A stretch of 64,000 nucleotides of DNA from an uncultured Ruegeria sp. (GTDB lineage Bacteria > Pseudomonadota > Alphaproteobacteria > Rhodobacterales > Rhodobacteraceae). The notes below the pieces were generated by a model. The model had not been told where the DNA came from. It did no database searches and saw only the letters and a list, made by a program, of their open reading frames with translations. A program made the position numbers and the translations under genes. This document shows positions 1 through 64,000 of this stretch, piece by piece. Where the stretch lies: positions 1 through 64,000 of the forward strand of contig NZ_CANMQQ010000010.1 of NCBI RefSeq assembly GCF_947500045.1, read 5' to 3'. How positions within the stretch are numbered: position 1 is the stretch's first letter; each line of letters begins with the position of its first letter.

Positions 1-27
1 TTGCCAAGGCGCCGGTCACCCAAGCAG

Positions 28-73
28 TGGACGACTTTTGCTCCGCCCAGTGGTCGACTTTCTCACCGCCGTT
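28..73. repeat. Terminal-repeat remnant of a lost insertion sequence (copy A)
   Basis: Two related boxes of the form GGWCGACTTTnnnnCCGCC lie almost back to back at 28-50 and 51-73. The second, 23 bp long, is identical to 25559-25581, where a degenerate first box also occurs at 25511-25534. Repeated boxes like these resemble the transposase-binding sites at the ends of IS21-type elements, but no transposase gene is next to either copy. The rest of 1-306 shows no gene I can support. Confidence 0.5.
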
Positions 74-306
74 GACACTCTGACCGCGTGCGCGAAGATC
101 ACCAAGACACGCGGTCAACGCAAGACAATTTATGGCCAAGTCGAAGACATCACTATGCGTCGACATCCTCAGCAATCCTGCTCCATGCCTTATCCGCTGG
201 CGCTGATGCGCAGCGCTAGTGTGGTGTGAGAAAAGCCTCCAGAGTCTCAAGGATTGTGCCAGATACTAACCGGCCCAAAGCGGGCAGCAAGAAGATTTGC
301 ATTGCT

Positions 307-1224
307 TCAGCCTTGAAGATCAATCGAACGTTTCTGGTACACACGCCACAGGCCCAAGCGCTTGATCCGGTATTCGGCCAGCTCCATTGAAGTCCCGAAT
401 TGGGTTGCAATGTCTTCAGATGACTTCCCTGCCTTTACGAGCTCTCGGACGTCGGCCTCCGGCAAAAGACAAGCAGATGCCAAGAAATAGGCGTCATGTT
501 CTTCTGAGCTATCGTACGTCCTGCCGTAGGCATCGCCTACTTTCGCAATTCTGGTTAATTTGTGCCCGAGCAGAATATGCCAGCACTCCTCAAGGTAAGT
601 CACCCTTTGTCTTTCGATCGAGTGGCTGTCGTTACGAAGTATTGCCCACGTGTCATCAGTAACGTCGCGTGGCACACTCATTGCCGACCATTCGTTCAAC
701 GCAGGCCCCAATAGATATTGAGCACAGGCCTCATCAAGAAATTCGGCTCGTGACGCAGCAAAGACTTCAACACCGGAAATCCGAACACTTAGAGCGTCCA
801 ACCGATCGCCGCGATTTAGGCTCAGGTCGCTGCGAAACTCGTTGGCCATCTCTTCCATCTCCGGTTTCGAAAGTGATACAGCCAAACCAAGATCAGAGTT
901 TTGCGGATCAAATTGTTCTCCCTCTCTCATTGAGTTGGCAGCTTTGAGCAAACACTCAACAGTCTTGGATGAAACATTCTTGGCTGCCCGAAAATGGACC
1001 AGTGCTACGCCATCCATTTGAAGGCTTCTGTCGCCAGCATCCGGGCCAAGCCATTGAAGAATCCGAATCGTAGAGTTGTTGTCGGGCTCACCTTCGCCGC
1101 GCAGAATCCGGGCAAGTGATGAAAAACTTACGCCGATCTTCTCCGAAAGCGCCCTTACGCTCAGACCCTCTGCATCTCGTTTGTCCTTTAAAGCTTGGAC
1201 CAAAGCTTTTTTATCGGTGTTCAT
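307..1224 (-). CDS. XRE helix-turn-helix regulator fused to an ImmA/IrrE-type metallopeptidase domain
   Basis: The 305-aa product has an N-terminal HTH (about residues 8-45, with SVRALSEKIGVS and SLARILRGE) and a C-terminal ImmA/IrrE (DUF955) domain. The zinc motif reads EECWHILLGH, so the first His of the usual HExxH is Glu while the second His and the downstream LLGH are kept. The family-typical EEHDAYFLASACLLP helix and a terminal substrate-recognition HTH-like segment follow. The reading frame runs open to 1575, but the Met at 1224 starts the HTH cleanly and the upstream extension looks noncoding. The gene is divergent from the CBASS operon and is a good candidate for its control: CBASS loci are known to use CapH (HTH) and CapP (ImmA-like protease) as separate proteins, and here both functions would be in one chain. 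Regulation of CBASS is inferred. Confidence 0.8.
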   Translation of the reverse strand: MNTDKKALVQALKDKRDAEGLSVRALSEKIGVSFSSLARILRGEGEPDNNSTIRILQWLGPDAGDRSLQMDGVALVHFRAAKNVSSKTVECLLKAANSMREGEQFDPQNSDLGLAVSLSKPEMEEMANEFRSDLSLNRGDRLDALSVRISGVEVFAASRAEFLDEACAQYLLGPALNEWSAMSVPRDVTDDTWAILRNDSHSIERQRVTYLEECWHILLGHKLTRIAKVGDAYGRTYDSSEEHDAYFLASACLLPEADVRELVKAGKSSEDIATQFGTSMELAEYRIKRLGLWRVYQKRSIDLQG

Positions 1225-1375
1225 ATTTTTTTGTGCGCTTCGCACACCTTGACACGGTGCGCTCTCCTCCCGTAGCTTTGCGATTAGCACAGGCTCGCAC
1301 AAGCGCCAATACTGTCGCACCAAGCAAGCGCAGAAATCGGCCGAATGTGGCCTGCAGGACAAAAGGAGAAACCAG

Positions 1376-1585
1376 ATGTCTGGAAAGGGTGGCGGATACC
1401 GAAGCGCCAAATCAGGACAATACGTTTCGGCAAGAGCCGGCAAATCGAACCCGCGAACGACTGTTAAGGAAGCGCCTGGAAAGAGCGGTTCCTCAGGTGA
1501 GAGGTACCGCAGTGCCATCACTGGTCGATACGTGACTACTAAACACGGCAAGTCTAGCCCAAACACCACAGTCAAAGAACGGTAG
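1376..1585 (+). CDS. Small basic protein of two tandem YRSAxxGxYV...GKSxPxTTVKE repeats
   Basis: This 69-aa protein is made of two imperfect copies of one unit, at about residues 8-32 and 43-69: YRSAKSGQYV with GKSNPRTTVKE, then YRSAITGRYV with GKSSPNTTVKE, joined by a Gly/Ser-rich linker. A strong ribosome-binding site (AAGGAG at 1361-1366) precedes the ATG. It ends 8 bp before the phospholipase gene and so appears to be the first gene of the CBASS operon. I know similar RSAxTGxYV segments in small bacterial proteins but no assigned function. It has no signal peptide or membrane segment. Its position suggests an accessory role, for example in nucleic-acid binding or in controlling the effector, but nothing in the sequence proves this. 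Confidence 0.75.
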   Translation: MSGKGGGYRSAKSGQYVSARAGKSNPRTTVKEAPGKSGSSGERYRSAITGRYVTTKHGKSSPNTTVKER

Positions 1586-1593
1586 GCAACGCC

Positions 1594-2646
1594 ATGAGCT
1601 TGGGGGGCGATAAGTTGAATGACTCTCTAGAATGGACGACCTCCAAACCACGTAGGATCCTCTGCATTGACGGTGGGGGGATCAAAGGCACCTTACCTGC
1701 CGCTATTTTGAAAGAGCTTGAGACCGACCTCCAAAATCCGATCGGGGACTACTTCGACCTCATTGCCGGCACTTCGACGGGCGGCATTCTCGCACTCGGG
1801 CTCGCTCTTGGAAGATCAGCCGAAGAGCTCCTAACCCTCTATGAAACACGCGGCCCCACGATTTTTGGACAAGAAAATCTGGATCCCGATACCGAAACCT
1901 GGCTGACCAAAAGGCTCCGGTCCTTCCGGGACACACGCCGCCATCTCACAGGGCCAAAGCATGACGCAGACGTCCTCGCGAGTGAACTGAAGTCTGTGCT
2001 TCAGGACGCCAGAATTGGCGACGCCAAAACCCGTCTCGTCATCCCGGCCTGGGACCCCGATCACCGGAGGCCTTACATCTATAAGACCGCACATCATGAG
2101 CGGCTCACAACCGACTTTCGCAAGCCCGCTCTTGATGCTGCGCTCGCAACCGCTGCGGCACCCACTTATTTTAGGCGCCACCGTACGTCAGACGATGTTG
2201 GATTGACCGATGGTGGCACCTGGGCAAACAACCCTGTCGCCATCGCTGTCGTCGAAGCCATCACCATCTTAGGCTGGCATCGCGGCGACATTCAGGTTCT
2301 CAGTCTCGGTTGCTCTGACGAGGTCTACATGCTCCCAGAGGAACCTGGGCTGGCCCAGCTCAATCTCGGGCTGCTGTCGCTTTACGGTGACGGGCAATCG
2401 CACGGTGCGCTTGGCATGGCCAAGCTTCTATTGGACCACCCCTATTCAGGCGAGCGCCTCCATCGGATCTCGCCCGCGGTGCCGGCAGGGTTTTTCTCGC
2501 TCGATGACACCACAAAGATCAAAAGCCTGAAGGGCATGGGCATCTCTGCGGCACGCAACGCAAAGCCGCATCTGCGCAAGCTCTTCTTCGAGCAACCCGC
2601 CCATCCATTCACACCTATCCACTCGCTGCCGGAGGTGGCCGCATGA
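1594..2646 (+). CDS. capV: CapV-like patatin phospholipase, CBASS effector
   Basis: The 350-aa protein is a patatin-fold lipase. The oxyanion-hole motif GGGIKG is at residues 27-32, the nucleophile elbow GTSTGG at 59-64 (Ser61), and the catalytic Asp in DGG at 206-208. Together these form the Ser-Asp dyad. The length fits CapV, the cyclic-nucleotide-activated phospholipase that degrades the inner membrane of phage-infected cells in CBASS immunity. The stop codon overlaps the start of the CD-NTase gene by 4 bp (2643-2646), so the two are translationally coupled. The role follows from this gene order; patatins also occur elsewhere, but here the neighbouring nucleotidyltransferase and E2-like genes leave little doubt. 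Confidence 0.9.
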   Translation: MSLGGDKLNDSLEWTTSKPRRILCIDGGGIKGTLPAAILKELETDLQNPIGDYFDLIAGTSTGGILALGLALGRSAEELLTLYETRGPTIFGQENLDPDTETWLTKRLRSFRDTRRHLTGPKHDADVLASELKSVLQDARIGDAKTRLVIPAWDPDHRRPYIYKTAHHERLTTDFRKPALDAALATAAAPTYFRRHRTSDDVGLTDGGTWANNPVAIAVVEAITILGWHRGDIQVLSLGCSDEVYMLPEEPGLAQLNLGLLSLYGDGQSHGALGMAKLLLDHPYSGERLHRISPAVPAGFFSLDDTTKIKSLKGMGISAARNAKPHLRKLFFEQPAHPFTPIHSLPEVAA

Positions 2647-3848
2647 ACTCTCCCTTTCGTACCCCACGGACAGACGGCGAACTTCGACGCCGTGCTTCGA
2701 TTTTCATCCTGCTCGAAGAGATCGGGGACATCCTAGACATCACCCTATCGCAGTTCGAGCGCGCAGAGCAAAGCTACAACGCCGTGGGCGATTGGCTTTC
2801 AGGATCAACCGATCCGTTGCTCGTTAAAACATTGGTCTACCTTCAGGGCTCCAGCGCGCTTGGCACGGCTGTGAAGCCAATTGGACGCGATGAGTTTGAC
2901 ATTGATCTGATTTGTTTCTGTGCCGCGGTCTCGCTTGGCGTCTCTCCCGGCAGACTTAAGGCAGCCGTCGGCAATCGTCTGCGCGAACACAAAACCTACG
3001 CGGGGATCCTCGAAGAGAAAAAGCGCTGCTGGCGTCTCAATTATGCGGGAGACTTCCATCTGGACCTCTCGCCCACCATCGCAAATCCCCATTGCTACAA
3101 TGGCGGAGAGCTCGTTCCGGACCGCAAGCTTCATGATTGGCATCCGACCAATCCCAAAGCCTACAAGAAGCTCTTTGATGCACGTGCTGCCCTCCAGCCG
3201 CGCCTCACCCAGAAGATGGTGGCGATGAAGCGCGATCGAGCCAGCGTAGAACCATTCCCGGCCTATCACTCCGCCAAAGGCGTGTTGCGTCGCGTTGTCC
3301 AGCTTCTCAAGCGCCATCGGGACGTCTTCTTTGCGAACAACACGGATGAAATCGCACCAATTTCGGTCATCATTACAACTCTTGCCATGCAGTCTTACGC
3401 CTACTGCGTAAAGCGACATGTCTTTGAAGATGCGCTTGACGTTCTCATAGAGACAATCCGGATGATGCCGCATTTCATCGAACACCCGGTCATCGATGGC
3501 CGGACAGATTATGCCGTCTGGAACGAGACCACATCCGGCGAGAACTTTGCAGAAGGCTGGAACAAGGATGAGCGTAAACCCAAAGCGTTTGAAGTTTGGC
3601 ACGCCACCGCTTTGGCAGATTTGGAAACGATTCGTGACGGCGTCGGGCACGATGTGCTGACCCAGAATATGCAGCGGTCCTTTGGAGACAGCGTGACAAA
3701 ACCCGTTCTCGAAAAGCACCTCGATAACCTGCGCGGCGCTCGCAAGTCCGGAAACCTTCTCGTCGCCCCGGCTCTTGGCCTCACAACGTCCAAAGCCGCG
3801 GCGTCGCCATCGTCCGTACCTTCAAACACCTTCTTCGGAGATCAGTGA
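2643..3848 (+). CDS. CD-NTase (cGAS/DncV-like nucleotidyltransferase) of a CBASS system
   Basis: The 401-aa protein has the pol-beta nucleotidyltransferase signature GSSALGT (residues 69-75) followed by DEFDIDLI, giving catalytic Asp86 and Asp88, and a third acidic residue at about Asp141 (FHLDLSP). CD-NTases of this type make a cyclic di- or trinucleotide on phage infection, which switches on the effector, here the patatin next door. The C-terminus is a low-complexity Ala/Ser/Thr linker ending in TFFGDQ. In type II CBASS the CD-NTase C-terminus is the site of E2-catalysed conjugation, and the Gly in FFG is a reasonable candidate. I cannot assign the CD-NTase clade or the nucleotide product from the sequence alone. 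Confidence 0.9.
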   Translation: MNSPFRTPRTDGELRRRASIFILLEEIGDILDITLSQFERAEQSYNAVGDWLSGSTDPLLVKTLVYLQGSSALGTAVKPIGRDEFDIDLICFCAAVSLGVSPGRLKAAVGNRLREHKTYAGILEEKKRCWRLNYAGDFHLDLSPTIANPHCYNGGELVPDRKLHDWHPTNPKAYKKLFDARAALQPRLTQKMVAMKRDRASVEPFPAYHSAKGVLRRVVQLLKRHRDVFFANNTDEIAPISVIITTLAMQSYAYCVKRHVFEDALDVLIETIRMMPHFIEHPVIDGRTDYAVWNETTSGENFAEGWNKDERKPKAFEVWHATALADLETIRDGVGHDVLTQNMQRSFGDSVTKPVLEKHLDNLRGARKSGNLLVAPALGLTTSKAAASPSSVPSNTFFGDQ

Positions 3849-4318
3849 TGCATAGGGGCGGCAAGCAAGAGATGACGCTCTCGCAGCAACTTCTCTTCTT
3901 GAAATCAAACCCCGTCGTTGGGGGCTCCGGCGAGGTTAGTCGCCGCAAGCTCACTTGGACCACCCATGTTCAACCGACCCCTCTCGCCCGAGACTACATG
4001 GTGCGCCTGACCCTTAAAGAGGGCGAAACACCGGATGTGTTTGTCGACAATCCATCGTTGACCGAGCTCGCAGGCGAACGCGAGATTCCACACGTTTATC
4101 TCAACCCCCTTCGGCTTTGCCTATACCTGCCTGGAACAGGAGAATGGCACGGGAGCAAGAGACTTGATCAGACAATAATTCCGTGGACTTATCTCTGGCT
4201 TTTCTACTTCGAGGACTGGCTTGCCTCTGATGATTGGAAAGGCGGCGGTAAACATCCTGGCGAAGACGCGGACCCCCAAGGGAACCGCGAAACCAGACGG
4301 CGTCTAGCCCGGTTGTGA
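3848..4318 (+). CDS. E2-like ubiquitin-conjugating-fold protein of short type II CBASS
   Basis: The product is 156 aa from the ATG at 3848, which overlaps the CD-NTase stop as TGATG; a Met at 3872 is an alternative start. The segment HVYLNPLRLCLYLP, followed by IIPWTYLWLFYFEDW, matches the bacterial E2-like proteins found without E1 or JAB partners in short type II CBASS. The Cys in LRLC, near residue 91, is the likely catalytic thiol, with an HPN-like His/Asn just before it. Such E2 proteins conjugate the C-terminus of their CD-NTase and so tune its activity. No E1-like or deubiquitinase gene is present, which defines the short type II layout. The assignment rests on motif pattern and position. 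Confidence 0.75.
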   Translation: MHRGGKQEMTLSQQLLFLKSNPVVGGSGEVSRRKLTWTTHVQPTPLARDYMVRLTLKEGETPDVFVDNPSLTELAGEREIPHVYLNPLRLCLYLPGTGEWHGSKRLDQTIIPWTYLWLFYFEDWLASDDWKGGGKHPGEDADPQGNRETRRRLARL

Positions 4319-4471
4319 GCGTTCTCGGAGGTCCGCTTTATCGCAATCGTTCAAAATTTGCTGACACGCAGCGAAAGACCGGTTCCCGCCCTCCCTACGA
4401 AAGTTGCGCGTTTCAACAAAGACATAGTTGGGCTCGAAACTGACCTTCTCGTACCAGCGAAAAGGTTCCAT
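4304..4471 (-). CDS. 55-aa hypothetical protein coupled to the ArdC remnant
   Basis: A short reading frame starts at an ATG that overlaps the stop codon of the upstream ArdC remnant as TGATG. It encodes a soluble 55-aa peptide beginning MEPFRWYEKVSFEPNYVF, with two Cys in its C-terminal half. The composition looks protein-like and the stop-start overlap favours real translation at least in the ancestral operon. It converges on and overlaps the last 15 bp of the E2-like gene. I do not recognise the family. Confidence 0.4.
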   Translation of the reverse strand: MEPFRWYEKVSFEPNYVFVETRNFRREGGNRSFAACQQILNDCDKADLRERSQPG

Positions 4472-4704
4472 CAGGCAGCTTGGGCGCCGCCCCCTGCCCT
4501 ACCCGCCTCTGACCTTACGATCAGATAATCGCAAGTGCGCTTAGCATCAGCCGCATGCTTGAAGATCTCGTTCTTGTCCGAACGCAGGACTTTGAGCCAG
4601 CTGTAGAGGTAGGAGGCATTCATCTCGAGCGTAAGGTCGAGATAGCTGATCAGGGAGACGTTGCCGTCACGAGGCAGCTGCTGCAAGCAACATGCGTAAG
4701 ACAC
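4471..4704 (-). pseudogene. C-terminal remnant of an ArdC-type antirestriction/ssDNA-binding protein
   Basis: The last 60 or so residues (about 4471-4650) carry the typical end of ArdC-family zincin proteins, NASYLYSWLKVLRSDKNEIF followed by a HAADAKRTCDYLI helix. The first residues of the open frame do not fit the family and most of the protein, including its N-terminal ssDNA-binding and zincin motifs, is absent. ArdC proteins are carried by mobile plasmids and protect incoming DNA. The remnant marks a break point beside the CBASS operon. Confidence 0.6.
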
Positions 4705-5006
4705 ATGATTTCATGAGTGGCCCTTCGGCAGAAATGACAGACCGGAACCCGGCCCGAACCCGTCAGAAGCACCCCAAGGTCCCTCTTCCGTCAGTCACAA
4801 ACCCCAAAGGACACTTTCACTTTCCGCGGGCCCATTGGCATCAAACGGGACACTTAGGGTCCAGCACATATACGGATGTCTTTGATTTCGTGGGGCAATT
4901 TTGGATCGGCACCCGAGATCGGCAACAAATATCGGCAATTCCTTGCCAGGTCTTTGAAAATATGCATATTTATCAATTGCTTTACGACTACGAAGGATCG
5001 GCAAAA

Positions 5007-6209
5007 ATGCTCGAAACCCCAGCCAGGATAGAACCTTGCTTCTTCGAAGAGTATATTCCCACTGAATTGGCAGACCTCTCGGTCGATATCCAGAGAGAAG
5101 CCACGCAACTAGGACAAGGGTTGCACCCGGATAGTGCAGCGGAACTTGCCGATCTGGTTCGAGTTATGAATTGCTACTATTCGAACCTCATAGAAGGGCA
5201 CAATACACGGCCGCGCGACATCGAGCGTGCACTTGCTGGCGCAGAGCTTGAAGAAGAGACCCGGCCCCTCGCACTAGAGGCGCGCGCGCATGTCATTGTT
5301 CAGCGCGCCATTGACGAGATGCATCACGAGAGCACCCTGCCCCGGCCTACATCCATTGAGTTTCTGACCTGGGTTCATAAGAGCTTCTACGACGAGATGC
5401 CTGATGAGTTTCGGGTGATCGAACATCCCGACGGAACGCAAGAGCCGATCTTTCCAGGGCGTATGCGTCAGGAAGGAGACCGGGAAGTTGCGGTAGGGCG
5501 GCACCTACCACCCTCGTCATCGCGTGTTGCATCGTTCATGGATCATTTCGACAAACGGTTTCAGATCGCAGATCGATCCTCCAGCGGACGGATTATCGCG
5601 ATTGCATCCGCGCATCACCGGCTGAACTACATTCACCCATTCCCGGATGGTAACGGGCGCGTTAGTAGATTGATGTCGCATGCCATGGCTCTGAATGCCG
5701 GGATCGGTGGTCAAGGCCTCTGGTCCGTCTCGCGTGGACTTGCGCGCGGATTGACTGACCGAGGCGAATACAAGCGGATGATGGATCTTGCTGACAGTCC
5801 GCGGCGCGGAGATCGTGATGGGCGTGGCAACCTGTCAGAGACGGCCTTGAAAAGCTTCAGCGAGTGGTTCCTGAAAGTGACTCTCGACCAGATCACATTC
5901 TCTGCAAAGCTGTTCGATCTCGGCGGACTGGATAAGCGCTATCGCCGCCTCGTTCAGGATACGATCGATGACAAGCGTGCACCTGATCTGATTGCAGCCG
6001 TCCTGCGACATGGGGCACTGGAACGGGGCGATTCCCAAGTCGTGCTCAAGACATCCGAACGTACCGCGCGCAACACGCTCAGCAAGTTGACCGCCGCGGG
6101 GTACCTAACCTCATCTTCTCCCAAGACACCGGTACGGTTAGCTTTCCCATTGGATTACCGGGAACGTCTTTTCCCCAACTTGTTCGGCGATGGTGATCTG
6201 CCTGAATAA
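5007..6209 (+). CDS. Fic-domain protein with N-terminal inhibitory helix and C-terminal winged helix
   Basis: The 400-aa protein has the complete Fic catalytic motif HPFPDGNGR (residues 210-218), which normally transfers AMP to a hydroxyl side chain of a target protein. The inhibitory motif (S/T)xxxE(G/N) is present at residues 59-64 as SNLIEG, making it a self-inhibited class II Fic enzyme. The C-terminal 80 residues look like a winged helix (TSERTARNTLSKLTAAGYL), common in this subgroup. The frame is open from 4692, but the ATG at 5007 has GAAGGA 10 nt upstream and begins the conserved region. The 4705-5006 stretch therefore appears noncoding, and I see nothing in it beyond this RBS. The target is unknown; a stress or defence role is suggested by the neighbours. 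Confidence 0.85.
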   Translation: MLETPARIEPCFFEEYIPTELADLSVDIQREATQLGQGLHPDSAAELADLVRVMNCYYSNLIEGHNTRPRDIERALAGAELEEETRPLALEARAHVIVQRAIDEMHHESTLPRPTSIEFLTWVHKSFYDEMPDEFRVIEHPDGTQEPIFPGRMRQEGDREVAVGRHLPPSSSRVASFMDHFDKRFQIADRSSSGRIIAIASAHHRLNYIHPFPDGNGRVSRLMSHAMALNAGIGGQGLWSVSRGLARGLTDRGEYKRMMDLADSPRRGDRDGRGNLSETALKSFSEWFLKVTLDQITFSAKLFDLGGLDKRYRRLVQDTIDDKRAPDLIAAVLRHGALERGDSQVVLKTSERTARNTLSKLTAAGYLTSSSPKTPVRLAFPLDYRERLFPNLFGDGDLPE

Positions 6210-6291
6210 TGATGGCAGGCAAAATAGGTACCAACTTGGCGGGCTCGTTGATTGGATATTGAAGGGTGGGGAGGTTGCACATGTATTTCAA

Positions 6292-6309
6292 TGTCCACCG
6301 TGGTGGACA
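6292..6309. promoter_or_regulatory. Candidate parS centromere site 1
   Basis: TGTCCACCGTGGTGGACA has two 8-bp arms in inverted orientation around a 2-bp centre. It is nearly identical to the palindrome at 6466-6483. Both fit most fixed positions of the 16-bp parS consensus described for rhizobial repABC plasmids (GTTNNCNGCNGNNAAC), differing mainly at positions 3 and 14. Their place just downstream of repC is one of the usual parS positions. RepB would be the binding partner. Confidence 0.65.
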
Positions 6310-6465
6310 CCTAGATGCGCCACCTAAGAAAGTGGGAATAAACAATGAGAACTTCGTCTGGGTTCGTCTTCCATAGATAAGAGCATATGATGTGAAGTTC
6401 TGCTGGCCTATGCGAGCTGAAGGTCTTTAGCTCCCGTGATCCTGATATCTCCCGCTTCCACCAAG

Positions 6466-6483
6466 TGTCCACCGCGGTGGACA
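6466..6483. promoter_or_regulatory. Candidate parS centromere site 2
   Basis: TGTCCACCGCGGTGGACA is a perfect 18-bp palindrome. It lies 13 bp past the repC stop codon and 174 bp from site 1, and shows 17 of 18 identities with it. The GC core and the GT/AC outer positions match the repABC parS consensus. Confidence 0.7.
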
Positions 6484-6495
6484 TTAGTTAGTTTG

Positions 6496-7560
6496 CTAAC
6501 TCGTAGCTGAGAGACGTTCGACCAAAACTGCTGGATCAAACTGACTTTGTCGCTGACCCAGAGTTATGCTGTGAAAGTAGGCTCCAAAATCTCTGATGCG
6601 TTGGCCGAGCTGGAGCATGATGAAGATTGCGCAGGAAGCTTTCTGGGTCCCGACAGTATTTTTTGCTTTTTCGAATGTCTCTGGGTGAATGCCCATCATT
6701 GGGGCGAGCGTTCGAGCATGGTTCTCAATGTCAAACCAGTTTCTAAGCTGGTCAGTGGAGAACGATACCGCTTGATCGCAAACTGATATCAGTTTTTCAG
6801 GGCTGAGATTTGTATTGGGGGATTTGCTTTCTAAATCTTTTTTTTCTTTTTTAGACTTAGATTGGTGCCGGACAGCTTGTCCGTCATTGGCGGGCAGTTT
6901 CATCGTTTCAGGCGAGTCATCCGGGGTGGGCAGACACTGACATTCCGCATCCGTGTCTGCGAGGAGGACACGATATTCGGTGAGGCTCAGCTTTCTTCTC
7001 AGAGCCCTGCGTGTGTCTTGGATAAACGAATTTGTAGGATCGTTTTCTTCCAAATGGGCGAGTTTTGTCAGGATCAGTTTTCGGACAAAAACTTGATCCC
7101 GCCGGATGTGCTCCATCTCTTGGGCGATGGCGATGAGTTCGCTTGCGCGTTGCAGTAGGGGGGTAAGAGACAAACCAAAGCTGACGCATTCACCGTCGGA
7201 CGAACGAACACGGTAGCGTTTGCAGTTCGAGCTGTCATTACGCCTGATGAAACCAAGTTCAATGAAGCGGGTGATGTGCCTACGTAGCGTCCGCTCGTCA
7301 ATTCCGCCAACTCGCTGGCAGATGGAGGTATTGGATGCAAAGACTGTTTCGCCATGACCTGGTTTCAAAAAACTCAGCATCGCTTGGAGTGTTTGCATGT
7401 GGCCGGGACGAAGACCGAACACGCTGCGCGCGTCTCTCAGAGCTCTGAAAATAGTCCAGACGTCGGTTTCAGATGATGATGTTGAATTGGATGGCGCATC
7501 GGGTTCAGCGCTTCCGATCGATAGTTTTGTGAATGCCATGGTTTTTTTTACGATGACCAT
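6496..7560 (-). CDS. repC: RepC, replication initiator of the repABC plasmid
   Basis: The 354-aa protein has the RepC layout: an N-terminal domain with FGLRPGHMQTLQAMLSFL and FASNTSICQRVGGIDERTLR (DNA-binding helices), a Lys-rich linker near residue 240, and a C-terminal domain. RepC is the essential initiator and usually contains the origin within its own gene. The ATG at 7560 is preferred because GGGAAGG lies about 10 nt upstream; a GTG at 7569 is too close to it. It is separated from repB by a 218-bp interval carrying the antisense RNA, as in other repABC operons. Confidence 0.92.
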   Translation of the reverse strand: MVIVKKTMAFTKLSIGSAEPDAPSNSTSSSETDVWTIFRALRDARSVFGLRPGHMQTLQAMLSFLKPGHGETVFASNTSICQRVGGIDERTLRRHITRFIELGFIRRNDSSNCKRYRVRSSDGECVSFGLSLTPLLQRASELIAIAQEMEHIRRDQVFVRKLILTKLAHLEENDPTNSFIQDTRRALRRKLSLTEYRVLLADTDAECQCLPTPDDSPETMKLPANDGQAVRHQSKSKKEKKDLESKSPNTNLSPEKLISVCDQAVSFSTDQLRNWFDIENHARTLAPMMGIHPETFEKAKNTVGTQKASCAIFIMLQLGQRIRDFGAYFHSITLGQRQSQFDPAVLVERLSATS

Positions 7561-7641
7561 TTGGCCCACACCTTCCCCGTCTCTTCCCTGGATTTCTGAA
7601 GGGAAAAGTCAATAAAAGTTGGTCCACCGAATCGGTGACTC

Positions 7642-7670
7642 TTGACCGGTTTGCTGGAGGTTGCTACATC
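7642..7670 (+). promoter_or_regulatory. Sigma-70-type promoter for the counter-transcribed RNA
   Basis: TTGACC (7642-7647) and TACATC (7665-7670) are spaced by 17 bp. They point towards the terminator hairpin at 7691-7724 and run opposite to repABC, as expected for the incompatibility RNA promoter. Confidence 0.55.
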
Positions 7671-7676
7671 ATAGGT

Positions 7677-7730
7677 GCTAATCAGATGATGAGGGCTCTC
7701 CAGGGGAAACTTTGGGGGGCTCTTTTCTTT
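7677..7730 (+). ncRNA. repABC counter-transcribed RNA (incompatibility RNA)
   Basis: A short RNA of roughly 50-55 nt is predicted between repB and repC on the strand opposite to the operon. It would start about 7 nt after the -10 box and end at an 11-bp hairpin (arms 7691-7701 and 7714-7724, several G-U pairs, 12-nt loop) followed by the run TTCTTTT. Position, orientation, size and terminator all match the ctRNA of alphaproteobacterial repABC plasmids, which base-pairs with the repC leader and limits RepC synthesis and copy number. The exact 5' end is estimated. Confidence 0.7.
7691..7727 (+). terminator. Rho-independent terminator of the ctRNA
   Basis: The arms GAGGGCTCTCC and GGGGGGCTCTT pair over 11 positions with G-U wobbles, and a T-rich tract follows. 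In the ctRNA this hairpin is probably also the regulatory stem-loop. Confidence 0.6.
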
Positions 7731-7778
7731 TCGGTCTTCGCTTTTCTCCTCTGCTCGAGTTTTGCCTTTTGGCTGGGG

Positions 7779-8747
7779 TTAGGATCCCGAACCGCTTTCA
7801 TTCCGCCATTGTTCGAAGAGTTGCAAAAGTGTGACGTCTGCGCGCTCTTCTAGCCACTGGCCGAATTCAGGATTGTCCTTTTTGAGGACCTTGATTGCGA
7901 TAGTTTTGTCATCGACCGTTAGAGTACCCAAAGAACCGCCGTTCGTATCCTTGATAACCGATGTTTGACCGCGGCTGATTGGCCTTTTTTCTCCACGGGC
8001 TTTGCTCGAGCAAGCGGTGTAGACCGCCTGGAACTTCTCGGTGCTCGGGGTGTCGTCGGGTAGGGTGGCGATTACCTTCTTGGCGATGTCCACCAAATCT
8101 GTTTTCTCCGAAAAGGCGGCTAGATCACCCCACTGCCGACGCCCGATCCCATGGGCTGGCCCGATGAGATGAACTAACCCATCAGGCAGTTGCTCAATTA
8201 CTACTCGGTGGTTGGATACACCTTGCCGCGTTAAGCCCAGAGCATCCTGAATGACGCCGGGCTTATACCCAGACTCCTGCATCTCTTTGATAAATAATGA
8301 TTTCTCAATGAAAGACGGATCAATTCTGAGGTTGTTCTCTTGGCCCTGCGCGATCAACGAGGCGTCGTCATCCAAAGTCCGAACGATTGCCTTGACCGTT
8401 CCACCGACCTTGCGGATTGCGGCAAGCCTACGACGGCCATATATGATACGATACCTGTCCGGCTGAGCCGATGGACGCACCATAATCGGAACTTGCTGGC
8501 CATGTTTGCGAATGCTCTCTGCCAATTCATCGATACTGGCGTCTTCCAGCACTAGCCGATCGCGCAGACCATCCATATCGATCTGAGCGGGGTCAATATC
8601 CCGGATCGAGTTTGCCGTGATCTCGCGCAAAGAGTCGCGCAATCCGCCAACAGACCCAGGCAGCTTTGCCGCTTTTGGTTGGGCGGGGGAGGGGGCCGCG
8701 TTTGCTTTCTCGTCCCTTGGTGCCTGATTGAATATTTTCCGTGCCAT
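7779..8747 (-). CDS. repB: RepB, ParB-family centromere-binding protein
   Basis: The 322-aa protein starts MARKIFNQ and has the ParB N-terminal nuclease-like domain (IVRPSAQPDRYRIIYGRRRL, with the GRRR motif) and a central HTH (VIQDALGLTRQGVSNH). RepB binds parS and works with RepA to segregate the plasmid. The start ATG at 8747 overlaps the repA stop as TGATG, so a longer frame starting at 8762 is less likely. It is the second gene of the operon. Confidence 0.93.
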   Translation of the reverse strand: MARKIFNQAPRDEKANAAPSPAQPKAAKLPGSVGGLRDSLREITANSIRDIDPAQIDMDGLRDRLVLEDASIDELAESIRKHGQQVPIMVRPSAQPDRYRIIYGRRRLAAIRKVGGTVKAIVRTLDDDASLIAQGQENNLRIDPSFIEKSLFIKEMQESGYKPGVIQDALGLTRQGVSNHRVVIEQLPDGLVHLIGPAHGIGRRQWGDLAAFSEKTDLVDIAKKVIATLPDDTPSTEKFQAVYTACSSKARGEKRPISRGQTSVIKDTNGGSLGTLTVDDKTIAIKVLKKDNPEFGQWLEERADVTLLQLFEQWRNESGSGS

Positions 8748-9964
8748 CAGCGGCGCCCCCAAGCCATTTGGATCGTCTGCTCCAATTCATCAGCGACACC
8801 GTTTACGCTTGTCAGGGCTCGATCAATTGTTTTTCTGATGAACTGGCTTGGGTCAACTTCGTAGACGGTTTGTTGGGTCATACCTGCGTCCGAGATCGCT
8901 GTCGATTTCAACATCGGCTCTGTCATGACCTGGCCGGCCAGAATTGATCTCAAGTAGCCCGCCATTTGAGTCTGCGGACCGTCGGAAGGTTCGTATCTCG
9001 TGATCAGGAACTTAACGAAGTCCCAGGTAACGCGCCGACCAATGGCTTCTTCAACGGCTTTCACTGTTTCTGAAGCAAGCTTTAGAAACTGGCTCATGGA
9101 AGCGATATCTAACATACCGGGTACAACCGTTACCAAGAGCCCCGTGGAGGCTGCCAACGCGGTCAGGGTTAGAAAACCCAGTTGCGGCGGACAATCGATC
9201 AAGACGATGTCGTACTCTGTTTCGACCTCTTCCAAGGCACGCGCGAGCCGCTCCGCAAAAATGGGCTGCGTCCTCCGTGTGAGGGCGTTTGCTGTCTCGG
9301 TCTCGTACTCGGAGAGCATCAACCCGGCTGGCACCATGTCGAGCTTGTGGAAATATGTCTTTTGAATAACAGACGATAGAGGGACTTGCTCCTCATATCT
9401 CAGGGCATCATAGATTGTGCCGCCTTCGGCGAACTCGAGCTCGGGTCGGAAGCCAAAGAACGTCGTCAAACTTGCTTGCGGATCGAGATCTAAGACCAAC
9501 ACTCGGTAGCCGCGTAAGGCATACCTTTGCGCAAGATGGATTGTCGCTGTCGTTTTTGAGGAACCGCCTTTGAAATTGACGACCGAGATGACTTGAAGGC
9601 GGTCACCCTCGCGTCGTCCAGGGCGATAGGCTTCAGCGTTCTTTCCTGTGCGTACCAAGATGTCACGCAATTCATCAACTTCTTGAGCCGAGTAGAACCT
9701 ATGACCTCGGTTGTCAGTGTGCACTTCAGGGAAGCTGCCGTCTTTATGCCGATTGCGCAGGTTTGAAGTACTAACGCGCAGAAGACCTGCAACTTCAGTG
9801 GAACTGAAGCGTCGTAGGGCTTTTCGTTCCTCAGGCTCGAAGGCAATCTTCATCTGGCGATCCAGAGATTCGGCCAGATTGTCGGCAAATCCTCCGATGT
9901 CAGAAGAGCCTATACCTTGCGCGTATCCAACGTTACGTTCATCCATGTACTGCCGCCTACTCAT
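8747..9964 (-). CDS. repA: RepA, ParA-family partition ATPase
   Basis: The 405-aa protein has a MerR-like HTH near residues 50-95 (FSSTEVAGLLRVSTSNLR), followed by the deviant Walker A motif of ParA ATPases at residues 131-139 (FKGGSSKTT), the A' motif (VLVLDLDPQASLT) and Walker B (YDIVLIDCPPQLGF). RepA segregates plasmid copies and represses its own operon. It is the first gene of repABC; the inverted repeat 26 bp upstream of its start is a likely operator. Confidence 0.95.
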   Translation of the reverse strand: MSRRQYMDERNVGYAQGIGSSDIGGFADNLAESLDRQMKIAFEPEERKALRRFSSTEVAGLLRVSTSNLRNRHKDGSFPEVHTDNRGHRFYSAQEVDELRDILVRTGKNAEAYRPGRREGDRLQVISVVNFKGGSSKTTATIHLAQRYALRGYRVLVLDLDPQASLTTFFGFRPELEFAEGGTIYDALRYEEQVPLSSVIQKTYFHKLDMVPAGLMLSEYETETANALTRRTQPIFAERLARALEEVETEYDIVLIDCPPQLGFLTLTALAASTGLLVTVVPGMLDIASMSQFLKLASETVKAVEEAIGRRVTWDFVKFLITRYEPSDGPQTQMAGYLRSILAGQVMTEPMLKSTAISDAGMTQQTVYEVDPSQFIRKTIDRALTSVNGVADELEQTIQMAWGRR

Positions 9965-9990
9965 GGCCTTTGCTATGGCTCTTGGTTGTT

Positions 9991-10029
9991 CTGACGGTAT
10001 ACAGCGTGTCTGACGCCTTTTACCGTCAG
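9991..10029. promoter_or_regulatory. Inverted repeat upstream of repA, probable autoregulatory operator
   Basis: CTGACGGTA (9991-9999) and its exact reverse complement TACCGTCAG (10021-10029) are separated by 21 bp, with a third CTGACG half-site at 10010-10015. The position just upstream of repA is where RepA/RepB autoregulate in other repABC operons; a further partition site is also possible. Confidence 0.5.
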
Positions 10030-10087
10030 TAAGGGAATGCCATGAACATGTGTGTCCCGCAAGAAGAATCTAAATGTAGTGTAAAAG

Positions 10088-10096
10088 TTATCCACA
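10088..10096 (+). promoter_or_regulatory. Consensus DnaA box in an AT-rich stretch
   Basis: TTATCCACA is a perfect DnaA box. It is followed by about 100 bp that are clearly more AT-rich than the surroundings (10097-10190). In repABC plasmids the origin is usually inside repC, so this may be an accessory element or control of repA. The rest of 9965-10399 contains no gene I can support. Confidence 0.5.
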
Positions 10097-10399
10097 GCAC
10101 CAATTGAGTTTGATATGTGGAAACTGACTTAAATCATTGAAGTAAAACGAAATAGTATTAAAAATTTCATATATCTGCTTTTTTAGAGTTTCGTTTGGCT
10201 GAGAAGCGAACCCTAGCTAGTACTGAAGCATTTTGATGATCGAGGTGTCGCTATCTACAGGATTCGGTGTGCGGAGGTGTATCGATCCATCGCCACCTTC
10301 TTACAAACGTGAATTTGCTTCGTTCGTACCAGCGGTGCCTAACACCAGGCAAGTCTGAACAAGCGACTATTTATTGTCGAGACCGATAGGGCAGGGCGC

Positions 10400-10606
10400 C
10401 TACCTGTCGGCGAAGCCGGGCCAGTCAGTTACAAACCAAACTTTTTTTCCGACAGGGGTGGTAACAAATTCGTCCTTGTGAACGGGTGCCAAACCACGCG
10501 GTGCGTTGACCGGCATGCCGCGCACATAAAGATCGGTGAGCGCCTCCTGATCCGTGTCCGAAAGGGCAGGGGCGGCGGCGGGGAGGTATCGGGCAGGGGG
10601 CTTCAT
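10400..10606 (-). CDS. Small hypothetical protein (68 aa)
   Basis: A 68-aa frame starting MKPPARYLPAAAP and ending in GKKVWFVTDWPGFADR. It is rich in Pro/Ala at the N-terminus and has a Trp/Phe-rich C-terminus. There is no signal peptide or membrane segment. It lies between repABC and a broken IS110 element. I do not recognise the family; it could be a real small gene or the tail of a larger one. Confidence 0.35.
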   Translation of the reverse strand: MKPPARYLPAAAPALSDTDQEALTDLYVRGMPVNAPRGLAPVHKDEFVTTPVGKKVWFVTDWPGFADR

Positions 10607-10844
10607 GTACCCATTCTGCGCGCGTTTCCCAGTGAAATCAATAAAGCATGATAAGCGATACTTATCAGTTGTAATGGTAAGTTTAGAAAGTAACAAATGT
10701 AACGAGCAAAAGGGTGAAATATTGCGCGCAATACAGATGGAAGCTCTGCTTGGCAACAGAAATCGCGGGCTCTGAAGGTGTAGACGCCCCCGCTGGCCTC
10801 GATGTGCCATTGTCGGTTTGCAAACAACATGATTGGAGGCGTCT

Positions 10845-11198
10845 ATGGAAGAGATTAGCATGATTGGCCTGGATTTGGCGAAGAGCGTTTTCCAGGTGCA
10901 CGGAGCAGATCACTCGGGTCACCCTATTCTGCGGAAGAAACTGCGCAGAGGTCAGGTCCTTGAGTTTTTTGCCATGCTACCGAGATGCGTGGTTGCGATG
11001 GAGGCTTGCTCTAGCGCGCATTACTGGGGCCGCGAGATTGGTCGCCTGGGTCACGATGTCAGGCTCATCCCACCTGCGTATGTGAAACCGTTTGTGAAGC
11101 GACAGAAAAACGATGCCGCTGATGCAGAGGCCATCTGTGAGGCTTCGATCCGTCCCACCATGCGTTTTATCTCGGACAACAACGGCAGGCAGCCCTAA
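10845..11198 (+). pseudogene. IS110-family transposase, truncated after the N-terminal DEDD domain
   Basis: The frame starts MEEISMIGLDLAKSVFQVHG, the hallmark of IS110/IS1111 transposases (first catalytic Asp in GLDLAK). It continues through VVAMEACSSAHYWGREI and VKRQKNDAADAEAICEA, also family motifs. It stops after about 118 residues, whereas complete enzymes have 300-400, so the C-terminal serine domain is gone. The break is near 11195, where unrelated sequence begins. Confidence 0.85.
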
Positions 11199-11216
11199 AA
11201 ACAAACAAGGGATCTA

Positions 11217-11477
11217 TCACGACCGGCCGCCAGAGCGGCGACCTTGACTGACGCCTTCCGGCACGGCCGCGCGCCAAGCAGAGGTGGCCTTGCAGCGGGA
11301 ACAGATGCGTTCGCCAAAACCTTCGCTCCAGAAAGAGGATTTGCAGCGCAAGCAGAACCGTTCCTTGGGCGCATCTGCAAGCGCACGCTTTGGCGGGTCC
11401 GAGACGATGAATTCCTTCTTCTTTTGCATCAGTTCCTTGCTTTCCATTGACTCAGGCATTCGCTTCTTCCACTTCAT
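11217..11477 (-). CDS. Small zinc-ribbon protein
   Basis: An 86-aa protein with two CxxC knuckles (CLRCKSSF and CSRCKATS) spaced by 15 residues, a basic N-terminus and a basic tail. The pattern is that of a zinc ribbon, most likely DNA- or RNA-binding. Its start overlaps the stop of the preceding truncated gene by 4 bp, so the two once formed an operon. Similar short zinc-ribbon genes are common on Rhodobacterales plasmids. No function can be given. Confidence 0.5.
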   Translation of the reverse strand: MKWKKRMPESMESKELMQKKKEFIVSDPPKRALADAPKERFCLRCKSSFWSEGFGERICSRCKATSAWRAAVPEGVSQGRRSGGRS

Positions 11478-11790
11478 TCAGGTACAAGCGAAGTGGCCTG
11501 TTGGCATGGCATCCCTTCATTTTCGGCGTTCTGAATTTCAGAGCTGTCCTGCGAAAAAACTTGCGGGATATCGTCTTTGGGACTTTGGTCAACGAGATCG
11601 ATATTCTCCCGCGTTGTCCGCGATCCCGAGTAAAGATGCCGCAATTGGGCCTCGGATACCCCGTCGGCCTGCATCACAAGCTGCACCATTGGGTCTGCCA
11701 GCATTTCTTCCAGAAAAACATCAGACAGCTCTCTTCCTGAAAGCTTGTCCTTCGCGCGGGCATTGTCGAGATCAATTAATGAAACGGTTA
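11474..11790 (-). pseudogene. 5'-truncated small conserved protein upstream of the zinc-ribbon gene
   Basis: The last 90 or so residues (LSGRELSDVFLEEMLADPMV followed by QLVMQADGVSEAQLRHLY) look like a genuine small acidic protein. Upstream of about 11790 the same DNA encodes, on the other strand, an alpha/beta-hydrolase fragment. The start of this gene has therefore been replaced at a recombination junction. Function unknown. Confidence 0.45.
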
Positions 11791-12227
11791 GGGGTACGAG
11801 AGTTCTGGTCGGTGCTTCGCTAGGTGGCCTCGCTTCCGTAATTGCGCTGCAAGACCAGAAGGTGCAATCGAGGTTAGGTGGTTTGGTTATGGTTGATGTC
11901 GTTCCTGCGCCCAACCCAGATCGAGTTCGCGCTTTCTTGGGGACCACGGCTCCTCAATTGGCAGAGTCATTTCTCGTTGGTGATATCCTCGATAAAGGTG
12001 CGCTCCTATCTCAGGCCTCATCTCGAATAGATATCCCGATCTTGTTAGTGCGCGCAGGCCAAGCCGGTCCACTGACTGACGACGACGTGACCAACTTTAG
12101 AGAGCATTGCCCGCAACTTACTGTCGAACATGTTGATACCACCGGGCACCTGATAGCCCAAAATGCCCCTACCGCTCTGGCCGATATTCTGTTGCGGTTC
12201 GAACAGTCCGCTGCTGTACGAAACTGA
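11790..12227 (+). pseudogene. C-terminal half of an alpha/beta hydrolase
   Basis: The frame contains the nucleophile elbow GASLGG, the LVMVDVVP strand, and near its end a GHLIAQNAP segment holding the catalytic His. The preceding half, with the oxyanion-hole HG motif and the first strands, is missing: the fragment begins abruptly at the junction with the oppositely oriented gene near 11790. It was probably a 260-300-aa hydrolase. Confidence 0.65.
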
Positions 12228-12357
12228 AAGGCGTGAGGACCTGCACCTATGGTGCTCGGCTCGAGTTTGCCTGAGGGTGCGTTCAACATCATTTTTGGCC
12301 GCGGCTCTGTTGTTGGTCTAAGATTTATCGAAGATCCGCGTAACAATGCGATTTTAT

Positions 12358-12828
12358 TCACAAGCCTAGTGCCGACGGGTCGCTTTGATTGAACGGCATA
12401 AGCATCAGTATTCTGGCGATCGGACAATACCCCAACACGGCCGTAGATGCCGTTCCCGCAGCCAAACCCCATTTCAGAGATCCGAAAAACGGATGGAAAC
12501 TTGCAGCAAAGAGAAGAAGAAAAACAACCCGTACCTGGGTAGGTAAACTGGCGGGGTTGCGATTGCGCAAAAACCAGATCACGACTTGTACACCAGCGAG
12601 GACCAGGGCCATTCGGTGGCCAGCCTCAGAACCGCTGATCGCCCCAATTAGTGATATCGAAAGCGTCGCCCAGCACCACCAGTCCAGTGATGTGAAATCA
12701 AGATGGCGATGCCATGCTGCAGTCTTCCTATTTGCTGGGCGTTGTCGGCGAACTGTCTCATGTAATAGCCGCTCCGGTGTATCTGGACCAAACCGGCTAC
12801 TTTTAAGTGACATAGAAGTGTGATCCAT
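12358..12828 (-). CDS. Hypothetical multi-pass membrane protein coupled to a DsrE gene
   Basis: The 156-aa protein has a basic N-terminus and about four hydrophobic segments (LDWWCWATLSISLIGAISG; MALVLAGVQVVIWFL; VRVVFLLLFAASF; AGTASTAVLGYCPIARILML). The start overlaps the stop of the upstream DsrE-family gene as TGATG, so they form a two-gene operon. The GYCPIARIL segment resembles the C-terminal signature of small inner-membrane proteins found with sulfur-handling genes. Function unknown. Confidence 0.6.
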   Translation of the reverse strand: MDHTSMSLKSSRFGPDTPERLLHETVRRQRPANRKTAAWHRHLDFTSLDWWCWATLSISLIGAISGSEAGHRMALVLAGVQVVIWFLRNRNPASLPTQVRVVFLLLFAASFHPFFGSLKWGLAAGTASTAVLGYCPIARILMLMPFNQSDPSALGL

Positions 12829-13193
12829 CAGAACGAAAGCGTCTCAGCGCCGTCAAGAATGGCACCGTGCAGCTTTCTGGCGCCAACTATTTCAACACCA
12901 TCAATCAGGTCCGCCTCTTCGTAGCCACGCGATTTCACACAAGGCGGGCACGCCCAGATCTGACCACCACGAGTCTGAAAATCTGCGATCATCTCCGCCA
13001 GCGGGTCCAGAGGTCTGACTTCTGTCATAGAGGTTCCGCGGTTGCGTATCAGATCCACACCAGAGCTGGTGAGAAAGAGTGAGACGCCCTGCCCTGACGT
13101 TATTCCACCACACGCGATGACCAGCGCGACCGACGAGAGTTCATGATCAATTCCCTTTGTGATCAGGACGACAAGTTGCTTAGCTTTTTCCAT
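12828..13193 (-). CDS. DsrE/DsrF-like protein
   Basis: A 121-aa protein with the DsrE-like fold pattern: an N-terminal strand (QLVVLITKGID), a helix rich in small residues (SSVALVIACGG), VSLFLTSSGVDLI, and the Cys-containing loop WACPPCVKSRGY. DsrE-family proteins carry or transfer sulfur on a Cys. It is the first gene of a pair with a membrane protein and is divergent from a ribbon-helix-helix-like gene. A role in sulfur relay is family-based inference. Confidence 0.75.
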   Translation of the reverse strand: MEKAKQLVVLITKGIDHELSSVALVIACGGITSGQGVSLFLTSSGVDLIRNRGTSMTEVRPLDPLAEMIADFQTRGGQIWACPPCVKSRGYEEADLIDGVEIVGARKLHGAILDGAETLSF

Positions 13194-13216
13194 TTCAGTT
13201 TTCCTTCAGCGCTTGA

Positions 13217-13285
13217 TTGACAGAAATAAAATGTTTACCGTAGTACCTGTGCAAACTATTACTTTGGTATGTTGGTACCATGGTA
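13217..13285. promoter_or_regulatory. Divergent promoter region with overlapping palindromes
   Basis: A TTGACA box (13217-13222) and the overlapping palindromes TGGTACCA (13273-13280) and ACCATGGT (13278-13285) lie between the DsrE and ribbon-helix-helix genes. They may bind the latter's product. The assignment is tentative. Confidence 0.3.
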
Positions 13286-13320
13286 GTAATCCATGCTTTC
13301 GCATATGACAAGAGGAATAA

Positions 13321-13575
13321 ATGGCTGACGAAATCCGCAAAATTGAACGTGTTCAAACAGGCGTCCGCCTGGAGAAGCGCGTTCTAAAGGTCCTTAAGGC
13401 CGTCGCATCGAAGCACGACATGAGCATGGGTGAGCTGCTTGAAGGGATCTTGCTGCACAATTTCGAGGGGAAACTGCCGTTCTCCGAAGAAACGCTAACC
13501 TTCATCGAGGCAATGCGTATGGCACATGGCCTCGATCTGACAGCAAAAGACAGTCATATCATGAAAGAAGATTGA
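13321..13575 (+). CDS. Ribbon-helix-helix-like small DNA-binding protein
   Basis: An 84-aa protein whose centre (VQTGVRLEKRVLKVLKAVAS followed by KHDMSMGELLEGIL) fits a short strand and two helices of a ribbon-helix-helix fold. A good RBS (AGAGGAA) precedes the ATG. It is followed 61 bp later by a conserved hypothetical gene, with which it may form a unit. It could regulate the divergent DsrE operon. Confidence 0.5.
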   Translation: MADEIRKIERVQTGVRLEKRVLKVLKAVASKHDMSMGELLEGILLHNFEGKLPFSEETLTFIEAMRMAHGLDLTAKDSHIMKED

Positions 13576-13636
13576 CCGCCTTAGAGGACACGGGCGACCC
13601 AAGGCCATTTATCGCAACACATTGCGAGGACCGGAA

Positions 13637-14059
13637 ATGCACAGTTCACCTTCTGTAGCCGACATAGAATTCAAAGACCGTTTTGAAACAGGCCGCGTTC
13701 CGCTGTCCGAGTTCAGTCATCGGGAACATCTACAATTGGCGTTTGTCTATCTTTGTGAGACTGGCGGGGATAACGCGCATGAAAGAATGCAAAATTCGCT
13801 CAAAGACTTCCTCCAAGCCAACAATGTTCCCGATGGAAAATACCACGAGACCCTTACGCAGTCGTGGCTTCGAGCCGTTAAGTATTTCATGAGCCGGTCG
13901 CAAGGCGCCGTATCTTTCGAAGACTTTATTGCAGCGGATGATCGCCTGCTCGACACCAATATTATGCTTACACACTACCGGCGCGAGACGTTGTTTTCAG
14001 AAAAGGCGCGCTCAGAATATGTCGCTCCGGACCTTCAGCCGATACCGATGGTGGCATAG
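13637..14059 (+). CDS. Conserved hypothetical protein (FSHREHLQLA family)
   Basis: The 140-aa protein contains the conserved block FSHREHLQLAFVYL and the later block KYHETLTQSWLRAV. This His-rich pattern is familiar from a widespread family of small alphaproteobacterial proteins with no assigned function. The ATG at 13637 is preferred over an earlier start at 13622 because it begins the compact domain. No signal peptide or membrane helix is visible. It follows the ribbon-helix-helix gene. Confidence 0.55.
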   Translation: MHSSPSVADIEFKDRFETGRVPLSEFSHREHLQLAFVYLCETGGDNAHERMQNSLKDFLQANNVPDGKYHETLTQSWLRAVKYFMSRSQGAVSFEDFIAADDRLLDTNIMLTHYRRETLFSEKARSEYVAPDLQPIPMVA

Positions 14060-14173
14060 TTCATCAAGTATCATATGATTTGGCTGGTTACTTTCTTATC
14101 AAGAATTTCGATTTCAGCATCCGGTGAGTAGGAGTGCGCTGATTACGCACTCCTTGCAATTGCTGGACGTAGT

Positions 14174-14992
14174 TCATTGCCGCTTCAACATCCGTTTCGC
14201 GGCGGCTTCCATGCTTTCATAGCTGTCGCCTGACACTGACACGGCCACTTTCTGGATCTTGCCACCTGTAAACTCCCCCGGGGTGTTGTAGAGCTGGCTA
14301 ACGGCGTCGCCGCTGTCATATCCGATGCACAACCCATCCCCAGACAGCGTGAACTTGCCAGATTGCGTGCGCATATCGCCTGAGGCCACCTCCTGATCAT
14401 CGATGTAAAGCTTCATCGAGCCCAGAACCTCGCCGTTATCGCCTGTGCCACTCGCATCGAACTCCATTCCCAACGTATACACGCCCGGTCCCAGCTCAAG
14501 GTTTGATTCAAATGTCTGCTCGGGTTGGATGCCCAGGAAGTTATAGACGTAGTAAAGCTTCTTGTCCTTAACCAACAGAGAATGGCCACCAAACCGCGAG
14601 CCATGGGCAAAAATTACGCCGCTCGCGTCTTCATCCTCAATCTCAACATTGGCAAGGATCTTATAATCCCGTCCACGTACATTGACGGCTACACCTTCCG
14701 GCACACAGGTCGTGTTCGGATAGTAGACATAGGTGTCGCGCGGAGGTTCGGCAGTTGGACGCTCGATTCCGAGGATTTCAACTGCGCTTCGGTCATCAAG
14801 GGGCAGTACATTGTTCTTTGCGGCCTCATCAAACCAAACCTGGATCAGCTCTTGCAGCTTTTCAGGCTCCTGTTCGGCGAGGTTGTTTGCTTCAGAACGG
14901 TCCACATCGACGTGGTAAAGCTCCCAAGCATCCTTGTCGAAATTGCTTGTCCCGGTCAGTGGCGCATGAACGGCGACGGCTTTCCTTGACAT
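14174..14992 (-). pseudogene. C-terminal third of an arylsulfatase
   Basis: The 272-residue frame starts inside the family-typical segment AVAVHAPLTGTSNFD then WELYHVDVDRSEANNLAEQEP, and continues through a jelly-roll-like C-terminal domain (FAHGSRFGGHSLLVKDKKLY; LGMEFDASGTGDNGEVLG). Large arylsulfatases of this type have 750-800 residues with the CxPxR formylglycine site near the N-terminus; that part is absent, so the product would be inactive. The break is at about 14990, 220 bp before the molybdenum hydroxylase operon. Confidence 0.75.
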
Positions 14993-15213
14993 TTGCGGTA
15001 GGGCAATGAGTATCTAGTTTTGTGACAATGCCCTCGGGTCTGTGTCGCTTGCTTCCCATCGTGAACCACACTCTGTTCTCCTAAACACAATGGTGCAACA
15101 CTTCAGAGGGGAAGGATTACGATTGTCTATCCATGGCGATCAGGCAATTGTTTACTTCAAAACGCTGCAGTTACGCTTATGGTGATGCTTAGGCAACCAA
15201 GGGTAGATCGACA

Positions 15214-18015
15214 ATGTCTCAGTCAGTTCAACTCTGGACCCGCAGAAGGCTGTTGATCGCTGGTGGCGCGCTGGGTGCGATCGAATTTCTGAAACCCGGC
15301 CTTGTGTCGGCGTTCACAGCGGACAATATTTCGCCGGTGGCGCCGGGTTGGGCCAACCCCAAAAACACGGACATCAACTACCGCGTGGATGGGTATGCCA
15401 AGGTGACCGGTGCCAAGATCTATGCCAGCGATGTCCGCGGCACCGATCTGGGTGGCTGGCCCAACGACATGAGCTATGCCACGCTGGTTCTATCACCGCA
15501 GGCTGAAAAAACCTATCTGGGTCTGAACTTGCCCGCTTTGGGCGATGACCTACAGCCTGACCGGGTCATCACTGCGGATGATCTTGATGCGGCGGCTTTG
15601 GCGGCGACCGGCTTCTTTGACACTGATTTGTTCTGCAAACCGGGAACTGTGCCTCTGTATCTGGGTCAGCCGGTGGCGATGTTGTTCTACGATGATCTTG
15701 CCACGCTGCACCGCGCGCAGCAGGTGTTGATCGGCAATTCCACGATTTTCAAACTGGGCGACGCTCAGCCTCCCGCCGATGAAACGCCCTATGGCGCCTA
15801 TCGGTTTACCCGCGTTGCGGGTGACAGCCCATTGGGGCCGGATGTCTATTCACCTCTGCTGGATGGCTGGGTCGGGCCGCGCAGATTTCGCGTAACGGAA
15901 GCGCCGGTTTGGGGCAAACCGGATGCAACGGGCACCGCGCCCGAGCAAGCAAGCTATTACGGCGATCAAATCCGCACCGAAATGAAGGCCGGGAAATCCG
16001 GCAAGGTCTATGCGCAAAGCTTTCAAACCCAGTCCATAGATCATGTTTTCATGGAGCCCGAGGCCGGGCTGGCGACATATGACGCCAACAAGGGAAAACT
16101 GTCCCTGATGCTGGGCGTGCAGTCGCCGCAGGCCATTTTGACCGCTGTTGGCAACCTGGTGAAGTCGGCCAAACCCCCAAAACAGGTGGGTGAGATCGAT
16201 GGCCATTTCGCCTCGTTGGGCGGTGGGTTTGGCGGCAAGGATCATACGATCATGCCCTTGTATATCGCGCTTGCTGGGTTGTACTCGCCCGGGCGCACCG
16301 TCCGACTGGCTTTGAACCGATACCAGCAATTCCAGCTTGGGCTAAAACGTCACGCATTCCAGATCGACAACCAATTGGCTGTGGATCCCGAGACCGGTCA
16401 GTTCAACGCCTATGCGTGCGATCTGACGTGCAACGGCGGCGGCCGGGCCAATTTCTCGACCGTTGTTGCCCATGTGGGCGCGACGAATGCGTCTTCTATT
16501 TACTACGTTCCAAAAAGCGACGTGACCGCGACGGCGAGCAAGTCAATCGCAGTACCCGCCGGGTCAATGCGCGGGTTCGGAACGTTGCAGACGATGACCG
16601 CGATGGAATGTCTGGTGGATGAAATCGCGGTTGATCTGGGCAAAGATCCGTTCGATTTGCGCCGTCAGAACGTCTTGCAAACCGGGTATCTCAACCTGAC
16701 AGGTAACGCGGCTAGCGGTGCATCACGCTCGGCCGAAGTGCTGGACCGAATGGAACAAGGTGCTCTTTGGCAGAACCGTGCGCAGGACAAGGCCGATTAC
16801 GAAGCCGCCAATCCCGGCAAGACGTATGGTATTGGTGTGGCCTGCGTGATGAAGGATTACGGCGGCGGCGGTGATGCAACGCGCGCGTCAGTAAGCCTGT
16901 CACCGGACGGGAAAATCACGCTGCACAGCGACGGTGTCGAGATGGGAACCGGTCTTTCGACCGCCTCGGCGCGACGGGTTGGCGACTATTTGGGCCGAAA
17001 CGCGGATGTGGTCGAAATGTTCGTTCAGGGAGCGTGGGATGCGCTGCGTCTGGAAACCTCGGGCAATGCCTGGGCAATCACGCAGGCGGATCAGGACAAA
17101 GGAGCGCAAAATCCGCGCTGGGTGCCGCTGATCGCCTCACCCACCGGTGCCTCAGTTGGCGCCAGCGTCAACAGCCACGGTCCGGCGCAGGCGGCCTATG
17201 TCATCATGCGGTATGGTCTTTACCCCGCAGCCCGGTCGATCTGGGGTGAGGGTCCCCTGGGTGGCGAAGCCGGGGCAGAATTCGTCACCTTCGACAAGAT
17301 GCGCTGGGTTGATGGCAAGCTGACGGGCGTCGGGATGGAACCGCTGACGCTGGAACAACTGGCCGCGCGTGCCCATCGGGATGGGCTGGTCACCGGCGCC
17401 ATGGTCCATGGCTTTAACCGGTGGTCCTGGACCACCGCCATCTTTCCGATTGGCGGAGAGTCTCTGACACTTGCCATCGACGCTTTGGCCATTCAGCAAG
17501 GCAGCGATGAATGGTCTTTGATTGACCGGACCGAGGTCAATTTCCCCTCTGCACAGTTCGAAAAGGTCGGGGTGAACTATTATGCGACGTGCGGCGCTGT
17601 AGTTGGCCTTGGCGTCGACAAGGTCAGTGGCGAGGTTGACGTTCAGGCCGTGTATCAGGTGCTGGAATGCGGCCGCCCGATCGTGCCGGACCTGGTGTCC
17701 GGAATAGCGCAGGGTGGGATCGCCATGGGCATTGGTTATGCGTTGCACGAAGACCTTCCTTTGTACCAAGAAGGACCCGGTGACGGCACCTGGAACCTGA
17801 ACCGATACCACGTGCCGAAATCCTTGAATGTGCCTGTTTGGAAGACAATCGTCGACGTGTTGGACCCGCTCAGCGAGACCGACCCGCCCAAAGGGATGGG
17901 AGAGGTCGTGATGATACCCGTTGTGCCGGCCATTCTGAACGGCATTCACGACGCCGTCGGCGCAAGAATAAATTCTCTCCCTGCCACACCTGACAAAATC
18001 AGAAAGGCGCTCTGA
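15214..18015 (+). CDS. Periplasmic xanthine-dehydrogenase-family molybdopterin-binding subunit
   Basis: The 933-aa protein begins with a Tat signal (TRRRLLIAGGALGAIEF), so it is exported folded with its cofactor. It shows molybdenum hydroxylase motifs: GGGFGGKD near residue 340, the RGFGTLQTMTAMEC segment, and the C-terminal GMGEVVMIP holding the active-site Glu. Length and Tat signal fit the aldehyde/isoquinoline-oxidoreductase type rather than cytoplasmic XdhB. It is followed directly by the 2Fe-2S subunit and a cytochrome c, so electrons would pass to the respiratory chain. The substrate is probably an aldehyde or N-heterocycle; the sequence does not say which. Confidence 0.9.
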   Translation: MSQSVQLWTRRRLLIAGGALGAIEFLKPGLVSAFTADNISPVAPGWANPKNTDINYRVDGYAKVTGAKIYASDVRGTDLGGWPNDMSYATLVLSPQAEKTYLGLNLPALGDDLQPDRVITADDLDAAALAATGFFDTDLFCKPGTVPLYLGQPVAMLFYDDLATLHRAQQVLIGNSTIFKLGDAQPPADETPYGAYRFTRVAGDSPLGPDVYSPLLDGWVGPRRFRVTEAPVWGKPDATGTAPEQASYYGDQIRTEMKAGKSGKVYAQSFQTQSIDHVFMEPEAGLATYDANKGKLSLMLGVQSPQAILTAVGNLVKSAKPPKQVGEIDGHFASLGGGFGGKDHTIMPLYIALAGLYSPGRTVRLALNRYQQFQLGLKRHAFQIDNQLAVDPETGQFNAYACDLTCNGGGRANFSTVVAHVGATNASSIYYVPKSDVTATASKSIAVPAGSMRGFGTLQTMTAMECLVDEIAVDLGKDPFDLRRQNVLQTGYLNLTGNAASGASRSAEVLDRMEQGALWQNRAQDKADYEAANPGKTYGIGVACVMKDYGGGGDATRASVSLSPDGKITLHSDGVEMGTGLSTASARRVGDYLGRNADVVEMFVQGAWDALRLETSGNAWAITQADQDKGAQNPRWVPLIASPTGASVGASVNSHGPAQAAYVIMRYGLYPAARSIWGEGPLGGEAGAEFVTFDKMRWVDGKLTGVGMEPLTLEQLAARAHRDGLVTGAMVHGFNRWSWTTAIFPIGGESLTLAIDALAIQQGSDEWSLIDRTEVNFPSAQFEKVGVNYYATCGAVVGLGVDKVSGEVDVQAVYQVLECGRPIVPDLVSGIAQGGIAMGIGYALHEDLPLYQEGPGDGTWNLNRYHVPKSLNVPVWKTIVDVLDPLSETDPPKGMGEVVMIPVVPAILNGIHDAVGARINSLPATPDKIRKAL

Positions 18016-18016
18016 T

Positions 18017-18535
18017 ATGGCCAAACTGAAAATGACAGTGAACGGCAAGGCGGTGGGTCCGCATGATGTGCCCGATGACCTGCCGATGGTGGTCTATCTG
18101 AACGATATTCTGGGTCTGACCGGGACAAAGTTCAGTTGCGGTATCGGCGTTTGTCGCGCCTGTGTCGTCATGGTCGAAGAGCCGGACGGGTCGATCACCA
18201 CACGGCGCACATGCATCGCAGGTGCTACGTCGTTTGCCGACAGCAAGGTAACCACGGTCGAAGGGCATGCCACTCACGGCCAATTGTCGGCGGTACAGCA
18301 GGCTTACGTGGATAATTTCGCCTTTCAATGCGGCTATTGCACCTCTGGTTTTGTCAACGCTGGAACCGCGCTTGTGGAACAGCTTCGCGAGAACCCCGTC
18401 GACAAAAGCCAGGTCGAACAGGCGGTACAGACAGGGTTGGGCGATCATATCTGCCGGTGCAGCGGGTACGTGCGCTACTTTGAGGCGATGCGCGATCTGA
18501 TCCTGTCCGACACCACTCTGACCAAAGAGGGTTAG
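18017..18535 (+). CDS. 2Fe-2S subunit of the molybdenum hydroxylase
   Basis: The 172-aa protein has both 2Fe-2S clusters of this family: the plant-ferredoxin-type ligands in CGIGVCRACVV (Cys41, 46, 49, with a further Cys in RRTCIAG), and the second cluster in CGYCTSGF and CRCSGYVRY. It lacks a signal peptide and would be exported with the Tat-bearing large subunit. It starts 1 bp after the large-subunit stop and ends 5 bp before the cytochrome gene. Confidence 0.93.
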   Translation: MAKLKMTVNGKAVGPHDVPDDLPMVVYLNDILGLTGTKFSCGIGVCRACVVMVEEPDGSITTRRTCIAGATSFADSKVTTVEGHATHGQLSAVQQAYVDNFAFQCGYCTSGFVNAGTALVEQLRENPVDKSQVEQAVQTGLGDHICRCSGYVRYFEAMRDLILSDTTLTKEG

Positions 18536-18540
18536 ACACC

Positions 18541-19797
18541 ATGCGCCTTTTGAAATCTCTGATCATATTGGCCTTGGCTGGCGGGTTGGGATATCTGGCC
18601 TTTGCCTTTATCTGGGGTTTTCCATCTGTCGAGCAACGCCCGATTACCACCGATCAGGCCACGATCGACAGGGGCGAATATCTTACGGCTTTGGGCGATT
18701 GCACGTCTTGTCATACAGCCGAAGACGGCGCGTCATTTGCCGGCGGACGGTTTCTTGAAACACCCTTTGGGGGTGGGCTCTATTCGGCCAATATTACGCC
18801 GTCGTCGCAGGGGATCGCGGGCATGACGTCGGCAGAGTTCTATCAGGTTCTGGCGTTTGGGGCCGACACTGTCTGGCGGCCTATATATCCGGCGATGCCC
18901 TACACCTCGTACCATGTGGTCACCCGCGACGACAGCGATGCCATCTTTGCTTATCTCATGAGCCTTGATCCGGTTCACGCCGAGGTGCCCGCGAACACCT
19001 TGCCTTTCCCGTATAACATTCGTCTGTCGCTGTTTGGCTGGAACCTGCTTTTTGCAGACAGATCTGCATTCTCACCCGACCCCAAGCGCAGCGACAGCTG
19101 GAACCGTGGCGCCTATCTGGTCACCGGGCTTGGCCATTGCGGTGAATGTCATACGCCCCGAAATGCACTGGGTGCCATGGAACCGCTTGAAAGACTGATC
19201 GGTGCGAAACTGACGGGTTTTGAAGCCCCTGATATCACCGCAAATGGACTGACCGAGCGCGGCTGGACCCATAAAAACCTCGTCACTTATTTCGCAACCG
19301 GAACGGGGCCTCAGGGAACAACGTTTGGTGAGATGCATCTGGCGATCAAAAACTCTCTGAGCAAAGCAAACCCGGAAGATCAATCCGCCATGGCAAGCTA
19401 TCTGCTGAATCTGGATGCTGCCCCATCTGACGTCCAGGAAACCGTCGAGCAGGAAACACCGCCCGCATTCAAGGCGTATGACGCCAGCGCGGGCCGGTCC
19501 CTGTACCTCAGCAATTGTTCCTTGTGCCATGGGCGCGACGGTCGGGGCGTGCCTTCGGTCATGCCGGCTTTGGCCGGAAACAGCACAGTCGCGCAGAACG
19601 ATGCCGTAAACCTTGTACTGGTCGTTGCCTGGGGTCTGGACGCAAGCACGGATTATGGGCCAATGCCCTCATTTGCGGATCGCCTGAGTGACACCGAGAT
19701 CAGCGATCTGGTTAATTACCTTCGCCAAAGTTTTTCCAACCTCGATTTGCCGCTATTGCAAGCGGCGGATGTTCGGGGAACTCTGAATCAAAACTGA
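18541..19797 (+). CDS. Membrane-anchored tri-haem cytochrome c of the molybdenum hydroxylase
   Basis: The 418-aa protein has an N-terminal hydrophobic anchor (ILALAGGLGYLAFAFIWGF) and three CxxCH haem sites (CTSCH at residues 54-58, CGECH near 202, CSLCH near 322). This is the usual electron acceptor subunit of periplasmic aldehyde dehydrogenase/hydroxylase complexes and passes electrons on to the respiratory chain. It completes a three-gene operon. Confidence 0.92.
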   Translation: MRLLKSLIILALAGGLGYLAFAFIWGFPSVEQRPITTDQATIDRGEYLTALGDCTSCHTAEDGASFAGGRFLETPFGGGLYSANITPSSQGIAGMTSAEFYQVLAFGADTVWRPIYPAMPYTSYHVVTRDDSDAIFAYLMSLDPVHAEVPANTLPFPYNIRLSLFGWNLLFADRSAFSPDPKRSDSWNRGAYLVTGLGHCGECHTPRNALGAMEPLERLIGAKLTGFEAPDITANGLTERGWTHKNLVTYFATGTGPQGTTFGEMHLAIKNSLSKANPEDQSAMASYLLNLDAAPSDVQETVEQETPPAFKAYDASAGRSLYLSNCSLCHGRDGRGVPSVMPALAGNSTVAQNDAVNLVLVVAWGLDASTDYGPMPSFADRLSDTEISDLVNYLRQSFSNLDLPLLQAADVRGTLNQN

Positions 19798-20098
19798 TGC
19801 AAAAATAGTCCTCTACGACATCCGGCAAGCGGCAAAATCCTATATCGAACTAGGAATGAGACGGCCCATTCCTGAACTTGTACCGACCTGCAAAGTGCTG
19901 CGGTTCGGCCTGTCATAAGTCTGGAAGGTCGCGCGAATTCGCTCTCGTAGGAGGTATCCAGATAGTCCCATCAAGAACACGGCGGTGATTGATCGAGTTG
20001 TTCGCCGCCTGTCATTCCTGACCGAACTCATAACAACCTTGGGAATTGGTGGGTTTTATCCAACAGCATTTTTGGCGATGCTCCATCCGCAATCGAGC
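19798..20098. other. Intergenic stretch without a recognisable gene
   Basis: This interval separates the cytochrome gene from the convergent DUF2608 gene. I see only short frames without protein-like character and no clear terminator hairpin. Confidence 0.5.
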
Positions 20099-21082
20099 TC
20101 ATTCCAGTTTTGCGGGCTTTAACAGTGTTTTACCTAGAATGTGTCGAAGCGCTTTCCATCGCGACGTTGCCATCGTTTGGTATTTGTTCATCGGGCCGTT
20201 TTCACTGGGTGCTGAAAAACGTTCTTTGTGATCGGTCAGGTGCGTAAAGTGAAAGGCGGCCATGTCGTATGGGGTGTTTGCGACCGAAAATGCGTTATGG
20301 ACGTCGATGACATTTTTTTCTGTGTCATCGACAAAGATAATTTTTGATATGTTCTCTACCTCCGAATGGCGTAGGAAACACTTTAGCATCTCGCCTTTGT
20401 TTTGGCCTGTGGTGTACAAAATCCCGTTTCTGTAGGCGACGGGCATGCTCGCATTGCAAAATGCCTTTGTTTCGGTTCCTGCCATGCTGCTCTCGCCGCT
20501 GGCCCGCCACGTGGGCGCATGTCCGTCTATGAGGTCCAGCATATTGTCGGCAATTTCGCCTGAGGGCATATCCAGCCCACGCAACTGTGCTTGTGTGGCT
20601 GAAACGCCGCCAGCATCTCTTGACGTCAGCACCATAAGACTTGCGCCAAGACTTGCAAAATTAATCAAAGCCGTCGGACTCGAACTGTCGGCAAGAACCA
20701 TCTGGTTCAGGTCGAACAAAAGGTCTCCAATAGCAAAAACGGCGTCATCGCTGGCGGCGACTTGCCCCGGCAGAAGCTCGCTGTGACCCTCACTATTGAA
20801 TTGATTCACAAGTTCAATCTGCCAGTCAATCCATGAGGGTCCGCCCAAGTACTGGCATTCTGCCGGCGAGGTTGGGTTCGGGCAGGCCATCATGGTCAAA
20901 GTGTCATCATCATCCATGACAATCAGTGTATCTGAAAGGTCTTTGACGGCCCTTCTTTCAGTCACTTCGCTGTAGATGTCAGAGAAATTATAGGCATTCT
21001 TTAGGACGGACTCGGCATGCACGTCTGAAGCCGATTGGAGGCACAGGAGGAAGATGACAAATCCGGTGGTCGAACGGATCAC
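20099..21082 (-). CDS. Secreted DUF2608-type HAD-superfamily protein
   Basis: The 327-aa protein starts at a GTG (21082) with AGAAAGG 8 nt upstream, and begins with a signal peptide (TTGFVIFLLCLQSASDVHA). The HAD motif I is recognisable as VMDDDDTLT, and the later KIIFVDDTEKN matches the acidic motif IV region. This combination of export and HAD motifs is typical of DUF2608, best known from Legionella and Coxiella. Several Cys (MACPNPTSPAEC) could form disulfides. It is probably a periplasmic or secreted phosphatase; the substrate is unknown. It stands alone next to an IS3 element. Confidence 0.7.
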   Translation of the reverse strand: MIRSTTGFVIFLLCLQSASDVHAESVLKNAYNFSDIYSEVTERRAVKDLSDTLIVMDDDDTLTMMACPNPTSPAECQYLGGPSWIDWQIELVNQFNSEGHSELLPGQVAASDDAVFAIGDLLFDLNQMVLADSSSPTALINFASLGASLMVLTSRDAGGVSATQAQLRGLDMPSGEIADNMLDLIDGHAPTWRASGESSMAGTETKAFCNASMPVAYRNGILYTTGQNKGEMLKCFLRHSEVENISKIIFVDDTEKNVIDVHNAFSVANTPYDMAAFHFTHLTDHKERFSAPSENGPMNKYQTMATSRWKALRHILGKTLLKPAKLE

Positions 21083-21229
21083 GATCAGAGCCTTTCTTTT
21101 GTTAGTGGTCTGCACAATCCTATGCAGAGAAAACGCGCAGTGATTGTTCACACACCTCGAATGGAAAGCAACAGACGTAGTGAGATATGAAACCTTGAGC
21201 AGCCTCATCTGACTGGTCCAAGTTGATTG

Positions 21230-22084
21230 TTAGTGCATCATCGGCCTGTGATCCATCGGGATGATGGTTTCGGGCGCTGGCGGGCGATAGCCCAATGCAC
21301 TGTGGGGGCATTTTGTGTTGTAGTGTCTCCTCCATTGTTCGATCAGAATTTGAGCTTCGCGCAGGCTGTAGAAGATCTCACCGTTGAGCAACTCATCCCT
21401 GAACCTACCATTGAAGCTTTCACAGTATCCGTTCTCCCACGGGCTGCCAGGTTCGATGTAAGCCGTCTTGGCGCCAACGGCGGCGATCCAGTCTCGGACA
21501 GCCTGGGCGACAAATTCCGGCCCATTGTCAGAACGTATGAAACTCGGCGCGCCGCGTAGTATGAACAGGTCTGTCAGGACGTCGATTACATCGGTCGAGT
21601 TCAGCTTCCGCTCGACCCTGATTGCCAAACATTCCCGACTGCACTCATCGAGGATGTTCAGCGTCCGGAAGGCTTTGCCGTCGTCGGTTCGACAATGAAC
21701 GAAGTCATACGACCAAACATGGTTGCGATATTCTGGCCGTAACCGAACGCATGAGCCGTCATTTAGCCATAACCTCCCTTTCTTTGGTTGTTTCATTGGC
21801 ACTTTCAGCCCCTCTCGCCGCCAGAGTCGTTCTACCCGCCCATCACTGACCGACCATCCAGCCTCTCTCAGCAGCGCAGCGATCCTGCGATAGCCATATC
21901 GGCCGTATTGACGGGTCAGCTCGATCATGTCGGCCACCAGCCGGTCTTCGTCTGCGCGACCTTGTGGGACGCGCCGTTGCGTGGACCGGTGTTGTCCAAG
22001 CACGCGACAGGCGCGTCTCTCGGAAACGTTCAGCTGGTTGCGTACATGGTTAATACAAGCACGACGACGAGCGGGGCTCAGTAG
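21230..22084 (-). CDS. IS3-family transposase OrfB (DDE integrase domain)
   Basis: The frame, entered by frameshifting, runs through [14 protein letters not shown], an HTH_21-type segment ([18 protein letters not shown]), and the rve integrase core with catalytic residues in [11 protein letters not shown] (first Asp), [10 protein letters not shown] (second Asp) and [19 protein letters not shown] (Glu). There is no good independent start codon. It is fused to OrfA by -1 frameshifting at GGGAAAC. All catalytic residues are present, so the transposase may be active. Confidence 0.88.
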
Positions 22085-22356
22085 TTTCCCTTTGTGGCTT
22101 CCGTCAGGATCAGTTTGTCCAGCGTCAGATCAGAAACCGCACGTCGCAATCGCTCGTTCTCTTTCTGAAGCCGTTTCAGTTCCTTCAACTGATCTATGCC
22201 CATTCCGCCGTACTTTTTTCTCCAGCGGTAATAGGTTTGTTCAACAACTCCGACCTGTCTGATCGCATCAAGACGGGGCATGCCTTGCCCCATCAGAACT
22301 TCAACCTGCCGAAACTTTGAGACAATCTCTTCGGGCTTCGGTCTCTTGTTTGCCAT
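22078..22356 (-). CDS. IS3-family transposase OrfA (helix-turn-helix)
   Basis: The 92-aa protein has an N-terminal HTH ([30 protein letters not shown]) and a C-terminal leucine-zipper-like helix ([18 protein letters not shown]). Its last codons contain the slippery heptamer G-GGA-AAC (22090-22084 on the minus strand) in the correct phase, immediately before the TGA, so a -1 shift yields the OrfAB transposase. Confidence 0.88.
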
Positions 22357-22398
22357 TCGTGTTCCTCCGTTTCCTAAACATAACGGTGGACCAGTTCA

Positions 22399-23313
22399 GT
22401 CGGGGAGGCTCAGCGCAAGGCGGTGCCACCGGGGGTGACGCTCCCGGCACTGAACCTGATCTGGCGGCGGGACGAAGGGGTGAGCCCGGCGGTGCGGGAA
22501 CCCACCGCGCTCTGGTTTGGCGGACGTGGCATTGTGGCCATGCGCAGCGCTTGGACTGATCCAGAGGCGACCTATCTGGGGTTCAAGGCAGGCCCCAACC
22601 GCAGCCATCACAACAATCTCGACGCGGGCACCTTCGTGATTGACGCGAAGGGCGTGCGGTGGGCGGTAGATCTGGGTCTCGGCAATTACGACCTGCCTGG
22701 CTATTTCACCTCGAATCGGTTCGACTATTACCGCACCGCCACAATTGGACAGAACACGCTCAGCTTCGGTGCGGCCAATCAGAACCCGACCGGGCGTGCG
22801 CATATCGAGGATTTCGCGCAGGTTCCGGGCTTTGACTTCGCCATTGCCGGTCTCTCGGATACCTATGACCTGCCGCGCCATAGCGTGCAGCGCGGGATTG
22901 CACTAGTTGGCGGCGAGGCGGTGCTGATTCAGGACGAGATCACGGGTGATTTGACCGGGCCCATGGCCTGGACCATGCACACCATGGCGCAGGTTGATCT
23001 GCAGGGCGATACGGCAGTGCTGACGCAGGACGGGCAACAGATGACGGCGGTCATCCTGTCACCGCCAGAGGCGCAATTCGACCTGCGCTCAGCCAACCCC
23101 TGCGACACGCCCTATAACGCAGACTGTTCCAAGCAGAACCCGAATACCGGGATACAGCGGCTGATGATCGCGCTTGACTTGGAATCGCAAGCCGACCGCC
23201 ACCGCATTACTGTGGCGATTGCCGGCAGCGCCAAAGATGTGGCGCAGCTGGTGCCGGAGATCCGTCCACTTTATCAATGGCGTCTCGCCTCGGCGCTGCC
23301 ACGCGCCGATTGA
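22399..23313 (+). pseudogene. C-terminal part of a heparinase II/III-family protein
   Basis: The open frame starts exactly at the right IS3 boundary and encodes about 304 residues of the family's beta-sandwich domain (RSHHNNLDAGTFVIDAKG; WAVDLGLGNYDLPGY). Full enzymes have 600 or more residues with an N-terminal alpha-toroid that carries part of the active site. That part is missing, so this is a remnant. Together with the arylsulfatase and sulfatase sequences in the window it hints at an ancestral capacity for sulfated polysaccharides. Confidence 0.8.
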
Positions 23314-23500
23314 GGAGCCTCAGGGATGCGCGTCTTTGCCAGCCCCAGATTGCGTCTTTCGTTGAGCGTGCGCCGCTAATTGTCGAGTTTATCCTCGCAG
23401 TTTTGATCGCAAACCTCTCGGAGAAAGCACAACTTTCCCCTTGCGCGCGATCCCGAATTTTCGTTCCTTAAAATCTACTTCAGATTGAAAGGGGCAATTT

Positions 23501-24469
23501 ATGCTCAAGCACTTATTGATACTCTCGCTCTGTCTGATTTTCTCCGCAACTGGCTCAATCGCTCAGCAAGGCATGATATTGTATTCTGAGACGCCGGAAA
23601 CGCATCGGAAGTCAGAATTGCTGGCCGCGCTGGCAGTCGAAATCAGGGAACTCACGGACGGGCGTGTCATGGCAGATGCTGTCAGTGCAGAGAGCGGCCT
23701 GTTTGCAGGAGAACAAGAGGCCATCGCCGCCATGATTGAGGGCGACGTACAAATGATATGGCCGACTGTCGGACGACTTGAGCAATATGCGCCGGAATTC
23801 GGCTTGTTAACGTTGCCTTATAGCGTCGAGACACTTTCGCTTCGCGATGACGAAGCACAAACCGAGTTGAGCGCCGCTCTGACCGCCTTACTAAAAGACA
23901 GCGACATTGCGGTTCTTGGTCTCGCTCCGAGCAGCCACACACTTATTGTCAGCAAATCACCGATTTCAAGTGCACAGGACCTGGCAGGCAAAACGGTTCG
24001 CGTTCCGGGATCACCGATGCTACTGGACTATGTTTCCGAGCTTGGCGCAACTGGTGTCAATCTCCCGGCACCCGATCTCCCAACCATGATGGCGGAGGAG
24101 CGTGTCGATGTCGTGATGACCTCTTTCGGGGGCTGGAAGATACTTGGACCTGAGAACGGGCGTTATGTTCTGATGGACCCTGGGATGCGCATTGGGCTTT
24201 ATGGGATAATCGTGAACAAAAGCTGGCTGGACAGCCTTGACGCCGATGATCGCGCTGCAATTAGCTCCGCCACCAAGAAAACGATTGCACTCCGTTGGTC
24301 TGAGCTTGCTGAGGAAATGGCTGCCATAAAAGAAGCAATGGCGGCTGCGGGAACGACACTTACTGAAATTACGGAGGAGAACGCAGCACCATTCAAGTCG
24401 GCAGCAGATACCGTTCGAAACAAGTACGTGTCACAATCGCCGGATTTCGCTGCTGAGTTCTTTCAGTGA
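23501..24469 (+). CDS. TRAP-transporter periplasmic binding protein (DctP family), orphan
   Basis: The 322-aa protein has a signal peptide (LLILSLCLIFSATGSIAQ), the family core ELTDGRVMADAVSAESGLF, and SAQDLAGKTVRVPGSP in the usual DctP position. DctP proteins deliver organic acids and similar solutes to the DctQM permease. No DctQ or DctM gene is nearby, so it must use a permease encoded elsewhere or act as a sensor-type binding protein. An RBS-like AAAGGGG lies upstream of the ATG. The upstream 23314-23500 is AT-richer and probably holds its promoter. Confidence 0.82.
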   Translation: MLKHLLILSLCLIFSATGSIAQQGMILYSETPETHRKSELLAALAVEIRELTDGRVMADAVSAESGLFAGEQEAIAAMIEGDVQMIWPTVGRLEQYAPEFGLLTLPYSVETLSLRDDEAQTELSAALTALLKDSDIAVLGLAPSSHTLIVSKSPISSAQDLAGKTVRVPGSPMLLDYVSELGATGVNLPAPDLPTMMAEERVDVVMTSFGGWKILGPENGRYVLMDPGMRIGLYGIIVNKSWLDSLDADDRAAISSATKKTIALRWSELAEEMAAIKEAMAAAGTTLTEITEENAAPFKSAADTVRNKYVSQSPDFAAEFFQ

Positions 24470-24631
24470 TGCTCTCGTTGGAAGTGGTGACCTATGAGGC
24501 CTTGAAGTGCACCCAGGCAGGGCCACGCAGGCGCAAAGCTGATTGGCATGCCTGCGGCCGACCTAATCCGGAGCGACAGGTATTTGTGGTGGGTAACAAC
24601 ACTGCGTTTTGCGAGAGGAGCAAATAGCCAG

Positions 24632-25099
24632 ATGATCACTTTTTCGAAAACTACTGCTGTTGCGGCGGCCCTACTTGCGCAAGTTGCAACCGGGCATGCC
24701 TACGCGGCCGAAGATATCGTTGGCGACTGGGCTTGTGTCGAGCAAGGGTCTGCTGACTCCGAGGGTTTGCTGGGTGCCGGGTATCAGTTGGGCTTTGGTG
24801 TGAGTGAACAGCAAGGTCCAGTGTTCAAGGGCTATGTAGAATGGGATGAACCTCGCAGCGAAGTCTCGGATTCACAGATGGCCTCACGACAGATATTCAA
24901 AGAGGCGGATGGTATCGTCACATTTCGGGTGCCGATATTTGGTGCTTTCGCACTTGAGCCGGGGCAGTTCTTTTTTGTCGAAGAAGGGGATCCCGGTCAC
25001 CATATCGGCAAGGTGCTGGATCAATCCACGATCGAGTTCGTTTATCTGGAATCGGGAGCAAACCCTTTGGTCGCCGTGCGGCGGTGTTCGCGCCGGTAG
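24632..25099 (+). CDS. Small exported protein of unknown function
   Basis: The 155-aa protein has a signal peptide (AAALLAQVATGHAYA) and starts its mature part with EDIVGDWACVEQG. The GDW motif followed by alternating strands (TFRVPIFGAFALEPGQFFFV; IEFVYLESGA) suggests a small beta-barrel such as a lipocalin-like domain. The two Cys (WAC and RRC near the end) may pair. An upstream in-frame start at 24548 exists, but the ATG at 24632 is placed right before the signal peptide. Function unknown. Confidence 0.5.
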   Translation: MITFSKTTAVAAALLAQVATGHAYAAEDIVGDWACVEQGSADSEGLLGAGYQLGFGVSEQQGPVFKGYVEWDEPRSEVSDSQMASRQIFKEADGIVTFRVPIFGAFALEPGQFFFVEEGDPGHHIGKVLDQSTIEFVYLESGANPLVAVRRCSRR

Positions 25100-25107
25100 G
25101 ACCAGTC

Positions 25108-25460
25108 TCATACATCAACTCCCTGCCGCTGTCGCGTTTGGGTGATGGCGGGCAGGCACTCGTCAAAAAGCAGATGGTATTGCGCGCTTCTGGAAGATCC
25201 TTTGATCCATGCGAATGAAATCGCGCGGGTCAAAGAACACCCGTCGATTTCTCTCAGCACAACTTCCCCTCTCTCGGGAATCTCTGATCTCGCATAAAAC
25301 TCAGGGAATAGTGACACGCCCATCTCAATGGAAACCAGTCGGCGAAGGGCGTCGATCAGTCTTTCGACGGCAGCCTGGTCTGTCCGCGGGGACAAGGTAC
25401 CGGTCGTTGTCGTACAGGATCGACTGTGGAGCGGCCCTGAAAAACCTTGCGATACAAATC
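25108..25460 (-). pseudogene. LysR-type regulator, C-terminal remnant with a frameshift
   Basis: The last 80 residues match the end of a LysR effector domain (LVSIEMGVSLFPEFYARSEI; ISFAWIKGSSRSAQYHLLF). Just upstream, in a different frame, the DNA encodes APQSILYDNDRYLVPAD, the natural preceding segment of such proteins. A one-base frameshift near 25388 therefore splits the gene, and its DNA-binding N-terminus is lost altogether. Confidence 0.65.
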
Positions 25461-25510
25461 CACGGAAAAGATCCTCCCGCCCCCCCTCCGTTACGAAAAG
25501 AAGGGCTAAG

Positions 25511-25581
25511 ATGGACGACTTTTACGCCGCCCGCAGCAGGGTCATCCCGCCGATACCGTGGTCGACTTTCTCACCGCCGTT
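25511..25581. repeat. Terminal-repeat remnant of a lost insertion sequence (copy B)
   Basis: A copy of the two-box repeat at 28-73: ATGGACGACTTTTACGCC at 25511-25528 and the identical 23-bp box at 25559-25581, here spaced by 24 bp rather than lying adjacent. The surrounding 25461-26031 contains overlapping open frames in several phases but no protein I recognise, and reads as eroded mobile-element DNA. Confidence 0.5.
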
Positions 25582-26031
25582 CTCAAGACACCGCGTCCTC
25601 GCCAAACCAGACCGTTACGTCACCACGCTGGCGGAGCGCCTCGTTGTTTCCGGCCCAGTTCGTCACACGGTACTTTGCCATCGCAACATTATCCCGCTGC
25701 GACGCATTGAATTTGAAAGGCATCCCAGCATCCCGCAGTCAATTCGAAGGACCAGCTACGCATTGGAAACGATTTGTGCAACACGCTCCCCCATTGAATG
25801 CCTTTTTGCGGATCTTGGTTTTCTCAAGTCAGGTTCACTTGCATCATCGTCGGAAGACCGACAACAACGCAACAGTCCCGCCAAAAAGAGATCAGACATA
25901 TCACTGCTCTGTTTTTGGTGCCGTAAATCAAGCTCTTCGGCGGAAATCAAAGGGGCCTGAGCCTAACAGTGAGTTGCGAAATTCACTGGAGAAGTATAGC
26001 TGTTTTTGCACAAGAAAAAAGGAGACACTAA

Positions 26032-26409
26032 ATGCATACGAACTTTGGTATTGTCAGTTTTGCAGCCATCTCAGTTCTTTTTTCCGGCGGCGCACACGCA
26101 CAAGACAATCGCCATCAGCATCCCGGTCAACACGCGGCGGAAGTAGTTGCCCATGATGAATTCAAGGATCAGCTGCATGAGGCTTATCTGAACTACGAAG
26201 GCGCGCTTGTCGAGCTTTGCCAGCTGTCCGTTATGGCAATGCATGATCACGCATCTACGCATCACGGCAGTGTGCAGGAGTCAACCCATGACGTTAACAT
26301 GGCAATTGCGAACTGCGTGAACTCGCATCTCGGCGACCACAACGACGTTATCCAAGAGATCCACACAGCGATCCATGATGAGCTCCACGCCATTGACGAT
26401 TCGCAATGA
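26032..26409 (+). CDS. Small secreted histidine-rich protein
   Basis: The 125-aa protein has a signal peptide (GIVSFAAISVLFSGGAHAQ). The mature part, about 100 residues, contains some 16 His, clustered as HQHPGQH, HDHASTHH and HLGDHND, plus a Cys pair. It is predicted mostly helical. A strong RBS (AAAGGAG) lies upstream. The composition suggests metal binding in the periplasm, but no family comes to mind and there are no metal-transport neighbours. It lies between remnants of insertion sequences. Confidence 0.5.
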   Translation: MHTNFGIVSFAAISVLFSGGAHAQDNRHQHPGQHAAEVVAHDEFKDQLHEAYLNYEGALVELCQLSVMAMHDHASTHHGSVQESTHDVNMAIANCVNSHLGDHNDVIQEIHTAIHDELHAIDDSQ

Positions 26410-26607
26410 TTGCATCCATGCCTTCTTCGAGGGATGCCGTTGGGAAAGCGGACGGTGTCAACGCCGGGGCAAAGATGTACCAGTTGGCCGGACTAAAAGT
26501 GTGCCATGTGACGACATGAGTAAACTGGTCATAGAACGCACCGGTCAGCATTTAGGGTCAGAAATTATTGATTTCTACCGTTTTGCGACCGTTTTGCACG
26601 GATCGGA

Positions 26608-26964
26608 ATTGACAAAATCAGGAGCAACGCGGCCGGTATCAAGGAATTGAATAAGCTTTTCAAGCGGTTGGCCATACCCACTAGAATCGACACCGTTAGA
26701 TCAAAGTACCTGAACAACATATTCGAGCAGGACCACCGGTTCATCAAGAGGCTTGCGAGGCCAATGCTCGGATTCAAAAACTGCATCTCAGCTGCCACGA
26801 CACTTGCGGAGATCGAAACGGCCAACATAATCCGTAAGTGGAAGTTGGGATTTTCGACAAGTGGATTCCGTAACTTTGCAGAGTTCGCCGAACAACTACA
26901 CCTAATCAGAGCGCTAGCTTTGAACCACCCCAAAGCTAGCGACAGATCCTACATACTCATATGA
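26608..26964 (+). pseudogene. IS6-family transposase, C-terminal fragment
   Basis: From about 26608 the sequence encodes the end of an IS26-like transposase: SNAAGIKELNKLFKRL, then TVRSKYLNNIFEQDHRF followed by IKRLARPMLGFK with the catalytic Glu. The N-terminal two-thirds are missing. The last codon overlaps the start of the MFS gene by 4 bp. 26410-26607 carries no gene I can support. Confidence 0.75.
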
Positions 26965-28244
26965 AACCCACAGAAGCAGTTGAAAACAGAAGCGATGTTC
27001 AGCGGAGGAACTATGCCCTGATTTTTTTGTCAGGAGCATTGGCAGCCATGGGCGGACAACTTGTGAACCCACGGCTCGTCCTGCCCTTTCTATACCTTGC
27101 ACTTGGCGCACCCACTTTCCTGGCTGGATTGCTTTTGCCACTGGTAACGGGTGCGCGCTTGATCGCCGAGATATTTGTCTCGCCGTTCATCAATAAAGCG
27201 ACTCGCGCAAAACTTGCTGTCTATGTGCCTAATTTGATGACTGGGCTTGTTCTGGCTGTCGTCGCGCTATTTGCCACAAATCTACCGGTAACAATGGTCG
27301 TCTTGTTGTTTCTTTTGACAGCGATCACCATGGGTTTTTGCCAGGGGATCACAAGTTTGGGCACGAGCCAGATTTATGGCTTATCCGTGCCCAATACAAA
27401 GCGAAACCGGATGGTATTTGCGCAGGCAACAGTTTCTGGCCTACTTGCAATTGTCGTTGTCTGGGTCACCAAGGATCTGCTGGTTTCCGACCAACCAATT
27501 CAACGCCACATAGTTGTGATGTGGTGTGGAGTACTCGCAATGATTATCGCGGGGATCAGTTTTGTCGGAGTGAAGATATTTGAAGATGAACAGTCGCAAG
27601 CGCCAGAAGAGCGGGCAAAGCCAAAGCCCATTTCCGAGTTAACAACAGGCTTCAAAACAGGTATGGCCCACCCTTGGTTTAGAAAGTTCGTATTTGCGCG
27701 CTTGTTGTTTGTTTCAGTCGAGTTGGCCATGCCTTTTTACACAATCCATGCCGCGACATACCATATAGGAACGAAGAACTCGCTCAGCTATTTTGTTATC
27801 GCCGCTAGCGCAGGGATGGTAGTCGGATCGATTCTATGGGGTAGGTTGAGCGAACGCTGCGGCGTAAAACCTGTAATGTGGATGGGCTGCATGACATCCG
27901 CCCTATCAGCCATCTTGGCATTGGTTTTTGCCTGGAGCGGCCTGGCGCATAACGTTTGGCTGTATGCTTTTGTGATTTTTTTGCTTTCTTTGGGGGGCAA
28001 CGGTGTAGTCTATGGGCGTTATCTCTTTGTTATTGAATGCTCTACGTCTCTCGAGCGCCCCTACTTAGTGGCATTTGGCGACGTCAGTGCTGGGTTGGTA
28101 GGTGTTGCGTTTGCCGCCATTCTGGGTGCGGTGGCTCACCATAGCGACCCGATTGTGCCAATAGCGGTTCTGGTCGTGCTGAACTTAGCTGCGATGCTTT
28201 TTGCCTTCTACTTGCCCGGGTCGGTATCAAAGGAGCATGAATAG
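26961..28244 (+). CDS. Major facilitator superfamily transporter
   Basis: The 427-aa protein has 12 hydrophobic segments in two halves separated by a charged loop near residue 210 (EDEQSQAPEERAKPKPI), the normal MFS layout. A motif-A-like turn is present between segments 8 and 9 (GRLSERCGVKP). No substrate can be assigned. The gene begins inside the end of an IS6 remnant, so it may have lost its original promoter or be read from transposon-borne sequences. It is complete, with no frameshift. Confidence 0.8.
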   Translation: MKPTEAVENRSDVQRRNYALIFLSGALAAMGGQLVNPRLVLPFLYLALGAPTFLAGLLLPLVTGARLIAEIFVSPFINKATRAKLAVYVPNLMTGLVLAVVALFATNLPVTMVVLLFLLTAITMGFCQGITSLGTSQIYGLSVPNTKRNRMVFAQATVSGLLAIVVVWVTKDLLVSDQPIQRHIVVMWCGVLAMIIAGISFVGVKIFEDEQSQAPEERAKPKPISELTTGFKTGMAHPWFRKFVFARLLFVSVELAMPFYTIHAATYHIGTKNSLSYFVIAASAGMVVGSILWGRLSERCGVKPVMWMGCMTSALSAILALVFAWSGLAHNVWLYAFVIFLLSLGGNGVVYGRYLFVIECSTSLERPYLVAFGDVSAGLVGVAFAAILGAVAHHSDPIVPIAVLVVLNLAAMLFAFYLPGSVSKEHE

Positions 28245-28370
28245 CGTTCGTGAAGCCGAAGAATTGGATACGGGTCAAAGGCGGTGTTGTCATGGTTGTG
28301 ATGGAATGGACATCCCCTGACCTCTCATCTGGTAGGTTTTGGAGATGGAAACCATCAGGAGGTTAGCAAA

Positions 28371-28593
28371 ATGGCGGACTTGAAGCTTGTCGGCATAGAT
28401 TTGGCGAAGAATGTGTTTCACACTTCATGGGTGCAGTGCCACAGGAGAAGTGGTTTTTCGCATACAGCTGAGACGCAACAACCTTCTATCTTTGGTTGCT
28501 GAACTGCCAGCGTGCACCATTGCGGGATGTGTCGCAAACTATGAGGTCCAATTGACGAACATGCGTGATCTGACGTTTGTTCCTGTCGAATAG
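28371..28593 (+). pseudogene. IS110-family transposase N-terminal fragment, frameshifted
   Basis: MADLKLVGIDLAKNVFHT begins in one frame and the match continues, after a frameshift near 28420, as LHGCSATGEVVFRIQLRR and LLSLVAELPACTIA. Both parts are typical of IS110 N-termini. The fragment ends after about 65 residues. Confidence 0.7.
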
Positions 28594-28612
28594 ATTTTGA
28601 ACAGGTTTCAAC

Positions 28613-28858
28613 ATGATCTCAATGAAAGGCTGCCATTTCCCCAAGGATGTGGTTTTGTACGCTGTGTACTTCTATCTGCGGTACACGGTGTCATATCGGG
28701 ATTTGGAAGAGATCATGGCTGAGCGCGGTGTTCAGGTTGACCATGCTGCTCTCAACAGTTGGGTTGTAAAATTCTCACCAATGGTCGCCGCCCGAGCGCA
28801 ATCGAAGAAACGTCCAACACAGAAGTCCTGGAAGATGGATGAGACTCTGAGTAATTGA
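28613..28858 (+). pseudogene. IS6-family transposase, N-terminal fragment
   Basis: The 81-residue frame has the IS6 start FPKDVVLYAVYFYLRYTVSY and RDLEEIMAERGVQVDH, through KRPTQKSWKMDET with the first catalytic Asp. It stops just after, where the middle part should begin. It overlaps in homology with the middle fragment at 61869-62219 (KRPTQKSWRMDETYIRV), so they come from related elements. Confidence 0.8.
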
Positions 28859-28914
28859 GCGTCAGCTCTCTTGCCCGGTGCATATTGGCACCGGAACAAC
28901 GATAGTAGAGCAAA

Positions 28915-29061
28915 ATGAAACAGTGTTTTGTTGGACTGGATGTTTCGAAAGCTGAAACGTCGATTTGTATATGTGATGACAATGGAGCTACCGTGCTTGC
29001 GGCGAAGAAAGTGACGGAGCCTGACGTGATCTGTCGGGCGCTGTCACTGTACCCTAATTGA
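28915..29061 (+). pseudogene. IS110-family transposase N-terminal fragment, interrupted by a repeat element
   Basis: MKQCFVGLDVSKAETSICIC is the start of an IS110-type transposase. After 43 residues the frame runs into the sequence GTCACTGTACCCTAA, the same 15 bp that bound the element at 61555-61860, and ends. Confidence 0.7.
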
Positions 29062-29123
29062 TCGGAATCTCGTCTGAAATTCTCCAACGATATCAATAGG
29101 GTTTTGTACCTTTATTCTTCATG
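29043..29123. repeat. Partial copy of the GTCACTGTACCCTAA repeat element
   Basis: The 15-bp end and the following 60 bp (with GTCTGAAATT and TTTTGTACCTTTA) match the left part of the element at 61555-61860. The copy is cut at 29124 by the ISKra4 element. Confidence 0.6.
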
Positions 29124-30583
29124 CTGGGGAGTGGAAAGAAACTGGGGATCAAGCCGCGCGAAGCTGCCCTTCGCCAAGCCTTCCGTCCAAGACCGCTGCT
29201 CTGACCGTTGCCACTCGGTGTGCACCTTGCGGTGACCAGCGCATTCGGCGTTTCTTGCCCATACGAGCATTGGCGACGTCATTAACCAAGCCTTCTGCTC
29301 GAGAAGTCGAGACAGGCTTGCCGTTGCGTCGCCGATGACCATAGTCGACCAATGCCGCGCGATTGTATTGCAGATAGGTTTGCAGCTCCATTGTACGCGA
29401 AACTGCCGAAAACACTGCGTCGTTCGTTCTGCCAAAAGTTTGGCTTCGCACGTGCAGGCCAATTCTGAACAGCTCTTCAATGGCATCAAGCGCACGAGCC
29501 GTTTGGCCATGCCATATGCACCAGCGCAAGTTTTGTACTAGCTTCTTGACCGCGAGACCCTCAGGGTCCTCAAACAAAGAAAACAGGGTTTGGAACGTCG
29601 TTTCCACATGTCTGATGCGTATTGAAATATGCCACCAGTCCAGGATGTGATTGATCTCCGCACCGGTAGCGTCGCGCACCAGCCGTGGCAATGCGGGGTC
29701 ACCATCGGACAAAACCGTAACTGCGGTGCCATCACGCCATCCGGCGGCTTCCAGATTTCTTCGCAAATAATCGCGCGGATTGTCCGCACCGATCACACTC
29801 AGACCAAATCGGCGTTTCTCGCGTCCCTTGCTCTCGATGGAGCCAACAATGAGTTCAAAGTTTCGCCGCTGATATTCCGGTCTCGACCGCACATAAGCGC
29901 TATCCAGAAACATTGTAATATCAGGTGACTTTGGGCGTTGGTCGGTCTCGGAGGCCGCAGAACGTTCGTCGCTCACAAGGTTGTCAGCGGTGGTCGCGAG
30001 TCGATTGCGGATCGTCACATGGTTCTGCTTGGTGCAGGGCGTCAATTCATTCAGAAGCCTCGCAGCTTCCCGAAAACTGTGGCGCGCTCCCAGTTCTGCC
30101 TGCAATCGCCGAAGCTCTGGCGTGGCGTTGTCCGGCAAAAGGCGAGTTAGAGGAGAGTGCGCGACTTTCAACATTGGAAGTCCCGGCGGCTCACACATGC
30201 ATATCCGAACCCGGGGTGCTTCGATGGTTACCCGACCGAAAAGCGTGTCGATCCGGCGTTGGCGGCGATCATGAACCGGCAGATATGTTCCGCAGAATCG
30301 ACAGACACGAGCGATTTCGCTGATCTCTTCGACCTGATCCTGCAGTAACGCACGCTGAATTTCTTTCAGCACCGATTTCGCCTCGGCCAGACACAGTCCA
30401 AGGTCTTCGTTCGACGCATCCACCGTTCGGCGTTCCAGAGTATTAATTTCGTGCGATCGCGTCTCGCCCCAGCTAAATTCGGTCTCTAACTTGATCCTGA
30501 ATTTCATCTCTATGCCTCCTGAAAAAACAGCGAAACTCTAGATCAGAAACTTCCGGTATCCCCACATTCTTTCCACTCCCCAG
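29124..30583 (-). mobile_element. Complete ISKra4-family insertion sequence
   Basis: The 1460-bp element has well-matched terminal inverted repeats: CTGGGGAGTGGAAAGAA at 29124-29140 and its exact reverse complement at 30567-30583, extending with TGGGGAT on both sides. It carries one full transposase gene. I see no target duplication. It is inserted in the partial repeat element at its left. Confidence 0.88.
29149..30507 (-). CDS. ISKra4-family transposase
   Basis: The 452-aa protein has an N-terminal zinc-finger-like segment (VCRFCGTYLPVHDRRQRRID), a HTH region (RHSFREAARLLNEL), and the DDE core with MFLDSAYVRSRPEYQRR, TVLSDGDPALPRLV and HILDWWHISIRI. The C-terminal R-rich block SRAEGLVNDVANARMGKKRR is also family-typical. 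It spans nearly the whole element and appears intact. Confidence 0.88.
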   Translation of the reverse strand: MKFRIKLETEFSWGETRSHEINTLERRTVDASNEDLGLCLAEAKSVLKEIQRALLQDQVEEISEIARVCRFCGTYLPVHDRRQRRIDTLFGRVTIEAPRVRICMCEPPGLPMLKVAHSPLTRLLPDNATPELRRLQAELGARHSFREAARLLNELTPCTKQNHVTIRNRLATTADNLVSDERSAASETDQRPKSPDITMFLDSAYVRSRPEYQRRNFELIVGSIESKGREKRRFGLSVIGADNPRDYLRRNLEAAGWRDGTAVTVLSDGDPALPRLVRDATGAEINHILDWWHISIRIRHVETTFQTLFSLFEDPEGLAVKKLVQNLRWCIWHGQTARALDAIEELFRIGLHVRSQTFGRTNDAVFSAVSRTMELQTYLQYNRAALVDYGHRRRNGKPVSTSRAEGLVNDVANARMGKKRRMRWSPQGAHRVATVRAAVLDGRLGEGQLRAA

Positions 30584-30803
30584 TGACAGACGCTTCGAGC
30601 CCAAAGTGCTGGATGCTGCGCTATGTATGAACGGCCAATTCAAGAGATATTCGACCTTAGCAAAAAACGAATTTTCGCGTTGATGGACCGCTCGACACGC
30701 CCCAAGGCTTCACTGAATCAATCGGTGTAAGTGTGTATGTCACTGCGCCAACACATGTCCCAAGGCACCACAACCGAACTGACTTGAAAATCCAGAACGT
30801 GCA

Positions 30804-31790
30804 TTAGGAATGAATGAATGGCAGGTTCGGCGGCCCAAGCGCTTCTTTTGCAAGTTTTACGCGTGTAAGAAGCTTTGGCAAAGCCGCTTTGATATGCGCA
30901 TCGGATTGTGTGATGACTGTCGGTCCATCACTGGTGGCGAGCGCATTTACAATCTTCAAATGCTCATCGAAAAAGGGTTCGTCTTTGGGCAGTTTCACCT
31001 CGTTGCCAAGAACATAGCGACTTGCAAGATGTACGCAGCGCGATCTGCGTAACGCCTCAATAACCTCTTTGTTCGGGCTATTTTCCACGCAGTGGATGTG
31101 CAAATCCTCTTCCATTTTGTAGAGGTCGCTTGAAGATACGTTTGGGTAGTTTTTTGCAGCGTGCCGCAGATCAGCCAGCATTCCATCGATGTGGTCCGCA
31201 GATAACCTGTCGATTGATGAGGCAAGGGCGTGGGGTTCCAGATAGGTCCTCAACTCGTAAAGAGACGTGATGCGTTCTTCGTTCAGAGCGACGGTCTTCC
31301 AGCGGGACCGCTCATCGCGCAGCGCCAAACCGTTCGCTTGGGCTGTCAGCAGAACTTCGTGCATTATCGTTCGCCCAACCCCATAGTGGGTCGCGGCATC
31401 AGCTTCGCTAAACCCGATTATTCCCCGGATGGCGCAGCGTACAAGATCTGGTTCCACGATTTCATAGAGTTTGTCCGACGGTCTTACTTTGAGGGCGCCA
31501 GTTTCATCCGGCTTCAGGCCTAGCGTTGCGGAGGTGATTGGACGACGATCCAGCTCTGCCCCAACTGGTCCAATCATGAATCCCCGGCCGTTGTATCGAA
31601 CCAGATGGCCTTCTGCATGAAGGGTGGCAAGCGCAGCTTTGATAGGACTGCGGCTGGCCCCAATCAATTCAGCCACGGTGGATTCTACAATGACCCGGCC
31701 CGGGTTCAACATACCATTTTCAATAGATTTTCTAAGAACGGCGAGTGTTTTCACCGTTAGGTTTTCGCTCTTGTTTTCTGAATTCGGCAT
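30804..31790 (-). CDS. GntR-family (FCD) regulator with two winged-helix domains
   Basis: The 328-aa protein is longer than the usual 220-250 aa. Residues 10-75 form one GntR-type winged helix (AELIGASRSPIKAALATLHA, EGHLVRYNGRGFMI). Residues 105-170 form a second, diverged one (EADAATHYGVGRTIMHEVLL, ANGLALRDERSRW). The rest (about 175-315) is an FCD effector domain with the metal/ligand residues D...H (EEDLHIHCVENS) and H (FFDEHLKI). It is divergent from the carbohydrate-type operon starting at 31973 and probably represses it in the absence of a pathway intermediate. The tandem wHTH is uncommon. Confidence 0.88.
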   Translation of the reverse strand: MPNSENKSENLTVKTLAVLRKSIENGMLNPGRVIVESTVAELIGASRSPIKAALATLHAEGHLVRYNGRGFMIGPVGAELDRRPITSATLGLKPDETGALKVRPSDKLYEIVEPDLVRCAIRGIIGFSEADAATHYGVGRTIMHEVLLTAQANGLALRDERSRWKTVALNEERITSLYELRTYLEPHALASSIDRLSADHIDGMLADLRHAAKNYPNVSSSDLYKMEEDLHIHCVENSPNKEVIEALRRSRCVHLASRYVLGNEVKLPKDEPFFDEHLKIVNALATSDGPTVITQSDAHIKAALPKLLTRVKLAKEALGPPNLPFIHS

Positions 31791-31831
31791 CGCGTCAACC
31801 TCGCTCGGGCACAGGGAACGATCTTATGCAT

Positions 31832-31911
31832 ATTGTCTGTTTTTACAATTCCGACACCCCACGAGCAAGAAATGGTCTTTGTTGACAAAGTCCAAAAAAG
31901 CATCGTAATGA
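31832..31911 (+). promoter_or_regulatory. Promoter of the catabolic operon with FCD-GntR operator-like sites
   Basis: TTGACA (31882-31887) and TAATGA (31906-31911) with an 18-bp spacer form a good sigma-70 promoter. TTGTTGACAA (31879-31888) overlaps the -35 box and fits the GntR/FCD operator pattern TNGTNNNACNA. A second inverted repeat, ATTGT-8 bp-ACAAT (31832-31849), lies upstream. A small hairpin (CCCCA/TGGGG, about 31934-31948) is in the leader. Confidence 0.5.
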
Positions 31912-31972
31912 TTGTCGAAGAGACGATTCGAACCCCACTTTTTGGGGGAGTTCAAGGAGCGTGGAAAATAGC

Positions 31973-32308
31973 ATGCCGGATACGGTTTATACCATTGTAT
32001 TCTATGAAGAGATTACCGACCTGCGGGCATTTGAAGCTTACGCCGAACTTGCCGCTCCGGCCGTCATCAATGCAGGCGCACGTTATTTGGCACGGGGTTT
32101 TCCAGTGATGACACGCGAAGCTGGCAAATATGCTCGGGTGACGCTTCTTGAGTGGAAATCGTTGGCAGATGCAGAGGCTCTTTATTCAGACCCGGCCTAT
32201 ATTGCTGCGTTTGAAAATCTTGCGGGAACTGTCAGGCGGGACATCCGCATCGTTTCAGAAGTGAATGCTGACGAATTAGTGGCCCACGCCGGAATTAGCG
32301 CAAAATGA
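31973..32308 (+). CDS. DUF1330-like ferredoxin-fold protein
   Basis: The 111-aa protein shows the pattern of DUF1330 proteins: an initial strand (YTIVFYEEI), a helix (AFEAYAELAAPAVINAGARY), VTLLEWKSLADAEALYSDPAY, and a final segment. These dimeric alpha/beta-barrel proteins are linked to catabolic operons without a defined reaction. It is the first gene of the operon, and the ATG at 31973 is preferred over a GTG at 31961 that nearly touches the AAGGAG box. Confidence 0.7.
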   Translation: MPDTVYTIVFYEEITDLRAFEAYAELAAPAVINAGARYLARGFPVMTREAGKYARVTLLEWKSLADAEALYSDPAYIAAFENLAGTVRRDIRIVSEVNADELVAHAGISAK

Positions 32309-32332
32309 ATACATGGCGGATGGAATAGCACA

Positions 32333-33484
32333 ATGCTGAAAACAATGGGTTTTCCTTCGCGCTACGTTCAGGGACCTGGGGCCTTGGCCGAGGTTGGTGC
32401 GTTCCTCCGCGATCTGAACTTCGAAAGACCGGTCATACTGTGCGATGAAACGGTTCGAACAGAGGTGGTGCCTTCATTGGCGCAGAGCCTTGAAAGTTCC
32501 GGTTTTCCCGTCAGCCTTTTGGATTTTCCTGGCGAAATCAATCAGGATACGCTGGCGTCCTGTCGGGACGATATCGGTCGCCATCGGGCCGACGTGGTTC
32601 TGGGCCTGGGCGGCGGTAAAGCCATAGATGCGGCCAAGGCAGCAGCAGCCCACGAAGGCGTACCGATCGTTGTTGTACCAACAGTCGCGTCCAATGACGC
32701 TCCGACCAGTCGGTTGATCGTGATCAACGATCACGATGCTCGGCCAGTGAAAATCGAGTTTTTGAAACTGAACCCCATGGCCATTTTTGTCGACACGGAC
32801 GTGATCGTCAAAGCGCCGCCTCGGTTCTTTGCAGCTGGAATTGGCGATGCCATCAGCAAAAGCCTAGAGGCGCACCAATGTAACCGGTCCAATGGTCAAA
32901 ACTTTTTTGGCACGCCACCAACGACGACGGCCTTGATGATGTCGGACCAATGTTACGAGGTCATTTTACGGAACGCAGTCGTCGCGTATCAATCGGTTTG
33001 CGATCGGCAGGTTAGTGCAGAAGTCGAAGAACTACTCGAAGCGACTGTTTTGCTGAGCGGTATCGGTTTCGAAAGCGGCGGGTTGTCACTGGCGCATGCC
33101 CTCCTCAGGGGGATTACAGCGGTTCCGACGATCAGCAAAATGCTTCACGGAGAGATGGTCGCATTTGGCGCTCTCATCCAGATGGTCGTCGAAGACCGCT
33201 CACCAACCGAGATCGAGCAGCTTTTGTACGTTCTGATCCAAGTTCAATTGCCGGTCACATTCGAACAGCTTGGCAGCGATGGCACTCTTTCCAACGAAGA
33301 TATTGGCCGGATAGTCGATGCCACATTGGCCCATTCATACGCTAAGAACATGCACCCCCAACTGACCCCGGAAGCACTGTCACATGCGTTGCTGCAGGCC
33401 GATGCTCTGGGGCGAGAGTTCATCTGCGATGTAGGCAAAAAGACGACTACCAAGCCGGGAATCGACGTGCCTTTGAGTCGATGA
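32333..33484 (+). CDS. Iron-containing alcohol dehydrogenase, glycerol dehydrogenase (GldA) type, copy 1
   Basis: The 383-aa protein has the GldA layout: N-terminal FPSRYVQGPGAL, the NAD-binding GLGGGKAIDAAKAAA, and metal-ligand motifs AGIGDAIS (Asp), SLAHALLRG (His) and MLHGEMVAFG (His). Such enzymes oxidise vicinal diols to alpha-hydroxyketones. A paralogue ends the operon at 41009. The actual substrate is not glycerol by necessity; the ABC importer and other genes suggest a larger polyol or sugar-like compound. Confidence 0.85.
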   Translation: MLKTMGFPSRYVQGPGALAEVGAFLRDLNFERPVILCDETVRTEVVPSLAQSLESSGFPVSLLDFPGEINQDTLASCRDDIGRHRADVVLGLGGGKAIDAAKAAAAHEGVPIVVVPTVASNDAPTSRLIVINDHDARPVKIEFLKLNPMAIFVDTDVIVKAPPRFFAAGIGDAISKSLEAHQCNRSNGQNFFGTPPTTTALMMSDQCYEVILRNAVVAYQSVCDRQVSAEVEELLEATVLLSGIGFESGGLSLAHALLRGITAVPTISKMLHGEMVAFGALIQMVVEDRSPTEIEQLLYVLIQVQLPVTFEQLGSDGTLSNEDIGRIVDATLAHSYAKNMHPQLTPEALSHALLQADALGREFICDVGKKTTTKPGIDVPLSR

Positions 33485-33612
33485 GGGAATGGGGTCCGAT
33501 CGAGAGACTTCGAAAAGGAGCAAGATTGATTGCCTGATCGACCCCAAAGCTTGGCAGAAGCCTGAGCGAATTGACGATACGATCTGAGACAACAACCCTA
33601 GGGAGGATAGAA

Positions 33613-34623
33613 ATGTTCAAATACGTTACCACCGCAGCGTTGAGTGCGGTTTTGGCGACTGCGGCCATGGCCGATGGCTCAAAGGTGGGGTTGGTCCCGG
33701 GTGGACCGCATCCGTTCTTCGCCGATTGGGAGCCCGGTGGCTTGGCCGCACAGAAAGATTTTGGCCTTGAAGCCGGCGACTTTAAAGTTCCGCAGAAATG
33801 GGAGCTGAACCTGCAAAATGACTTGCTGCTCAGCATGGTCGTTCAGGGTTATGACGCCTTTGTCGTTCATCCGGGCGATCCCGTTGGCAGCGCGCCGACG
33901 CTAAATGAGATCGTTGGAACAGGTTCCCCGGTTGTGATCGCATCGGCGTGCTTGAAGGATCCATCGGATGTTGCGTTCTGCATTGCCACTGAAGCCCGCG
34001 ACTCTGCCTATCGGGGCACCAAAAAGTTGATCGAATCGATGGGTGATGGACCCAAGAAGATTGTCCATTTTGCCGGTTGGTTGGTCGAGCCCAATACCCA
34101 ACTGCGCATCGAAGGCGTCGAGCGGGCCGTTGCAGAACACGATAGTGTCGAGATCTTTCAGGTGATCGCCGATATTGACGCGCCCGAACCTGCTGAAGAG
34201 AAGATAAGTGCCTACATGGCCGCGTACGGATCTGAGACGGATGGGATCATTACAACCGGGTGGGTTCCAACAGTGGTGGCTGCCAATGCACTGCGCAAGG
34301 ATGGCAGCAAGCGGATAAAGATGGTCGGCATTGATCATGATCCGGTAGTCGTTCAGGCGATCAAGGATGGGTATGTCGTTGGCTCCATGCTACAGAACCC
34401 GTATGGGCAGTCGTATATTGCGGCATTCGCGGCAGATCGCCTGCGGAGTGGGTGTTCCGTAAAAGATGATGCGCCTTTCACAGCGCATCCTTTGACCGCC
34501 CGATTCATCGATTCCGGCGCGCCTTACTTACATGCCGGCAACGTTGAGGACCGCGCCGCAGTCGACGAGGCAATGACCAAAGAATTGTTGTCCACGTTCG
34601 AAGAGACTTATCTCGATTGCTGA
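33613..34623 (+). CDS. Periplasmic sugar-type binding protein of an ABC importer
   Basis: The 336-aa protein has a signal peptide (YVTTAALSAVLATAAMA) and then KVGLVPGGPHPFFADWEPG, the start of a ribose-binding-type (Peripla_BP_4) fold. The two-lobe periplasmic binding protein pattern continues with GYDAFVVHPGDPV and DGIITTGWVPTVVAA. It starts at ATG 33613 with GGGAGGA upstream and leads the ABC transporter genes. Confidence 0.88.
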   Translation: MFKYVTTAALSAVLATAAMADGSKVGLVPGGPHPFFADWEPGGLAAQKDFGLEAGDFKVPQKWELNLQNDLLLSMVVQGYDAFVVHPGDPVGSAPTLNEIVGTGSPVVIASACLKDPSDVAFCIATEARDSAYRGTKKLIESMGDGPKKIVHFAGWLVEPNTQLRIEGVERAVAEHDSVEIFQVIADIDAPEPAEEKISAYMAAYGSETDGIITTGWVPTVVAANALRKDGSKRIKMVGIDHDPVVVQAIKDGYVVGSMLQNPYGQSYIAAFAADRLRSGCSVKDDAPFTAHPLTARFIDSGAPYLHAGNVEDRAAVDEAMTKELLSTFEETYLDC

Positions 34624-34659
34624 TGGGCGGCAGTCGAACACGCGCTGTCGTAAACCTGG

Positions 34660-35742
34660 GTGCGTGACATCAAAAACGTGGAGGCGGCGTACGATCGCCT
34701 CCATGTTAGCAAGAGACTGGATACTAGCGTGTTTGCAACGTCGGAAAAATATCGTGAATTTGGTCGGGAAGGGGCTACCGACTGGCTGAAACGGATCGCG
34801 CTCAGCAATGAGTTCGGACTGTTTGCATTGATCGTTGTCGCCGTGCTCGTTTTCTCCAGTCTCGCAAGCGGGTTCTTATCAAATTTCAACCTGTATCTTT
34901 TGGGACGGATTATCGCGGTTAATACGATGATCGGCTTTTCGATGATGGTGGTATTAGTCACTGGTGGACTGAATCTTGCGGTCGGCGCTATCGGGGTTTG
35001 TGTCGCTATGACTTGCGGGTGGCTTATCGAAGACATCGGCCTGCCGTGGTATATTGCTATCGCTCTGGCAATCGTTGTCGGGGCGGGTTTGGGCGCCATC
35101 AATGGTCTCTTGGTCGTTTGGTCAGGGCTTCACAGCTTTATCATCACCCTTGCAACGATGAGTATCTTTTTCGGCGGGATGATCTTTTTGACTCGGGCCG
35201 AGTCGTTTCGGGAAATGCCAGGTGTATTTACTGATTTCAGCCGGCTAAAGTTTTTCGGATCCGTGTCCGCAATGTTGATCCCAACATGCATTGTAGCGGT
35301 ACTTTTGGGGATCTTGTACCGTCTGACGCGCACGGGCAAGGAAATGCTAGCTGCCGGTGCCCAACCAGCTGCGGCTGAACAATCGGGATTACGGGTCAAA
35401 AAATTGTTTGTTCTGTGCCACGTGTTGTCCGGCGCGGTTGCGGGGTGCGCGGGCCTCATGCTGCTGGCGCGCAACGGCGCGGCTATTCCAGCAATGGCGG
35501 GCAATCTTGGACAGGACTGGTTGCTAATTGCGTTCCTGGGTCCGGTCCTGGGAGGGGCGGTGCTCTTAGGAGGGTATGTCTCAGTTTTGGGCGCTTTTCT
35601 CGGAGCAACCTTAGTGTCCGTCCTGTCAAACGGTCTTCTTTTGATCCAGGTGGGTGAATTCTGGGTACAAGCGTGCCTGGGGCTGATGCTTTTGCTGGCG
35701 GTTGTTTTGGACAAGGTCCGCCGCCTGTTTGTCGAAAACTAG
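34660..35742 (+). CDS. ABC importer permease, ribose (RbsC/BPD_transp_2) type, 1
   Basis: The 360-aa protein, starting at GTG 34660, has a hydrophilic N-terminus of about 45 residues and then 8-10 hydrophobic segments. The family signature is present: VVLVTGGLNLAVGAIGVC and HSFIITLATMSIFFGG. It pairs with the second permease downstream (12-bp gap), so the transporter probably uses a heterodimeric channel, unlike the classical homodimeric RbsC. Confidence 0.88.
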   Translation: MRDIKNVEAAYDRLHVSKRLDTSVFATSEKYREFGREGATDWLKRIALSNEFGLFALIVVAVLVFSSLASGFLSNFNLYLLGRIIAVNTMIGFSMMVVLVTGGLNLAVGAIGVCVAMTCGWLIEDIGLPWYIAIALAIVVGAGLGAINGLLVVWSGLHSFIITLATMSIFFGGMIFLTRAESFREMPGVFTDFSRLKFFGSVSAMLIPTCIVAVLLGILYRLTRTGKEMLAAGAQPAAAEQSGLRVKKLFVLCHVLSGAVAGCAGLMLLARNGAAIPAMAGNLGQDWLLIAFLGPVLGGAVLLGGYVSVLGAFLGATLVSVLSNGLLLIQVGEFWVQACLGLMLLLAVVLDKVRRLFVEN

Positions 35743-35754
35743 AGGGGTAGCGAT

Positions 35755-36723
35755 TTGTCTTCGCTTCTGAAAAATGACTGGGCAGGATTGGCTATGGTTT
35801 GCATCATCGCCACCATCATCATCAGTCTCAAAAGCCCGGCATTCTTCTCTGCGCTTAATGGGCAGGTGCTTTTAGAGGCAATCTCGATCAATATCTTGAT
35901 CGCCTTGTCGCAAATGGTGATTATCGGGGTCGGGCAGATGAACCTATCGGTCGGCGCTATTGGCGGGTTCGCGGCAATCAGTTTCGCCGGAATGATGGAA
36001 GTCTGGGGTATTTCCGCGCCCGTGGCTGCCGGATTGGCCATCGCAATTGGCGTCTTGGCCGGAAGCCTGAACGGCATTTTCATCGTTTGGACAGGTGTTT
36101 CGGCCTTTGTCGTGACACTAGCAACTTTGGCGATATTTAAGGGCCTGAATCTCGCGATAACCGAAGCCCAGCCGTTCTATAATATTCCAGCGGAGGTCGG
36201 AGCTTTTGGAAATACCACGTTCTTTGGACCTTTGCCTTGGATCCTCATCCCGGCATTGACGATTGTCGTCTGCGTCAATTTTATGTTTAACCGAATGCCC
36301 TTGGGGCGAAAGCTGTTGGCGGTCGGCGCCAATTCACACGCGGCAAAACTGTCCGGCATCAATGTCTCCCACGTTATTATTGTGGCGCATTGCATCTCGG
36401 GGTTTCTGGCTGCAACAGCAGGTATCGCGCTGGTTGCCCGTCTGCAATTGGGCCAACCGACGATTGGTGACGACTGGCTAATCATGTCCTTTGCCGCGCC
36501 CGTCATAGGCGGAGCGATCCTGGCCGGTGGTCATGTCAGCACCGTTGCAACCGTGTTTGGCGTGATAATTGTCGCGCTGATTACGCAGGGCTTGGTGTTG
36601 TTCAAAGTCGACCCGTATCTGGTTCAGGTGGTTTTGGGAGCGCTTATTCTCGCCGCTGTCGGCTTTAACCGTTGGAAAGACATTCAGACCGCCAAAACAA
36701 AGCCGGGGATGCACAGTGGCTGA
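35755..36723 (+). CDS. ABC importer permease, ribose type, 2
   Basis: The 322-aa protein, likely from TTG 35755, has the same architecture as the first permease, including GVGQMNLSVGAIGGFAA and VSAFVVTLATLAIF. It overlaps the ATPase gene by 8 bp. Confidence 0.88.
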   Translation: MSSLLKNDWAGLAMVCIIATIIISLKSPAFFSALNGQVLLEAISINILIALSQMVIIGVGQMNLSVGAIGGFAAISFAGMMEVWGISAPVAAGLAIAIGVLAGSLNGIFIVWTGVSAFVVTLATLAIFKGLNLAITEAQPFYNIPAEVGAFGNTTFFGPLPWILIPALTIVVCVNFMFNRMPLGRKLLAVGANSHAAKLSGINVSHVIIVAHCISGFLAATAGIALVARLQLGQPTIGDDWLIMSFAAPVIGGAILAGGHVSTVATVFGVIIVALITQGLVLFKVDPYLVQVVLGALILAAVGFNRWKDIQTAKTKPGMHSG

Positions 36724-38245
36724 TCTCAGTTTCGAAGTCCAAGCCGTGAGCAAGTACTTTCCCGGAGTCAAGGCGCTCGATTCTGTATCCATTACGCTGG
36801 AGCCCGGCAAAACTCATGCATTGTTGGGCGAGAACGGCGCTGGCAAATCAACACTGATAAAGATCATCACCGGTGTCTATGCACCGGATGAGGGTGCTTT
36901 GCATGTCGGCAGAGCACCGGTCAGATTTGCGAGCCCCCGGGATGCAATCATGGCGGGTGTTGCGGTTGTCCATCAGGAACGAAACCTGATCCCTCGCTTT
37001 TCAATTGCTGAGAATATCATGCTCGAGCATCTGAGTGATCAGGTACTTCGACCATTGAACTTTGCTGCGATTAACGAAGCTGCGCGTCCTTGGATTGAAA
37101 AACTTGGCATCAATGCAGACCCATCAACGCCGGTGATGGAATTGAGCGTGGCCCAGATGCAGATGGTTGAGATCGCAAAAGCCCTGTCGCTTCAGTCCAG
37201 TGTCTTGCTCTTGGATGAACCGACAGCCGCGTTGACGCCGCATGAAACGGTCGCGCTGTTCAATGTCTTGCGCGACGTGCGTGACAAGGGGGTCTGTGTC
37301 CTTTTTGTTAGTCACAAACTCGAAGAAGTGCAGGAGATTTGCGACAGCGTCACAGTTCTGCGGGACGGTCAAAATGCGTGCGAAAACCTCAGCATGAACG
37401 GGTTAACCCGCCAGGACCTAGTGCGTATGATGATAGGCCGCACCGAGCTAATTGCCGGATATCGGCCGCGCGACATTGACCGACGGGAAAACGCGCTGGA
37501 ACTGTTGGATTTTAGCTCGTCTGCCGGACATCACGGCATTAACTTGGCCGTCGCGTCTGGTGAAATATTGGGACTGTACGGTTTGGTCGGGTCAGGGCGT
37601 TCGGAACTCGCAAAAGCGATTATCGGGTTGCTTCCAACCGACGGCGGAGACATAAGACGCGACGGCCAACGCGTTACGATTGCGAGCCCTGCAGAAGCCA
37701 TTCACAAAGAACGGATCGGCTATGTGAGCGAAGACCGCAAACACGAAGGGCTGATCCTGCAGCATTCAGTCCTGGATAATGCCGGTATTACTGTGTGGCG
37801 GCGTGCCGTAAACCGATTTGGCTTCTTGACCCAGAACTCTGTTCGCCGCCTCGTAGAACCCTACCTGAAAAAGCTTCAAGTTAAGACGCCCTCGCTACGT
37901 CAGACAATCGGAAAGCTGTCCGGAGGTAACCAGCAAAAGGTTGCGTTTGCCAAATGGATGGCGGCCAATTGTGATGTCTTGATTATCGACGAGCCAACAG
38001 TTGGTATCGACATCAAGAGCAAAACCGATTTGCATGATTTGATCAGAGACCTCGCGTCCTCCGGTACGGCGATCATTTTGATCACAAGCGACATGCCTGA
38101 GATGATTCAACTCGCCGATCGGATCGCTGTCATGACTGATTTCGTCGTATCCGGAGAGTTGGGAAATGACGGAGATTATTCTTCCATGAGCAAGCAGATC
38201 ATCGACCTCATTCATATCGAAGAAACAAGACTGGTCGGCGAATAG
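36716..38245 (+). CDS. Sugar ABC importer ATPase with two nucleotide-binding domains (RbsA type)
   Basis: The 509-aa protein (GTG start) is a tandem ATPase. The first half has Walker A GENGAGKST, signature LSVAQMQM and Walker B VLLLDEPTAAL. The second half has a degenerate P-loop (GLVGSGRSEL), signature LSGGNQQKV and Walker B VLIIDEPTVGI. This is the normal RbsA/XylG pattern in which only the first site is fully catalytic. It energises the two permeases. Confidence 0.93.
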   Translation: MADLSFEVQAVSKYFPGVKALDSVSITLEPGKTHALLGENGAGKSTLIKIITGVYAPDEGALHVGRAPVRFASPRDAIMAGVAVVHQERNLIPRFSIAENIMLEHLSDQVLRPLNFAAINEAARPWIEKLGINADPSTPVMELSVAQMQMVEIAKALSLQSSVLLLDEPTAALTPHETVALFNVLRDVRDKGVCVLFVSHKLEEVQEICDSVTVLRDGQNACENLSMNGLTRQDLVRMMIGRTELIAGYRPRDIDRRENALELLDFSSSAGHHGINLAVASGEILGLYGLVGSGRSELAKAIIGLLPTDGGDIRRDGQRVTIASPAEAIHKERIGYVSEDRKHEGLILQHSVLDNAGITVWRRAVNRFGFLTQNSVRRLVEPYLKKLQVKTPSLRQTIGKLSGGNQQKVAFAKWMAANCDVLIIDEPTVGIDIKSKTDLHDLIRDLASSGTAIILITSDMPEMIQLADRIAVMTDFVVSGELGNDGDYSSMSKQIIDLIHIEETRLVGE

Positions 38246-38276
38246 TCGGTCAAATCGCACAATTGGGAACCTCACT

Positions 38277-39302
38277 TTGGAACATCGTGACGTAGGACAG
38301 ACAGGGCTAAAAATCTCCGAAGTTGGTTTAGGCACGGCATCAATCGCTGGTCTTTACCGGGCCTGTAGCCGCTCGGATGCCATGGACGTGCTTGAGACGG
38401 CATGGCGTTCAGGAATTCGATACTTTGATACCGCTCCGTTCTATGGTTTCGGATTGGCCGAGCGCAGACTGGGTGACTATCTCAGGGAAAAACCCGCGTC
38501 GGAATGGGTGCTGTCCACCAAGGTCGGACGGGTCTTGGAGCCCACAAAGGACGCTGTGCCGTCCTTTGGATTTGTCGACGCGCTGCCTTTCAAGTTTCAC
38601 TATGACTACGGGTATGATGGGATCATGCGATCCATCGAACAGAGCTTTGCCAGGCTCGGGCTTAGCAAGATCGACATTGCCTATGTGCATGATATCGGAA
38701 GTTTCACGCATGGCGGAGACCTAACGGATCTGCACTTGCGTCAACTCTTGGATGGCGGGTTACGTGCGCTGGAAGAACTCAAAACTGCTGGTGTGATCAA
38801 GGGCTATGGCCTCGGCGTCAACGAGATCGATATTTGCAACGCTGTTATGGATCACGCGCGTCTAGACTACATTCTGCTTGCGGGACGCTACACATTGCTT
38901 GACCGCACAGCGCAGGTTGGTTTTCTTCCAAGATGTCAGGCGGCGGGCACGTCAGTCGTTGTCGGTGGTGTATTCAATTCGGGTATTCTCGCGACCGGAC
39001 CTGTTGCCGATGCGTATTTCGACTATGCACCGGCGTCGCCCGAAATCCTGAACAAAGTCAGTGCAATGCAGGATCTCGCTTTTGCGGCCAACAGATCGTT
39101 GGCGGAAGCGGCCCTGCAGTTTCCACTGAACCATCCGGCTGTACGCGGCATTCTGATCGGTACGGCAAAGGGCGATAGTCTCATTCGGAACCTTGAGCTT
39201 TTGTCCAACAGGATGGCGCGCGACGAGTTCGAGCCGTTCGAGGACCATACGATCAAGCAATCATTAACCGGTGACGCCGCAGGGCTGTTCAACGTTGATT
39301 AA
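38277..39302 (+). CDS. Aldo/keto reductase (D-threo-aldose/pyridoxal dehydrogenase type)
   Basis: The 341-aa protein (TTG start at 38277) has the AKR core: the N-terminal GLKISEVGLGTAS, catalytic Tyr in FDTAPFYGFGLAERRLG, Lys in VLSTKVGR, and YVHDIGS. The sequence type is that of sugar 1-dehydrogenases, which oxidise an aldose to the lactone. The next gene encodes a lactonase-like amidohydrolase, which supports this reaction. Confidence 0.83.
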   Translation: MEHRDVGQTGLKISEVGLGTASIAGLYRACSRSDAMDVLETAWRSGIRYFDTAPFYGFGLAERRLGDYLREKPASEWVLSTKVGRVLEPTKDAVPSFGFVDALPFKFHYDYGYDGIMRSIEQSFARLGLSKIDIAYVHDIGSFTHGGDLTDLHLRQLLDGGLRALEELKTAGVIKGYGLGVNEIDICNAVMDHARLDYILLAGRYTLLDRTAQVGFLPRCQAAGTSVVVGGVFNSGILATGPVADAYFDYAPASPEILNKVSAMQDLAFAANRSLAEAALQFPLNHPAVRGILIGTAKGDSLIRNLELLSNRMARDEFEPFEDHTIKQSLTGDAAGLFNVD

Positions 39303-39335
39303 TTCCGAGTCAAACGCCTTGTGGTGGAGAGATTT

Positions 39336-40232
39336 ATGAATAGACGCGAAATTATCGACCCGCATCATCATCTTTGGGATTTAGCCAATCCCTATCCTTG
39401 GTTGCAGAATCCTATGGGCGTGGGCGTTGGCGGCGATTTGAATGCAATCGCTCAGAACTACCTACTTTCGGATTATCTGCGGGACTGTTCCAGCTATGAT
39501 CTTCGCGGCGCTGTACATGTAGAAGCAGATTACGAACGCAGCCGTGCCGAAGAAGAAACGACTTGGGTTCAATCGATCCTTAATGGCAGTGAAATAGCGA
39601 CCGGACTGGTCGTTTATGCCCCCCTGCAGAACAGCAATGTTGGGGCTCTTCTGGACACACATTTGTCCAATAGTGCGCACGTCAAAGGGGTACGCCAAAT
39701 ACTCTGCTGGCACCAGAAACCACAATTTTGTTTTGTCGATGACCCAAGTTTAATGGACTCTGCTGCCTGGCGACGTGGTTTGAACGAACTGGCAAAACGA
39801 AATTTGTCATTTGATCTGATGGTGTATCAGCAGCAACTCAATCAAGCGCATAACGTTATCGCGGCGCATCCCGACGTTTTCTTTGTAATCAATCACACCG
39901 CAATGCCGGAGGATCGCTCGACTGCCGGTTTTGCTCAATGGCGGGACGACCTGAAACGCGTCTCCAACCTGCCGAATGTCGCGATCAAAATCTCTGGTTT
40001 GGGACAAACCGATTGGGCGTGGACCGAAGCCAGTCTCAGACCTTACGTGCTGGAAGCAATTGAGATTTTTGGCCCAAAGCGCGCCATGTTTGCCAGCAAC
40101 TTCCCTGTGGACAAAGCGTATAGCTCTTTTGATCGTCTTTATGGCGCGTTTGAAAGCATAACAAAAGACTTTGGTCGCGACGAACAACAGAACTTATTTC
40201 ATGATACCGCTAAGAATATTTATCGACTGTAG
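39336..40232 (+). CDS. Amidohydrolase-family lactonase (fuconolactonase-like)
   Basis: The 298-aa protein begins IIDPHHHLWDL, the metal-binding entry motif of the amidohydrolase-2 family, and continues with VNHTAMPED-type metal-site segments (FFVINHTAMP) and MFASNFPVDK (metal Asp region). Relatives include L-fuconolactonase and 4-sulfomuconolactone hydrolase, which open sugar or dicarboxylate lactones. Together with the preceding AKR it fits aldose to lactone to aldonate. The ATG at 39336 is favoured over the GTG at 39321. Confidence 0.85.
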   Translation: MNRREIIDPHHHLWDLANPYPWLQNPMGVGVGGDLNAIAQNYLLSDYLRDCSSYDLRGAVHVEADYERSRAEEETTWVQSILNGSEIATGLVVYAPLQNSNVGALLDTHLSNSAHVKGVRQILCWHQKPQFCFVDDPSLMDSAAWRRGLNELAKRNLSFDLMVYQQQLNQAHNVIAAHPDVFFVINHTAMPEDRSTAGFAQWRDDLKRVSNLPNVAIKISGLGQTDWAWTEASLRPYVLEAIEIFGPKRAMFASNFPVDKAYSSFDRLYGAFESITKDFGRDEQQNLFHDTAKNIYRL

Positions 40233-40330
40233 GCTCACGAAGATGAGCGGCAACATCCGGCCATAGGTTAACCAGTTCTCTAGGAATAGATTCCGGAGTA
40301 GAGGCCCCTTGACAACTTTGGAGGTAAAAA

Positions 40331-40861
40331 ATGTCAGAAACAGTGGAAGTCGAAGACACAAGCAGAATGCCTTATCAACTCCCCTTTCCAAGTGATGCGC
40401 TTGATGAAATTGTCATTCCACAGGCGATTGCTACGGATGAACGGATTTGGGTGCCCCAAGCCGAGAATGTGAGCTTTAGGCCACTTTGCCTAAACAGGTC
40501 GCAGGGGTACTGGATGAATTTGTTGCGCGTAAGAAAGTCGGGTGTCCTGTCTCGTCACCGGCATCCGCAGGCTGTCCACGGTTGGGTATTGAAGGGGCGG
40601 TGGAAATATCTTGAACACGACTGGACCGCAGAAGAAGGCAGCTATGTCTACGAGCCCCCTGGCGAAACACATACTCTGGTGGTGCCGGAAGACGTCGAAG
40701 AGATGATCACATTTTTTCAGGTGAACGGCATAATGTCCTATGTTGATCCCTGGGGGCAGCCCACTGGGTACGAAGACGTTTTCTCCAAAATTGACATGTG
40801 TAGAAAGCACTATCACGAGGTCGGCTTGGGAGCGGAATTCGTCGACCAGTTCATTCGCTGA
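40331..40861 (+). CDS. Cupin protein, 2,4'-dihydroxyacetophenone dioxygenase-like
   Basis: The 176-aa protein has a single cupin domain with metal ligands in SRHRHPQAVHGW (HxH) and the second motif YEPPGETHTLVV. The N-terminal part, FPSDALDEIVIPQAI, also resembles the dioxygenases that split alpha-hydroxyketones or beta-diketones. In an operon with two ketol-forming dehydrogenases, oxidative C-C cleavage is a plausible function, but a plain binding or isomerase role is also possible. Confidence 0.7.
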   Translation: MSETVEVEDTSRMPYQLPFPSDALDEIVIPQAIATDERIWVPQAENVSFRPLCLNRSQGYWMNLLRVRKSGVLSRHRHPQAVHGWVLKGRWKYLEHDWTAEEGSYVYEPPGETHTLVVPEDVEEMITFFQVNGIMSYVDPWGQPTGYEDVFSKIDMCRKHYHEVGLGAEFVDQFIR

Positions 40862-41008
40862 TGCAATCGTTCTGAAATACGATCGCGATACTTATGACAA
40901 ACAAAGAAGGTTGAGCGCCTGCATCTAAGATCCCGGATTTGGGAGTCGGCTATTGCAAGCGTTTCTGCGGGTGCAGTTGGTCTGAACTCCAAAAGAAGAG
41001 GAAATCAA

Positions 41009-42091
41009 ATGAAAACGTCCGTCTTTCCATCTCGCTATGTTCAAGGCCCCGGTGCACTGATGCGCTTTTCCGAAGAGGCCGGTCGATTTGGTACGCGAGC
41101 GCTCGCACTTGTCGATGCGAACTTGCCTGAGAATGTGCTCGACGGACTGGGCATGACGGGGGGGTGCACCGTAACAACACAAATCGTCAATCCGGCCTGT
41201 ACACCTGCCGCAGTTGAAGACGCGACTGAGACAATTTGCCAGTCGGGCGCGGACATTGTTGCCGGGCTTGGCGGTGGAAAAGTGATCGATCTAGGCCGCG
41301 CAGCAGCGGATGTATTGCGGATACCATTCGTTTCCGTTCCCACTGTTGCAGCATCTGATGCGCCATGCTCTGCTCTCGCAGTGATCTATGACGAAGAGGA
41401 CAGGGTTCTCAAAGACCATTTTGTCTGGCGTAACCCAGATCTTGTGCTTGTGGATAGCGATGTGATTTGTGCTGCCCCCGCAAGGTTCTTCTCCGCCGGT
41501 ATAGGGGACGCTCTAGCGACTTTTTACGAATGCGACGCCTGTATCAATTCCGGTGCCGGCAATTTATGTGGTGGCACGGGCACGCAGCTTGCCTATTCGG
41601 CTGCGCGACTGTGCTTGGAAATCATCACAGAGTTCGGCGAGCAGGCTGTCGAGGATTGCAGAAACAACATAGTTACCGATGCATTTGAACGGGTTCTGGA
41701 AGCAAATATTCTTCTGTCAGGAATTGGGTTCGAAAGCGGTGGCGTGGGTGCCGCGCACGCGTTTCACAACGGCATCTCAGAGCTGCATGAAGTTCACCAT
41801 ATGCTTCATGGAGAGAAGGTCGCGTTTGGTGTTATGGCTGAGTTAACGTTGAACGATTATTCTGACAAAGACATTGAGAAAGTTGCTCGGTTCAACATGT
41901 CGGTGGGTTTACCCGTTAGTCTGGACGAGCTTGGGATTACTTCGGTCGACGCTTCAATTCCGACGATTGCGACCCGCGCAATCCGACCGGGCGAGATCAT
42001 CCACAATGAACCAATGACCGTAACTCAGGATCTGGCTGAAGCAGCCTTACGGCGCGCGCAGGCAATTGGGAGGTCTCAGCTGCAGGCCTAA
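41009..42091 (+). CDS. Iron-containing alcohol dehydrogenase, glycerol dehydrogenase type, copy 2
   Basis: The 360-aa protein opens with FPSRYVQGPGAL, the same twelve residues as copy 1, and has GLGGGKVIDLGRAAAD, SAGIGDALATFYEC, AAHAFHNGISELHEVHHML and HGEKVAFG, so all metal-ligand residues are kept. A good RBS (AAGAGGAAA) precedes it. It is the last gene of the operon; no terminator hairpin is obvious behind it. Confidence 0.86.
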   Translation: MKTSVFPSRYVQGPGALMRFSEEAGRFGTRALALVDANLPENVLDGLGMTGGCTVTTQIVNPACTPAAVEDATETICQSGADIVAGLGGGKVIDLGRAAADVLRIPFVSVPTVAASDAPCSALAVIYDEEDRVLKDHFVWRNPDLVLVDSDVICAAPARFFSAGIGDALATFYECDACINSGAGNLCGGTGTQLAYSAARLCLEIITEFGEQAVEDCRNNIVTDAFERVLEANILLSGIGFESGGVGAAHAFHNGISELHEVHHMLHGEKVAFGVMAELTLNDYSDKDIEKVARFNMSVGLPVSLDELGITSVDASIPTIATRAIRPGEIIHNEPMTVTQDLAEAALRRAQAIGRSQLQA

Positions 42092-42890
42092 ATTGGTGTC
42101 AAAATTGGAGCTTGACCTGAGATAGGCGGTCGGCATGGCTTCTCTGGTTGAAATCAACCAACCCGTTTGACTGTTCCAAAGCTAGACCTGGGACCATTCC
42201 AGTTGCTGACTTGATCGCCCTTCAGTGCCTATCCCAGTGTTCTGTGAAACACCCGCTCTTTGTCAATACGCCACCACAGAATGCGAACCTTGAAAGGATT
42301 AAAGCTAACGGCAGAAATGTCCGCAGAGCGGTGAATTGCCACTTCAAGTCTCGCCGCGCGTTGTATCAATGATCGGTTTTTCCGCCGCTGCGCAGCGTAA
42401 TGAACCACGCAGATGCAGCGAGCTTTGTGCTGCGAGCGCGCCCCGCGAAATTCGGAGACTTCCGGTGTGGACTCTCGCCTGCCCTTCTCTTCACGCTGTA
42501 CTAAGGTCCGGTTCGGCCACAAAGGAAAATTCCACTGCCAAAAAGGAAAATCATTGGTGCGCGTATCGTTTTGCTGGCAAGCCCCTCAAAGATGTTCCTT
42601 TAGAGCTACTGAATTCCCAATGAAATTAGGCGGATAGTTTTCGGTTGCCGCGCCTGGGTTTCCTTTCTCGCAGCATCGTCTTGGTTTCGTCCAGAGACCG
42701 GTGCATCCGGCGTCTGGATAGAGCCCGGTCATTAGCTGAAGGCTCGGGATTTGCCCAGACCACAATAACCGACATTCGATCGCTGATCAGAGATCGACAC
42801 TGTGCGGACTTTGCCGGCGTTGGAAGTCTCTCTTGCAACGGCCGCTCTGCGCGCGTTCCGGTAGGAGTCATGGTGTCTTGCGGCCGTTGC
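42092..42890. other. Gene-free interval of about 800 bp
   Basis: Only short frames in all phases, no motif and no repeat recognised. It separates the plus-strand polyol-type operon from the minus-strand genes up to 53947. It is probably eroded DNA between two independently acquired modules. Confidence 0.4.
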
Positions 42891-44438
42891 TCAAGTTTTG
42901 TCGCGCAGCAAGCGGCGCAGGATCTTCCCAGACGGCGACTTTGGAATCTCATCGACAAACCTTATCGCATGCAACTGCTTGTAGCTGGCCAAGGACGTAC
43001 GCATATGGGCGTGAACGTCCTCTTCGGTCAAGTCGGGCGTTGCGCGTACGATAAACGCGACCGGTACTTCGCCCGCCTCATCGTCAGGCTCGCCGATCAC
43101 TGCTGCCTCTTGCACCCCAGAATGGGCAACCATCGTTGCCTCGAGTTCGGCAGGTGCCACCTGGAAGCCTTTGAACTTTATCAGCTCTTTCAGGCGATCG
43201 ACAATGAACATGAAACCATCCGCGTCGATGGAAGCTACGTCTCCCGTCTTGAGCCAGCCGTCCGGCGTCAGCGTGTCTTTGGTGGCTTCAGGATTGTTCA
43301 GATATGCCTGCATGACCTGAGGGCCGCGAATCCACATTTCGCCCGCCTCTCCGGCGGGGAGGTCCTCACCAGTATCTGGGTTGACGATCCGGCATTCCGT
43401 ATTGGGCAAGGCCAGCCCGGACGAGCCCGCGCGCGGTTCTGAAACGGGAGTGGCATGTGACACCGGAGCCAATTCGGTCATCCCGAAGCCTTGCAGCATC
43501 GCGCATCCCAGCCGATCCGAAACCGCATCGGACAACTCTGCGCCCATAGGGGCCGCGCCGGAGAATACCTGATCAATGCTGCTCAGATCGAACTCATCGA
43601 CCATAGGGTGTTTGGCCAGGGCCAGCGCCACTGGCGGGACAACCCACATGCGACGGGCCTTATAGTCTTGGCTGATCCTCAGAAACAGTTCGAGATCGAA
43701 GCGCGGCATCGTGACGAACGCGCCGCCACAGGCGAGGTGCATGTTCATAATCACGTTCATTCCGTAGATATGGAAAAACGGCAGGAAAGCCGCCGCGGTT
43801 TCACCAGTTTCAAACAGCGCCCCGGTCGCGGTCTGATCTATGTTCATCACCAGATTGCGATGCGACAGGAGCACGCCTTTCGGCAGGCCCGTGGTCCCAG
43901 AGGAATAGGGCACGACGACGTTGTGGGTATTCAGGTCAACCGGCACCTGCTCCTCGAGGGCAGTGCCATAGAGGACTGACAAAGGGGCGACCCCCACAGC
44001 CTCGCCGATCACGTAGAGCGAGACATCGGGCAGGTCTGCGACCGCTTCTTTTGCCGTAGGGAGGAAGTCCGCGAAAACGACCAGGACCGAGGCTCCGGAA
44101 TCCGTGATCTGGTGTTTAACTTCCGACGCCGTATAGGTCGGGTTGAGTGTGGTGATCGTGCCGCCTGCCCAAGCCACCCCGTGGAAAACGATGCAGTATT
44201 CCGGGGAGTTCGCGGCCATGATGGCAATCGTCGTGCCGGTGCTCAGCCCCCGTTCAACAAGCCCGCCAGCAAGACGTTTGATGTGGTCCATCAGCGCTTG
44301 AGCGGTTAAGGCCCGGCCATCGGTCCCATCGGTCACAACCGTGTCCGAAAGGCGGGTTTCAAGGCTGCGAAAGACCCGTTGCGTTACGGTTTCGTGTGTA
44401 TCCGGCAGGTCGGGATAGCGGCTGCGATAAATTGTCAT
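42891..44438 (-). CDS. Acyl-CoA synthetase / AMP-dependent ligase (4-coumarate-CoA ligase type)
   Basis: The 515-aa protein has the AMP-binding motif YSSGTTGLPKGVLLSH, ILQGFGMTE (as AMLQGFGMTELAPVS), the hinge GDVASIDADGFMFIVDRLK, and the C-terminal catalytic Lys in KSPSGKILRR. It activates a carboxylic acid as the CoA thioester. Length and motifs match the 4CL/fatty-acyl branch. It is not overlapped by its neighbours and has no visible palindrome in its promoter, so membership in the adjacent regulon is uncertain. Confidence 0.9.
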   Translation of the reverse strand: MTIYRSRYPDLPDTHETVTQRVFRSLETRLSDTVVTDGTDGRALTAQALMDHIKRLAGGLVERGLSTGTTIAIMAANSPEYCIVFHGVAWAGGTITTLNPTYTASEVKHQITDSGASVLVVFADFLPTAKEAVADLPDVSLYVIGEAVGVAPLSVLYGTALEEQVPVDLNTHNVVVPYSSGTTGLPKGVLLSHRNLVMNIDQTATGALFETGETAAAFLPFFHIYGMNVIMNMHLACGGAFVTMPRFDLELFLRISQDYKARRMWVVPPVALALAKHPMVDEFDLSSIDQVFSGAAPMGAELSDAVSDRLGCAMLQGFGMTELAPVSHATPVSEPRAGSSGLALPNTECRIVNPDTGEDLPAGEAGEMWIRGPQVMQAYLNNPEATKDTLTPDGWLKTGDVASIDADGFMFIVDRLKELIKFKGFQVAPAELEATMVAHSGVQEAAVIGEPDDEAGEVPVAFIVRATPDLTEEDVHAHMRTSLASYKQLHAIRFVDEIPKSPSGKILRRLLRDKT

Positions 44439-44516
44439 GATGCACTTTCAAGTCGTGTTGGACGCAACTAAAGGACGTTCGCGCGAGGAGCCGGCGGACT
44501 GGGTTCGCAGGGTTGT

Positions 44517-45395
44517 TTATTCGGCAGGAGTGTGGATCGTAGCACCACTGCGGGCACGGGTGTCGACATAGCGCCGGATCCCTTCTGCGATCAGGATGCC
44601 AAGCGGGGCAGAGCCCCAGATGCAGGTCAGGATTGCAGCGGATTCATATCCACGCAAGGTCGGGTCAAGAACCAGCAGCATTGCCCGGAAAAGCCAGAAG
44701 CTGCCCCACATCGACCCGGCAAATCGCCACATCCAGATGCGGTGGCGGGCCGCGTCTCCGCCCCGGATCGCGAACACGCCCATCGATGCTGTGCTAAAAA
44801 CGAAGGCCCCCATGGAATAAAAGCCAAGCTGAGCCCAACCCCCGCCATATTCGGTGACAGAGCCATGCTGGGACGCCAGCCAAACGGCGCAGATCACGCC
44901 GATCGTCATGAAGGCAAAGGTGATATGCCCGAGCAGTTTGTGCGAAATCCCGGCAAAGCTCGCCCCCGGTCGCGCCATTTGCGCATGCAGAAGCAGAAAT
45001 GCGAGCGTGTTGAACGTCAGATGAACGTAGAGCAACCAAGAGCGGAACTCTGAACCTGAGGCAAAGCGTTCGTGAAAGGCCACCCCCCAAGAGGAGTGCC
45101 AGGCATACCGCTCACCCCAAACGGTGCAGGCATCCGCCGCACCCACGCAAGGTGCCATGCCGCCCGGCATATCGACGTCAAGAAAGAGATTGTTGACCAC
45201 ATCATAGATGCCGATGAAAAAGGCGATGCCCGCAGGCGCGCCTTCGATTAGGTAACGGCCGTTTAGATAGACCGCGAGTGCTAATCCAAACAAGATGACC
45301 ATTTGGAAGGACCGGGTTTGCAGGGCACGTATAAAAAGGGCTGCCCATATGAACAGGCTGACGTAGACTGTAACAACGCCGATTGGAATTGCCAT
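44517..45395 (-). CDS. Multi-pass membrane protein (DUF2306-like)
   Basis: The 292-aa protein has about eight hydrophobic segments and a periplasmic loop with two Cys (PCVGAADACTVWGERYAW). The C-terminal ARHRIWMWRFAGSMWGSFWL is typical of DUF2306 and related putative cytochrome-like membrane proteins with conserved His. It lies 78 bp upstream (in transcription) of the AMP ligase. A GGGAGGAC box precedes the start. Function unknown. Confidence 0.6.
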   Translation of the reverse strand: MAIPIGVVTVYVSLFIWAALFIRALQTRSFQMVILFGLALAVYLNGRYLIEGAPAGIAFFIGIYDVVNNLFLDVDMPGGMAPCVGAADACTVWGERYAWHSSWGVAFHERFASGSEFRSWLLYVHLTFNTLAFLLLHAQMARPGASFAGISHKLLGHITFAFMTIGVICAVWLASQHGSVTEYGGGWAQLGFYSMGAFVFSTASMGVFAIRGGDAARHRIWMWRFAGSMWGSFWLFRAMLLVLDPTLRGYESAAILTCIWGSAPLGILIAEGIRRYVDTRARSGATIHTPAE

Positions 45396-45739
45396 AGTGT
45401 CCTCCCAAACATGTCAGAGCAAGTTTAATGGTCTGTAACCGTTTTTGGCAATGGTGGAACGTGATTGAGGTCGCGCGCAAAGTGCTTGTATCGAAAGTGC
45501 TCCATGAGCGTTGAGGGGGCTGATTTACATTTCCAGCAAATACACTAGGAGCTGCTAAACCAAGTTGCCAAATAGACAATAGGATCGATACAAAAAGCGC
45601 TTTGAGTTCTTCAGTGGGCCATCAATGATCGTTTCACTTAAAGAAGCAGACGGTGATGCTTGACGCAGCATCAGTAAGATTGGGTTCTCTCGTTGAATCT
45701 GCCGCGCTAAGGACAAACGTCAGCTTTGCTGAAAAGTCT

Positions 45740-46048
45740 TTAGAGTGTCAAATCGCCCGATACCGCAAACGACGCCATATGGCCCGTGTGCATCTTCTCT
45801 AGCGCAACCACCAGCTCTTTCAGGTGCTCGGCACAGGTGCTTTGCAGCGTGACGGTGTCTGGCCAGCGATCGGTGAGAATGTCCTTCTCGTGACACGGAT
45901 TACAGATATCAATCGTGCGCCCAGAAAGGGATACCGTTTCAATCTCGGAAATCATGAACTTCGCCATCCGGATGACCATTTCGGTCAATGGCTTTTTCGG
46001 CTTAGCCGAAGTACCGGCGTAGTAGGAAAGAAGAGCTGAGGGTGGCAT
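45740..46048 (-). CDS. Short hypothetical ORF (102 aa)
   Basis: The frame contains ICNPCHEKDIL (a CxxC-like pair with His) and a helical C-terminus, but I recognise no family and no good RBS. It may be a remnant of a larger gene. The interval behind it, 45396-45739, and the one before it, 46049-46210, contain no other supportable gene. Confidence 0.25.
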   Translation of the reverse strand: MPPSALLSYYAGTSAKPKKPLTEMVIRMAKFMISEIETVSLSGRTIDICNPCHEKDILTDRWPDTVTLQSTCAEHLKELVVALEKMHTGHMASFAVSGDLTL

Positions 46049-46210
46049 GTGGCCCGCAACGTTCGCGTAGGTTCATGGAAATGCAGTTGCGCTGTCATGT
46101 TGCTCGATCAATTTGTTTCGCAACATATTTTTGCGACAGATATGATGAGGCAGAGGGCGGGTTGCGCAATGGGCTTTCTTTGTACCTCGTCAGAGGAACT
46201 TTCTCAAAAA

Positions 46211-47608
46211 TCACTCACGATTCGGTCCAAGACGGTCTGGTCCGACAGTTCTGAACAAGGCGCCGGTCACAATATAGGGATCAAGGTCGGAAATTGCTTG
46301 CTGGCCTTTCCCAAATCCCGGGTCCGTACCGCAAAGCCGTGCAAAGCGAAGCGCCATTTCGGCCTGTATGTGCGGTTTCTGATGATGACCCTTTTCGGCA
46401 CAATTTCCAATGCCCTTAATCATGTCGGCCTTGGGCCGTGGTCGTTCCCCAGACCAAGTATATGCCAAAAAGCGGGCTTGTTGCTCAAGTGGGGTAAAAT
46501 AGCTGCCCGCTTGTTCCCATAGGCCCAGAAGGGCGAGGCCAGGAATATCCGGATGAAACGTGAATTCGTCCAGCTCAATCCCTGCCTCGGTCAGCTTTAG
46601 CGTGGTCTTCAGATCATCAGACAGGAAGGGAAGATCAAGACGAAATCCGGTGCCTGCTACAATGCCATCTACCTCAATTGGTTGGGCGTCTAGAAAGTGC
46701 AGGCACTGGCCGTCAATCCTGTCGGGCCAAGGGTAGGGATTTACGCGCCCCTCGGCGACAAGGTTGAGATAATGCTGCGATCCGGTAGCGCCAGCCTTGG
46801 CAAAATCGCTGTGCGGCTTTGGCGTTCCGTAACGGCTTGGATCACCTGCATGCTCCAGGATTTTGGCCTCGCTGTCGCGCAATAGAGCTTCCGGATCGTC
46901 GAGGGCGAGGCGCCCCCGCCGGTAGGTAAAAAGCCTGTGTTCGATTGGAGTGCCAAGGAACATCTTGGGGTTCACATATCGTTGGCGGCGCTGGCAAAGA
47001 TGTACCGAAGCTGCGCCCAGCATTGCCAGATCAGAGGCGATTTCAAGGGCCGAGATGGATCCTCCCAGGACAGCCACACGTTTGTCGCAGTACGCCATCG
47101 GATCCTTGTAGTTGAACGAATGCGCTATCCCCAGGCTGCCTGAAAAATCAATGTCGCCCCGAATATGTGGAATACTCGGCGCGTTGAACCGGCCTGTGGC
47201 GATCACAACCCTTGGTGCGCTGTCCGAGATTATGGTATCATTGGTCTTTAGGGTCAGGGCCCAATCGTCGCCCGCTTTTTCCAGGTGAACCAGACGGGTG
47301 TTGAAGGTAATCCGTTCCCTTATCGCAAACTGGGTTGCGAAATCTTCAAGATACTGCCCGACAGCTGTGTTGTGCGGGAAATGCGGCGTGTTTATGGGGA
47401 AATCGAGATCAGAGAAACATGTTACTTCGCGCACGGTATTCGAAACCATCTGCGGCCAGATACCCGAATTCGGATTGGTCCAGGACCATTGCCCCCCAAG
47501 CGCGCTGTGCGCCTCGTAAATCCGGGGCTGAAAGTTCCGCGATGTCAACCACCGCGCAGCAGCAAGGCCTGCTGGCCCGGCCCCGATGATGATCACATCT
47601 TGCGTCAA
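46211..47608 (-). CDS. Flavin-containing monooxygenase
   Basis: The 465-aa protein has the FAD motif GAGPAGLAAAR at the N-terminus, the FMO-type loop GGQWSWTN, the second Rossmann motif VAVLGGSISALEIASDL, and the ATG-like VDGIVAGTGF. Such enzymes hydroxylate N or S atoms or perform Baeyer-Villiger oxidation with NADPH and O2. It is the last gene of the seven-gene operon and overlaps the SDR gene by 4 bp. Confidence 0.87.
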   Translation of the reverse strand: MTQDVIIIGAGPAGLAAARWLTSRNFQPRIYEAHSALGGQWSWTNPNSGIWPQMVSNTVREVTCFSDLDFPINTPHFPHNTAVGQYLEDFATQFAIRERITFNTRLVHLEKAGDDWALTLKTNDTIISDSAPRVVIATGRFNAPSIPHIRGDIDFSGSLGIAHSFNYKDPMAYCDKRVAVLGGSISALEIASDLAMLGAASVHLCQRRQRYVNPKMFLGTPIEHRLFTYRRGRLALDDPEALLRDSEAKILEHAGDPSRYGTPKPHSDFAKAGATGSQHYLNLVAEGRVNPYPWPDRIDGQCLHFLDAQPIEVDGIVAGTGFRLDLPFLSDDLKTTLKLTEAGIELDEFTFHPDIPGLALLGLWEQAGSYFTPLEQQARFLAYTWSGERPRPKADMIKGIGNCAEKGHHQKPHIQAEMALRFARLCGTDPGFGKGQQAISDLDPYIVTGALFRTVGPDRLGPNRE

Positions 47609-48366
47609 TGAAAGTAGAGACCACCGCAGACGTTCAGCGACTGTCCTGTGACAAACCCGCTCAACTCTGATGCAAAGAAGACAGCGGGGCCGACAATATC
47701 TTCCGGCTCACCAAGCCGCCGCAACGCAGTCGTACCCGCCCAATAGTCTCGGTCTTCCTGCTTTTGAAGATTGTTCTGGCCCATCTCGGTCATGATGATC
47801 CCGGGGCAAAGCGCATTCACATAGATGCCCTGGTCGCCCAATTCCTGCGCGAAAACGCGGGTCAGGGTAATCGCCGTGGCCTTGGTCGCAGCATAATGGC
47901 CCTGTTGCGCGATCCCCTGTCGGCCTGCAAGCGATGCAATGTTCACAATCCGTCCCGCCTGCCGTGCTTTCATCTGGGGTAGGACCGCGTTCGTGCAAAG
48001 CAGGATGCCCTTTGCGTTCACGTCGAAATGCAGATCCCAGGTCTTTTCATCCAGTTCATCGAGGCGGCTCAGGACCAGGACACCGGCATTGTTGACCAAC
48101 ACATCAATCTGCCCCATCTGTTCGGTCGCTTCGGCAACGACAGCCTCAACCCGCGATTTGTCGGTCACATCAATGGGAATGGTCATGCCCTCACGCCCTG
48201 ACACCCGCACCTGTTCGGCAACCTTTGCAAGTGCATCACCTTCCCGCTCAAGGTCGGTCAAAACGATATCGGCGCCCGCAGCGGCCATTCCCTTGGCAAG
48301 CGCTGCACCGATGCCGCGTGATGCGCCAGTAATCATCACCGTTTTGTCTTTCAAATACATGTTCAA
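47605..48366 (-). CDS. Short-chain dehydrogenase/reductase
   Basis: The 253-aa protein is a classical SDR: TGASRGIGAAL, the NNAGVLVL strand, catalytic Ser in NIASLAG and YAATKA for Tyr/Lys, and LCPGIIMTEM. NAD(P)-dependent oxidation or reduction of a hydroxyl/keto group is expected. It overlaps the genes on both sides by 4 bp. Confidence 0.93.
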   Translation of the reverse strand: MNMYLKDKTVMITGASRGIGAALAKGMAAAGADIVLTDLEREGDALAKVAEQVRVSGREGMTIPIDVTDKSRVEAVVAEATEQMGQIDVLVNNAGVLVLSRLDELDEKTWDLHFDVNAKGILLCTNAVLPQMKARQAGRIVNIASLAGRQGIAQQGHYAATKATAITLTRVFAQELGDQGIYVNALCPGIIMTEMGQNNLQKQEDRDYWAGTTALRRLGEPEDIVGPAVFFASELSGFVTGQSLNVCGGLYFH

Positions 48367-49313
48367 TACTCCTTCAGTGGCCAGGCCCTCATATTCGCAA
48401 CTGTGGTGTCAAAATCCCGGAGGATGCCCTGACTACCCAACCCCTGGGCAACATGCGCCGCGACTGCGTTGGCGAAACCCGCTGTTTCGCGCAGGGACCA
48501 GCCTTTGGAGACGCCGGTGATCACGCCCGCCGTAAAGCTGTCACCGCATCCGGTCGTGTCGATAACGTCGATCTGATGGGCGGGCAGTTGAAAGGGCTTT
48601 CCTTCATCAGGGTCGACCCAGACGCCGTCGCCTTCCAAAGTGATCAGTGCGTTCTTCACGCCGCGGGCCTTGAACCAGGTCGCCACTTCGCCGGGGGTGC
48701 CGCCGCCCGCCATGCTACGCGCCTCTTCGATGGAAGGAACGAAATAATCGATATAGGGCAACAAGGGTTCCACAAGCCGGATGGTTTGATCGTTGGCAAG
48801 GATTAGATCAAAGACGGTTGTGCAGCCCCGCTCTTTGGCGCGCTTCAAAAGCGCAAGTGACGGCGCACCGTCAAACCCGGCCAGCAACCCGGTGCCGCCC
48901 AGATGGACGACCCGCGCGTCGCACGCCGCCTCAAGTTCTTCGTCGTCGAGAGTGAAGGTGTTTGAGGTCCCGGGCACAAAGAAAGCCGATCGCGCCCCAC
49001 ATGGTGCAATTGGCAGCATCGACATCGGAGATTGCGCCGCTGCGTTCCGGCTGATCAGGCTGGTGTCGATGCCGATACCTTGCATGGTCGCCGTTAGCCA
49101 ATCCCCCATGGCATCCCGGCCCAGTTCGGTCGCTACCCTGACCTTCAGGCCAAGCAAAGCACAGTCATAGGCTGTGGCCCCGGCGGTTCCTGCAACTGTC
49201 ATCGTCATTTGATCCACGAAGGTTGCGCCGCCGCGAGGGGGCATGGCATCAGCATGGGCGCAAAGCGTGTCCAGCACGACGAAACCGACGGCGCTCAGGT
49301 CGTATTGGGTCAT
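48363..49313 (-). CDS. PfkB-family carbohydrate kinase
   Basis: The 316-aa protein has the PfkB signatures: the N-terminal GG pattern (PPRGGATFVDQMTMTVAGTA), the middle helices, and the C-terminal DTTGCGDSFTAGVITG with the catalytic Asp (the usual GAGD is GCGD). It phosphorylates a sugar or similar polyol. Coupled by 4-bp overlap to a class II aldolase, it suggests a kinase-then-aldolase sequence. Confidence 0.9.
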   Translation of the reverse strand: MTQYDLSAVGFVVLDTLCAHADAMPPRGGATFVDQMTMTVAGTAGATAYDCALLGLKVRVATELGRDAMGDWLTATMQGIGIDTSLISRNAAAQSPMSMLPIAPCGARSAFFVPGTSNTFTLDDEELEAACDARVVHLGGTGLLAGFDGAPSLALLKRAKERGCTTVFDLILANDQTIRLVEPLLPYIDYFVPSIEEARSMAGGGTPGEVATWFKARGVKNALITLEGDGVWVDPDEGKPFQLPAHQIDVIDTTGCGDSFTAGVITGVSKGWSLRETAGFANAVAAHVAQGLGSQGILRDFDTTVANMRAWPLKEY

Positions 49314-49966
49314 TTTGTGTCCTCGTCTGAAAGCCCGTAGTCGGCAATCTTGTCGATCACATCCTGAATTTGCCGGTTGCTCAGCAAAGGCGGATCGCCC
49401 AGCATCAACGCGCCATGGTACTGGCGTGCCAGCGTTTCCAGTTCCTCGGCCCTCCAGTACGCCTGCGCGATGTCCCGGCCAAGCGCGATAGAGCCGTGGT
49501 GCTCCAGAAGGCAGGCGTGTCGATCCTCAAGTGCTGTGACGGCGTGATCTGACAGGTCTTGACTGCCGTAGATGGCATAGGGTGCGCAGCGTACGTTTGG
49601 CCCGCCAAAAATCGCCATCATATAGTGAACAGACGGGATTTCACGCCCGTGGATCGCAAGCACAGTGCAATAGGTCGGATGCGCATGCACAATTGCATTG
49701 ACTTCCGGACGCGCGACAAAGACGTCGCGATGAAACCGCCATTCCGACGATGGCGCAATCGGTCCCTCGGCCCGTCCGTCTAAGTGGACAGAGGCGATCT
49801 TGTCAGGTGTCAGGTCGCTGTAGGGGATCGAGGTGGGCGAGATCAGCATACCATCGTCATGCCGGATCGAAATATTGCCCGAGGTGCCCTGGTTCAGGCC
49901 TGAGCTGTTCATCAGCAGGCAATGGTCGATGATGGCCTGTCGCTTTTTGAGGGTTGGGTCATCCAT
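49310..49966 (-). CDS. Class II aldolase/adducin-family protein
   Basis: The 218-aa protein has the zinc-binding histidines in IVHAHPTYCTVLAIHG and LLEHHGSIALG, plus the N-terminal GLNQGTSGNISIR phosphate-binding loop, as in fuculose-phosphate aldolase. It probably cleaves a phosphorylated sugar, or decarboxylates/epimerises a related one, after action of the adjacent kinase. Confidence 0.9.
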   Translation of the reverse strand: MDDPTLKKRQAIIDHCLLMNSSGLNQGTSGNISIRHDDGMLISPTSIPYSDLTPDKIASVHLDGRAEGPIAPSSEWRFHRDVFVARPEVNAIVHAHPTYCTVLAIHGREIPSVHYMMAIFGGPNVRCAPYAIYGSQDLSDHAVTALEDRHACLLEHHGSIALGRDIAQAYWRAEELETLARQYHGALMLGDPPLLSNRQIQDVIDKIADYGLSDEDTK

Positions 49967-49977
49967 GCCAGACGTGT

Positions 49978-50862
49978 TTACAGCCCTTCCAGCGCCATAG
50001 TGTATGTGGTTGCTTCGCCTTCGACGCAGGGGTCACCGGCGCTGTCGACGATGCGGACCTTGAGTTTGCAAATGGGCTTGTCGTCGCGGACAGTTTCGAT
50101 TTCGACGCGGGCGGTCAGGTCTTCACCGACGCCCACGGCTTTGAGGAAGTTGAGGTTGGTGTTCAGAAAAACCGTGCCTGGGCCTGGCAGATCTTCGGCG
50201 ACGCAGGCATTCAGCATCCCTGTGGTCACACCGCCCTGCACGATCAACTTGCCGAAGGGCGTTTTCTTGGCCAGCGCTTCGTCATAATGGACCGGATTGC
50301 GGTCGCCGGTCATTTCGGTGAAGGCGTGAATGTCTTCCATTCGAGTGGTGCGTTTGCGTTCAATGGCGTCGCCAATTTTTGGCTTGCCATTCACGACACC
50401 GGCCCAGCCGTCCTTGCCTTGATCTGCCATGTCTTTGGCCTCCTCCTCGGTGAAATTATGGAAACAGGGCAGCACCCGACCGCCGATGTTGAAGGGCACA
50501 AAGTGCAGCGTCGCGCCGATCTGCGGCACCTGATCGCACAATATCGTGGACAACAGTGTCGGGCCTTCCTCAAGTGTGACCAGCCCCACTACATAGGGGG
50601 TGGCAGGGATCCAGCCTTCGTTGCCGGGTTTCCAGACCTCGCTGAAACTTTTCAGCCGCGCCACGCCGCTGACCGTCACCCAATCCAGCGCATCCGACCA
50701 GCAAACCGGGCAGCGGCCACGTGGATAGAAAACACGGGTGCCGCAGGTGCCGCACTTCTGCGTGGTCAGTACACCCGTTTCGGCACTGGCCCAGAAGGGT
50801 TTGGTCAAAGGGATTATGGTGGGGCCCGGAACAGAAATGCCGGCCAGTTTTTCGATATTCAT
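49978..50862 (-). CDS. DUF35 (zinc-ribbon/OB-fold) - MaoC hydratase fusion
   Basis: The 294-aa protein has two parts. Residues 1-145 are a DUF35 acyl-CoA-associated domain: a zinc ribbon with Cys37, Cys40, Cys51 and Cys54, then an OB-fold (YVVGLVTLEEGPTLLSTI). Residues 165-290 are a MaoC hot-dog domain with the R-hydratase residues DRNPVH (Asp187, His192) and KTPFGKLIVQGG. In cholesterol side-chain degradation ChsH2 has the same two domains in the reverse order and provides the DUF35 partner of the aldolase Ltp2. Here the next gene upstream is a thiolase-like protein without catalytic Cys, so an analogous hydratase-aldolase complex is likely. Confidence 0.88.
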   Translation of the reverse strand: MNIEKLAGISVPGPTIIPLTKPFWASAETGVLTTQKCGTCGTRVFYPRGRCPVCWSDALDWVTVSGVARLKSFSEVWKPGNEGWIPATPYVVGLVTLEEGPTLLSTILCDQVPQIGATLHFVPFNIGGRVLPCFHNFTEEEAKDMADQGKDGWAGVVNGKPKIGDAIERKRTTRMEDIHAFTEMTGDRNPVHYDEALAKKTPFGKLIVQGGVTTGMLNACVAEDLPGPGTVFLNTNLNFLKAVGVGEDLTARVEIETVRDDKPICKLKVRIVDSAGDPCVEGEATTYTMALEGL

Positions 50863-52022
50863 CCCTCAACCCCCAAGACCAGAGCCACTGCTTCGCTCAT
50901 CGTTGCGCCATTGCCGGTGATCAGCGCGGACATACAGTTTCGGATTTGTCTGTTTGGCGTGTCGCCACGCAACTGACGAACCGCCTCAACCACATGGGTC
51001 ATGCCGCCTGCGAGGTCAGGTTGGCCAAAACCCAATTGACCGCCGTGGGTGTTTATCGGTTGGTGTGCGTCCGGTCCCATACCGCCATTGTCGTTCAGCC
51101 AGTCCCCGAATTCGCCAGGCGCGCAAAGCCCGGCGTCTTCGATCGTTGCAGCGACCATGATCGTGTAGCAGTCGTAGAGCGAGAGAAAGTCAATGTCTCG
51201 GGCCTCCATCCCGGCCTGATGTAAAGCGCGCGCAATCGAGGGCTTTAACGGCCCCGATGTCAGGTCGGGGGCCTGACTGACCGCGCGGTGCGTGATTTTC
51301 TCGCCCGCGCCCCAAAGTTCGACCGGTTTGTGCGGGCCTTTGGCAGCACGCTCGGCTGTGGTGACGATGACCGCATCTCCACCTGCCACCGGCATCACGA
51401 TTTCGAACAAATGCAGGGGCGAGGCGACCACAGGAGAGGCCAGTACCTCGTCGACACTGGCGGGTTTGCCATAGAATATCGCATCCGGGTTCAACTGGGC
51501 ATTCGCCCGTGACCCGGCGGCGATGGCGGCGTAATCCTCGGGCCTGCAATCAAAGGCCGCCATATGGGCCTGCATCAGCAGGGCATAGGACGGGTTGGCC
51601 CCCGAGGCCCCAAAGGGCACATCGAACTCGCGGATCGGGTTGCGGTTCTTAGCGAACGGCGGATCTTCGTTGCGGTGGTTGCCAAGGACACAAAGAACGG
51701 TTTCGCATTGGCCCGCGGCAATGGCCCCCGCCGCACGCCAGATCATGCCGGGGCCTGAGGCGCCGCCTAAATCTATGACATTCGACATGGTGGGCTGCAT
51801 CCCAAAGTACTCGGCCACTGTGGCGGGGACATGCTGGGGCGTTTCGCCGACCTGAGGCCCGACCAGCAAACCGTCGATCTCGGCAGGGGACAGCCCTGCG
51901 TCTTCGGCTGCGAGGGCCGAAACCTCGATCAAAAGTTCCATGGTCGAAACTTCGTCGGTCCGCCGCTGGGGTTTCAATTCGCCAATACCACAGATAGCGC
52001 AGCGCGGGGCCAGATGCTTCAT
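50859..52022 (-). CDS. Thiolase-fold protein lacking the catalytic cysteines; probable CoA-aldolase
   Basis: The 387-aa protein is of the SCP2-thiolase type (ITHRAVSQAP, INTHGGQLGFGQPDLAGG, GGDAVIVTT). At the nucleophile position it reads LGGASG (residues 85-90) instead of GCASG, and the C-terminal Cys motif is ITGNGATMS, so both thiolase cysteines are gone. It retains the NTHGG His and a YDCYTI motif (Tyr283, Tyr286). These are features of the non-thiolytic branch such as Ltp2, which performs retro-aldol cleavage with a DUF35 partner; the DUF35-MaoC fusion lies next to it, overlapping by 4 bp. The chemistry is inferred from this comparison. Confidence 0.87.
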   Translation of the reverse strand: MKHLAPRCAICGIGELKPQRRTDEVSTMELLIEVSALAAEDAGLSPAEIDGLLVGPQVGETPQHVPATVAEYFGMQPTMSNVIDLGGASGPGMIWRAAGAIAAGQCETVLCVLGNHRNEDPPFAKNRNPIREFDVPFGASGANPSYALLMQAHMAAFDCRPEDYAAIAAGSRANAQLNPDAIFYGKPASVDEVLASPVVASPLHLFEIVMPVAGGDAVIVTTAERAAKGPHKPVELWGAGEKITHRAVSQAPDLTSGPLKPSIARALHQAGMEARDIDFLSLYDCYTIMVAATIEDAGLCAPGEFGDWLNDNGGMGPDAHQPINTHGGQLGFGQPDLAGGMTHVVEAVRQLRGDTPNRQIRNCMSALITGNGATMSEAVALVLGVEG

Positions 52023-53947
52023 AGGGCGTCCTCGCGCCTGAGAGCGCTAAATTCTTTCAGGCACTCGGGGTTGGCCAGCGAGCCAAGGTTCCGGACCGTG
52101 CCGCCGTTGACGGTTGTTCGCGCAGCACCTTCGACCCGTTTGCCATTGATAGTATAGGGTACGGCGCTGACCAGGTGGATACGCGCGGGTACATGGCGGG
52201 GCGATGCCTGGGTACGGATATCTCCCCGGATGCGCCGGATCAGATCGGGCGTGATCGCGGCACCGTTCACCGGCTGAATGGCCAGTACAACCTCCTCGTC
52301 GCCGTCACGGTCGGCGCCAAAGGCCAGAAAGTCCTGCACTTCGGAATAGGTTTCGCAAACCGCATAGATTTCCGAAATGCCGATCCGCACGCCACCGGGC
52401 TTTAGCGTGTTATCCGAGCGGCCATGTACATAGCCGCCGCCGGTATGCGTCATCTCGGCCACGTCGCCGTGGGTCCAAACCTCGGGCCGGTCGCCGAAAT
52501 AAGTGTCGCGGTAGCGTTGATCACCGCCATCGCCCCAAAAGGTCAGGGGCATCGAGGGGAAGGGTTCGGTGCAGACCAGATCGCCGCGTTGTCCGATCAC
52601 CGGCACGCCCCGATCATCCAGAACCGCCACAGCATGGCCCAGCGCCGGAACTGTCAATTGCCCGCGCCGGACCGGATGGATTGGTGATCCTATCAAGAAC
52701 GAGCCCAAAATTTCCGTTCCTCCCGAGATCGAGGCGAACATCATGTCTGTCTTGACCGCCTGATAGACCCAGTCGAACTGATGCGGCAAACAGGGGGCGC
52801 CGCAGACAAGAAGGGCACGCAGTGCCTCCAACTTGTGGTGGTGTTTGGGATGAAACGCTTCAGCCGCGAGTGTCGACAGATACTTTGGACTGACCCCCAG
52901 ATGCGTGACCTGTGCCCTGCCGGCCAGTGTCCACAAGCGGGCACAGTCCAGACCCTCGCCAGTTTTCAGGATCGGGGCCCCATCGTATAAAACGACCGCC
53001 GCTCCTGCCGCAAGCGCCGAGATATTCCAGTGATACATCATCCAGGCAGTGTTGGTGTACCAGATCACGCGATCCCCGGCGCGGACATCGCCGTGCAGGA
53101 CATGCTCTTTCAAATGTTGGAGCAGCACTCCCCCTGCCCGATGGACAATGGCTTTCGGTGCACCCGTTGTCCCGGAGGTGTAAAGCACATAGGCCGGATG
53201 GTCGAAGGCTAAACGGGCATAGGTCAAACGCGCATCGGAACCGAAATCTTCCTGACGGACGCTTTCGGTCATGTGCCCCCCCGACGACACGACAAGTTCA
53301 ATCGACGACACGGCGCGGCGCACTTTGGCCAGACGGTCTGAGATATCGTGATCCTTGCCGCCATAGCGGTAATTTGGTGAGGCAAACAACACTTTTGGGG
53401 CCACCTGACCGATCCGGTCTATGATCGCCGCCGCGCCGAAATCCGGGCTGCAGGATGTCCAGACAGCACCCACAGCCAGACTGGCCAGCGTTGCGACAAG
53501 CGCGTCAAGCGTATTGCCCTGAATGCCCGCGACACGGTCTCCAGGTGTGACGCCCGCAGCCAAAAGTCCTTTTGCCACTCGCGCCACCTTCTGGCGAAGC
53601 GCGCGACGGGTCACCTCTGCGTAGTGCCCGGCCTCATCCGCCGTACAGACAGCAATATCGCTGTCCGCACCGCGCTCAATCAGGTTTTCCGCTAGATTGA
53701 GACGCGCTTCGGGAAAAAACCGCGCCCCAGTCATCGGCGCCGCTTCGTTGCTCACGAATTTCGTCTGACCTGGCTCGCCCAGCACTTCGCAAAAGTCCCA
53801 GACCGATGACCAGAAGGCCCTCTTGTCGCTGACCGACCAACGATGCAAATCATCATACCGCCCGGCATCAAACCCACAGGCCTCCGCAAACCACGCCAGT
53901 GACGTGGAGGACGCATCGGTTGGGGTCCAAAGTATATCTTCGCTCAC
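52019..53947 (-). CDS. Acetoacetate-CoA ligase-like acyl-CoA synthetase
   Basis: The 642-aa protein has the AMP-binding motif LYTSGTTGAPKAIVH, the large N-terminal domain with DILWTPTDASSTSLAWF, and the length of acetoacetyl-CoA synthetase (AacS, about 650 aa). SGGTEILGSF and RSDNTLKPGGVRIG are also typical, and the late catalytic Lys is in YTINGKRVE. It is the first gene of the operon and would activate a carboxylic acid, or recover acetoacetate formed by the cleavage downstream. Confidence 0.92.
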   Translation of the reverse strand: MSEDILWTPTDASSTSLAWFAEACGFDAGRYDDLHRWSVSDKRAFWSSVWDFCEVLGEPGQTKFVSNEAAPMTGARFFPEARLNLAENLIERGADSDIAVCTADEAGHYAEVTRRALRQKVARVAKGLLAAGVTPGDRVAGIQGNTLDALVATLASLAVGAVWTSCSPDFGAAAIIDRIGQVAPKVLFASPNYRYGGKDHDISDRLAKVRRAVSSIELVVSSGGHMTESVRQEDFGSDARLTYARLAFDHPAYVLYTSGTTGAPKAIVHRAGGVLLQHLKEHVLHGDVRAGDRVIWYTNTAWMMYHWNISALAAGAAVVLYDGAPILKTGEGLDCARLWTLAGRAQVTHLGVSPKYLSTLAAEAFHPKHHHKLEALRALLVCGAPCLPHQFDWVYQAVKTDMMFASISGGTEILGSFLIGSPIHPVRRGQLTVPALGHAVAVLDDRGVPVIGQRGDLVCTEPFPSMPLTFWGDGGDQRYRDTYFGDRPEVWTHGDVAEMTHTGGGYVHGRSDNTLKPGGVRIGISEIYAVCETYSEVQDFLAFGADRDGDEEVVLAIQPVNGAAITPDLIRRIRGDIRTQASPRHVPARIHLVSAVPYTINGKRVEGAARTTVNGGTVRNLGSLANPECLKEFSALRREDAL

Positions 53948-54078
53948 GGCAGGTGCCTTGTCGTTTGGGGCATCAAGGGAATGATCGGGCTGGCGGCATG
54001 GCTATTTGTGCGGGCAGAAATGGGTGTCATGTCGGGCTCATCGAAAGCGCACTTTGTAGTCCAGCGGTGCGTGATGGC

Positions 54079-54109
54079 TTATTTATGATTATGATCAGAA
54101 TACTGTCAA
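54079..54109 (-). promoter_or_regulatory. Promoter of the seven-gene operon with embedded palindromic operator
   Basis: On the minus strand TTGACA (54104-54109) is followed, after 16-18 bp, by CATAAA/TAAATA (about 54080-54087). The spacer contains TGATCATAATCA (minus strand; 54086-54097), an imperfect palindrome matching the two sites at 57017 and 57083. An operator in the spacer would block RNA polymerase. It lies about 140 bp upstream of the ligase gene start. Confidence 0.55.
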
Positions 54110-54466
54110 TAAGAAATACAATATTTATTATGGGATTCAGTGCCTAAATTATGGACATAATCATATGGTTCAGACTAAGCGCATCCAGACCCGTCATCAT
54201 GGTGACGGTGCAGCGCGGTCATCCCTGTTGGTGTGCTGTAATTTCTAAGTTTTCCTTCGTTTGACCAAGGGGGTCGCGACAATCGTGAGCATCTTGTCCC
54301 ATAGGACACAAAACCTAGGGCGCATAGTTTGCCCTGATACATCAATGCTTCTCAAGGTAAGACGCCCGTTTAACTGAGTTCGTCTTGGGGTTGTCGATAG
54401 TGGATCGCCTACCCAGAGCGCGAGGCAGGTAGGTGCAGTTCACAGGCTGGGCATCCGCTCAGCGTG
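54110..54466. other. Interval without a recognised gene
   Basis: Apart from an AT-rich stretch (54110-54170) upstream of the promoter, I see no gene, hairpin terminator or repeat here. It separates the seven-gene operon from the esterase gene, which runs in the same direction. Confidence 0.4.
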
Positions 54467-55357
54467 CTAAATTACACTTTCGAGAAACATGCAGCAGCGT
54501 GCAATGGCCGCGTCAGCTTCTGGAAGGTTGCCGGCAAAGAACTGAAAGTCGTGAAACATCCCGGGCACAAGTTCGAACCGCACATCTGCACCTTGGGTCG
54601 CGGCTTTGTCAGACAGGCGATGCCCATCATCGCGTAGTATATCGTTTTCGCTTGCTTGCACGTAGATCGGCGGCAGTCCCGCTAGCGAACCGTGAAGTGG
54701 CGAGGCAATTGGGTCTTTGTCATCGACGCCTGCCAAATAGTGGTTTGCTCTGATGGCCAACCGTTCCTCTGAAACCACAACATCTCGCGCAGCAACCGTT
54801 TGCACGGATGGCGACGAAAGTGACAGATCCAGCCAAGGTGCCAGCAAAACTGCGGCCAGTGGCAACTTTTCCTTCATGTCGCGGAGTTTCATGCAGGCAG
54901 ACAGCGCCAGTCCGCCACCCGCTGAGTCGCCGACGATCACCGTGCGGCCCTCGTTATGTCGCTCGATGACATCTAACATCACAGCCACACATTGATCGAC
55001 GGCCGTGGGAAAAGGGTGTTCCGGTGCCAGCCCGTAGTTGGGGATCACGACAGAGGCTTTGCAGGCCGCCGCAAAATGGCCGGCAAACCGGTGATGCGAA
55101 TGAGCGGAGCCAACACAAAAACCGCCGCCATGCAAAAAGACGATGTCGTAGTCGGCCTGCTTGTCTGGCGGGTTCGCTACAATCGATGGGATACCTGCAA
55201 TCACCTGAGGGTCAAAACGCACATCTGATGGGATGCCGGTCATTTCGACCATTTTTTCGGTATTTAGCCGTTGTTGCAGGATATCGTCAGGCCCGAGACC
55301 ATCGTTGTCCCGTTGGAACTGCAATTCAAGCGCTTTGGCCTCTGGACTAAGCGTCAT
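54467..55357 (-). CDS. Alpha/beta hydrolase, hormone-sensitive-lipase (GDXG) type esterase
   Basis: The 296-aa protein has the HGGGFCVGS oxyanion motif, the nucleophile elbow GDSAGGG, and later Asp/His positions (ENDILRDDGHRLSDK; GMFHDF). It hydrolyses carboxylic esters. Its start overlaps the sulfatase stop by 4 bp, so the two act together, possibly on a molecule bearing both sulfate and carboxylate esters. No signal peptide, hence cytoplasmic. Confidence 0.88.
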   Translation of the reverse strand: MTLSPEAKALELQFQRDNDGLGPDDILQQRLNTEKMVEMTGIPSDVRFDPQVIAGIPSIVANPPDKQADYDIVFLHGGGFCVGSAHSHHRFAGHFAAACKASVVIPNYGLAPEHPFPTAVDQCVAVMLDVIERHNEGRTVIVGDSAGGGLALSACMKLRDMKEKLPLAAVLLAPWLDLSLSSPSVQTVAARDVVVSEERLAIRANHYLAGVDDKDPIASPLHGSLAGLPPIYVQASENDILRDDGHRLSDKAATQGADVRFELVPGMFHDFQFFAGNLPEADAAIARCCMFLESVI

Positions 55358-56940
55358 GATCTTTGCCTGGGATTTTCTGATGCACCTTCACCGCGACCAT
55401 CACTGCGCCGCAACGGCGATATCGTATCAAGGCCAAGGCGCTCGAATTGTTCGCCAGGACATCCTTCCTCGGCCATGCGGGCGCACAAAAGCCCCAGCAA
55501 TCGTCCACGCTGCTCGGGATGGCTGTGCCAAAGATTTTTCTTTTGGCCTGGATCGTCCACTCGGTTGAATAGGAAATCCTCGTGGGTTCTGGGATCAATT
55601 TTGATCGGCGTTTTCCACATCGGATAAGGAACTGTGCTATCAAACTGATCCTGATCCACCGGCGGAGGGGGGGCTTTGCCCATGCGCCCATCCACAGGGT
55701 TGTCGACGATCAATGGCGTCGAAATCATGGTCGAATATGTATAAAGTGGCTTGCCGTCGACCGGCGCTTTGAACAATGTCCATTCGCCGTCTGTGATGCA
55801 AATGCCCTGACCAAAAGTTCCATAGGTCAAGTCCGCACGTGCCTCTTTGCCGCCGTCCAACACCGAAAGGAAGCTTTGCGAGTGCCGGGTGTTTTCGGGC
55901 GCCTTGCCACCTGAGGCCTCAACCAAAGTCGCAAATAGGTCAACGTTCTGGACCAAAGCGCTAACGCGCCGCCCGTCCCCTTTTGACTTTGGGTGCCAGA
56001 CGATCAGCGGGATATTCGCATGGCTGTCATAGTGGGGGAATTGTTTACCGAAACAGCCGCGTTCGCCCAAGTCGTGACCGTGATCTGTGGTGAACACGAC
56101 CATGGTATCTTCCCAAAGGTTCAGAGCAGACAACTTGTCAAAGAACTTGCCCAACCAGATGTCGACCATGGTGGTTTTACCGTAATACTGCGCCTTAAGG
56201 AAAGCCAGCTCTTCGGGTGTGGTTTGTGCGAAAAAGGCGTCCTGATCGGCATAAACCTGATAGGGAGGCCAGATGTTATAGTCGTCCGCCGTCCCTTCCA
56301 GATCGCCAGTGTACATATTGTCGTAGGGTGGCGGGACGTGGAACGGTTCATGCACGTCAAAGCTTTCGACCTGCAAAAAGAACGGGCTACGGTCTGCGTA
56401 TTTGTCAAGCCATTCATTGGCCGCGGTAAACGTTTTGGCCGGAAAGAAATCGCACTCGTCCTTGAATTCTTTCACGTTTTCCCAGTACTGGCGCATGTGA
56501 TAGGTCGAGCGGAATTCGCTCATCTTGTCGACCCATTTGGGGACATCGCCGTTAGTGGGCAGTTCGTAATAATCGGTCTCATGGCCCCGGATCATGTTCA
56601 ATGACATGAAGGATTCCATATAGCCGTTCGCGGTTTCTTCCCAATAGTGATAGTGATCCGTCACCATTGCGGTGTTGTAGCCCTGCTTCTGGATTTCCTG
56701 TGGCAGGCGTGGATCGAATATCTCCAAAGGCCCCCAGGGACGCCACAAAAACTCCTTGCGCCCGGAAAACAGCTCTCGGCGGGCCGGCATACAGGGCAGG
56801 CTGGAGATGAAATAGTTGTCAAATACGTGGGATTTGGCGGCAAAATCTGTCAGGGCTGGGGTCTTGCATTCAGTTTGGTCGTTGTAGATGCGCAAGGCTT
56901 CTTTGTTTAAACTATCGACCAGGATAAGAATAATGTTCAT
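55354..56940 (-). CDS. Cytoplasmic sulfatase with formylglycine site
   Basis: The 528-aa protein has the sulfatase signature CMPARRELFSGR, with CxPxR at residues 50-54, whose Cys is converted to formylglycine by an activating enzyme. Metal-binding residues are visible in ILILVDS (Asp9) and FTTDHGHDLGE. There is no signal peptide, unlike most polysaccharide sulfatases, so the substrate must be imported first, which fits the divergent ABC importer. It starts 226 bp from the importer's binding-protein gene with palindromic operators between them. A phosphonate monoester hydrolase activity cannot be excluded from sequence alone. Confidence 0.88.
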   Translation of the reverse strand: MNIILILVDSLNKEALRIYNDQTECKTPALTDFAAKSHVFDNYFISSLPCMPARRELFSGRKEFLWRPWGPLEIFDPRLPQEIQKQGYNTAMVTDHYHYWEETANGYMESFMSLNMIRGHETDYYELPTNGDVPKWVDKMSEFRSTYHMRQYWENVKEFKDECDFFPAKTFTAANEWLDKYADRSPFFLQVESFDVHEPFHVPPPYDNMYTGDLEGTADDYNIWPPYQVYADQDAFFAQTTPEELAFLKAQYYGKTTMVDIWLGKFFDKLSALNLWEDTMVVFTTDHGHDLGERGCFGKQFPHYDSHANIPLIVWHPKSKGDGRRVSALVQNVDLFATLVEASGGKAPENTRHSQSFLSVLDGGKEARADLTYGTFGQGICITDGEWTLFKAPVDGKPLYTYSTMISTPLIVDNPVDGRMGKAPPPPVDQDQFDSTVPYPMWKTPIKIDPRTHEDFLFNRVDDPGQKKNLWHSHPEQRGRLLGLLCARMAEEGCPGEQFERLGLDTISPLRRSDGRGEGASENPRQRS

Positions 56941-57016
56941 TGTTTTCCTCGCTATAGCCGTCCTGATCGCATTGCCCGCTTTTGCCGCTGGTTTCGGGCG
57001 GACATCACTTCTGTCT

Positions 57017-57028
57017 TGATTATAATCA
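57017..57028. promoter_or_regulatory. Perfect palindrome TGATTATAATCA, candidate GntR-UTRA operator
   Basis: A perfect 12-bp palindrome that contains TATAAT on both strands; on the minus strand this TATAAT can serve as the -10 box of the sulfatase operon. It matches 10 of 12 positions of the site at 54086-54097. Confidence 0.6.
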
Positions 57029-57082
57029 GAAACAAGTCAAGCAAGGTAATGTTAGAAAACTCGAATTGACGTGATCTTATTT

Positions 57083-57094
57083 TAGTTATAACCA
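57083..57094. promoter_or_regulatory. Palindromic site TAGTTATAACCA overlapping the importer promoter
   Basis: The core GTTATAAC is a perfect palindrome, and the 12-mer agrees with the site at 57017 in 9 positions. TTGACG (57066-57071) and TATAAC (57087-57092) form a plus-strand promoter in which the -10 box lies within this site, so binding would block transcription of the ABC operon. Confidence 0.55.
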
Positions 57095-57165
57095 GAAAAT
57101 ACAAAAGTGAATCGGGCCGCACCGTATCGGCGGGTGCCGCGATGATACAATTCGGGAGGAAGACT

Positions 57166-58191
57166 ATGGCAAACTCAAAAACAAGCTACATGAGCCGGCG
57201 CTCAGTCCTGCGTGCAGGCGCGGCGGCTTTGGCGGCTCCAACGTTCTTTGTTGGCAAAGCTCATGCGGCGAACGAAAAACTCAAGGTTGGCTTGTTGCCC
57301 GGTTTCGCATTTGGGCTTTACTGGGTCATTCAAGAAGAGGGCTTCGCCCCGGGCGTCGAGATGGAATACGACATCTTCCCGTCTGGCCCACCGGCCATCG
57401 AGGCCATGGTCGGCGAATCCGTCGAAGTCATCACAGTTGGTTCGGTGCCGCCGCTTATCGCAATGTCACGCAAGATTGCAGATTTCCGCGAGATTTCGAT
57501 TGTAACGGACGCAGGCCCCTTGTTTACCATTGTCGGCAAACCCGGAATAAACGGGCTTGCGGATCTTGAAGGCAAGCGGGTTGGTGTGACGACCGGCTCG
57601 AACTTTGACTACTTCCTTGACACAGCCCTTGAGCTTGCAGGCCTGAAGGGTCTGGAGATGCAGCGTGTCAATATGGAACCGATGGACGGCGGAGCCGCCC
57701 TGATCGCAGGCGCAATCGATGCAACCTTGCCGTCATTGGCGGCAAAAGCCGCAATCTTCGATGCTCTGCCGGAAGCCAGCATGGTTGTTGACGGCGCCGA
57801 ACTTCAAGGCGCGCAACGTCCAAAAATCCTCGACATGCTTATGACGACGCAGCAGGTCATTGATGCCAAGGAAGAAGCCTTGGTTGAAATCGTCAGCGCA
57901 TATCATTCGAAAGCAATTCCGATGATGCGCGAAGACTATGACGGCACGGTTGAACTGATCACGCGTTGGCTGAAAGGTGTTGGTCGTCCAAACGTGACAA
58001 CAGATGATGTCGCGCCTCTTCTGGGTGTGACAGATTATCAAGACCGTCAGGGTATCAAAGATGCCTATGCTAGCGGCGAAATTAAGGATGCGTTCGAACT
58101 GCAGTCTAACTTCCTGCTAAAGAACGAGTCGATTGGCGAGTTGCCAGACCTTGACGCGCTTGTAGACGATACAATCGTCAAAAAGATCTAG
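57166..58191 (+). CDS. Periplasmic binding protein of a sulfonate/taurine-type ABC importer (Tat-exported)
   Basis: The 341-aa protein begins with a Tat signal (SRRSVLRAGAAALAAPTFF) and belongs to the SsuA/TauA/NrtA group (KVGLLPGFAFGLYWVIQEEG; FPSGPPAIEAMVGESVEV). The ATG at 57166 has GGGAGGA 6 nt upstream, better than the start at 57142. The group binds sulfonates, sulfate esters, nitrate and related anions. With the divergent cytoplasmic sulfatase the natural guess is a sulfate ester. Confidence 0.87.
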   Translation: MANSKTSYMSRRSVLRAGAAALAAPTFFVGKAHAANEKLKVGLLPGFAFGLYWVIQEEGFAPGVEMEYDIFPSGPPAIEAMVGESVEVITVGSVPPLIAMSRKIADFREISIVTDAGPLFTIVGKPGINGLADLEGKRVGVTTGSNFDYFLDTALELAGLKGLEMQRVNMEPMDGGAALIAGAIDATLPSLAAKAAIFDALPEASMVVDGAELQGAQRPKILDMLMTTQQVIDAKEEALVEIVSAYHSKAIPMMREDYDGTVELITRWLKGVGRPNVTTDDVAPLLGVTDYQDRQGIKDAYASGEIKDAFELQSNFLLKNESIGELPDLDALVDDTIVKKI

Positions 58192-58215
58192 GTCGCGGCA
58201 AAGCCACCAAGAATA

Positions 58216-58265
58216 GGCGCAAAAAGCGCCGTGCGCTCCGGTTGTGCTTGCAATTCGGAGCGCGC
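58216..58265 (+). other. Two tandem RNA hairpins between binding-protein and permease genes
   Basis: GGCGC/GCGCC (58216-58220 and 58226-58230, loop of five A) is followed at once by GCGCTCCG/CGGAGCGC (58233-58240 and 58256-58263, 15-nt loop, extendable by two pairs). No U-run follows, so they are more likely RNA-stabilising structures or a partial attenuator than a terminator. Such structures commonly raise binding-protein expression relative to the permease. Confidence 0.5.
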
Positions 58266-58398
58266 CAAATCTGACCCGGTCACAGAAATTCGTACGCAGA
58301 ACAGGCCGAGGTATAGCAGAAGCTTGCCGTATGGTTGCGTACGAAGAAGAAACGCGGAAAGTGTTGGCGTAGACCACGCTCCAACGGGAAGAGGCTTC

Positions 58399-59175
58399 AT
58401 GGAACAACTAAAGGCATTTTTGACAGGTCGGTTGGTCCTGGGCGTTCTAGCCGTCTCGGTGGTCCTCTTGGCTTACCATCTGATAACCCTGAAGCCTGGA
58501 AACAACCCAGCCCTGCTTCCACCAATACCGTTAATCGTCACCTCTTTTTTCAAGACACTGGGCTCAGGCGCACTTCAGGAAGCACTTTTTGCCAGTCTTT
58601 ACAGGATTTGTCTGGGATTTGTCATCGGGACAACATGCGCGCTGGTTCTGGGATGTCTCGTCGGCTGGTACAAAACAATCGAATACATCGTGGACCCTTT
58701 GATCGAAGCCGTCCGTCCGATCCCGCCGCTGGCATATATTCCGATCATCATCATCTGGTTCGGGATCGAGGAATTCAGCCGCGTTCTATTGATCTCGATC
58801 GCTTGCTTCATGGTGTGCGTGGTCAACGTGATTGCAGGCATGAAGAACGTTCCCCAAGTTTATGTCGATGCGGCTTCGACGATGGGCGCGTCACGGTTTC
58901 AGGTGTTTCGGACGGTCGCAATCCCGGCTGCCACACCGTTTATCATCACCGGTTATCGCATCGCACTCGCTGCGGCGTGGACAGCCCTTGTCGCCGCCGA
59001 ACTTATTGCCGCTCCAAGTGGTCTTGGTTTTATGTTGCAAGAAGGGCGACGCTACTTTCTGACAGATCAGGTCATGATGATCATCGTCATTATCGGAGCC
59101 TGCGCGTTTATAATGGACCGCACTTTTCGTTCCGTTCAACGGCGTTTAATGGTTTGGTCGGAGGCTCGCGAATAA
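58399..59175 (+). CDS. ABC importer permease, SsuC/TauC type
   Basis: The 258-aa protein has six hydrophobic segments and the cytoplasmic EAA loop in the form DAASTMGASRFQVFRTVAIP. IGTTCALVLGCLVGW and PIPPLAYIPIIIIWFG are also characteristic of this permease group. The ATG at 58399 follows GGGAAGAGG, while the open frame from 58231 has no RBS. The stop is directly followed by the ATPase start. Confidence 0.9.
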   Translation: MEQLKAFLTGRLVLGVLAVSVVLLAYHLITLKPGNNPALLPPIPLIVTSFFKTLGSGALQEALFASLYRICLGFVIGTTCALVLGCLVGWYKTIEYIVDPLIEAVRPIPPLAYIPIIIIWFGIEEFSRVLLISIACFMVCVVNVIAGMKNVPQVYVDAASTMGASRFQVFRTVAIPAATPFIITGYRIALAAAWTALVAAELIAAPSGLGFMLQEGRRYFLTDQVMMIIVIIGACAFIMDRTFRSVQRRLMVWSEARE

Positions 59176-59931
59176 ATGTCCGAGATCAAAGTCAAAGACC
59201 TTACTCACACTTTCGGAGAGGGCACAATCGAAGCCCTGACCGTTTTGGAGGATATCAATCTCAATATTCCATCCGGTAGCTTCACCTCGATTGTGGGAAC
59301 ATCTGGCTGTGGCAAGTCCACCCTTCTTAAGATGATGGCCGGATTGTTCGATCCGTCCGACGGCGAAATGACCCTGGATGGGAACTTGATCAAGGGCACG
59401 GATCGCAAGCGCGGCATGGTCTTTCAACAGGATGCTGTATTTCCCTGGATGACGGTCGCAAAAAACATCTCCTACGGGCCCCGGATACACGGGGCATCCA
59501 AGGCCGAGCAGGCCGCCGCCGAGGAAAAATGGGTGGAAGCCGTCGGCCTTAAAGGATTTGAGCATCGCTGGCCGCGCGAGTTGTCGGGCGGTATGCGAAA
59601 ACGTGTCGATATCGGTCGGGTCTACGCCAACGATCCTGACGTCTTGCTAATGGATGAACCGTTCGGCGCGCTCGACGCGCAAACCAAAGAGCGGTTGCAA
59701 ACCGATTTGCTGGACACCTGGCGCGAGACTCAGAAAACAGTTGTCTTCGTAACCCACGACCTGGAAGAAGCGATTTTCCTGTCGGACCAGATCGTTGTGA
59801 TGTCTGCACGTCCCGGCCGCATTCGGCACATTGAAGATGTATCGCTTCCACGCCCCAGAACGAACGAAATGCGGCTGACGTCCGAGTTTCTGGATATCAA
59901 GCGCAAATTGTGGAATATGCTCGACCATTGA
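59176..59931 (+). CDS. ABC importer ATPase, SsuB/TauB type
   Basis: The 251-aa protein has Walker A GTSGCGKST, the Q-loop VFQQDAVFPW, signature LSGGMRKRV, Walker B DVLLMDEPFGALD and the switch VTHDLEEA. It powers the permease encoded just upstream. Confidence 0.95.
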   Translation: MSEIKVKDLTHTFGEGTIEALTVLEDINLNIPSGSFTSIVGTSGCGKSTLLKMMAGLFDPSDGEMTLDGNLIKGTDRKRGMVFQQDAVFPWMTVAKNISYGPRIHGASKAEQAAAEEKWVEAVGLKGFEHRWPRELSGGMRKRVDIGRVYANDPDVLLMDEPFGALDAQTKERLQTDLLDTWRETQKTVVFVTHDLEEAIFLSDQIVVMSARPGRIRHIEDVSLPRPRTNEMRLTSEFLDIKRKLWNMLDH

Positions 59932-59955
59932 TTTTTGAAAGGCGGATACAGCGGC

Positions 59956-60786
59956 ATGCAGGCGGGTAACAAAAAGCGAAAAATTGCTGGTCGACCAAGC
60001 TTTCAGGATGCCGAAGCGAATGCGCTTGAACTTTTTCGGGATCAGTGCCGCCATGTGACTTTGTCGCGCAAGCAGACGATGCCTCTCTGGGAACAATTGT
60101 ACCTGCATCTGGAAAGCATGATCCTCAGTGGAAAGCTGGTGGTCGGCAGTCGAATTCCTCCCGAGCCGATCCTTTGCGAGATATTCGAGGTGTCAAAGCC
60201 CGTAGTGCGGCATGCCATTTCGGCTTTGGCGACCAAGGGTCTGGTCGTGAAAATCCCGCGCAAGGGTATGTTTGTGGGTGAGCGTCCGAAAGAAAGCGGG
60301 TTTATCACGTCAAATATCAGCCTGTTTGATGATATGTTGTCGCGCGGTGCTTCCATCGACACGCAGACGTTCGAATTTGTGCGCGAGGCAGCGGACTCGC
60401 AAGAACGAACCAATCTGGGCCTAGAGGTCAACTCTGAAGTCATTCGGATCACCCGCGTCTTTAGGATCGACGGCCATGCGATCACACATTCGGTCATGTC
60501 CTTTCCGGCAGACCAGCTTGAGGGCTTTGACCACGACAGCTTTCGCGGCGGTTCGATCCACAACGTTCTGGCGACCAAATTCGGCCTGAAGATTGTGCGC
60601 GCGGATCGATGGTTGAACGCTGAAACACCCCCCAAATTCGTGCTGGATCGCATGGGTATTCCGGAACCCCGGTCGATGATTTTTATTGAATCCATCGGTT
60701 ACCAAGACGACGGGAATCCCCTTGAATACTACCGGTCGTACTACGATTCGTCGGTCGTACGCATCCGCGTTTCGGTTTCAGATTAA
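59956..60786 (+). CDS. GntR-family regulator with UTRA effector domain (HutC subfamily)
   Basis: The 276-aa protein has an N-terminal extension of about 40 residues, the winged helix (MPLWEQLYLHLESMILSGKL; EIFEVSKPVVRHAISALATK) and a UTRA domain (LEVNSEVIRITRVFRIDGHA; IESIGYQDDGNPLEYYRSYY). It follows the ATPase gene by 24 bp. HutC-type proteins bind palindromes such as those at 54086, 57017 and 57083, so this is the likely repressor of the sulfatase, importer and seven-gene operons. The ligand would be a pathway intermediate. Confidence 0.9.
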   Translation: MQAGNKKRKIAGRPSFQDAEANALELFRDQCRHVTLSRKQTMPLWEQLYLHLESMILSGKLVVGSRIPPEPILCEIFEVSKPVVRHAISALATKGLVVKIPRKGMFVGERPKESGFITSNISLFDDMLSRGASIDTQTFEFVREAADSQERTNLGLEVNSEVIRITRVFRIDGHAITHSVMSFPADQLEGFDHDSFRGGSIHNVLATKFGLKIVRADRWLNAETPPKFVLDRMGIPEPRSMIFIESIGYQDDGNPLEYYRSYYDSSVVRIRVSVSD

Positions 60787-60893
60787 AGCGGGAATCGTCC
60801 AATTTGATGAGCTTGGCGTTGCATATGGAAGCGATTGTATCCGAACAGGATGCAGGAGTGGGGGTCGTTTACGGTACGGGGCGAAATGACACT

Positions 60894-61127
60894 CTAAGCA
60901 TTTCCACGATGCCGTTTGACGATATTGAGTACGGTATTCTTGCTGATGCCGAGGTCACGCGCGATCCAGCGATAGCTACGACCTTCTTCAACGGCGGCAA
61001 GAACGTCCGGTGCAAGTTTGTCTGATTTCGGACGCTGCCCCGGTTGGCGCCCTAGTTTTTTCCCATACGCGCGGGCCGCGGCCAGGCCGTATTTCACACG
61101 CTCGCTAATCGGGTCTCGCTCATGCCT
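60894..61127 (-). pseudogene. C-terminal remnant of a serine recombinase (resolvase/invertase)
   Basis: The fragment encodes ERDPISERVKYGLAAARAYG, then a Hin-type HTH (EGRSYRWIARDLGISKNTVL). The N-terminal catalytic domain with the active Ser is absent. It lies just beyond the GntR gene and marks the start of the right-hand debris zone. Confidence 0.75.
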
Positions 61128-61194
61128 TTAACGCTTTTTTCACCGGCAAGCCTGCCGTTTTGTTCCCTGAAATCACCTATAGTTTCTATCGCGC

Positions 61195-61553
61195 ATGCTG
61201 CCAGTTGTATGGAGTGCAAAAAAGAGAAACCCGCTCGACATAGATTTCCGCATAGATCCTAAACGGTTCAAAGGTGAATCTGGTGGCATCGTCATTGCGA
61301 ACCCAAATGCACCTACGGGTATTGCCATTGAGCTTTCAGAAATAGAGATAATACTACGATCAAATCCTGATATCGTTGTTCTTGTTGAAGAAGCATATGT
61401 TGATTTTGGCGCTTCAAGCAGCGTTAGCCTGGTTCCGCAATACGACAATCTGATAGTCGTTCAGACGTACTCGAAATCAAGAAGTCTTGCAGGGCTTCGC
61501 TTCGAAATGGCAGTCGCACATCCGGATCTTATTGACGCTCTCACCAGAGTAAA
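61195..61553 (+). pseudogene. Internal fragment of a histidinol-phosphate aminotransferase-like gene
   Basis: The piece contains [29 protein letters not shown] and [17 protein letters not shown] with the PLP-binding Lys, all typical of HisC and its paralogues. The N-terminal and C-terminal thirds are missing. The frame is cut at 61554 by the repeat element whose end is GTCACTGTACCCTAA. Confidence 0.8.
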
Positions 61554-61554
61554 T

Positions 61555-61860
61555 GTCACTGTACCCTAAAAAATCAGAATCTTGTCTGAAATTGCCCCGC
61601 AAAATCAATGCAGGTTTGTGCCTTTAATTTTCATATTGTACCGTTAATTGTAGTACTGCACCATTAATTGCCAGACAGTCGCGCTTGTGGAAAACTTTAC
61701 TCTCCCTTTGTAGCGCACCGACGGATTTCGCCTTGCTACCAAGGACACAAGTATGAGTTCCGACCTGCAGCATCGCCTGCGGAAGTATTGCAATTAAGGG
61801 TACAGATTCGCCTCAGAATACTCCAAATCCGCAGAATCTGATTAATTAGGGTACAGTGAC
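61555..61860. repeat. 306-bp non-coding element with 15-bp perfect terminal inverted repeats
   Basis: GTCACTGTACCCTAA at 61555-61569 is repeated in inverse at 61846-61860, and the match extends, with two mismatches, through AATCAGA. The interior holds further copies of TGTACC/GGTACA and TAATTG boxes but no gene. It looks like an internally deleted insertion sequence or MITE. A partial left end occurs at 29043-29123 and a diverged internal part at 63895-64000. Confidence 0.65.
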
Positions 61861-61868
61861 AGCAATCA

Positions 61869-62219
61869 ATGAAGCGTCCAACTCAGAAGTCCTGGAGAAT
61901 GGACGAGACTTACATACGTGTTCGCGGCAAGTGGATGTATTTCTATCGAGCAGTCGACAAAGCGGGGAACACCCTTGATTTCATGCTGTCCGAGCGACGA
62001 AATCGCCCAGCAGCTACTAGGTTCTTTGCCAAAGCACTGTCGTCAAAGGGGATCCCAAACAAAATCATCATAGACAAGAGCGGCGCCAATGCTGCGGGCA
62101 TTCGAGCAGTGAACAGAGTCCTGAAGCGGTTCGGTTGCCCAGCCAAAGTACAGACGATCAGGTCCAAATTTTTGAACAACATGATCGAACAGGATCACAG
62201 ATTCTGCTGGCGCTTTTGA
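61869..62219 (+). pseudogene. IS6-family transposase, central fragment
   Basis: The frame runs from KRPTQKSWRMDETYIRVRGK (first catalytic Asp) through IIIDKSGANAAGI (second Asp) to FLNNMIEQDHRF, just short of the end. The N-terminal HTH is missing and the last residues are replaced by CWRF. Remaining interval 62220-62404: nothing recognised. Confidence 0.8.
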
Positions 62220-62404
62220 GGGATGTGTCCCCAAGTGATATTTAGCCCGCCTGCCAATAACGGACCAGGATAGTCAGCCATCATCCGTGATACATTTGAA
62301 AGAACGAGTTAGACGAGAACTTTGGACAATAAGCATGGCATCGTTTGTCGGCTTGTTTTTCGGGCCAGGGCTGAGCAGCCTGGGTTAGAAATCCAACTCG
62401 CCAT

Positions 62405-63655
62405 TCAGTTAATGAGAGCAGCTTCGGTGCGGCGGATAAACGGGCGAGCAGGACTTGGTTTGTATCTTCTGTCAGCAAGCTCAGGGAAAATCTCAACTAA
62501 CTCCTGATAAACTTCAAGATCTGCATTGAGTATGTGTTCACCTGCGTAAAAGCTTTCGAGCAGGGCGTTCTCGCAGACTACGATTTCGTGTTTGTCAAAC
62601 ATTATGTGGATGTAGTTTACCGTATCACAAGGTTCACGGTAGATTCGGTCTCCATCACAAAGATGTTTGGCCGCACAGAGCAACTCGGGTGCATGGAAAT
62701 GCAGTTCACAGCGCCAACCTGAAACCAGAATTCGATGCTGGGGTGAAACACGCAGCTCACGACGGTTTCCGATCGTGCCAGGTGCAAACCGGATTGGCGT
62801 ATGTTTGCCCCGACCGCAAACAGAACGTTTGCCGATCCATCTCACGGGCTGCGGTCCATGATCCAGTGTTTCAACCAGATCGCCAACTTTCAGGTCTTCG
62901 ATTGGGCGATCACCGCTCGGGGTGCGAATTTGCGTTCCCTCAGTGAAACATGCGATTTCGACCGTCTCGATACTCAGATAGGTAAAACTTCGACCGTTCG
63001 GGAGGTTAACCGTCCCACCGGTAGATCCAGGAGAAAATGGAGTGAATGTAGAGCCCGGAGGCAAAATCAACCGGTCGTTTCCATTGCCGCCATCAACGAA
63101 ACTTGTGTTCAATCCGGCGTGTATGACGTCTCTGCCGCCGCCGCCGTCCAGATTGCCGCTGCCGTCTTCCGCGAAAAGCGTGTCGCGACCGCCGCCTCCA
63201 CTGAGATTGTTATTTCCTGAACCGCCGCGCAGGATATCTTGACCCTGACCGCCAAAGATATTGTTGTCGCCTGAGCCGCCTTGCAGCGTGTCATTACCCC
63301 GCCCACCGCTGATACTTCCACCGAGCGAGCCGCTATCGACAAGGGTATCGTTGCCCCGCCCACCGCTATACCCACCTGCGTTCAGACCTACGGACCCACT
63401 TACATCGTCATCATTGTTGTTACCGGTGTACTCAACAAACTGGCTAAAAGACCCACCAGCAAGATCGCCGTCGGTATAGGACGTGACGGTGCCTGTATTT
63501 ACGTTGGTAAATGTAATGGAACTTCCAGTCATGGTAACTTGGATAGCGTTGCTCAACCCCGATGCATCAATCGTGCTATCGGGGCCAATATCCAGCGAAG
63601 CCCAAAAAGAGGGATCGTTTATGTCTGCATTGGTTAGAGTGATAAAAACCGGCAT
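62405..63655 (-). CDS. RTX-repeat protein with C-terminal Hint domain
   Basis: The 416-aa protein (ATG at 63655; an earlier in-frame start at 63667 adds 4 residues) has an N-terminal domain of about 80 residues, a central block (about 90-215) of glycine-rich nonapeptide-like repeats such as GGRGNDTL and GGQGQDIL that bind calcium, and a Hint (hedgehog/intein-like) domain beginning CFTEGTQIRTPSGDRPIEDL followed by VGDLVETLDHG. The Hint Cys and the later SPQHRILV histidine are present. Such RTX-Hint proteins are frequent in Rhodobacterales and are probably secreted by a type I system. Whether it self-cleaves is unknown. Confidence 0.85.
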   Translation of the reverse strand: MPVFITLTNADINDPSFWASLDIGPDSTIDASGLSNAIQVTMTGSSITFTNVNTGTVTSYTDGDLAGGSFSQFVEYTGNNNDDDVSGSVGLNAGGYSGGRGNDTLVDSGSLGGSISGGRGNDTLQGGSGDNNIFGGQGQDILRGGSGNNNLSGGGGRDTLFAEDGSGNLDGGGGRDVIHAGLNTSFVDGGNGNDRLILPPGSTFTPFSPGSTGGTVNLPNGRSFTYLSIETVEIACFTEGTQIRTPSGDRPIEDLKVGDLVETLDHGPQPVRWIGKRSVCGRGKHTPIRFAPGTIGNRRELRVSPQHRILVSGWRCELHFHAPELLCAAKHLCDGDRIYREPCDTVNYIHIMFDKHEIVVCENALLESFYAGEHILNADLEVYQELVEIFPELADRRYKPSPARPFIRRTEAALIN

Positions 63656-63894
63656 GCCGCGATCCACTATTCAAACAAGTCAGTACAGTGCAGTCATTTT
63701 TGAGGTACATCCTACCCGACCAGCCGTTCAAACCCAACCTTGGGAAAAACGACGCATGAGAACTGGATATAGCAAGCTCGACCTACCTTGTTCGCAATTC
63801 GAAAGAACGGAGAACTCTGAGAATTGTGCCTGTTTCGACCAGCAGCTTAGCGGCGTGTCACGGTGCCCTGATTTGTTGGACACTCGCTTCAGAA

Positions 63895-64000
63895 GGTGAG
63901 CAAAATCAGTGCTTGTTTGTGCCTCTAATTGCTGGACTGTATCGCTAATTACCGGACTGTGCTCTTAAATCCTGGACGACGTTTCCTGTAGATAAGCTGG
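63895..64000. repeat. Diverged copy of the repeat-element interior at the window edge
   Basis: GCAAAATCAGTGCTTGTTTG and the following GTGCCTCTAATT boxes match 61612-61650 (GCAAAATCAATGCAGG, GTTTGTGCCTTTAATT). TAATTG-GGACTG boxes repeat two to three times. The element continues beyond the window. 63668-63894 contains no supportable gene. Confidence 0.5.

Follow-up and report, generated by a model that had tools for sequence, protein, structure and literature searches.

The locus studied here raises the question of whether one palindrome, recognized by one GntR-UTRA regulator, joins three operons into a single regulon for a sulfated compound. The window (the whole stretch of DNA analyzed, 64,000 nucleotides) contains the following genes of interest:

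46211..47608, minus strand: FMO-type flavin monooxygenase
47605..48366, minus strand: SDR dehydrogenase
48363..49313, minus strand: PfkB-type sugar kinase
49310..49966, minus strand: class II aldolase, FucA-like
49978..50862, minus strand: ChsH2-like zinc ribbon/OB fold fused to MaoC hydratase
50859..52022, minus strand: SCP-x-type thiolase
52019..53947, minus strand: acetoacetate--CoA ligase (TIGR01217, 669.5 bits, above the cut-off of 520.9)
54467..55357, minus strand: alpha/beta-hydrolase esterase (PF07859)
55354..56940, minus strand: S1-type sulfatase (PF00884); SLPCMPARRELFSGR contains its C-x-P-x-R
57142..58191, plus strand: SsuA/TauA-like substrate-binding protein
58231..59175, plus strand: ABC permease, TauC-like; the true start is probably further in
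59176..59931, plus strand: ABC ATPase, TauB-like
59935..60786, plus strand: GntR-UTRA regulator with an N-terminal GRPSF arm; an ATG start is possible at 59956

The original prediction had arranged these genes in three operons, with the regulator gene inside the importer operon, and the overlaps and short gaps agree with it on both points. The sulfatase and esterase genes overlap by 4 bp. The seven-gene operon (53947 down to 46211) has a 4-bp overlap at five of its six junctions and an 11-bp gap at the sixth, and the importer and regulator genes, as called, are separated by 0-39 bp, with the regulator last. C-x-P-x-R is the S1 sulfatase motif; the sulfatase carries it as CMPAR, together with a PF00884 match of 124 bits (cut-off 25). 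It scores below the cut-off for choline-sulfatase (TIGR03417, 115.4 bits versus 433.45), and among 385 genomes of the class, its own genome alone gave a sulfatase match at E<=1e-160. PDB searches with proteins of the locus gave no pointer to a substrate. The aldolase falls below the cut-off for L-fuculose-1-phosphate aldolase (TIGR01086, 226.1 versus 400.25 bits).

All three predicted palindromes are present: the 12-mer TGATTATAATCA at 57017-57028 (0 mismatches), TGATTATGATCA at 54086-54097 (1 mismatch), and TAGTTATAACCA at 57083-57094 (3 mismatches). We identified a fourth, TGGACATAATCA at 54152-54163, which was absent from the prediction and lies 66 bp from the 54086 site, a spacing identical to that between 57017 and 57083. 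The 12-mer by itself is thin evidence for the 57083 site, because at up to 3 mismatches the window contains 20 matches against a shuffle mean of 15.57, and 13 of 100 shuffles reach 20, which is not above chance. An 18-bp matrix built from 13 sites taken from relatives settles this site: the same three palindromes and the fourth (operators C, A, B, and D below) rank 1-4 in the 64-kb window at 23.1, 22.7, 21.9, and 15.0, respectively, and rank 5 drops to 9.2. A second matrix, from seven sites of the relatives L012-L015, places the same four on top. Operator D is weak, complementary in five of nine pairs; by local shuffles, the probability of finding it at the 66-bp spacing by chance is about 4e-5. 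With the 18-bp palindrome TTCTGRTTATAAYCAGAA, we predict four operators in two pairs, each 66 bp apart:

54083..54100: putative operator A, TTATGATTATGATCAGAA, 5' of the seven-gene operon; rank 2
54149..54166: putative operator D, TTATGGACATAATCATAT, 66 bp from A and weaker; rank 4
57014..57031: putative operator B, TCTTGATTATAATCAGAA, on the sulfatase side of the divergon; rank 3
57080..57097: putative operator C, TTTTAGTTATAACCAGAA, on the importer side of the divergon, 66 bp from B; rank 1

The palindromes had also been placed at, or between, the -35 and -10 boxes of promoters. The -35 part of this claim stands, as correctly oriented TTGAC boxes adjoin three of the sites:

54104..54109, minus strand: TTGACA, separated by 6 bp from the 12-mer of A; likely -35 box for the seven-gene operon
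57035..57040, minus strand: TTGACT, separated by 6 bp from the 12-mer of B; likely -35 box for the sulfatase-esterase operon
57066..57071, plus strand: TTGACG, separated by 11 bp from the 12-mer of C; likely -35 box for the importer operon

For the -10 part, a consensus promoter scan returned no -35/-10 pair that uses the TTGAC boxes and no consensus -10 to match them. It returned CTGTCA-17-TATTAT (plus strand, 54103-54131), which points away from the ligase operon; CGGACA-16-TATAAT (plus strand, 56999-57026), which overlaps site B and points toward the importer; and one further match at 56906-56934. The N6 layout of A recurs on the sulfatase side in three relatives (L009, L010, and L011), and on the importer side a GTCAA box lies 8-9 bp from the 18-mer in five of seven relatives, with TTCAA in the remaining two. 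On the D side of the ligase pair, CTGAAT stands where the divergons carry GTCAA or TTCAA, and the -35 box is lost.

A search of the organism's own genome (4.46 Mb, 43 contigs) found the 12-mer once exactly and four times with a single mismatch; two of the five matches are in the studied region. The other three (C2:56561, C5:85889, and C6:100507) are inside ORFs as listed, and we rejected them as further sites. The best 18-mer match outside the region, TTCTGGGTAAAACCAGAA at C7:200522, was also rejected as a regulon member; it sits inside a 124-aa frame flanked by two larger ORFs, unconnected with the pathway. With a broader 16-bp pattern, three other places in the genome equal the 54084 place in quality. 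The 519-bp ligase intergenic region has no second copy in the genome, matching only itself.

Seven relatives carry an orthologous regulator (45-70% identical) beside the importer, on the same strand and next after the importer ATPase, at 6 to ~340 bp (tblastn edges). A site pair lies between importer and sulfatase at 66-67 bp in six of them, with scores reached by 0 of 500 shuffles under a matrix from the three window sites; both window regions likewise give 0 of 500, with a matrix that is not independent there. The seventh relative, L014, has one weaker site only (9.0 with the window matrix, reached by 13 of 500 shuffles, and ranked fourth within its locus). Gapped global alignment of the DNA that separates the paired sites gives 40-69% similarity across relatives, and the distance from site to sulfatase varies over 51-112 bp. 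Suvorova et al. (2015, PMC4494728) interpreted a constant site spacing in regulator-bearing HutC divergons, with variable distances to the genes, as co-operative control, and such a constant distance is found in six of seven relatives and twice in the window. As controls, we used all six other loci with divergent importer and sulfatase genes but no close regulator orthologue (L018, L020, L021, L033, L036, and L049), and the pair occurs in none of them. For L018, L033, L036, and L049, a regulator relative at E<=1e-20 is absent from the searched genomes; in L020 and L021, regulator relatives are 40-43% identical at most. At the sulfatase/importer divergon, these results favor the expectation that relatives with the same genes carry the motif at the same promoters.

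The prediction further tied sulfate-ester uptake and desulfation to the CoA/aldolase pathway. This link is supported because five of the seven relatives (L009, L010, L011, L012, and L015) have the aldolase-kinase-SDR-FMO genes after the sulfatase and on its strand; L011 and L015 have ligase-thiolase-MaoC genes in between. The sulfatase and aldolase-kinase genes of L013 are separated by a paralogous GntR gene, and in L014 the aldolase-kinase genes are outside the fetched stretch. The third promoter, that of the ligase operon, has no exact counterpart, as no sulfatase relative was found with the same split layout. The genome of L014 (G014) has a separate ligase-kinase unit without the site, and no site lies upstream of the clusters in G312, G351, and G051, which have no regulator match at E<=1e-30; in G351, a match of 17.8 lies downstream of the kinase.

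More distant regulators of this clade (37-44% identical) are found on plasmids. In eight loci of 11 matches (H5, H10, and H11 were left out), the regulator always has aldolase and kinase genes next to it, and the palindrome is present in close copies. A copy sits in the gap between the regulator and the SDR/aldolase genes in all eight. In seven it outscores every other match in the 14.7-kb locus; in L146 it comes second to a match before a nucleoside importer. The motif of L144, L147, and L148 is TTCTGGTTATAACCAGAT, a GT-TATA-AC palindrome. Mesorhizobium sp. B1-1-8 (L148) has another close site before its ligase operon, directly after TTGACA. In the three annotated rhizobial plasmids L144, L147, and L149, the ligase operon, which diverges from a TetR gene, lacks a site of this kind, and L145 has a weak match (9.8) before its ligase. 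The rhizobial and Sulfitobacter class II aldolase-kinase clusters (L144-L149) share the regulator clade, operator, aldolase, and kinase with the window and, except in R. lusitanum, also SDR and ligase-thiolase-OB-MaoC genes. They differ in having a sugar or nucleoside importer in place of the sulfatase and SsuABC-type importer, and in showing no 66-bp pair among their best matches.

The regulator itself has the domain order of the HutC/UTRA subfamily, PF00392 (55.6 bits, cut-off 27) followed by PF07702 (85.5 bits, cut-off 23.8). Its best NCBIfam match is to the PhnF-type UTRA regulators, below the PhnF cut-off (TIGR02325, 91.8 versus 156.8 bits), and the window has no phosphonate genes among those annotated. 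YvoA/NagR and DasR, for which structures are solved, have the same domain order (E 1e-13 to 2e-11), but the window regulator's clade is ~30-40 residues longer at the N-terminus, where it has a GRP motif. At the start of the recognition helix, VSK is found in the window, L009, L010, and L011, and VSR in L012-L015; this K/R difference seems to track half-site sequence, confounded by kinship.

The HutC-type divergons with double sites (PMC4494728) share with the window a GntR HTH plus UTRA domain, an AT-rich palindrome, two sites at constant distance, and a regulator encoded within one of the two divergent arms. Most HutC-type sites are palindromes with 4 nt between GT and AC. Site C has this form, as do some members of the wider clade (L144, L147, and L148); A and B have AT-N4-AT, so that the perfect site has AT where HutC systems have GT, and D lacks the form. 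In contrast to those systems, the window has a longer, 18-bp palindrome with TTCTG/CAGAA arms and a second, equally spaced pair before a further operon, and its gene set is not named in the part of PMC4494728 considered here. Literature searches for this gene set or a comparable sulfatase regulon found nothing relevant among the papers listed; in PMC8053113, GntR is nowhere mentioned and 'HutC' is an author name. It is well supported that the window switch is a new example of the known HutC-type GntR divergon with double sites.

Taken together, the sites, their spacing and conservation, their co-occurrence with the regulator, and the gene linkage favor the proposed GntR-UTRA regulon over three operons, in which a single repressor very probably switches on the import, desulfation, and breakdown genes for a sulfated compound together. 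We have high confidence in the following reading as a whole, within which we infer binding, repression, the effector, and co-operation between the sites of a pair. The local repressor, encoded by the last gene of the importer operon, would bind the 18-bp palindrome at four operators, one pair in the importer/sulfatase divergon and the other before the acetoacetate-CoA-ligase...aldolase-kinase-SDR-FMO operon. Since the operators are just downstream of -35 boxes, bound repressor should block RNA polymerase. A pathway product, most likely a sugar-like intermediate formed after desulfation, would release the repressor, inducing import, desulfation, and breakdown together, and the regulator would control its own operon.

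We considered whether the regulator instead governs the importer/sulfatase divergon only, the ligase-operon pair being a decaying copy of the divergon that no longer matters. The weakness of D, the missing -35 box on its side, the failure to find a sulfatase relative whose genes are split in this way, and the siteless ligase-kinase unit of G014 are consistent with decay. However, A matches B and C in strength and retains the TTGACA-N6-site layout of sulfatase promoters, D is kept at exactly 66 bp, L011 and L015 have the same genes after the sulfatase, and the ligase operon of L148 has a site of its own; hence, we consider this explanation unlikely. It is very improbable that the palindromes belong to another transcription factor. 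The genome encodes seven UTRA proteins, so one of the other six could in principle bind them, and the GT-4nt-AC usual for HutC-type sites (PMC4494728) is not kept at three of the window's four sites. Yet the motif tracks this regulator through relatives and the wider clade, where L144, L147, and L148 have the GT-AC palindrome, and scanning ~3.4 kb at each of the other six UTRA genes gave no good match (best 12.0).

The explanation of the spacing is much more evenly balanced. There is nearly an even chance that the constant 66-67 bp is mere geometry of two back-to-back promoters, with each site acting alone, given that most sites adjoin their own -35 box. At 10.5 bp per turn, the distance comes to ~6.3 turns; as this is not an integer, it gives no indication of simple in-phase looping. 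The spacing nevertheless persists where one -35 box is unrecognizable by eye (the sulfatase side of L012, L013, and L015, and the left side of the window's ligase pair).

Under the preferred reading of one repressor for three operons, the sequence guess becomes a testable regulon in which the sulfatase/importer pair is tied to a downstream pathway. Because plasmids of rhizobia and Sulfitobacter combine the same regulator clade and operator with sugar or nucleoside importers, our data suggest that the aldolase and kinase are the old part of the pathway and that the sulfatase and importer are a front end, a distinction that narrows the search for the sulfate ester. More tentatively, and with somewhat less than even confidence, we propose that the sulfatase and SsuABC-type importer have joined an older class II aldolase/sugar kinase regulon to form a hitherto undescribed pathway for a sugar-like, sulfated compound, in which the regulator would sense a phosphorylated or free intermediate common to all members of the clade and act through paired operators at a fixed 66-67 bp. 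This nearly unvarying distance would also offer a clean case for learning how UTRA repressors work in pairs.

The original prediction held that one palindrome, overlapping the promoters of the sulfatase, importer and seven-gene operons, makes them a single GntR-UTRA regulon. We found its three palindromes in the window at their places, together with a further site that the prediction did not contain. The features concerned are:

54083-54100, operator A, before the seven-gene operon (ligase to aldolase, kinase, SDR and FMO)
54149-54166, operator D, before the same operon
55354-56940 (-), sulfatase
57014-57031, operator B, in the divergon (the region between sulfatase and importer)
57080-57097, operator C, in the divergon
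57142 (+), start of the SsuABC-type importer
59935-60786 (+), GntR-UTRA regulator, last in the importer operon

At up to three mismatches the 12-mer is no rarer in the window than chance (20 found, 15.57 expected), so the 57083 site is untrustworthy from the window alone. The palindrome has a longer form, TTCTGRTTATAAYCAGAA, whose arms had gone unremarked. A matrix built from 13 sites of relatives, and none from the window, had its four top matches in the 64 kb at 57080, 54083, 57014 and 54149, in that order (23.1, 22.7, 21.9 and 15.0; fifth-best match, 9.2), and a matrix from the seven sites of relatives' loci L012-L015 only gave the identical top four (19.1, 18.5, 16.2 and 12.4; fifth, 9.6). 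Judged by sequence, the longer form, unlike the 12-mer, can make the 57083-region site trustworthy. The fourth operator, at 54149, lies 66 bp from 54083, as 57014 does from 57080; local shuffles put at ~4e-5 the chance that an equally good match would fall 66 or 67 bp away in either direction (10 of 928,000 shuffled positions, times four places).

A sulfatase search returned 113 candidate loci, 80 of which were kept; the importer is divergent from the sulfatase in 13. L009 and genome G328 were counted once, as were L014 and G014, each pair apparently being one genome. The regulator is present in seven of the 13 (L009-L015; 45-70% identity across the aligned portion), encoded on the same strand as the importer and next after the ATPase, 6 to ~340 bp off by tblastn edges. 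Six of these divergons carry two sites, 66 bp (L009, L011) or 67 bp (L010, L012, L013, L015) apart; L014 has a single recognisable site, TTCTGGGTACCCGCAGAA. Ranked across each locus with a matrix from three window sites alone, the pair provides the top two matches in L009, L010, L011 and L015, ranks 1 and 6 in L012 and 2 and 4 in L013, and the single L014 site ranks 4. Gapped global alignment shows the inter-site sequence to be 40-69% alike; from site to sulfatase start there are between 51 and 112 bp. When the same intergenic region was shuffled, 0 of 500 shuffles reached the observed pair score in each of the six relatives; for L014, whose pair score is low, that score was reached by 1 of 500, and its best single site by 13 of 500. 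Both window regions gave 0 of 500, with a matrix derived from these regions and hence not independent.

The six other divergent loci (L018, L020, L021, L033, L036, L049), all without a close regulator orthologue, lack the pair, and 38 to 500 of 500 shuffles reach their pair score. No regulator relative was found at E<=1e-20 in the genomes of L018, L033, L036 and L049; those of L020 and L021 encode relatives 40-43% identical. In place of the pair, the same divergon there holds a related single palindrome, CTAGTAA(T/G)TACTAG (L020 9925, L021 9929); operator and regulator seem to have diverged together. The check named with the prediction, presence of the motif at matching promoters of relatives, came out in favour at this divergon: the pair is present in six of the seven regulator-bearing loci, the seventh having one site, and in none of the six others. 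The regulon is supported, as a further case of an already known type of switch, and is enlarged by the fourth operator and the paired architecture.

Within its own genome, the 18-mer TTCTGRTTATRAYCAGAA at up to two mismatches occurs only at three of the four operators and at a single place on contig C7 that is unconnected with the pathway. A broader 16-mer, TCTGRKTATNAYCAGA, also fits relatives; with it, the 54084 place (one mismatch) ties for best with at least three places elsewhere among the matches listed. Across the seven relatives' genomes the divergon site is its best or equal-best match in six, not in that of L014, and the best score is tied with other places in those of L010 and L011. 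These searches fit a local regulator, which may have a few further targets.

The 12-mer cores lie 6 or 11 bp downstream of TTGAC boxes, a position covering the spacer and the -10 region, where a dimer bound at these putative operators would block initiation. As the last gene of its operon, the regulator would be under its own predicted control. If it behaves as UTRA repressors do (PMC4494728), its release should be brought about by a metabolite of the pathway. Suvorova et al. take fixed spacing in a regulator-bearing divergon as co-operative control (PMC4494728). Here the 66-67 bp spacing persists even where one -35 box is unrecognisable. At ~6.3 helical turns it gives no indication of in-phase looping; we put co-operation between the paired sites slightly above an even chance.

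In all 20 clade regulators read (the window's, L009-L015, L020, L021, L091 and plasmid loci L144-L151) the HTH is preceded by an N-terminal arm bearing a GRP motif (AGRPSF, RGRPRY); three further own-genome UTRA proteins, read in frame, have no such arm. The arm resembles an AT-hook or the arm of TetR-type proteins and may recognise the AT-rich sequence at the flanks of the 18-bp palindrome. Just past the regulator (61195-62219) lie a truncated piece of a class I/II aminotransferase and part of an IS240-type transposase, and the one same-genus genome searched had no regulator match at E<=1e-30 and no kinase match at E<=1e-80; the cluster may therefore have been gained by transfer. An RTX-repeat protein with a Hint domain is encoded at 62405-63667.

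In L009, L010, L011, L012 (sulfatase-aldolase gap ~300 bp) and L015 the sulfatase is followed on its own strand by aldolase, kinase, SDR and FMO genes. Ligase, thiolase and OB/MaoC genes additionally intervene in L011 and L015, the latter with a frame between MaoC and aldolase that is MFS-transporter-like by eye. L013 has a second GntR (35% identical) between sulfatase and aldolase, with more palindromes before each. Within L013 11510-12760 this second GntR's own palindromes fall at 11654 and 12675; the cluster appears to hold two paralogous repressors with a nearly identical operator. The fetched stretch of L014 contains no aldolase/CoA genes, and its genome, G014, has a separate ligase-kinase unit without the site, which counts against a general link. 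In the window, sulfatase and ligase are set apart by the esterase gene and a 519-bp gap, and this gap contains the second operator pair. The right half is arranged like the sulfatase promoter (TTGACA, 6 bp, site), and in the left half the operator persists without the -35 box. The own-genome search recognised no further copy of the 519 bp, so we can only infer, as the simplest history, that the operon split was accompanied by copying of the control region.

A plasmid search gave 11 records, of which eight were fetched (two of these unannotated), with regulators 37-44% identical to that of the window. By annotation or tblastn, seven of the eight have SDR, class II aldolase and PfkB-like kinase genes to one side, with those for acetoacetate-CoA ligase and thiolase to the other; a sugar importer is annotated in all five annotated loci among these seven. 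The R. lusitanum locus (L146) has a nucleoside-type importer, nucleoside hydrolase, aldolase, rpiB and kinase. In all eight, the regulator-SDR/aldolase gap contains a near copy of the palindrome (e.g. TTCTGGTTATAACCAGAT); scored with a matrix limited to window and divergon sites, this copy is the locus's top match in seven and the second in L146, whose best precedes the importer. L148 has an additional palindrome after TTGACA before the ligase operon, matching the window arrangement, and L145 a weak match only (9.8) before the ligase. The ligase operon of L144, L147 and L149 is divergent from a TetR gene, with no such site among the best matches. L144 4955-5130 shows a different palindrome around ACCGACCGATCGGT, and in L145 half-sites similar to CCGTTCGGT precede the ligase at 1380-1760. 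In L091 (genome G150; regulator 37%) the same palindrome type again lies between regulator and SDR-aldolase. Taken across the clade, the aldolase and kinase thus appear to be the regulator's old partners, and the sulfatase and SsuABC-type importer a later front end. Such partners indicate, without naming it, a sugar-like desulfated product.
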